From Thermococcales archaeon 44_46 (GTDB lineage Archaea; Methanobacteriota_B; Thermococci; Thermococcales; Thermococcaceae), in NCBI GenBank assembly GCA_001507935.1, contig LGET01000008.1, positions 1-17,435 on the forward strand: DNA of 17,435 bases, given 5' to 3'. The stretch's first letter is position 1; each line of letters starts with the position of its first letter. A model generated the notes under the pieces. That model ran no database searches and was not told the origin of the DNA. It was given only the letters and a program-made list of their open reading frames with translations. Of the stretch, positions 1 to 17,435 are shown one piece after another. The position numbers were made by a program, and so were the translations under genes.

Positions 1-533
1 CCGTGTGCATGGGCATGGTCTGCACTCGCTATGAAGGCTACCCTCCTTTCGTATTCCTCAAGTACTTCTCCCACCACTTCACCAAATTTAACAAGCGTCT
101 CCCTTGAAACATGCCTTGCAGGTGTTAAGAGCACTATCTGCCTCTTTTCCAGAAATTGGAGGGGTATGAGCTCTCCCCACGTCAGGGGGAAGCGGGAGTA
201 CTCCCCGCTCAGCGAAGCAAAGTTTATGTCAACTACCGGCAAATCTTTAGCCTTTGCTTCTAGGTATATTTTCCTAGCGAGCTCTTTATCCGTTTTATAC
301 TCTCCCGGAAGCTGAACTCCAGCAAAGCCAAGCCACGAGATTAAATTTTCAGCCATTATAACCCCAAGGGCTTCGCTCATGCGGACGTTGTGGGGGCTTA
401 TGAGAACGTAAACATCTGCCCTTGAAAGTTCTCTGCCAATCTCTTTGAGGGCTTCTGCAAGCTTTCCCGTTTCCTCATCTTCCGGATTGAGAACGGGGTT
501 TCCATGGGGCATCATAGCGGCACTAATTAACAT
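1..533 (-). CDS. LigB-type extradiol dioxygenase-like protein (3' part off the window)
   Basis: This gene is cut by the left edge: 177 codons are visible from an ATG and no stop is reached. The ATG lies 4 nt after the threonine synthase stop, with a GGTGGTGAT ribosome site overlapping that gene's end, so the two are probably co-translated. The protein resembles the class III (LigB) extradiol dioxygenase superfamily. It has an N-terminal MPHG segment (His10), a SPHN segment (His48), and a C-terminal IASADHAHAH segment (His173, 175, 177), all places where this family keeps metal-binding or catalytic histidines. The usual DHG-x-x-x-PL segment reads LTWGELIPL here (about 118-125), so the aspartate-histidine pair is missing. 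Family members open aromatic rings with Fe(II), but many archaeal ones are uncharacterised, and this one may have a different substrate. Superfamily assignment is fairly secure; activity is not. Confidence 0.75.
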   Translation of the reverse strand, partial: MLISAAMMPHGNPVLNPEDEETGKLAEALKEIGRELSRADVYVLISPHNVRMSEALGVIMAENLISWLGFAGVQLPGEYKTDKELARKIYLEAKAKDLPVVDINFASLSGEYSRFPLTWGELIPLQFLEKRQIVLLTPARHVSRETLVKFGEVVGEVLEEYERRVAFIASADHAHAH

Positions 534-537
534 TGCA

Positions 538-1689
538 TCACCACCTAAAACATTCCTCAAGGAATTCTAAAGAGCATTCCTCCACTTTTGGAGCTTCAAC
601 ATGGCTTAAAGTCTTCAATCCAGCCCCTGTGAGAATACTCACTACTCTTGAGTTCTCCTCGATTATCCCCTTTTCCCTTAACTTTCTTATAGCGGCTATC
701 CCTGTTGCAGATGCAGGCTGGACGAATAAACCTTCTCTACCAAGCTCCTCCTGAGCTTTTAAGGTTTCTTCATCTCTAACGGCAACGCACAGTCCATTAA
801 GCTTCCTCAAAAGTCTTAGAACAGCGTTTCCGCTCGGCGGGTAGGGGTTTTCTATGGCATGTGCTATGGTATGCGGATTCTCAAACCTCTCTATTTTTTC
901 TTTTCCATTATTGAAAGCTTTGCATATTGGAGAACATCCTTCCGCCTGAACCGCCACAAAACGGGGAAGCTTCTCAATTAATCCGCTCTCCTTTAGCTCA
1001 AGGAACCCCTTCACGATTCCCCTGAAAAGACCCCCCGAAGATGTAGGAATAACAACGTAATCTGGAGTTATTTCCTCAATTATTTCGAAGCTTATACTCT
1101 TATAACCCTCAATCCTAAAGGGATCGTCCGAGTTTATGAAGTATATGTCCTTTCTCTGTCCGATTTCAAGGCTTTTGTAGTAGAGCTCCCCGTAATCTCC
1201 ATGGACTTTAATTACCCTAGCCCCATAAGGTGCAAGAGCTTTAAGCTTCTCTTTCGCTATCGTTGAAGATACAAGAATGTAAGTTTCGAGCTCTGCTCTT
1301 GCTCCGTAGGCGGCAACGCTTGCCGCCATGTTGCCCGTCGAAACAGTGCCGATTTTCTTAAACCCCAGCTGAAGAGCCCTGTGAATGCCGAGATAAGTTC
1401 CCCTATCCTTAAAGCTCCACGTGGGATTTGTGGTTTCGTTTTTAAGGTACAGCTTAACCCCAAGCTCCTTCGAGAGCTTTTTTGCCTTTATCAGCGGAGT
1501 ATCCCCCTCTCCAAGACTTAACTCGGGTTTGAGCTCAAATGGGAAAAATCCAGAGAATCTCTCCCAAACTCTTCTCCCTATTCCTGGGACGCTCTTGAAA
1601 AGTTCAAGCTCTAAAGGCTCTCCACATTCACACCTCTGATAGGGCTTTCTCAGAGAGTACTCTCTCCCGCATGCAGTACATTTCAGCAT
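538..1689 (-). CDS. thrC: Threonine synthase
   Basis: This is a fold-type II PLP enzyme of 383 residues, expected to convert O-phospho-L-homoserine to L-threonine in the cytoplasm. The N-terminus carries a small zinc-ribbon-like knuckle (Cys4, Cys7, Cys20, Cys22), common in archaeal threonine synthases. The PLP lysine is Lys94 in the SFKDRG motif. It is followed by STGN at about 117-120 and by a glycine-rich phosphate loop TSSGG at about 216-220. An in-frame ATG 27 nt upstream (position 1716) is open, but I chose the inner ATG because GGAGGTGA precedes it by 5 nt and it starts directly at the zinc knuckle. It lies 23 nt downstream of the agmatinase-family gene and 4 nt before the LigB-like gene, inside a minus-strand operon. 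A cysteate synthase or another threonine-synthase-like role is possible but less likely. Confidence 0.9.
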   Translation of the reverse strand: MLKCTACGREYSLRKPYQRCECGEPLELELFKSVPGIGRRVWERFSGFFPFELKPELSLGEGDTPLIKAKKLSKELGVKLYLKNETTNPTWSFKDRGTYLGIHRALQLGFKKIGTVSTGNMAASVAAYGARAELETYILVSSTIAKEKLKALAPYGARVIKVHGDYGELYYKSLEIGQRKDIYFINSDDPFRIEGYKSISFEIIEEITPDYVVIPTSSGGLFRGIVKGFLELKESGLIEKLPRFVAVQAEGCSPICKAFNNGKEKIERFENPHTIAHAIENPYPPSGNAVLRLLRKLNGLCVAVRDEETLKAQEELGREGLFVQPASATGIAAIRKLREKGIIEENSRVVSILTGAGLKTLSHVEAPKVEECSLEFLEECFRW

Positions 1690-1712
1690 GAATTCACCTC
1701 CACCATGCACCG

Positions 1713-2549
1713 TCATTTGGTTTTTGCGGCTTTCCCCAGAACTTCCCTTATTATCTTTGCAGCAGCAAAGGCGCTTATCCCTTTATAATCGTAGTTTGGA
1801 TTGAGTTCAACAATGTCAAGGGCAACAATTTCTGCATTTAGAGACTTTATTACTTCCACGAGCTCCCTAGTACTCAATCCGCCGGGCTCAGGATTTCCAA
1901 CTCCGGGAGCAAAAGCCGGATCAAGGACATCCATATCAAAGGAAAGGTAAGCCCTTTCAAAAGGAATATCGACTTTTGGAGAACGGTATATCTCCGATGC
2001 GCTTACAATCCTTATTCCATGTTCTTCTGCAAATTTAACCTGTTCTCTTGTGGGTGCTCTAACTCCAATTTGAACTACATTTCCCCCTTTTACAAAGCCT
2101 TCCTCTACAAGTCTTCTCACGGTGCACGCATGAGAGTATTTGTCTCCTTCGTATTCAGCATAGAGATCTGGATGAGCGTCAAAGTAAATTAAACCAAAAT
2201 CCTCGCCTGAGACCTCCTTAATCGCCTTAAACGTTGCATATGTTATGGAATGATCCCCTCCCAGAAAGAGAAAGAGTTCCCCACTGTAATGCTCCTTAAC
2301 TGTTTTGTTGACCTTTTCAACCAGCTCCCTAAAAGTATCTGCGTTGATATCACCCAAATCTTTGTAGCTCCAGTGTTCGGCCAGATTGATTAGTAATTCA
2401 TTAAAGCTGTTGTATAGTTCTTCGGATGTAGCCTCCCTTATTGCCCTTGGGCCTTCAGCGCAGCCTCTTCTAAAGGAAGATGAGTTGTCCCATAGAATTC
2501 CAAGGAGGTAGAGATTAGGTTTCTCCGAGTGTGGAATCCCAAAAAGCAT
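1713..2549 (-). CDS. speB: Agmatinase / aminopropylagmatine ureohydrolase
   Basis: This 278-residue ureohydrolase belongs to the arginase/agmatinase family. All binuclear manganese ligand motifs are present: GGDH (His100), DAHPD (Asp124, His126, Asp128) and DMDVLDP (Asp205, Asp207). It hydrolyses a guanidino group to urea plus an amine. In Thermococcales the characterised relative (TK0882 of T. kodakarensis, from memory) acts on N1-aminopropylagmatine to give spermidine, so a polyamine role is the best inference; arginase or formimidoylglutamase activity cannot be excluded from motifs. The ATG is directly adjacent to the stop of the upstream MetRS-beta gene (no gap), indicating translational coupling. 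Length is typical for archaeal members. Confidence 0.88.
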   Translation of the reverse strand: MLFGIPHSEKPNLYLLGILWDNSSSFRRGCAEGPRAIREATSEELYNSFNELLINLAEHWSYKDLGDINADTFRELVEKVNKTVKEHYSGELFLFLGGDHSITYATFKAIKEVSGEDFGLIYFDAHPDLYAEYEGDKYSHACTVRRLVEEGFVKGGNVVQIGVRAPTREQVKFAEEHGIRIVSASEIYRSPKVDIPFERAYLSFDMDVLDPAFAPGVGNPEPGGLSTRELVEVIKSLNAEIVALDIVELNPNYDYKGISAFAAAKIIREVLGKAAKTK

Positions 2550-2879
2550 CTACCACACCTTCGTTCCTACGGGAACTTCATCTGGAACCGGGAGAAGGTA
2601 AACCTTTCCGTCCTCGCTCTCGGCAACTATCAGCATCCCCTGACTTTCAACGCCCGAAAGCTTCTTGGGCTTCAGGTTTAAAACGAAGATAAACTTCTTC
2701 CTTTCAAGCTCCTCAGGAGAGTATTGGTCGGCTAAACCGGTTATTATAGTCCTCTGCTCACTTCCGAAGTCCACTTCGAGTTTTATGAGCTTGTTGGTTC
2801 TCTTCAGCTTTTCAGCCTTCTTAACGAGGCCCACTCTAAGGTCAAACTTCCAGAATTCATTGACGTCGTAAAGTTCCAT
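2550..2879 (-). CDS. metG2: MetRS beta-subunit-type tRNA-binding protein
   Basis: This small protein (109 residues) is a free-standing OB-fold tRNA-binding domain of the EMAPII/Trbp111/MetRS C-terminal type. The sequence shows the family's early FDLRVG segment, a central ITGLADQYSPEEL segment, and the late GVESQGMLIVAE segment near the C-terminus. Such proteins either supply the tRNA-binding/dimerisation module of methionyl-tRNA synthetase in trans or act as CsaA-like general tRNA binders. I chose the ATG that gives MELYDVNEF because GGTGG lies 5 nt before it; an in-frame GTG 12 nt upstream overlaps that ribosome site. The preceding MFS gene ends 34 nt upstream, and a TATA-like element overlaps that stop, so this gene may have its own promoter as well as read-through. 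Confidence 0.85.
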   Translation of the reverse strand: MELYDVNEFWKFDLRVGLVKKAEKLKRTNKLIKLEVDFGSEQRTIITGLADQYSPEELERKKFIFVLNLKPKKLSGVESQGMLIVAESEDGKVYLLPVPDEVPVGTKVW

Positions 2880-2904
2880 AGGTTCCACCACAAAAAATTG
2901 GAGA

Positions 2905-2920
2905 GGCAGATATTTAGACT
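2905..2920 (-). promoter_or_regulatory. Possible internal promoter for the MetRS-beta/agmatinase/thrC unit
   Basis: On the minus strand, CTAAATATC at 2917-2909 overlaps the stop of the MFS gene and sits about 30-38 nt before the MetRS-beta ATG. A transcript starting about 25 nt downstream would carry a very short leader that still holds the GGTGG ribosome site. The TATA match is imperfect and there is no strong BRE, so this is tentative. Confidence 0.35.
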
Positions 2921-4227
2921 TTGTGCCGAGAGCGGGCGGTTACATCAAACCTCATGAGGGTAAAAATGCTGAGAAGTATCAAAAGAGATGCAAGAAGGAA
3001 GTCTGTAAAGAATCCACCTGCTTTCACGATAAATCCACTCAATATACTTCCGATGATAGCACCAATAGAACTTATCAGGTTATAAAAGCCCATCATCGCT
3101 CCCTGCTCTTTTTCCTTCGCAAGCTTGGAGATCATTGAAGTCGTTGATATGCCTATGTATGCCCATGAATAGCCAGCCAGTGCGTAAGAAATGAATGCAC
3201 AGATTTTGAACACTGCTCCACTTTGGAATAAGCCGAGTAAAACAAGGGAAAACCCAAAGCTCCTTATGCTCAATCCCCTAATGAGGGAGGCTTTTCCACC
3301 TCTTCTCTCGGTGTGTATTCCGGCTTTCATATACATGTAGGCTGATATTGATGAGTTTAGAACAGCAGCTAGGTATATCTCGGGCGTGCTAATATTGCGG
3401 GATTTTAGCAGTACCGGGAACTGTGAAAAATACAACATCGCCCCTACCCAGAAGAGGATTGAGGCAAGATAAAACTCCTTAAACTCCAAAAATCTTGTGA
3501 GGGCCCGCTTGTTGTACTCGGGCAGGTGAATCATGATGTTGGGCAGATACCTAAACTTTTCGACAATGTAGTTTGCATAAACTCCAAGGCTTTTTCTCTC
3601 AACCCTAAACGGGGCCTCTTGAATCCACTTAACTCCCAAAACAATCGAAGGAATATTAACAACAGCAAAAACCACAAGAAGTTGTCTAATACTTAGAAAA
3701 TAAGCTAGGAAAAACCCCAGAATAAGCCCCACAACCCATGCCCATCCACCTATCTCGTTGAACTTCGCAATCCCGTAGTCGAGTTGCTTTTTCTTTAGGA
3801 CTCTTGCAATAAGTATAACCGGAATTGGAATTGTAGCTGCGATGAAGAAAGAATACAGAAAGTTGAGGACCATTAGCTGAGTAATGCTCCTTGAAAACGC
3901 CATTAGAAACGAGAACAAAGATGTTCCGATAAAGCCCAGTATCAAAAAAGGTTTTCTTTTAAGCATTTTATCTGAGAGCTTTCCCCAAAATACTCCCCCT
4001 ATCATTGAGGCAATGCTTCCAATAGCGTTAATTACTCCTACTTCCTGAGCAGATCCACCTGCTTCTAAAGTTAAGAGGGGTATCAGTGTAGAGGTACCAC
4101 CTGTTGAAACCTTGAAGGGGACAAATGCGTAAAACCATCTAATCTTGGACTTCTTTGTGTAGGCAAATAGGGCTGAATCTTCGATGGCTCTTAGGGATGC
4201 ATTCTCCCTCTTCCGAGAAGCCTTCAT
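2914..4227 (-). CDS. MFS family transporter
   Basis: This 437-residue integral membrane protein has about twelve hydrophobic segments, in keeping with the major facilitator superfamily. After a charged cytoplasmic N-tail of about 30 residues, the loop between segments 2 and 3 carries an MFS motif-A-like sequence, WGKLSDKMLKRK (81-92). A long charged loop at about 205-245 separates the two halves, as is usual. The substrate cannot be inferred; drug/H+ antiporter-like and sugar-efflux branches are both possible. I chose the ATG with GGTG 6 nt before it; an in-frame GTG 9 nt upstream overlaps that ribosome site. The gene lies 42 nt downstream of the acidic mini-protein gene with no clear promoter in the gap, so the two are probably co-transcribed. 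Confidence 0.85.
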   Translation of the reverse strand: MKASRKRENASLRAIEDSALFAYTKKSKIRWFYAFVPFKVSTGGTSTLIPLLTLEAGGSAQEVGVINAIGSIASMIGGVFWGKLSDKMLKRKPFLILGFIGTSLFSFLMAFSRSITQLMVLNFLYSFFIAATIPIPVILIARVLKKKQLDYGIAKFNEIGGWAWVVGLILGFFLAYFLSIRQLLVVFAVVNIPSIVLGVKWIQEAPFRVERKSLGVYANYIVEKFRYLPNIMIHLPEYNKRALTRFLEFKEFYLASILFWVGAMLYFSQFPVLLKSRNISTPEIYLAAVLNSSISAYMYMKAGIHTERRGGKASLIRGLSIRSFGFSLVLLGLFQSGAVFKICAFISYALAGYSWAYIGISTTSMISKLAKEKEQGAMMGFYNLISSIGAIIGSILSGFIVKAGGFFTDFLLASLLILLSIFTLMRFDVTARSRHKV

Positions 4228-4269
4228 TGGGGACACCTTAAAGTAATGAAAGAAGAAGAGAAGAGCAGT

Positions 4270-4431
4270 TCACCAGTCTTCATCTTCGTCCCAGTCTTCC
4301 TCCTCCCATTCCTCTTCATCCCAATCTTCTTCGAACTCTTCATCGAATTCCTCATCAAACTCTTCTTCCTCTTCTACCAATGGCTCCTCCTCGTAGTCCT
4401 CTACCTTCTTCTTTTTCTTTGGGGGTTGCAT
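4270..4431 (-). CDS. Hyper-acidic 53-residue mini-protein
   Basis: This small gene begins at an ATG with a strong GGAGGTG ribosome site 6 nt upstream and ends 42 nt before the MFS start. The N-terminus is MQPPKKKKKVEDY. The remainder is almost entirely Glu and Asp, punctuated by aromatics, with repeated short DEEF, EEDW and EEEW-like units, and it ends in DEDEDW. There is no signal peptide, cysteine or recognisable fold; it is probably intrinsically disordered. The charge pattern (lysine patch, then an acidic tail with regularly spaced Trp/Phe) resembles tails that mimic nucleic acid or bind basic proteins, but no function is known to me. Promoter, leader hairpin and ribosome site all support a real gene. 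The opposite strand is also open here but gives only low-complexity hydrophobic sequence. Confidence 0.75.
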   Translation of the reverse strand: MQPPKKKKKVEDYEEEPLVEEEEEFDEEFDEEFEEDWDEEEWEEEDWDEDEDW

Positions 4432-4444
4432 ATTTGACACCTCC

Positions 4445-4460
4445 CGCCCCTCTCGGGGCG
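4445..4460 (-). promoter_or_regulatory. 5'-leader hairpin with GAGA tetraloop
   Basis: Read on the minus strand, CGCCCC-GAGA-GGGGCG forms a perfect 6-bp GC-only stem closed by a GNRA-type tetraloop. It ends directly against the GGAGGTG ribosome site of the acidic mini-protein. With the TATA box at 4490-4481 the transcript would begin almost exactly at the base of this stem, so the hairpin would be the very 5' end of the mRNA. It could protect the 5' end or modulate ribosome access. Confidence 0.55.
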
Positions 4461-4480
4461 TTATATACAGAAATCATGGG

Positions 4481-4497
4481 TTTATAAACTTTTCGTC
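4481..4497 (-). promoter_or_regulatory. Promoter for the acidic mini-protein/MFS unit
   Basis: On the minus strand, CGAAAAGTTTATAAA provides a purine-rich BRE followed by a TTTATAAA TATA box at 4488-4481. The expected start about 25 nt downstream is near 4460, giving a leader of about 29 nt. A second, weaker box, GTATATAAC, lies at 4469-4461, but would start transcripts inside the ribosome site. Confidence 0.6.
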
Positions 4498-4577
4498 ATG
4501 GTTTCTCGGTTCTCATTCAAGATCTAAAAATATTAGGGCTGTATAACAATGTTAATTAGATATAACCGCCATACCTG

Positions 4578-4594
4578 GGAGAAAGGTTTATATA
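4578..4594 (+). promoter_or_regulatory. Promoter of the PLP-enzyme/DUF1611/PP-loop/GNAT operon
   Basis: GGAGAAAGG directly followed by TTTATATA (4587-4594) is a textbook Thermococcales BRE plus TATA box. The predicted start, about 22-25 nt downstream of the box centre, falls at 4612-4616. That gives a leader of about 97 nt before the first gene, unusually long for this group. The leader holds a 10-codon open frame and a palindrome, listed separately. Confidence 0.75.
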
Positions 4595-4612
4595 CCCTTA
4601 ACCAACTTTAGA

Positions 4613-4645
4613 ATGGCTAATATCCATAATACAAGGGCTGAATAA
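4613..4645 (+). other. Possible leaderless upstream mini-ORF (10 codons)
   Basis: The sequence MANIHNTRAE followed by TAA starts almost exactly where the strong TATA box predicts transcription to begin, so it could be translated leaderlessly. It shows no amino acid bias that would suggest classical attenuation. It may be chance; I record it because of its position. Confidence 0.25.
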
Positions 4646-4665
4646 GCGTAGAGTGTAAAAATCCA

Positions 4666-4683
4666 AATTTGAGCCCTCAAATT
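4666..4683. promoter_or_regulatory. Perfect 8-bp inverted repeat in the operon leader
   Basis: AATTTGAG and CTCAAATT flank a 2-nt spacer (CC), about 55-70 nt downstream of the predicted start and 27 nt before the first gene's ATG. As DNA it has the size of a dimeric repressor operator; as RNA it would be a weak AU-rich stem with almost no loop. An operator is therefore the likelier reading. Confidence 0.45.
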
Positions 4684-4710
4684 CAAAAATAGGCGGATTT
4701 GGTGTGGGAA

Positions 4711-5613
4711 ATGGAGACAGAACAGGACTCCGATGAATCCCCCCTATTAAGGGCAACAAGCCTAGAAGAGAAATTAGGGATTTCGAAAATCTATCTAAAA
4801 CTAGAAGCAGCAAATCCAACAAAAACACACAAAGACAGGATCGCAAAGGCACACGTTAAACAGGCAAAAGCCCTCGGCTTTTCTGGGATTACTGTGGGAA
4901 CCTGTGGTAATTACGGGACATCTATAGCATATTTTGCAGAAAAAGAGGGACTAAGAGCCGTGATCTTTATTCCAAGGCACTATGAAAACTCAAGAGTAGA
5001 TGAGATGAAAATGCATGGGGCAGAGGTTATATTCGTAGACGGGCCATACGAGTCAGCAGTCTTTATGAGCAAAACTTTTGCAGCAGCTATGAATTATTAC
5101 GATGCAAACCCGGGATCGCAACCCATGATAGATTACGAAGCTTATTCCCTCATTTCAAAAGAAATTCTCAAAGAAATTGGGCCATATGCAGTCTTTGTTC
5201 CCGTAGGAAACGGTTCCACTCTAGTGGGGGTTTACTATGGTTTCAAAAAATATGGAAAGATGCCAAAAATCATTGGAGTTACAACAAGCTACGGAAATCA
5301 AATACTGAACGCATTTTATACCGGTAGTATGGAAGAAGTTAGAGACTTCGTTGAAACTAAGCTCAACGAGCCTCTTGTTTCCTCGGTATCCTTTGATCTT
5401 CAAAACGCACTTGAAGCTGTAAAAGCATCGAAAGGGTATGTTTTTGGTTTTGCCGATGATACAGCCTTAAAATATGCCAAGATTTTGGAAATGAGTGAGA
5501 GGATAAAGGTTCTCCCAGCCTCTGCCCTAACTTTAGCCGGGCTTGTTAAGTTTGTTAGAAAATTCGGTGTAAATAACGAGAATTTCGTCCTGCTCCTTAC
5601 TGGAGGGGTTTGA
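4711..5613 (+). CDS. Threonine-synthase-like PLP-dependent enzyme
   Basis: This 300-residue fold-type II PLP enzyme is a distant paralogue of the threonine synthase in the same window. It lacks the N-terminal zinc ribbon and starts almost directly at the substrate segment DESPLLRATSL. The PLP lysine is Lys41 in THKDRIA (His replaces the usual Phe of SFKDR). It is followed by TCGNYGTS (64-71), a phosphate loop VGNGST (165-170), and a C-terminal LLTGG. The family does beta- or gamma-elimination/replacement on amino acids; the true substrate is unknown. An in-frame TTG and GTG lie just upstream, but GGTG ends 6 nt before the ATG used here. It is the first gene of a four-gene operon and ends 2 nt before the DUF1611 gene, suggesting that its product is handed to the downstream enzymes. 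Confidence 0.82.
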   Translation: METEQDSDESPLLRATSLEEKLGISKIYLKLEAANPTKTHKDRIAKAHVKQAKALGFSGITVGTCGNYGTSIAYFAEKEGLRAVIFIPRHYENSRVDEMKMHGAEVIFVDGPYESAVFMSKTFAAAMNYYDANPGSQPMIDYEAYSLISKEILKEIGPYAVFVPVGNGSTLVGVYYGFKKYGKMPKIIGVTTSYGNQILNAFYTGSMEEVRDFVETKLNEPLVSSVSFDLQNALEAVKASKGYVFGFADDTALKYAKILEMSERIKVLPASALTLAGLVKFVRKFGVNNENFVLLLTGGV

Positions 5614-5615
5614 AA

Positions 5616-6713
5616 ATGAAGAAAGCCTTGATTCTTGCGGAAGGAAGGTACAAAACGACCGATGGAAAGACTGCCCATGGGTTGGTTAGATACTCTAAGA
5701 GATTTAAGATTGTGGGGGTAATAGATTCCACTTTGGCTGGAAAGGACGCTGGAGAAGTCTTGGATGGAATACCCCGCAACATTCCCATCTACGGAAGCTT
5801 TGAGGAAGCAGTTGCAGAGAATCCCGATGTTAAGTACCTCATAATTGGAGTAGCAACCCCTGGTGGATATTTGCCTCCGCTCTACAGGGAGATTACAAAA
5901 AAGGCAATAAAAAGAGGGATGAACATAGTTAACGGTCTCCACAACTTCCTCAGCGACGATCCCGAATTTTCTCGCTTAGCCAAAAGGTACAAGGTTCAGC
6001 TGATAGATGTAAGGAAGATATACAGAGACCTAAAAATTCCTTTCACAGGAAAAATTGAGGAAGTCAAGGCCATAAAAGTTGCCGTACTGGGGACTGATGG
6101 TGCAATAGGCAAAAGAACCACCGCAATAATGCTTCATGAGGCATTCAAGCACTTTGGAAAGAAGAGCGTTTTTGTGGCAATGGGACAAACAGGGTGGATG
6201 CAAGGGGCAAAATACTGCATAGTAATGGACTCAATAATAAACGACTTCGTTGCAGGGGCTATCGAGGACGTTATCTGGAGAGCTTGGAAAGAAGAAAACC
6301 CCGATGTTATTGTGACACATGGAGAAGGTTCCCTCCTCCATCCAGCTTACCCAGGTGGATTTGAATTAATAGCCTCTGGAAGACCGGATTATATTGTGCT
6401 CCAGCATGCTCCAGCAAGAAAATTCTTCGATGACTTCCCTCAGTACGAGATTCCACCCTTGGAGAAGTACATACAGCTGATTGAACTCCTCTCCGGTAAA
6501 AAACCGATAGCTATCACAATAAACTCTGAAAGACTCACGAAGGAAGAGGCTCTCCAAAAAGCAAGAGAGATAGAGACAACATATGGGATTCTAACAAGGG
6601 TTCCTCTATATGAAGGTGTCGAAGACATAGTTAAGGCAATTCTCGAAGACGCAGGACACTTAAAAGCAGTGGCCCAGCAAGAGGTGACTGCAAATGCCTC
6701 TCAAGTGCTTTGA
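5616..6713 (+). CDS. DUF1611 (COG3367/DgcN-like) P-loop protein
   Basis: This 365-residue protein has the two-part layout of the DUF1611 family. A Rossmann-like N-terminal half (about 1-140) ends with LIDVRK. A P-loop half follows, with GTDGAIGKRTT (159-169), a GQTGWMQG segment (190-197), IINDFVAGAIED (207-218), and HGEGSLLHPAY (235-245). The family was long annotated as NAD-dependent epimerase/dehydratase. From memory, one bacterial member (DgcN) is a D-glutamate N-acetyltransferase, so old labels should be read with care. The Walker-type loop suggests nucleotide or CoA binding. The ATG follows GGAGGGG with 7 nt spacing and lies 2 nt after the PLP-enzyme stop. Its 3' end overlaps the PP-loop gene by 20 nt. 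Precise activity is unknown; acylation of an amino acid made by the first enzyme is a reasonable guess. Confidence 0.82.
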   Translation: MKKALILAEGRYKTTDGKTAHGLVRYSKRFKIVGVIDSTLAGKDAGEVLDGIPRNIPIYGSFEEAVAENPDVKYLIIGVATPGGYLPPLYREITKKAIKRGMNIVNGLHNFLSDDPEFSRLAKRYKVQLIDVRKIYRDLKIPFTGKIEEVKAIKVAVLGTDGAIGKRTTAIMLHEAFKHFGKKSVFVAMGQTGWMQGAKYCIVMDSIINDFVAGAIEDVIWRAWKEENPDVIVTHGEGSLLHPAYPGGFELIASGRPDYIVLQHAPARKFFDDFPQYEIPPLEKYIQLIELLSGKKPIAITINSERLTKEEALQKAREIETTYGILTRVPLYEGVEDIVKAILEDAGHLKAVAQQEVTANASQVL

Positions 6714-8127
6714 CTACATAAACATTGAAAAACCAAAGGTATCTTCCCGAAGGATTTCTGCCGTTTATACCCTCTCTATTGATGGAAATGAGGAAAAATT
6801 TAGGCTGATCCACACTTACAAAGAAAAGATTCCCAGAAATGAAGTCTTCGCAAAGCTTATGGTCATAACTCCAGCGATAAACTACGCTCTTTTCACCCCA
6901 GAAATTTCCTTTAACTTTTCCCTCGATCCAAGAGACCTGCAGTTCTTTAGGGATATGATGGAGCTCACTGCAAATGATATCCTCGTAAACAGAATATACA
7001 GGAGAACAGGGTTTGTTAGGGAAGAGTTCATCCCCAAAGAGATAAAACCGCAGCCTTTGGCAAAGATTGTCCCGGAAAGAGTCGAAGAGGAAGATGTAAA
7101 ATTAACTCCCAACTACAACAAATGCGCTGTAATGCTCAGTGGTGGAAAAGAGAGCCTCCTCACCTATGGCATTACAAAGGAAATAGGGTGTGAAGTTTAT
7201 CCATTCTTCTTCAATGAGTCCGGCGGGCACTGGAAAGTCGCCCTAACAGCGTACAAATGGTTCAAGGAGCATGAGCCAAACACTAAAAAAGTGTGGAGCA
7301 ACGTGGACAGGCTCTACACATTTATAGAAAAGCACATGAAGATACTCCAAAACGTTGGGAAGCCAAAGGCTGAGGTATATCCGATAAGGCTATTCTTCTT
7401 TGAGCATTACGTCTTCTCATTCCTGCCACTAATTGAAAAGTACAGCATAGGAAACGTTTTGTTGGGCAACGAATATGACGACCCGAGGGGGCTTACTTAT
7501 GAGTTTCACGGAATAACTCACTTCTATGCGGTTTTAGATCAGAGCCAGTTCTTCGACAAGTACATGACGAGATGGTTTGTTGAGAGGGGCTTAAATATAA
7601 GGCAGTGGTCTGTTGTAAGGCCAATAACGGGACTTATCGTTGAGAGAATCCTCTACAACCGCTATCCGGAGCTCTTTAAACTCCAGAGGAGCTGTCACTC
7701 AGTTCACAAGGAGGGCGAAGATTATGTGCCCTGTAGCACGTGCTTCAAGTGCAACGGCATACAAACCTTCTTGCTGGCTAATGGAATAGATCCCCAGCTA
7801 ATTAAATACAAACCGCACCACATAGAAACACTTCCCAAGAGGATAGCGGAAGGAAAAGTAAGGCTCGACGAGGATGAGCTCCAGCATTCGCTCTATCTGA
7901 TAAAGCAGAGAAAACCCGATTTTCCCCTCAGCGGGGAAAGGAGAGACCACGTTGAGATGCTCCACTTCGATGACAGAAACTCTCACTTCGACAACATCCC
8001 TCTGGAGTTCAGGGAGAGGATATACTCAATCTTCGAGCAGTATACAAAAGGGTATGCCTATTTAAAGGAAGGCAAATGGGTTGAAATAACAAGGGAGGAG
8101 GCACTCCATGGAGTACACGATAGTTGA
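6694..8127 (+). CDS. PP-loop ATPase with QueC-like cysteine cluster
   Basis: This 477-residue protein has three visible parts. The first is an N-terminal region of about 140 residues that I do not recognise. The second is a PP-loop ATP pyrophosphatase core starting at VMLSGGKES (146-154). The third is a C-terminal part with a cysteine cluster (Cys334, Cys347, Cys350, Cys353; PCSTCFKC) reminiscent of the zinc site of QueC, followed by a charged tail. PP-loop enzymes adenylate a carbonyl or carboxylate and let an amine, ammonia or sulfur attack, so amide, nitrile or thioamide formation are candidate reactions. The protein is longer than QueC (about 220-240 residues), and the N-terminal extension argues against a housekeeping role in archaeosine synthesis. 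GAGGTGA precedes the ATG; the gene overlaps its neighbours by 20 nt on each side. Confidence 0.8.
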   Translation: MPLKCFDYINIEKPKVSSRRISAVYTLSIDGNEEKFRLIHTYKEKIPRNEVFAKLMVITPAINYALFTPEISFNFSLDPRDLQFFRDMMELTANDILVNRIYRRTGFVREEFIPKEIKPQPLAKIVPERVEEEDVKLTPNYNKCAVMLSGGKESLLTYGITKEIGCEVYPFFFNESGGHWKVALTAYKWFKEHEPNTKKVWSNVDRLYTFIEKHMKILQNVGKPKAEVYPIRLFFFEHYVFSFLPLIEKYSIGNVLLGNEYDDPRGLTYEFHGITHFYAVLDQSQFFDKYMTRWFVERGLNIRQWSVVRPITGLIVERILYNRYPELFKLQRSCHSVHKEGEDYVPCSTCFKCNGIQTFLLANGIDPQLIKYKPHHIETLPKRIAEGKVRLDEDELQHSLYLIKQRKPDFPLSGERRDHVEMLHFDDRNSHFDNIPLEFRERIYSIFEQYTKGYAYLKEGKWVEITREEALHGVHDS

Positions 8128-8572
8128 TGGGGAGAGATACCTGGAAGAGATCAAAAAGCTTGACAGGGAAATAAGCTACTCATTCGTTCGCTTTTCCATT
8201 TCCTATGAGGACTTCGCAAAGAGGCACGAAGAACTCTTTAGAGAGCTCCTTTCACATGGAGAACACAAGTTCTTCGCAGCCCTTGATGAGAAAGGAGAGC
8301 TATTAGGCCACGTCTGGGTTTGTTTGACCCTTGATACTGTTGATTACGTTAAAATAGCCTACATTTACGATATTGAAGTTGTTAAAAAGGCAAGAGGGCT
8401 TGGAATTGGTTCAGCCCTTTTAAGAAGAGCTGAAGCATGGGCAAGAGAGAAGGGAGCAAAGAAAGTTGTACTTAGGGTGGAAGTTGATAACCCTGCAGTA
8501 AAATGGTACGAAGAACGGGGATATCAAGCGAGAGCGCTTATAATGGAGAAATTGCTAGACTTCAAAAATTAA
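8108..8572 (+). CDS. GNAT family N-acetyltransferase
   Basis: This 154-residue protein shows the GNAT fold signature. Strand beta-4 is YIYDIEVV (85-92). The acetyl-CoA pyrophosphate loop RGLGIG follows at 96-101 in the R/Q-x-x-G-x-G/A form. The motif-B region is NPAVKWYEERGY (128-139). It should transfer an acetyl or related acyl group from CoA to an amine. The start overlaps the PP-loop gene by 20 nt with GGGAGGAGG ahead of it, exactly the overlap length seen at the previous junction. As the last gene of the operon it may cap an amine made by the earlier steps, or detoxify the product; RimI-like protein acetylation is less likely in this context. Its 3' end overlaps the convergent amidohydrolase gene by 18 bp. 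Confidence 0.83.
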   Translation: MEYTIVDGERYLEEIKKLDREISYSFVRFSISYEDFAKRHEELFRELLSHGEHKFFAALDEKGELLGHVWVCLTLDTVDYVKIAYIYDIEVVKKARGLGIGSALLRRAEAWAREKGAKKVVLRVEVDNPAVKWYEERGYQARALIMEKLLDFKN

Positions 8573-9220
8573 AAGTCTATCACCACTACTTTGGCTCAAG
8601 AGATTTCCGCTCCCATCAAACACCCAAGCGCCACCCGGAGGGTAACTGTTCACAATGAAGGTTTTAACACCAAGTAGTTTAATCCTTTCGGACATTGCCT
8701 TAAGGTCTTCCTCGCTTATCTTTCCGCTCTCGGGTGAATACTCCATGGGCACAAACAGAAAATCGGGCTTTTTCTTTTTTATCCACTTCGCTATGCGCTT
8801 GTTGTAAAGATCGCCACAGATGATGATTGCAACTTTGCCGAACTCAGTCTTAGCAGTCTTCACTGTATTGCCCGTACAGAACTTCATTGGCTCTTGGAAC
8901 TTGCGGTGCTTAAGAATAACTTCTCCTTCACGGTTTATCAAGAGAGCGGAGTTATAGACACAGCTCTTATACGGTTCCAAGAGTCCAAAGATTATATATA
9001 CAGCGTTATTCTTCGCAAGAGTGCTCACTCTCTCGACGATTTCATCATATAGCTTTGCTCCACTGAAGTCCCACTCTCTAAAGCCTGTGAGGCAGTACTC
9101 CGGGAAAACTATAAAATCGGGACTATGGTGTAATGCTTCTTTGAATCGTCTCTCAAACTCCTTCCAGTTAGTCTCAAAGTTTCCATCTTCAACGGGCATC
9201 GGGATTAGGGCAACTTTCAC
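8555..9220 (-). CDS. Short nitrilase-superfamily (C-N hydrolase) protein
   Basis: This 221-residue carbon-nitrogen hydrolase keeps the catalytic triad of the nitrilase superfamily: Glu41 in VFPEYCLTG, Lys107 in the KHRKFQEP segment, and Cys135 in IIICGDLYN. These enzymes hydrolyse amides, nitriles or carbamoyl groups. It is shorter than typical members (250-300 residues), ending soon after the segment that normally reads as the C-terminal beta strands (VFDGSGNLL), so some peripheral elements are trimmed. The start is a GTG with GGTG placed 6 nt upstream, giving the family-like N-terminus MKVALIPM; a GTG three codons earlier is inside that ribosome site. It lies 32 nt after the DUF257-like gene on the same strand and may be co-transcribed with it. 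Substrate unknown. Confidence 0.83.
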   Translation of the reverse strand: MKVALIPMPVEDGNFETNWKEFERRFKEALHHSPDFIVFPEYCLTGFREWDFSGAKLYDEIVERVSTLAKNNAVYIIFGLLEPYKSCVYNSALLINREGEVILKHRKFQEPMKFCTGNTVKTAKTEFGKVAIIICGDLYNKRIAKWIKKKKPDFLFVPMEYSPESGKISEEDLKAMSERIKLLGVKTFIVNSYPPGGAWVFDGSGNLLSQSSGDRLLIFEV

Positions 9221-9252
9221 CTTACACACCAGAAATTAAGCAATAAAAAGTG

Positions 9253-9915
9253 CTAGAGTTTTAGTTTAAAGCCCTCCATCTCCGTGTTAATTGCCTTTAA
9301 AACCATAACATACACGTATGGCTTGGTTCCTTCTTCATCTTTTGCCCTTACAGCTCTTATTACAGTGGTTGCCAATTCTTCTAGGAGGGACATTACGTAT
9401 CTGGAACCATCATCTAGGACATCTCTGTTCACAAAGTAAAATATGGTCTTTTTCTGGGAGTTCCCGTATTTCACAAGCAGGTCAAGGAGCATAAGGGCTT
9501 CAAACTTTGATTCAGCAAGCAAAAATACTCTAGATAAGCCTAAAACGACGACGATGGTTTGTTTGGTTTCATTTTGGGAGAAGTAGGGAGTGCAAGTTAA
9601 TTCAAAATCCTTAATGAGCTTTGGAATGTCACTCGCGGGTAGTCTAGCAAGCACTTTGCCTACGTTTAAGCGACCACCAACTTTAATGACCTTTAAGTTC
9701 TCAAAAAATTCCGTTTCCAGCTTTGCAAGGCTTATCTGGGTTTTGTATAAGGATAGAGTATCGAGAATATCAATGACCATTACGTCATAGCCTTTTTTTC
9801 TAGCCCAGGTGAGCAAGTAGTAGAACCCCTTGTAGGGAAGTGTCAGTGAGTCATACTCCACTAGGGCACTCTCTCCCGGAACAATTGATTCCCATATTTT
9901 AGCCCCTTCGGTCAT
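9253..9915 (-). CDS. DUF257-like family protein
   Basis: This 220-residue cytoplasmic protein resembles the DUF257 family, which I know as a lineage-expanded family in Thermococcales with a RecA/KaiC-like outline but no conserved catalytic site. Visible features are an N-terminal IVPGESALVEYDS segment where a KaiC-like protein would have its P-loop (a Walker lysine is absent), a hydrophobic strand VMVIDILDTL (a Walker-B-like position), and later strands TIVVVLGLSRVFLL and KTIFYFVNRDVL. The start has GGAGGTG 3 nt before it, slightly tight; an in-frame GTG 12 nt upstream lies in the ribosome site. A perfect inverted repeat sits about 60-80 nt upstream. Function unknown; family assignment is from pattern memory. 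Confidence 0.7.
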   Translation of the reverse strand: MTEGAKIWESIVPGESALVEYDSLTLPYKGFYYLLTWARKKGYDVMVIDILDTLSLYKTQISLAKLETEFFENLKVIKVGGRLNVGKVLARLPASDIPKLIKDFELTCTPYFSQNETKQTIVVVLGLSRVFLLAESKFEALMLLDLLVKYGNSQKKTIFYFVNRDVLDDGSRYVMSLLEELATTVIRAVRAKDEEGTKPYVYVMVLKAINTEMEGFKLKL

Positions 9916-9976
9916 TGCCACCTCCACTTATATCACCATGCATAATTGTGGAATTCACTACTTATTAGTTTATTGG

Positions 9977-9998
9977 ATTACAAAGACATCTTTGTAAT
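9977..9998. promoter_or_regulatory. Perfect 10-bp inverted repeat upstream of the DUF257-like gene
   Basis: ATTACAAAGA and TCTTTGTAAT flank a 2-nt spacer (CA). The repeat lies about 60-80 nt before the DUF257-like start and about 20 nt after the stop of the broken upstream gene. No T-tract follows in either direction, which argues against an intrinsic terminator and for a dimeric-regulator operator. The core word TACAAAGA recurs between the tandem repeats upstream of the RiPP precursor. Confidence 0.5.
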
Positions 9999-10017
9999 GC
10001 ACCCCATACTAGGAAAA

Positions 10018-10426
10018 CTACCACTTCAGCTGTTTACTTAGGTTGAATGCTTTTTCTGCAAGCTCATCGGGAATATCAAATGGATTTTGGTACTTGCTGA
10101 GTTCTTTGAACAAAATATCGAACTGTTTCAGCGTTCCAAGGTTTTCACTTAGCATCATTTTTCGTTCCTCGTGTGGCTTAAAGGCGGCGGACATGATCTC
10201 TGTAGTTCACGGCGTAAAGGAAGATAACCTCATTAGAGGCATTGTTCTGGAGAATATATTCAAAACTCGCCCCTATATGCTCAAGCTCCCATCTGTTTAT
10301 CTCAAATTCCGTATAGGCATCTTTTAACATCTCGTTATTTTTCTCTTTACACTGCCACCAAGAATATATCGAGAAGGCTGAAACTAAGAGTAATGCAATA
10401 AGAAGGAAAGACATGCCCTTCTTCAT
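10018..10426 (-). pseudogene. Small membrane-anchored protein, frameshifted
   Basis: The first 82 codons begin at an ATG with GGTGAT ahead of it and encode a hydrophobic anchor (FLLIALLLVSAFSIYSW) followed by a soluble domain ending YAVNYRDHVRRL. Reading shifts near 10195-10205: the adjacent frame continues as MSAAFKPHEERKMML to DELAEKAFNLSKQLKW, with the same charged, helical character and no ribosome site of its own. Removing one nucleotide restores a 135-codon gene. A single transmembrane anchor with an extracellular helical domain is the likely original product; I do not recognise the family. Two separate small genes are a less likely alternative, because the second frame has no start signal. 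Confidence 0.6.
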
Positions 10427-10451
10427 ACAATCACCAAATTTTAATTCATTG

Positions 10452-10470
10452 ATAAAGATTTAAAAACTCT
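10452..10470. promoter_or_regulatory. Shared AT-rich core of divergent promoters
   Basis: GATAAAGATTTAAAAACTC contains a plus-strand box (AAAGATTTAAAAA) about 33 nt before the flavoprotein ATG. On the minus strand the same stretch reads GAGTTTTTAAATC, about 40 nt before the membrane-protein ATG. One AT-rich core may therefore serve both divergent genes, both of which are now frameshifted. Confidence 0.45.
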
Positions 10471-10496
10471 TTTACATTGTAATTTTAAGTGATATC

Positions 10497-11064
10497 ATGA
10501 AGGCTTTAGGAATAGCATTCAGCGCGAGGAAAAATGGGAACTGTGCGAAACTTTTGCAATATTGTTTAGACAATCTCAAAAAAACAAGGCTTTGAGAGTG
10601 AACTAATAGAAGCCTATGACTTTCAGATCACACCGCGCAGCCACTGCAACTATGAGTGCTTCTCTGGAAAGTGCCCCATTGAAGACGATGTTCCCCTGCT
10701 CTACGAAAAGGCCACAAAAGCCGATGTCTTAATCTTTGCTGTACCGACCTATGGAGGGCATGCTTCAGCTCTTTACAGAGCTTTCTGCGAGAGAGGACAG
10801 GCAGTTTTCAAGACTTATGAAGAATGGAACGACTTTGCAAAGAAGCTAAACTTCATCGTCGTGGGGAACTTGTCTTCAGGTGGGGACATGGCACTTCATG
10901 AGGTTCTCCATGGGATTGCCACATCGGACTACTGGCCCGAAGCAATTCTGATATCTTCAAGTGAATACCTGAGAAGCTCAATTAAGGGAGATTTAATCGA
11001 GGAAGACGAAATCAAAGCTCGGATAAATAGATTTGCAGGAAGGATAATCCAAAAGATGGGGTGA
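10497..11064 (+). pseudogene. Iron-sulfur flavoprotein / NADPH-dependent FMN reductase family, frameshifted
   Basis: The N-terminus has the family's FMN phosphate loop (FSARKNGNCAKLL). A cysteine cluster follows the frameshift (HCNYECFSGKCPIEDD), comparable to the compact cluster of Isf-like flavoproteins. The next elements are the flavin segment FAVPTYGGHASALYRAFCER and FIVVGNLSSGGDMALHE. The frame breaks at a run of seven A (10578-10584): with six A the reading joins NLKK to QGFESELIEAYDF and gives a full-length 188-residue protein. As written, translation stops after 32 codons. This may be a true lesion, a sequencing indel, or a slippage site that still yields some product. The gene ends 6 nt before the first methyltransferase paralogue. 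Confidence 0.75.
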
Positions 11065-11070
11065 AAAGAA

Positions 11071-11775
11071 GTGTTTAAAGACCTCGGCTATACTGATTCA
11101 CCCTTTTACGAAAAGACCTAAGATGAATACGATATAGAAAGCGAGAGAGGTAAAGAAAGATTTTCAGAGTTAAGAGAGATTCTTTCAAGACACTTACCCA
11201 TTAAGAGCGGCAGAGCTTTGGACATTGGCTGCAACGCTGGGCTAAGCAGTTTTGTTTTAGAAGAGCTGGGTTTCGACGTTGTGGGCATAGACATTCAAGA
11301 AAAGGCCGTAGAGCGGGCTAAAGAGTTAGCCAAAAAGCGAGGTTCAAAGGCAAAATTTTATGTTATGAACGCTAAAAATCTAGATTTCAAAGAAAACACC
11401 TTTGACCTCGTTGCTCTGCTAGGTTATCCACTGGCACATTTTAGCATCTGGGATTTTGATAGGATTCTGCAGGAAATTAAACGAGTCCTAAAACCTCAAG
11501 GTTACATTGTGATTCAAGAAAGCGACTTCCTCTGGACGCTTATAAAGGGGTTCAACCAGCCGGGACTTGAGGCTGAGGGCTTGGTTAGGATAAACATCAA
11601 CGTGGATGTTCACGAAGGATATCTTGAGAGACTGCTCATTGATTTTGAAAAAGGTGTATTCTTAAGGGATAAGTTCTACATATGGTCTCCATGGATTCTG
11701 CGCTATGTTCTTGAGAAGAACGGCTTTGAGGTGGAATTTAAGGATAAGGACTTGATTCTTGCTCAGAGGGGGTGA
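11071..11775 (+). pseudogene. SAM-dependent methyltransferase paralogue 1, interrupted by TAA at codon 17
   Basis: From a GTG start (weak ribosome context) the frame reads FKDLGYTDSPFYEKT, then TAA at 11119-11121, then DEYDIESERGKERF and a complete class I methyltransferase: ALDIGCNAG as motif I, GIDIQEK as motif II, FDLVALLGYP, and a C-terminal IWSPWILRYVLEKNGFEVEF. The two paralogues downstream align along the whole length, and the intact one has Trp at the place of the TAA (EKLW against EKT-stop). Total length would be 234 codons. No start with a ribosome site lies between the stop and motif I, so a functional product is unlikely unless the stop is read through. The substrate is unknown. 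Confidence 0.75.
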
Positions 11776-11779
11776 AGCT

Positions 11780-12523
11780 ATGTTCAAAAACCTTGGAGAA
11801 ACTTTTGAGCCAACCTATAAGGAAAAGCTCTGGATGTACGACCCGAGGACGGAAGTTGGAAAGAAAAGAATGGAGAGGCAGAAAACCCTACTTGGAAAAT
11901 TCCTCCCCATAAAACGTGGTAAAGCTTTGGATATTGGCTGTGGCATGGGAATCTCGACCTTTGCTCTCGAAGACTTAGGGTTTAAGGTTATTGGAATTGA
12001 CCTTCAAGAAGAACTCGTAGAGAAAACAAAGAAAATCGCGGAAGAACTTGGATATAAAGCGGAGTTTAGAGTTATGGACGCAAGAAAACTCGATTTCCCA
12101 AATGAGAACTTTGATTTAGTTGTGCTTTTAGGGAATCCTCTTCCTCATTTAAGCATCTATGACTTTGATAAAATTGTCCAAGAAGCTTTTAGAGTGCTTA
12201 AACCCAATGGAACACTCTTTCTCGAGTATGCAGACTGGGTTAGACTGCTCCAGCAAGGCTATAGAGATGTGCTCGTTGAAGATCCATTCATTTCTTTCCA
12301 TGTTTCCCTCGATACGACAAAGGGCCAAGTAGAGCGGCTTTTCATTAACCTTGAGAAGGGCTATTTCTTTAGAGTGAAGATTAATGTCTGGGCACCATGG
12401 ATTGTGGAATTCATCCTTAGAAAAGCTGGGTTTGAAGTGGAGACGCACTATTTGGGAACTTTTAGTGTTGTGACTGTCGGAGTAAAAAATGAAGTTTTAG
12501 CAACAGAAGGAGATGGTAAATAA
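11780..12523 (+). CDS. SAM-dependent class I methyltransferase (paralogue 2, intact)
   Basis: This 247-residue protein is the only intact member of three tandem paralogues. Motif I is LDIGCGMGIST (50-60), followed by the acidic ribose-binding residue Asp74 in GIDLQEE, then FRVMDARKLDF (motif III area), FDLVVLLGNPLPHLS (motif IV area), and a C-terminal NVWAPWIVEFILRKAGFEVE. It belongs to the Methyltransf_11/25 group, which methylates small molecules, lipids or proteins; the substrate cannot be told. GGGGGTGA lies 4 nt before the ATG, overlapping the stop of paralogue 1, and the TAA overlaps the next ATG as TAATG. The family clearly arose by local duplication, and this position seems to be the copy under selection. 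Confidence 0.85.
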   Translation: MFKNLGETFEPTYKEKLWMYDPRTEVGKKRMERQKTLLGKFLPIKRGKALDIGCGMGISTFALEDLGFKVIGIDLQEELVEKTKKIAEELGYKAEFRVMDARKLDFPNENFDLVVLLGNPLPHLSIYDFDKIVQEAFRVLKPNGTLFLEYADWVRLLQQGYRDVLVEDPFISFHVSLDTTKGQVERLFINLEKGYFFRVKINVWAPWIVEFILRKAGFEVETHYLGTFSVVTVGVKNEVLATEGDGK

Positions 12524-13151
12524 TGAACAAAATTGAGGATATTTTAAAACATCTTGAAAATGTTCTATGGTCTCTTGAAGTTAAAGGAGACCTTTTGAAA
12601 GCAAAAGAAAAATATATGAAGAAATAAAAGATCTCCCAGAAAGTAAAGAGAAATTTGGGCTTATATCCTTTTGTCTGATGTGAATTGCAAATGTAGAGAA
12701 TGCATTGGGGAACACTGAGCATGCGGAGGAGTTTGCGAGAAAAGCACTTGAATATGCCACTAAATCCGAAGAAAAAGTAAATCAGGGACGAGTATTACTT
12801 GTTCTTGGCTCAATCTACAATACAAAGCAGAAATTTGAAGAAGCCTTAACTTACATCCAAAAGGCCAAACTTTTATTCAAAGATGCATCTAAAGATGTGC
12901 CAGAAGTTGATAGTATACAAGGTTATGGATGGGCGCTTCTTCTGGAGGCAAGTATTCTTTTGAATATAGAAGAAATTCAGAAAACTGAAGATACAGCAAA
13001 AGAAGCTTTGAAAGTTCTAAAAGACATCAACAATACTCCCGGAATTATTAGAGCATACGAGGTTCTTGCTGAGATATATGAGAGGTTAGATAGATCAGAA
13101 GAAAAAAGAAGAGCTGAAGAAGAAATCAAGAAGCTGAAAGAAAGCCTTTAG
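12523..13151 (+). pseudogene. TPR-repeat protein, frameshifted and with an internal stop
   Basis: Reading begins at an ATG overlapping the methyltransferase stop (TAATG) and gives MNKIEDILKHLENVLWSL, then stops after 34 codons. Near 12605-12615 (a run of five A) the neighbouring frame takes over as IYEEIKDLPESKEKFG. It meets TGA at 12681-12683 and continues as NVENALGNTEHAEEFARKALEY and several further helical pairs of tetratricopeptide type (for example FEEALTYIQKAKLLF, IIRAYEVLAEIYERL). One added nucleotide and one codon change restore a protein of 209 residues. TPR proteins mediate protein contacts; its place between methyltransferase paralogues suggests a partner or regulator of them. Two independent lesions make a real pseudogene likely. 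Confidence 0.7.
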
Positions 13152-13160
13152 GGGTCTAAA

Positions 13161-13873
13161 ATGTTCAGAGATTGTGATGATGGTAGTGATGCTTATTACA
13201 AAGCCCTTCCCGCTACTTGGGATGCAACAAGTGAAATTGGGAAGAAGAGAATAATGGGGTTAAAGGAGATCTTAAGGAAATACCTGCCCATAAAGGGAGA
13301 AAAAGCCCTAGATATTGGTTGCGGCATGGGAATTTCAACTTTTGCCTTAGAAGAACTCGGCTTTGAGGTTATTGGGATAGACCTCCGAGAGGAAGCAATC
13401 CAAAAAGCTAAGGAGATAGCAAAGGAGAGGGATTCCAAAGCAGAATTCTACATTATGGATGCCAAAAGACGGGCATTTGAGGAGGATAGCTTTGATCTCG
13501 TTGCTTTACTTGGCTCTCCTTTACCCCACTTCAGTGTTTATGACCTCGATGAAATTGTGAGGGAATCATATCGCGTCTTAAAGGCGAAGGGAGTCATTGT
13601 AATCGAATACGCGGATAATCTCAGGGGACTTTACAGGTGGTACAGGGACGTTTTTGTTGAGGGTTCCCTTGTTTCTATCCGAGAGGGAATTGATTTCATC
13701 AAAGGCCGTGAAAGAAGGTTCTTTATCGATTTGACAGGGGGACTATATTTACCGTTGAGTTCCACCTCTGGTCACCGTGGATTCTTGAATTCATCCTGCG
13801 AAAGGCGGGTTTTGAAGTGAGAAGCTACCCTATAAACGGGAAGATGGTTGTGACTGTGGGGATAAAAGGTTGA
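13161..13873 (+). pseudogene. SAM-dependent methyltransferase paralogue 3, frameshifted near the C-terminus
   Basis: The intact N-terminal part carries the same motifs as its neighbour: ALDIGCGMGIST, GIDLREE, FDLVALLGSPLPHFS and VIVIEYADNL. At TATTTACC (T-run 13748-13750) one T appears to be missing. As written the frame ends at 13820 with an unrelated tail, whereas the next frame continues as FTVEFHLWSPWILEFILRKAGFEV to VVTVGIKG with a stop at 13871-13873, matching the C-terminus of paralogue 2. Repaired length is 237 residues. AGGGGT lies ahead of the ATG. Because only the last 40 residues are lost, some stable product might remain, but the conserved C-terminal helix and strand are gone. 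Confidence 0.75.
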
Positions 13874-13889
13874 TTTGAGGTTTACTCAA

Positions 13890-13972
13890 TTTTTTGTATT
13901 ACTTTACAAAGTTTTATTTTGTTAAGAACATCAGAATTTATGAAAAGAAGGACTCTAAGTCTTACTTTTTTT
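13890..13972 (+). terminator. T-tract terminator region after the methyltransferase cluster
   Basis: A run of six T at 13890-13895, about 17 nt after the restored stop of paralogue 3, and a run of seven T at 13966-13972 resemble archaeal intrinsic T-tract terminators. The second follows a short imperfect stem (GACT, CTA, AGTC). Together they should separate the methyltransferase unit from the RiPP cluster. Confidence 0.5.
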
Positions 13973-14015
13973 ATTGGAAATTTATTAACTCCAAATTATT
14001 AACTAAAAGTTTACG

Positions 14016-14057
14016 AAAGATTTAAGTATTAAATACAAAGATTTAAGTATTAAATAC
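14016..14057. repeat. Two perfect tandem 21-bp repeats with internal palindromes (operator candidate)
   Basis: Copies at 14016-14036 and 14037-14057 are identical and directly abutting. Each contains the palindrome ATTTAA-GTA-TTAAAT (14020-14034 and 14041-14055). The 21-bp period equals two helical turns, so two regulator dimers would sit on the same DNA face. The repeats end just before the best TATA box for the precursor gene. A partial, degenerate third copy may overlap that box. The AT content is high, so simple-sequence duplication is an alternative. Confidence 0.6.
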
Positions 14058-14069
14058 AACTTAAATAAG
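14058..14069 (+). promoter_or_regulatory. Probable promoter of the RiPP precursor
   Basis: ACTTAAATAAG (14059-14069) is a TATA-like box directly after the tandem repeats. Transcription would begin near 14090, leaving a leader of about 26 nt that holds the GGGGGTGG ribosome site. The repeat copies also contain TATA-like cores (TTTAAGTA), so the exact box is uncertain. Confidence 0.45.
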
Positions 14070-14115
14070 TATGCCGAGGCAACAATGAAGCAAAAAATCA
14101 AGGGGGTGGCGAAGT

Positions 14116-14211
14116 ATGGAAGTTGTAGAACTAAAAGCAAAGCTACCTCCAGTTGCCCCAAGTGCTGGTGGTGTTGGTCTTGCATGTTGTTGCGACAAGG
14201 TTGGAAAATGA
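14116..14211 (+). CDS. RiPP precursor-like peptide, 31 residues
   Basis: The ATG follows a strong GGGGGTGG site with 6 nt spacing. The N-terminal part, MEVVELKAKLPPVAPS, looks like a short leader. It is followed by AGGVGLA, three consecutive cysteines (Cys24-26), and the tail DKVGK. A Gly-Gly at 18-19 offers a natural leader cleavage site, leaving a 12-residue core. A radical SAM enzyme with a SPASM-like region and an ABC exporter follow directly, the usual arrangement for a modified-peptide cluster. Expected chemistry would be thioether (sactipeptide- or ranthipeptide-like) or other radical changes at or near the cysteines, but nothing in the sequence fixes it. I do not recognise the peptide as a known family. 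A T-tract 9 nt after the stop could keep its mRNA more abundant than that of the downstream genes. Confidence 0.72.
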   Translation: MEVVELKAKLPPVAPSAGGVGLACCCDKVGK

Positions 14212-14219
14212 CTCTATAA

Positions 14220-14243
14220 TTTTTATTTTACTTTTTTATTTTT
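14220..14243 (+). terminator. T-tract between precursor and maturase (partial terminator)
   Basis: Four T-runs of 5, 4, 6 and 5 bases separated by single A or AC begin 9 nt after the precursor stop. This is the form of an archaeal intrinsic terminator. There is no clear promoter between it and the radical SAM gene, so read-through probably feeds the maturase and exporter at a lower level. Confidence 0.55.
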
Positions 14244-14266
14244 AAACCCTAAACCGGGGGATAACT

Positions 14267-15595
14267 ATGGTGGGTTTTATTCATACGTTTCAAATAAAAA
14301 ACAAGTATATGGGCTTTGATCCCCTGAGCAAGACATTATTAATTTTAGATTCTAAAGAAGTTAAGGTCATAAACAAGATTAAACGGAATGCTCCATTGAC
14401 ATTAAGTGAGAGGCAGATGCTATTGGAAATCCAAAAAACGTTAGATTCAAAACGTGAGAATGTAAATCCGATAATAGTGCCTGCAGAGATTAATCCAAAC
14501 ATGATGGTTTTAATGGTCTCTCAAACCTGTAATATGAAATGCGCATATTGCTACGCATGTGAGGGTACATACACAAAGCCAGGTATACTTAAAATAGAAC
14601 TAGGGAAAAGAGCCCTAGACATAGCAAATGAACTAGGAGTGGGCACTGTTCAGTTTTATGGTGGCGAGCCATTATTAAACTTCGATTCAATAGAGAAGTT
14701 GGTGGAATATGCTGACATCAATGGATACAAGTTTAGATATGGTATTGTAACTAACGGAACGTTAATTAATAGGCGAATTGCTGATTTTTTTACCCAGTAT
14801 GACTTTGAAGTAACGGTCAGCGTTGATGGTCCCCAAGTAGTAAACGACCTGAATAGGAAGTATAAAAATGGGAAAGGCACATACGCAGATATTATAAAAG
14901 GACTAGAACTGCTAAATGAGAGGGGTATCAAACTAGCATTAGAAGTAACATATGCCAGAAATTACATTCAGAAATATTCCATACGTGACATATTGTCTCA
15001 TTTGAGTAAATATTCAAAGACATTTATAGTTGGGTATGTTCTTCCGCCAGTGCAATTTCAAAATAACATTATTAGGGATAAATATGCATTAAAAGAAGCG
15101 GAAATTGAGGAATTCTTGAAGGAACTAGTGGATTATCTGTTTGACAAATGGGAAGAGGGTATACCAATAAAAGAAATGGGCGTATGTAGAATCCTTAGGG
15201 AGATTCTCGATCCAGAATATCATGTGAAAACGTACATATGTTCCGAGATGCCTCTGAGGATAACTGTATTTTACGATGGAGATGTGTATCCATGCCATCA
15301 AACGTACTTAGACAGGCGATTTTATTTAGGAAATATAAGAGACAAAGATTTCACAAAACTCTTAAAAGAGAGGATATCCAAGGTAACAGAACATTTTACT
15401 ATGTCAAAGCTGAAATTGCATGACGCTTGGTTTAGCAATCTTGGTGATTTTTGTAGAATCCATTTAAAAGAAAAAGTGAAGGGTACCTACGTTCTTAAGT
15501 ATCCTAGGGCCTATGAGAGGACATTTGAGCACATACTATACAATGTTGCTACTAGGGATATGAAGAAAGTCATAGAAACCCTCGGGGGAATATAG
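14267..15595 (+). CDS. Radical SAM peptide maturase (SPASM/twitch-like)
   Basis: This 442-residue enzyme has an N-terminal region of about 80 residues typical of peptide maturases, possibly for leader recognition. The radical SAM core starts at QTCNMKCAYCYAC: Cys88, Cys92 and Cys95 make the CxxxCxxC cluster, with Cys98 extra. GGEPL (132-136) is the SAM amino-group motif, and SVDGP follows at 185-189. In the C-terminal part, Cys325-x12-Gly338-x4-Cys343 fits the opening SPASM/twitch signature, with further cysteines at 307 and 396. The later CxxCx5CxxxC block of full SPASM domains is absent, so it probably holds one auxiliary cluster rather than two. It should modify the adjacent peptide by radical chemistry. 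GGGGGAT precedes the ATG; the exporter start follows its stop with no gap. The gene looks more AT-rich than the exporter, hinting at a mixed history. Confidence 0.85.
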   Translation: MVGFIHTFQIKNKYMGFDPLSKTLLILDSKEVKVINKIKRNAPLTLSERQMLLEIQKTLDSKRENVNPIIVPAEINPNMMVLMVSQTCNMKCAYCYACEGTYTKPGILKIELGKRALDIANELGVGTVQFYGGEPLLNFDSIEKLVEYADINGYKFRYGIVTNGTLINRRIADFFTQYDFEVTVSVDGPQVVNDLNRKYKNGKGTYADIIKGLELLNERGIKLALEVTYARNYIQKYSIRDILSHLSKYSKTFIVGYVLPPVQFQNNIIRDKYALKEAEIEEFLKELVDYLFDKWEEGIPIKEMGVCRILREILDPEYHVKTYICSEMPLRITVFYDGDVYPCHQTYLDRRFYLGNIRDKDFTKLLKERISKVTEHFTMSKLKLHDAWFSNLGDFCRIHLKEKVKGTYVLKYPRAYERTFEHILYNVATRDMKKVIETLGGI

Positions 15596-17251
15596 TTGGG
15601 TGAGAACTTCCGAAAACTCATGGAGATTGGGAGAGCACACAAGAAATACATACTCCTGCTCGTTGTACTGGGAGTTATATCAACGATTCTTTCTGCCATG
15701 GTTCCATTTTACTTAAGGAACCTCTTGGATGAGCTTGAAATGTTAACACTTTCCCAGATACTTAGGGAGATAGGGATTATACTTGGTCTTTACACACTTT
15801 CTACTGTAATATACCTCTATGCTGGTTTCATAAGCAACTTTGCCGAGACCAAAGCTGCAGCATGGCTGAAGAGAAGGCTTTTTATCTCAACCCTATACGC
15901 AGAAAACATAAAACCTGGGGATGCCCTTTCGCGGATTCAATCAGATACCGAAATAGTAGGCAGACTTGGAATGTCTCTTATACCTGCTGTAATAATTGAG
16001 GGATTTTCTCTCGCTATGGCCGTTTTTGTCGTCTTCAAGCTCAACGTTTATCTGGGATTACTCACACTCATCACAATGCCGATATATGGCTTCTCCATGA
16101 GGGCATTTGTCCATAGATTGAAGATTGCTTCATCAAATGAGAGGGAAAAATACTCAAAGACAGTTACCGCTTTCAAGGAAGGACTTGATGGCAGGCTGGA
16201 TGCCAAAGCTCTGAACGCCTTTGAGTATCTCATCTCTAGGATATCCAAAAATCTCGATGAATGGGTCGAGGCGACAAAGAAGATGGCGTTCTATCAAACG
16301 GCAAACTATGGTCTCCAGTCATACCTCTCAACTATCTTGCCTTTGACCATACTTCTTGCAGGCCTTCTGCTTGTTAAGAAGGAAATGGCCCCACTCTCCG
16401 TCGTCATTGCTGTCTTCTCATATCTAGGAAAAGTTTACTACCCCATAGAGCGCTTTGCGTTTCTATGGAGCGCATATCAAAGGGCAATTCCAGTTCTGAA
16501 CAGGATATGGGGAATACTCGAAATAGGGGAGTCCTCAGAAAGGTCTGCATGTAATCCATACTCCTTCGATATTACACTTAAAGACGTTCACTTTTCCTTT
16601 GATGACGAGAAAGAAGTGCTCAGGGGCATATCAGCTATAATACCTTATGGAAAGAAACTTGGAATTGTAGGTTCATCAGGTGTTGGAAAAACAACATTAG
16701 CCATGCTTCTTGCAGGAATACTAAGCCCAACAAAGGGCACTGTGAGCATAGGAGGCTGTCATCCATCTTCCATTTTAGGTAATTCTCTCATATATATACC
16801 CTCTTCCCCCCATCTCTTTACAGGGACTGTTAAGGAAAACATTGCTCTGGGCATGAACGTTAATGACAATGATATTGCAAAATTGCTTGAGCTCGTTGAG
16901 CTTGGGGGCATTGATATGAACACTCTAATTGAAGAAGGCGGCAAGAACCTTTCACTCGGGCAGAAGCAACGAATTGCTCTGGCAAGAGCATTGGTTAGAA
17001 GACCGAAAATACTTATCCTAGACGAGGCAACTTCGGGCATAGACTCGGAAACTGAAGCAAAAATCCTAGAGAGGCTCAAGATGATGGATATGACGGTGGT
17101 GGTCATCTCTCATAGACTTTCAACCGTCAGGGAAATGGAAGAGATATGGGTGCTTGACGGGGGCATGGTGACATGCAGAGGACGGCACAATGAGTTGCTT
17201 CAGTCGTGCCAGAGGTATCGTGAACTCTTTAGAGAGCAGCAAAAAGGCTAA
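15596..17251 (+). CDS. ABC transporter, fused permease-ATPase (peptide exporter-like)
   Basis: This 551-residue half-transporter has an N-terminal type IV exporter membrane domain (about 1-310, roughly six segments) and a C-terminal ATPase. Walker A is GSSGVGKTT (359-367), the signature is LSLGQ (452-456), Walker B is ILILDE (472-477), and the H-loop is His506 in VISHR. The Q-loop glutamine is not seen: the family's PQDPxLF-like segment reads IPSSPHLF (401-408). There is no N-terminal C39 peptidase, so if the precursor is cut after Gly-Gly another protease must do it. It should act as a homodimer exporting the matured peptide, with possible self-protection. The TTG start directly follows the maturase stop with GGGGGA 6 nt upstream; a later ATG at codon 9 has a poorer ribosome site. 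Confidence 0.87.
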   Translation: MGENFRKLMEIGRAHKKYILLLVVLGVISTILSAMVPFYLRNLLDELEMLTLSQILREIGIILGLYTLSTVIYLYAGFISNFAETKAAAWLKRRLFISTLYAENIKPGDALSRIQSDTEIVGRLGMSLIPAVIIEGFSLAMAVFVVFKLNVYLGLLTLITMPIYGFSMRAFVHRLKIASSNEREKYSKTVTAFKEGLDGRLDAKALNAFEYLISRISKNLDEWVEATKKMAFYQTANYGLQSYLSTILPLTILLAGLLLVKKEMAPLSVVIAVFSYLGKVYYPIERFAFLWSAYQRAIPVLNRIWGILEIGESSERSACNPYSFDITLKDVHFSFDDEKEVLRGISAIIPYGKKLGIVGSSGVGKTTLAMLLAGILSPTKGTVSIGGCHPSSILGNSLIYIPSSPHLFTGTVKENIALGMNVNDNDIAKLLELVELGGIDMNTLIEEGGKNLSLGQKQRIALARALVRRPKILILDEATSGIDSETEAKILERLKMMDMTVVVISHRLSTVREMEEIWVLDGGMVTCRGRHNELLQSCQRYRELFREQQKG

Positions 17252-17403
17252 CTGAAGATGAAACATAAAAGTACTGCATCCCTAGAAACTTCCAGCGAAA
17301 CCCTCTGGGAAAAACAACTCTGGAAGAATATGTGCCTTGAACCACACACTTCATTAATAAAAGCTTTTAAACTGTTTTAAATTGTGTAATTTTGGATAGA
17401 GAC
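17252..17403 (+). other. Gap after the exporter gene with no convincing gene
   Basis: This stretch contains a 40-codon open frame (17258-17380) without a ribosome site, and two TATA-like words (CTTTTAAACT at 17364-17373 and GTTTTAAATT at 17374-17383). The TATA words probably belong to a promoter for the gene that begins at the right edge. I see no hairpin or strong T-tract terminator. Confidence 0.4.
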
Positions 17404-17435
17404 ATGTGGTCCTACAAATTCGAAAAGGAGACCGT
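17404..17435 (+). CDS. Possible start of another gene (cut by the right edge)
   Basis: An ATG followed by WSYKFEKET is open to the window end. CTTTTAAACT lies about 35 nt before it, as expected for a short-leader archaeal transcript, and TTGGAT may serve as a weak ribosome site. Only ten full codons are visible, so neither the family nor the reality of the gene can be judged. Confidence 0.3.
   Translation, partial: MWSYKFEKET

Follow-up and report, generated by a model that had tools for sequence, protein, structure and literature searches.

In PMC6231123, the SPASM motif is given as CX9-15GX4C gap CX2CX5CX3C gap C, with two auxiliary clusters, and the Aux I spacing of the Twitch-type sactisynthase SkfB as CX33CXC. 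According to PMC9413430, PapB links Cys to Asp/Glu. Among the matches listed for the literature on archaeal or Thermococcales RiPPs and radical SAM enzymes, no title or opening of an abstract describes a system such as the one reported here, and an earlier mention is possible. A 2019 survey in mBio reportedly covered archaeal antimicrobial peptides. A legend in PMC4158269 describes an archaeal ABC transporter predicted to carry antimicrobial peptides and, as far as the excerpt goes, does not refer to the present system.

The window, by which we mean the whole stretch of 17,435 nucleotides analysed here, comes from a heat-loving archaeon and contains a three-gene unit consisting of a 31-codon gene, a radical SAM enzyme and an ABC exporter. 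An earlier note on this DNA had proposed a modified-peptide cluster of the radical SAM/SPASM type, and the proposal gains support from the finding of precursor, maturase and exporter in a single, apparently transferred tract.

A short gene with three adjacent cysteines

The precursor gene (31 codons plus stop, 14116–14211, + strand) encodes the 31-residue peptide MEVVELKAKLPPVAPSAGGVGLACCCDKVGK and, as the earlier note had stated, stands behind a ribosome-binding site, GGGGGTGG (14102–14109, + strand, identified from the sequence). The peptide consists of a leader-like MEVVELKAKLPPVAP, a Gly-rich SAGGVG, the core CCC and the tail DKVGK. The earlier note did not recognise it, and it matches no NCBIfam or Pfam model; further members of the family likewise have no match in NCBIfam. 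Precursors with the consensus PxSGGxGxxCCC were found upstream of the maturase in five of six Thermococcales cassettes, and also at one Bathyarchaeota locus (on a contig of only 5.6 kb, with an unsure organism label) and at one bacterial locus, in Halothermothrix (the search of the order around this genome reached two genomes). The family is thus not confined to Thermococcales, the group in which the earlier note had suggested searching. The CCC is kept in all seven precursors, and the invariant positions also include a P and three G. In Halothermothrix, the CCC is the C-terminus, with no residue behind it, and the gene carries a consensus promoter and a Shine-Dalgarno sequence.

The precursor lies beside the maturase at seven of the eight clade loci with readable upstream DNA (the sister paralogue excluded). 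By contrast, no such precursor precedes the other related maturases that were scanned (77 from public genomes and 14 from Thermococcales). The public-genome set was the best 80 of 352 relatives; 79 loci were scanned, one with less than 200 bases of the stretch, and the counts leave out P0006 and P0007, whose upstream DNA was not readable. A scan of the phylum (115 genomes) with the codon pattern for GGxGxxCCC found matches in eight genomes: five of these matches are the peptide gene beside a cassette maturase, and three lie in unrelated regions, inside longer open reading frames. Synonymous codon changes exceed nonsynonymous ones in five of six Thermococcales precursor pairs and equal them in the sixth. 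As raw counts, not normalised to sites, there are, over 20 aligned codons, 12 synonymous and 6 nonsynonymous changes between the window and G024, 7 and 0 between G024 and G038, and 9 and 9 between the window and G018. Two checks that the earlier note had put forward, the neighbourhood of maturase homologues and the conservation of the frame, both came out in favour of its proposal. A chance frame is ruled out by this conservation. The locus has a conserved short gene beside a predicted modifying enzyme, one of the features of a modified-peptide (RiPP) cassette. An overlapping Cys-rich frame at 14085–14219 was also considered as a precursor and rejected; apart from the window, it was seen in G081 alone, whose cassette is near-identical.

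Between precursor and maturase there is a T-rich tract (14220–14243, + strand, recognised by eye). Such tracts occur 3' of the peptide stop in all five peptide-bearing Thermococcales cassettes, also judged by eye and with chance not assessed. The tract is possibly an attenuating archaeal terminator, which would give a higher yield of precursor than of enzyme. An RNA element was also considered and rejected: no Rfam model reached its gathering score in the window, L109, L110 or L111.

Maturase and exporter

The second gene (14267–15595, + strand) encodes a Twitch-like radical SAM peptide maturase of 442 residues, assigned from profile matches, alignment, tree and structure comparison. It matches Pfam Radical_SAM with 77.6 bits, and its CX3CX2C motif for the SAM-binding [4Fe-4S] cluster (C88, C92 and C95; 14528–14551, + strand) is kept without exception in an alignment of 60 proteins, made up of the window protein and 59 others taken from 120 listed (of 280 found). 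The match to Pfam SPASM (26.0 bits, cut-off 21.5) covers only profile positions 3–44 of 67, at residues 327–367. The first half of the SPASM motif is present as C325-X12-G338-X4-C343 (C325, 15239–15241; C343, 15293–15295), and C396 (15452–15454) is the last C of CX2CX5CX3C; the other four positions of the motif are not Cys. These three Aux I-type cysteines (15239–15454, + strand) are kept, by alignment, in all 12 rows for the clade and the sister paralogue. None of these rows, the window maturase included, has the complete full-SPASM cysteine set: the Aux II set is absent from all 12, whereas it is kept in 39 of 39 outside relatives examined (51 chosen rows in total, with L031, L090 and other loci not included). 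The clade maturases thus appear to carry a truncated, Twitch-like SPASM domain that retains the ligands of a single auxiliary cluster, and the auxiliary-cluster region of the earlier note is corrected accordingly. Note that the exact pattern CX2CX5CX3C also fails in many outside relatives, which have variant spacing; the alignment shows the cysteines kept in those examined.

The cassette maturases form one clade in the tree, and SPASM enzymes with Aux II ligands surround this Twitch-like branch; as judged from this topology, the clade has lost these ligands secondarily. The tree has 88 rows and was made by a quick method, with several long branches, including L112 and P0007. L045, which has no usable frame, is not in it, and 19 rows were left out as pieces, near-duplicates or over-long fusions (L014–L016, L036, L048, L051, L055, L057, L064, L066, L073, L096, L097, L101, L102, L108, L110, L111 and L113). 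The N-terminus of the structure model runs strand-strand-strand-helix-helix and falls inside the alignments with CteB and TigE, in a comparison of the whole protein. The first 75 residues or so (14267–14491, + strand) may be an RRE-like leader-binding region.

The exporter is a half-transporter of 551 residues (15596–17251, + strand; ABC_membrane and ABC_tran matches), and its TTG start directly abuts the maturase stop, confirming that no gap separates the two genes. The ABC gene adjoins the maturase at all eight clade loci read (6/6 Thermococcales, Bathyarchaeota and Halothermothrix), and the protein is 63–66% identical between the two Thermococcales groups. It has a membrane domain and an ATPase, without a match to a C39 peptidase. 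A C39 peptidase (PF03412) was likewise found in none of seven Thermococcales genomes, that of the window being 79% complete; the control was positive in 8 of 14 genomes. A match does occur in the genomes of the Bathyarchaeota and Halothermothrix loci. As none was found in the seven Thermococcales genomes, the Gly-Gly is read as part of a conserved core motif and probably not as a C39-type cleavage site, and a double-glycine leader cut by such a peptidase was rejected on the same grounds.

Transfer and surroundings

The cassettes of the window and of G081 are 98.6% identical, while the housekeeping DNA of these two species is 77–81% identical. The tract of high identity (13899–17435) runs off the end of the window and spans little more than the three genes; in G081, its upstream edge abuts a transposase-like element. 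Across the six Thermococcales surroundings, only the maturase and exporter are common to all. The contrast in identity and the lack of any other shared neighbour indicate that precursor, maturase and exporter are, on this comparison of sequences, a recently transferred unit. A search of 72,556 plasmid records (E 1e-20) turned up no close relative (8 records, 26–36% identity), and nor did viral contigs (17 loci, best segments 22–37%); carriage by a plasmid or virus was therefore rejected.

Several neighbours were considered as further components. The methyltransferase genes at 11218–13820, absent within about 18 kb around the G081, G024, G018 and G038 cassettes, were rejected. So was an M48 peptidase, a possible processing protease that occurs close to the G024 and G018 cassettes but is common to fewer than three of the six surroundings. 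In G024, G018 and G038, deoxyhypusine synthase and a short-chain dehydrogenase lie near the cassette, the dehydrogenase no more than some kilobases away. However, the synthase is a general gene, present in 82 of 94 genomes as against 6 with the cassette, and lies far from it in G081 and G077; the dehydrogenase sits with the synthase and is missing beside the cassettes of the window, G081 and G077. Neither was retained as a partner, and the general occurrence and distance of the synthase make a shared insertion neighbourhood in G024, G018 and G038 more likely.

Candidate product and comparison with described systems

What does the cassette make? We consider it fairly probable that it is a self-contained RiPP cassette in which a thioether links the CCC to the upstream Gly-rich segment. 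We infer leader binding, the modification and its chemistry, the export of the peptide and its function as follows. The N-terminal half, MEVVELKAxxPPVxP, would be the leader, bound by the RRE-like domain of the maturase, which would draw on its SAM cluster together with a single site-open auxiliary cluster. Thioether bonds would connect the three adjacent cysteines with carbon atoms in the SGGxGxx segment before them; the links are placed on this upstream segment because the Halothermothrix precursor ends in CCC. The ABC protein would export the product, whose site of action is most likely extracellular, in antagonism or signalling. A bolder proposal, which we make only tentatively, is that archaea and bacteria, hyperthermophiles among them, share a RiPP class whose three adjacent cysteines are all tied by thioethers to the Gly-rich segment as a very compact heat-stable knot, by a maturase that secondarily lost Aux II and has one substrate-binding auxiliary cluster.

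The three adjacent cysteines, invariant in 7/7 precursors, might instead be left free or only partly linked in the modified peptide, with the CCC as a ligand of copper, zinc or iron and the ABC protein exporting a metallophore or a metal-detoxifying peptide. A tri-cysteine cluster is plausible as a soft-metal site. However, maturase and ABC gene are the only genes shared by the surroundings of all six Thermococcales cassettes, so that no metal gene is a constant neighbour (most flanking genes are unnamed by family models), and the closest fold match of the model that covers the N-terminal domain is a thioether-forming enzyme; we regard a metal-binding product as unlikely. The structure model also matches anSME, ChlB, SuiB and EpeE, and a P and three G are invariant beside the CCC, as would suit a C–C cross-link, an epimerisation or a backbone change at P or G, the cysteines binding the open Aux I site for positioning only. 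Such chemistry seems improbable to us in view of the retention of CCC in every precursor, archaeal and bacterial, and of top family models that include the thioether formers PapB and SCIFF, all far below cut-off.

Small conserved peptides serve as starting material in the synthesis of PQQ and mycofactocin. The short-chain dehydrogenase near three of the cassettes could hint at a protein-derived cofactor or an intracellular regulator, the ABC gene being a neighbour with another job, but the dehydrogenase goes with the synthase rather than the cassette, and the ABC gene is constant in position, conserved and moved with the other two genes, which makes this very improbable. The possibility that the 31-codon frame is not a gene, leaving the maturase with some other protein as its substrate, can be dismissed: the frame is very short and without a family match, but its position and residues are kept across archaea and a bacterium, most Thermococcales pairs show the synonymous excess, and the bacterial copy has a promoter and a Shine-Dalgarno sequence.

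If the thioether cassette is the right reading, Thermococcales would have a minimal RiPP system that moves horizontally and has relatives in a bacterium and in Bathyarchaeota. Its clade, having lost Aux II ligands while nested among Aux II enzymes, would provide a test of the role of Aux II, and a heat-stable three-gene system would be convenient for enzymology.

How does it compare with described systems? The best NCBIfam hit of the maturase is the PapB ranthipeptide model NF047865 (158.9 bits, residues 80–360), far below its cut-off of 340, and the precursor has no spaced Cys/Asp repeat. The SCIFF model TIGR03974 (123.7 bits) does not reach its cut-off of 425 either; the SCIFF maturase CteB (PDB 5wgg) keeps the Aux II cysteine set that is lost in the clade, and the SCIFF precursor has six spaced cysteines instead of a single CCC. 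SkfB (PDB 6efn) is remote, with 19% identity and an rmsd of 7.2 over 294 residues, and its Aux I ligand spacing is unlike that of the cassette maturase. CcpM (TIGR04068, rSAM_ocin_clost; 129.8 bits, cut-off of 500 not reached) and related Cys-rich peptide systems of Bacillota resemble the cassette in having related maturases, short Cys-rich frames upstream and, at some loci, an ABC gene. However, those frames have GGxC or CxxxC repeats rather than CCC, and the relatives examined keep Aux II. A sister cassette in the Thermococcales G078 and G077 (L112 and L113) also lacks the Aux II set, with a maturase 30–34% and an ABC protein 31% identical to those described here; three small frames stand in tandem upstream, and their core, ITACSGxAIxCGG, has two spaced cysteines in place of the CCC.

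The three-gene unit and its precursor family

The earlier note had read the 3' end of the window as a 31-codon frame followed by a radical SAM protein and, with no gap, by an ABC exporter, and this layout was borne out. The precursor gene of 31 codons (14116-14211, + strand) has a strong ribosome site in front. It is followed by the radical SAM maturase of 442 aa (14267-15595, +) and an ABC half-transporter of 551 aa (15596-17251, +), whose TTG start lies at the maturase stop. The genome, from a Thermococcus relative, is incomplete (79%). A 21-base unit, GATTTAAGTATTAAATACAAA, occurs twice in tandem 5' of the precursor gene (14019-14060), the second copy ending in a different base, and once in the related genome G081. 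Further upstream are three methyltransferase-like genes, all of one kind (11218-13820). The third (13161-13820) has an apparent frame exit near its 3' end, as another frame there resembles, by eye, the end of its neighbour's product.

The maturase was searched for in 94 genomes of the family. Close relatives were found in six (the window's own, G081, G077, G024, G018, and G038); after these, identity drops to 34%. The ABC gene lies directly 3' of the maturase in all six (63-100% identity). Inspection upstream of the hits, as the earlier note had suggested, showed a homologous CCC peptide 5' of the maturase in five of the six, the window's own included: MEVVELKAKLPPVAPSAGGVGLACCCDKVGTGK in G081, MKSLDLKAIIPPVAPSAGGSGNYCCCNKVNTN in G024, MKSLELKAIIPPVAPSAGGSGNYCCCNKVNTN in G038, and MEVLELKAIIPPVTPSSGGSGNHCCCNVSTT in G018. 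We scanned 84,980 species genomes by pattern and kept the best 80 of 352 relatives; two more close loci stood among those 80, one from Bathyarchaeota (L027, 41% identity) and one from Halothermothrix (L028, 35%). In both, the maturase is followed by an ABC gene and preceded by a peptide, NNVKVVNAKAKLPELTPSSGGGGFICCCDSVK in L027 and MIIFNSQSRDLVIEEPGSGGGGNTCCC in L028. All seven precursors share an invariant P, GG, G, and CCC. The Bathyarchaeota ABC gene (L027 3706-5415) has an in-frame TAA between the membrane and ATPase domains, from two subunits, decay, or an assembly error.

The sixth Thermococcales cassette, in G077 (L108), is a natural cassette missing its peptide. No peptide is found upstream of its maturase, the start of which is altered, and the GGxGxxCCC pattern occurs nowhere in that genome. 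A transposase-like element lies immediately 5' of the maturase (L108 9031-9962), where the precursor and first maturase codons would be. The label "transposase-like" is weakly grounded, since one of two ORFs in the G081 copy matches DDE_Tnp_1 at 19.9 bits, below the cut-off of 23.

The precursor frame as a gene

Is the 31-codon frame a gene? We scanned up to 400 bases upstream of 79 public-genome maturases (L027-L106 except L045; for 78 of them, 200 bases or more were available). The only CCC frames there are those of Bathyarchaeota and Halothermothrix, and none was found upstream of 14 other Thermococcales maturase loci. The GGxGxxCCC codon pattern has eight matches in 115 genomes of the phylum; five are these peptide genes, and the other three lie in unrelated regions under longer ORFs.

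The earlier note had also taken equal synonymous and nonsynonymous changes as a sign that the frame is not conserved. Over up to 20 aligned codons, the raw counts (identical/synonymous/nonsynonymous) are 13/7/0 for G024-G038, 6/10/4 for G024-G018, 7/9/4 for G018-G038, 2/12/6 for window-G024, 4/10/6 for window-G038, and 2/9/9, thus equal, for window-G018. Against Bathyarchaeota, they are 2/10/8 (window), 3/6/11 (G024), 2/9/9 (G018), and 1/8/11 (G038), and the five comparisons with Halothermothrix give 2-7 synonymous versus 8-10 nonsynonymous. In these raw counts, closer pairs show a synonymous excess, which weakens as the distance grows. The 31-codon frame is a gene.

The Halothermothrix peptide gene is preceded by TTGACA (L028 7746-7751), 17 bases, and TATAAT (7769-7774), with AAGGAGGTG (7806-7814) ahead of the ATG at 7821. 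Cobalamin riboswitches and a tRNA at this locus fit a bacterial origin of the contig. By eye, an inverted repeat, GCCTATTGTGGG...CCCACAATAGGC (L028 7914-7947), lies between precursor and maturase, and T-rich tracts take this place in five Thermococcales; we suggest that these features could give an excess of precursor.

Transfer and surroundings of the cassette

The cassette has been transferred as a unit. Identity to G081 is 98.6% over window 13899-17435, while a housekeeping stretch (538-2549) is 77% identical to G081, 90% to G077, and 82% to G078, and window 1-4049 is 81% identical to G081 (blast). Beyond the tract, the window's flanking sequence finds no counterpart in the 18 kb surrounding the G081 cassette; there, the transposase-like element adjoins the tract on its upstream side. 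G077 resembles the window more closely, with identities of 97.1% (3449-11487) and 99.0% (14287-17435). Between G081 and G077, identity is 97.8% over a stretch that begins at the maturase and runs about 330 bases past the ABC gene; in the pieces farther out it is 79-84%.

Across the roughly 18 kb surrounding the six cassettes, the only families common to all are the maturase and the ABC protein. Deoxyhypusine synthase and a short-chain dehydrogenase lie within some kilobases of the cassette, on different sides, in G024 (L109 4498-7573), G018 (L110 994-2882), and G038 (L111 12918-15984), possibly marking an insertion hotspot. Deoxyhypusine synthase is present in 82 of the 94 genomes, and in G081 and G077 it lies a long way from the cassette. 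In G018 (L110 8012-9408) and G038 (L111 8598-9936) the maturase is split into two frames, at a different point in each genome, and the ABC frame is open; near-relatives with an open maturase frame are P0003 and P0004. The splits may be assembly errors. If these genomes had lost the maturase and kept the exporter, this would fit an immunity role, though two cases are no proof.

Processing, proposed mechanism and related systems

Is the GG of the precursor a site for a C39 double-glycine peptidase (PF03412)? The ABC exporter of the window has no C39 match, and PF03412 is absent from all seven Thermococcales genomes, in a search whose control works; it was found in the Bathyarchaeota (G094) and Halothermothrix (G095) genomes. 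Given these results, and because the GG sits inside the invariant GGxGxxCCC motif, a C39 site in the Thermococcales cassettes is unlikely.

The three-gene unit is predicted to work like a RiPP cassette. We think it fairly probable that the precursor leader would be recognized by the putative RRE, the cysteines positioned close to or on the open auxiliary cluster, an H atom abstracted within the Gly-rich segment, and a thioether closed. Since the Halothermothrix peptide ends in CCC, the links would point to the N-terminal side.

Related cassettes were also seen. The sister cassette, in G078 (L112 8161-10116 region) and G077 (L113), has three tandem small frames with the core ITACSGxAIxCGG, a maturase, and an ABC gene. 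Its maturase is 30-34% identical and likewise is without the Aux II cysteine set, and its peptides have no NCBIfam match. Another archaeal cassette, in Aciduliprofundum (L035 6900-10021), has the peptide MVEEVKLSTTANGAKIAGGGGCAVGCIGVGICGVGCMM, which precedes a maturase with Aux II retained, and an ABC gene behind. Small Cys/Gly-rich precursors precede related maturases in Oscillospiraceae and other Bacillota (L039, L054, L040, and L049); three of these four loci have them in repeated copies, with MEFKMNEVxVxxIxILEETEAPAFGIICGGGCWGIGC and similar sequences.

By its cysteine inventory, the maturase is assigned to the Twitch type, and, judged by the curated models, it falls outside SCIFF, PapB, and CcpM. 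What we rate as new is the precursor family together with the maturase clade.
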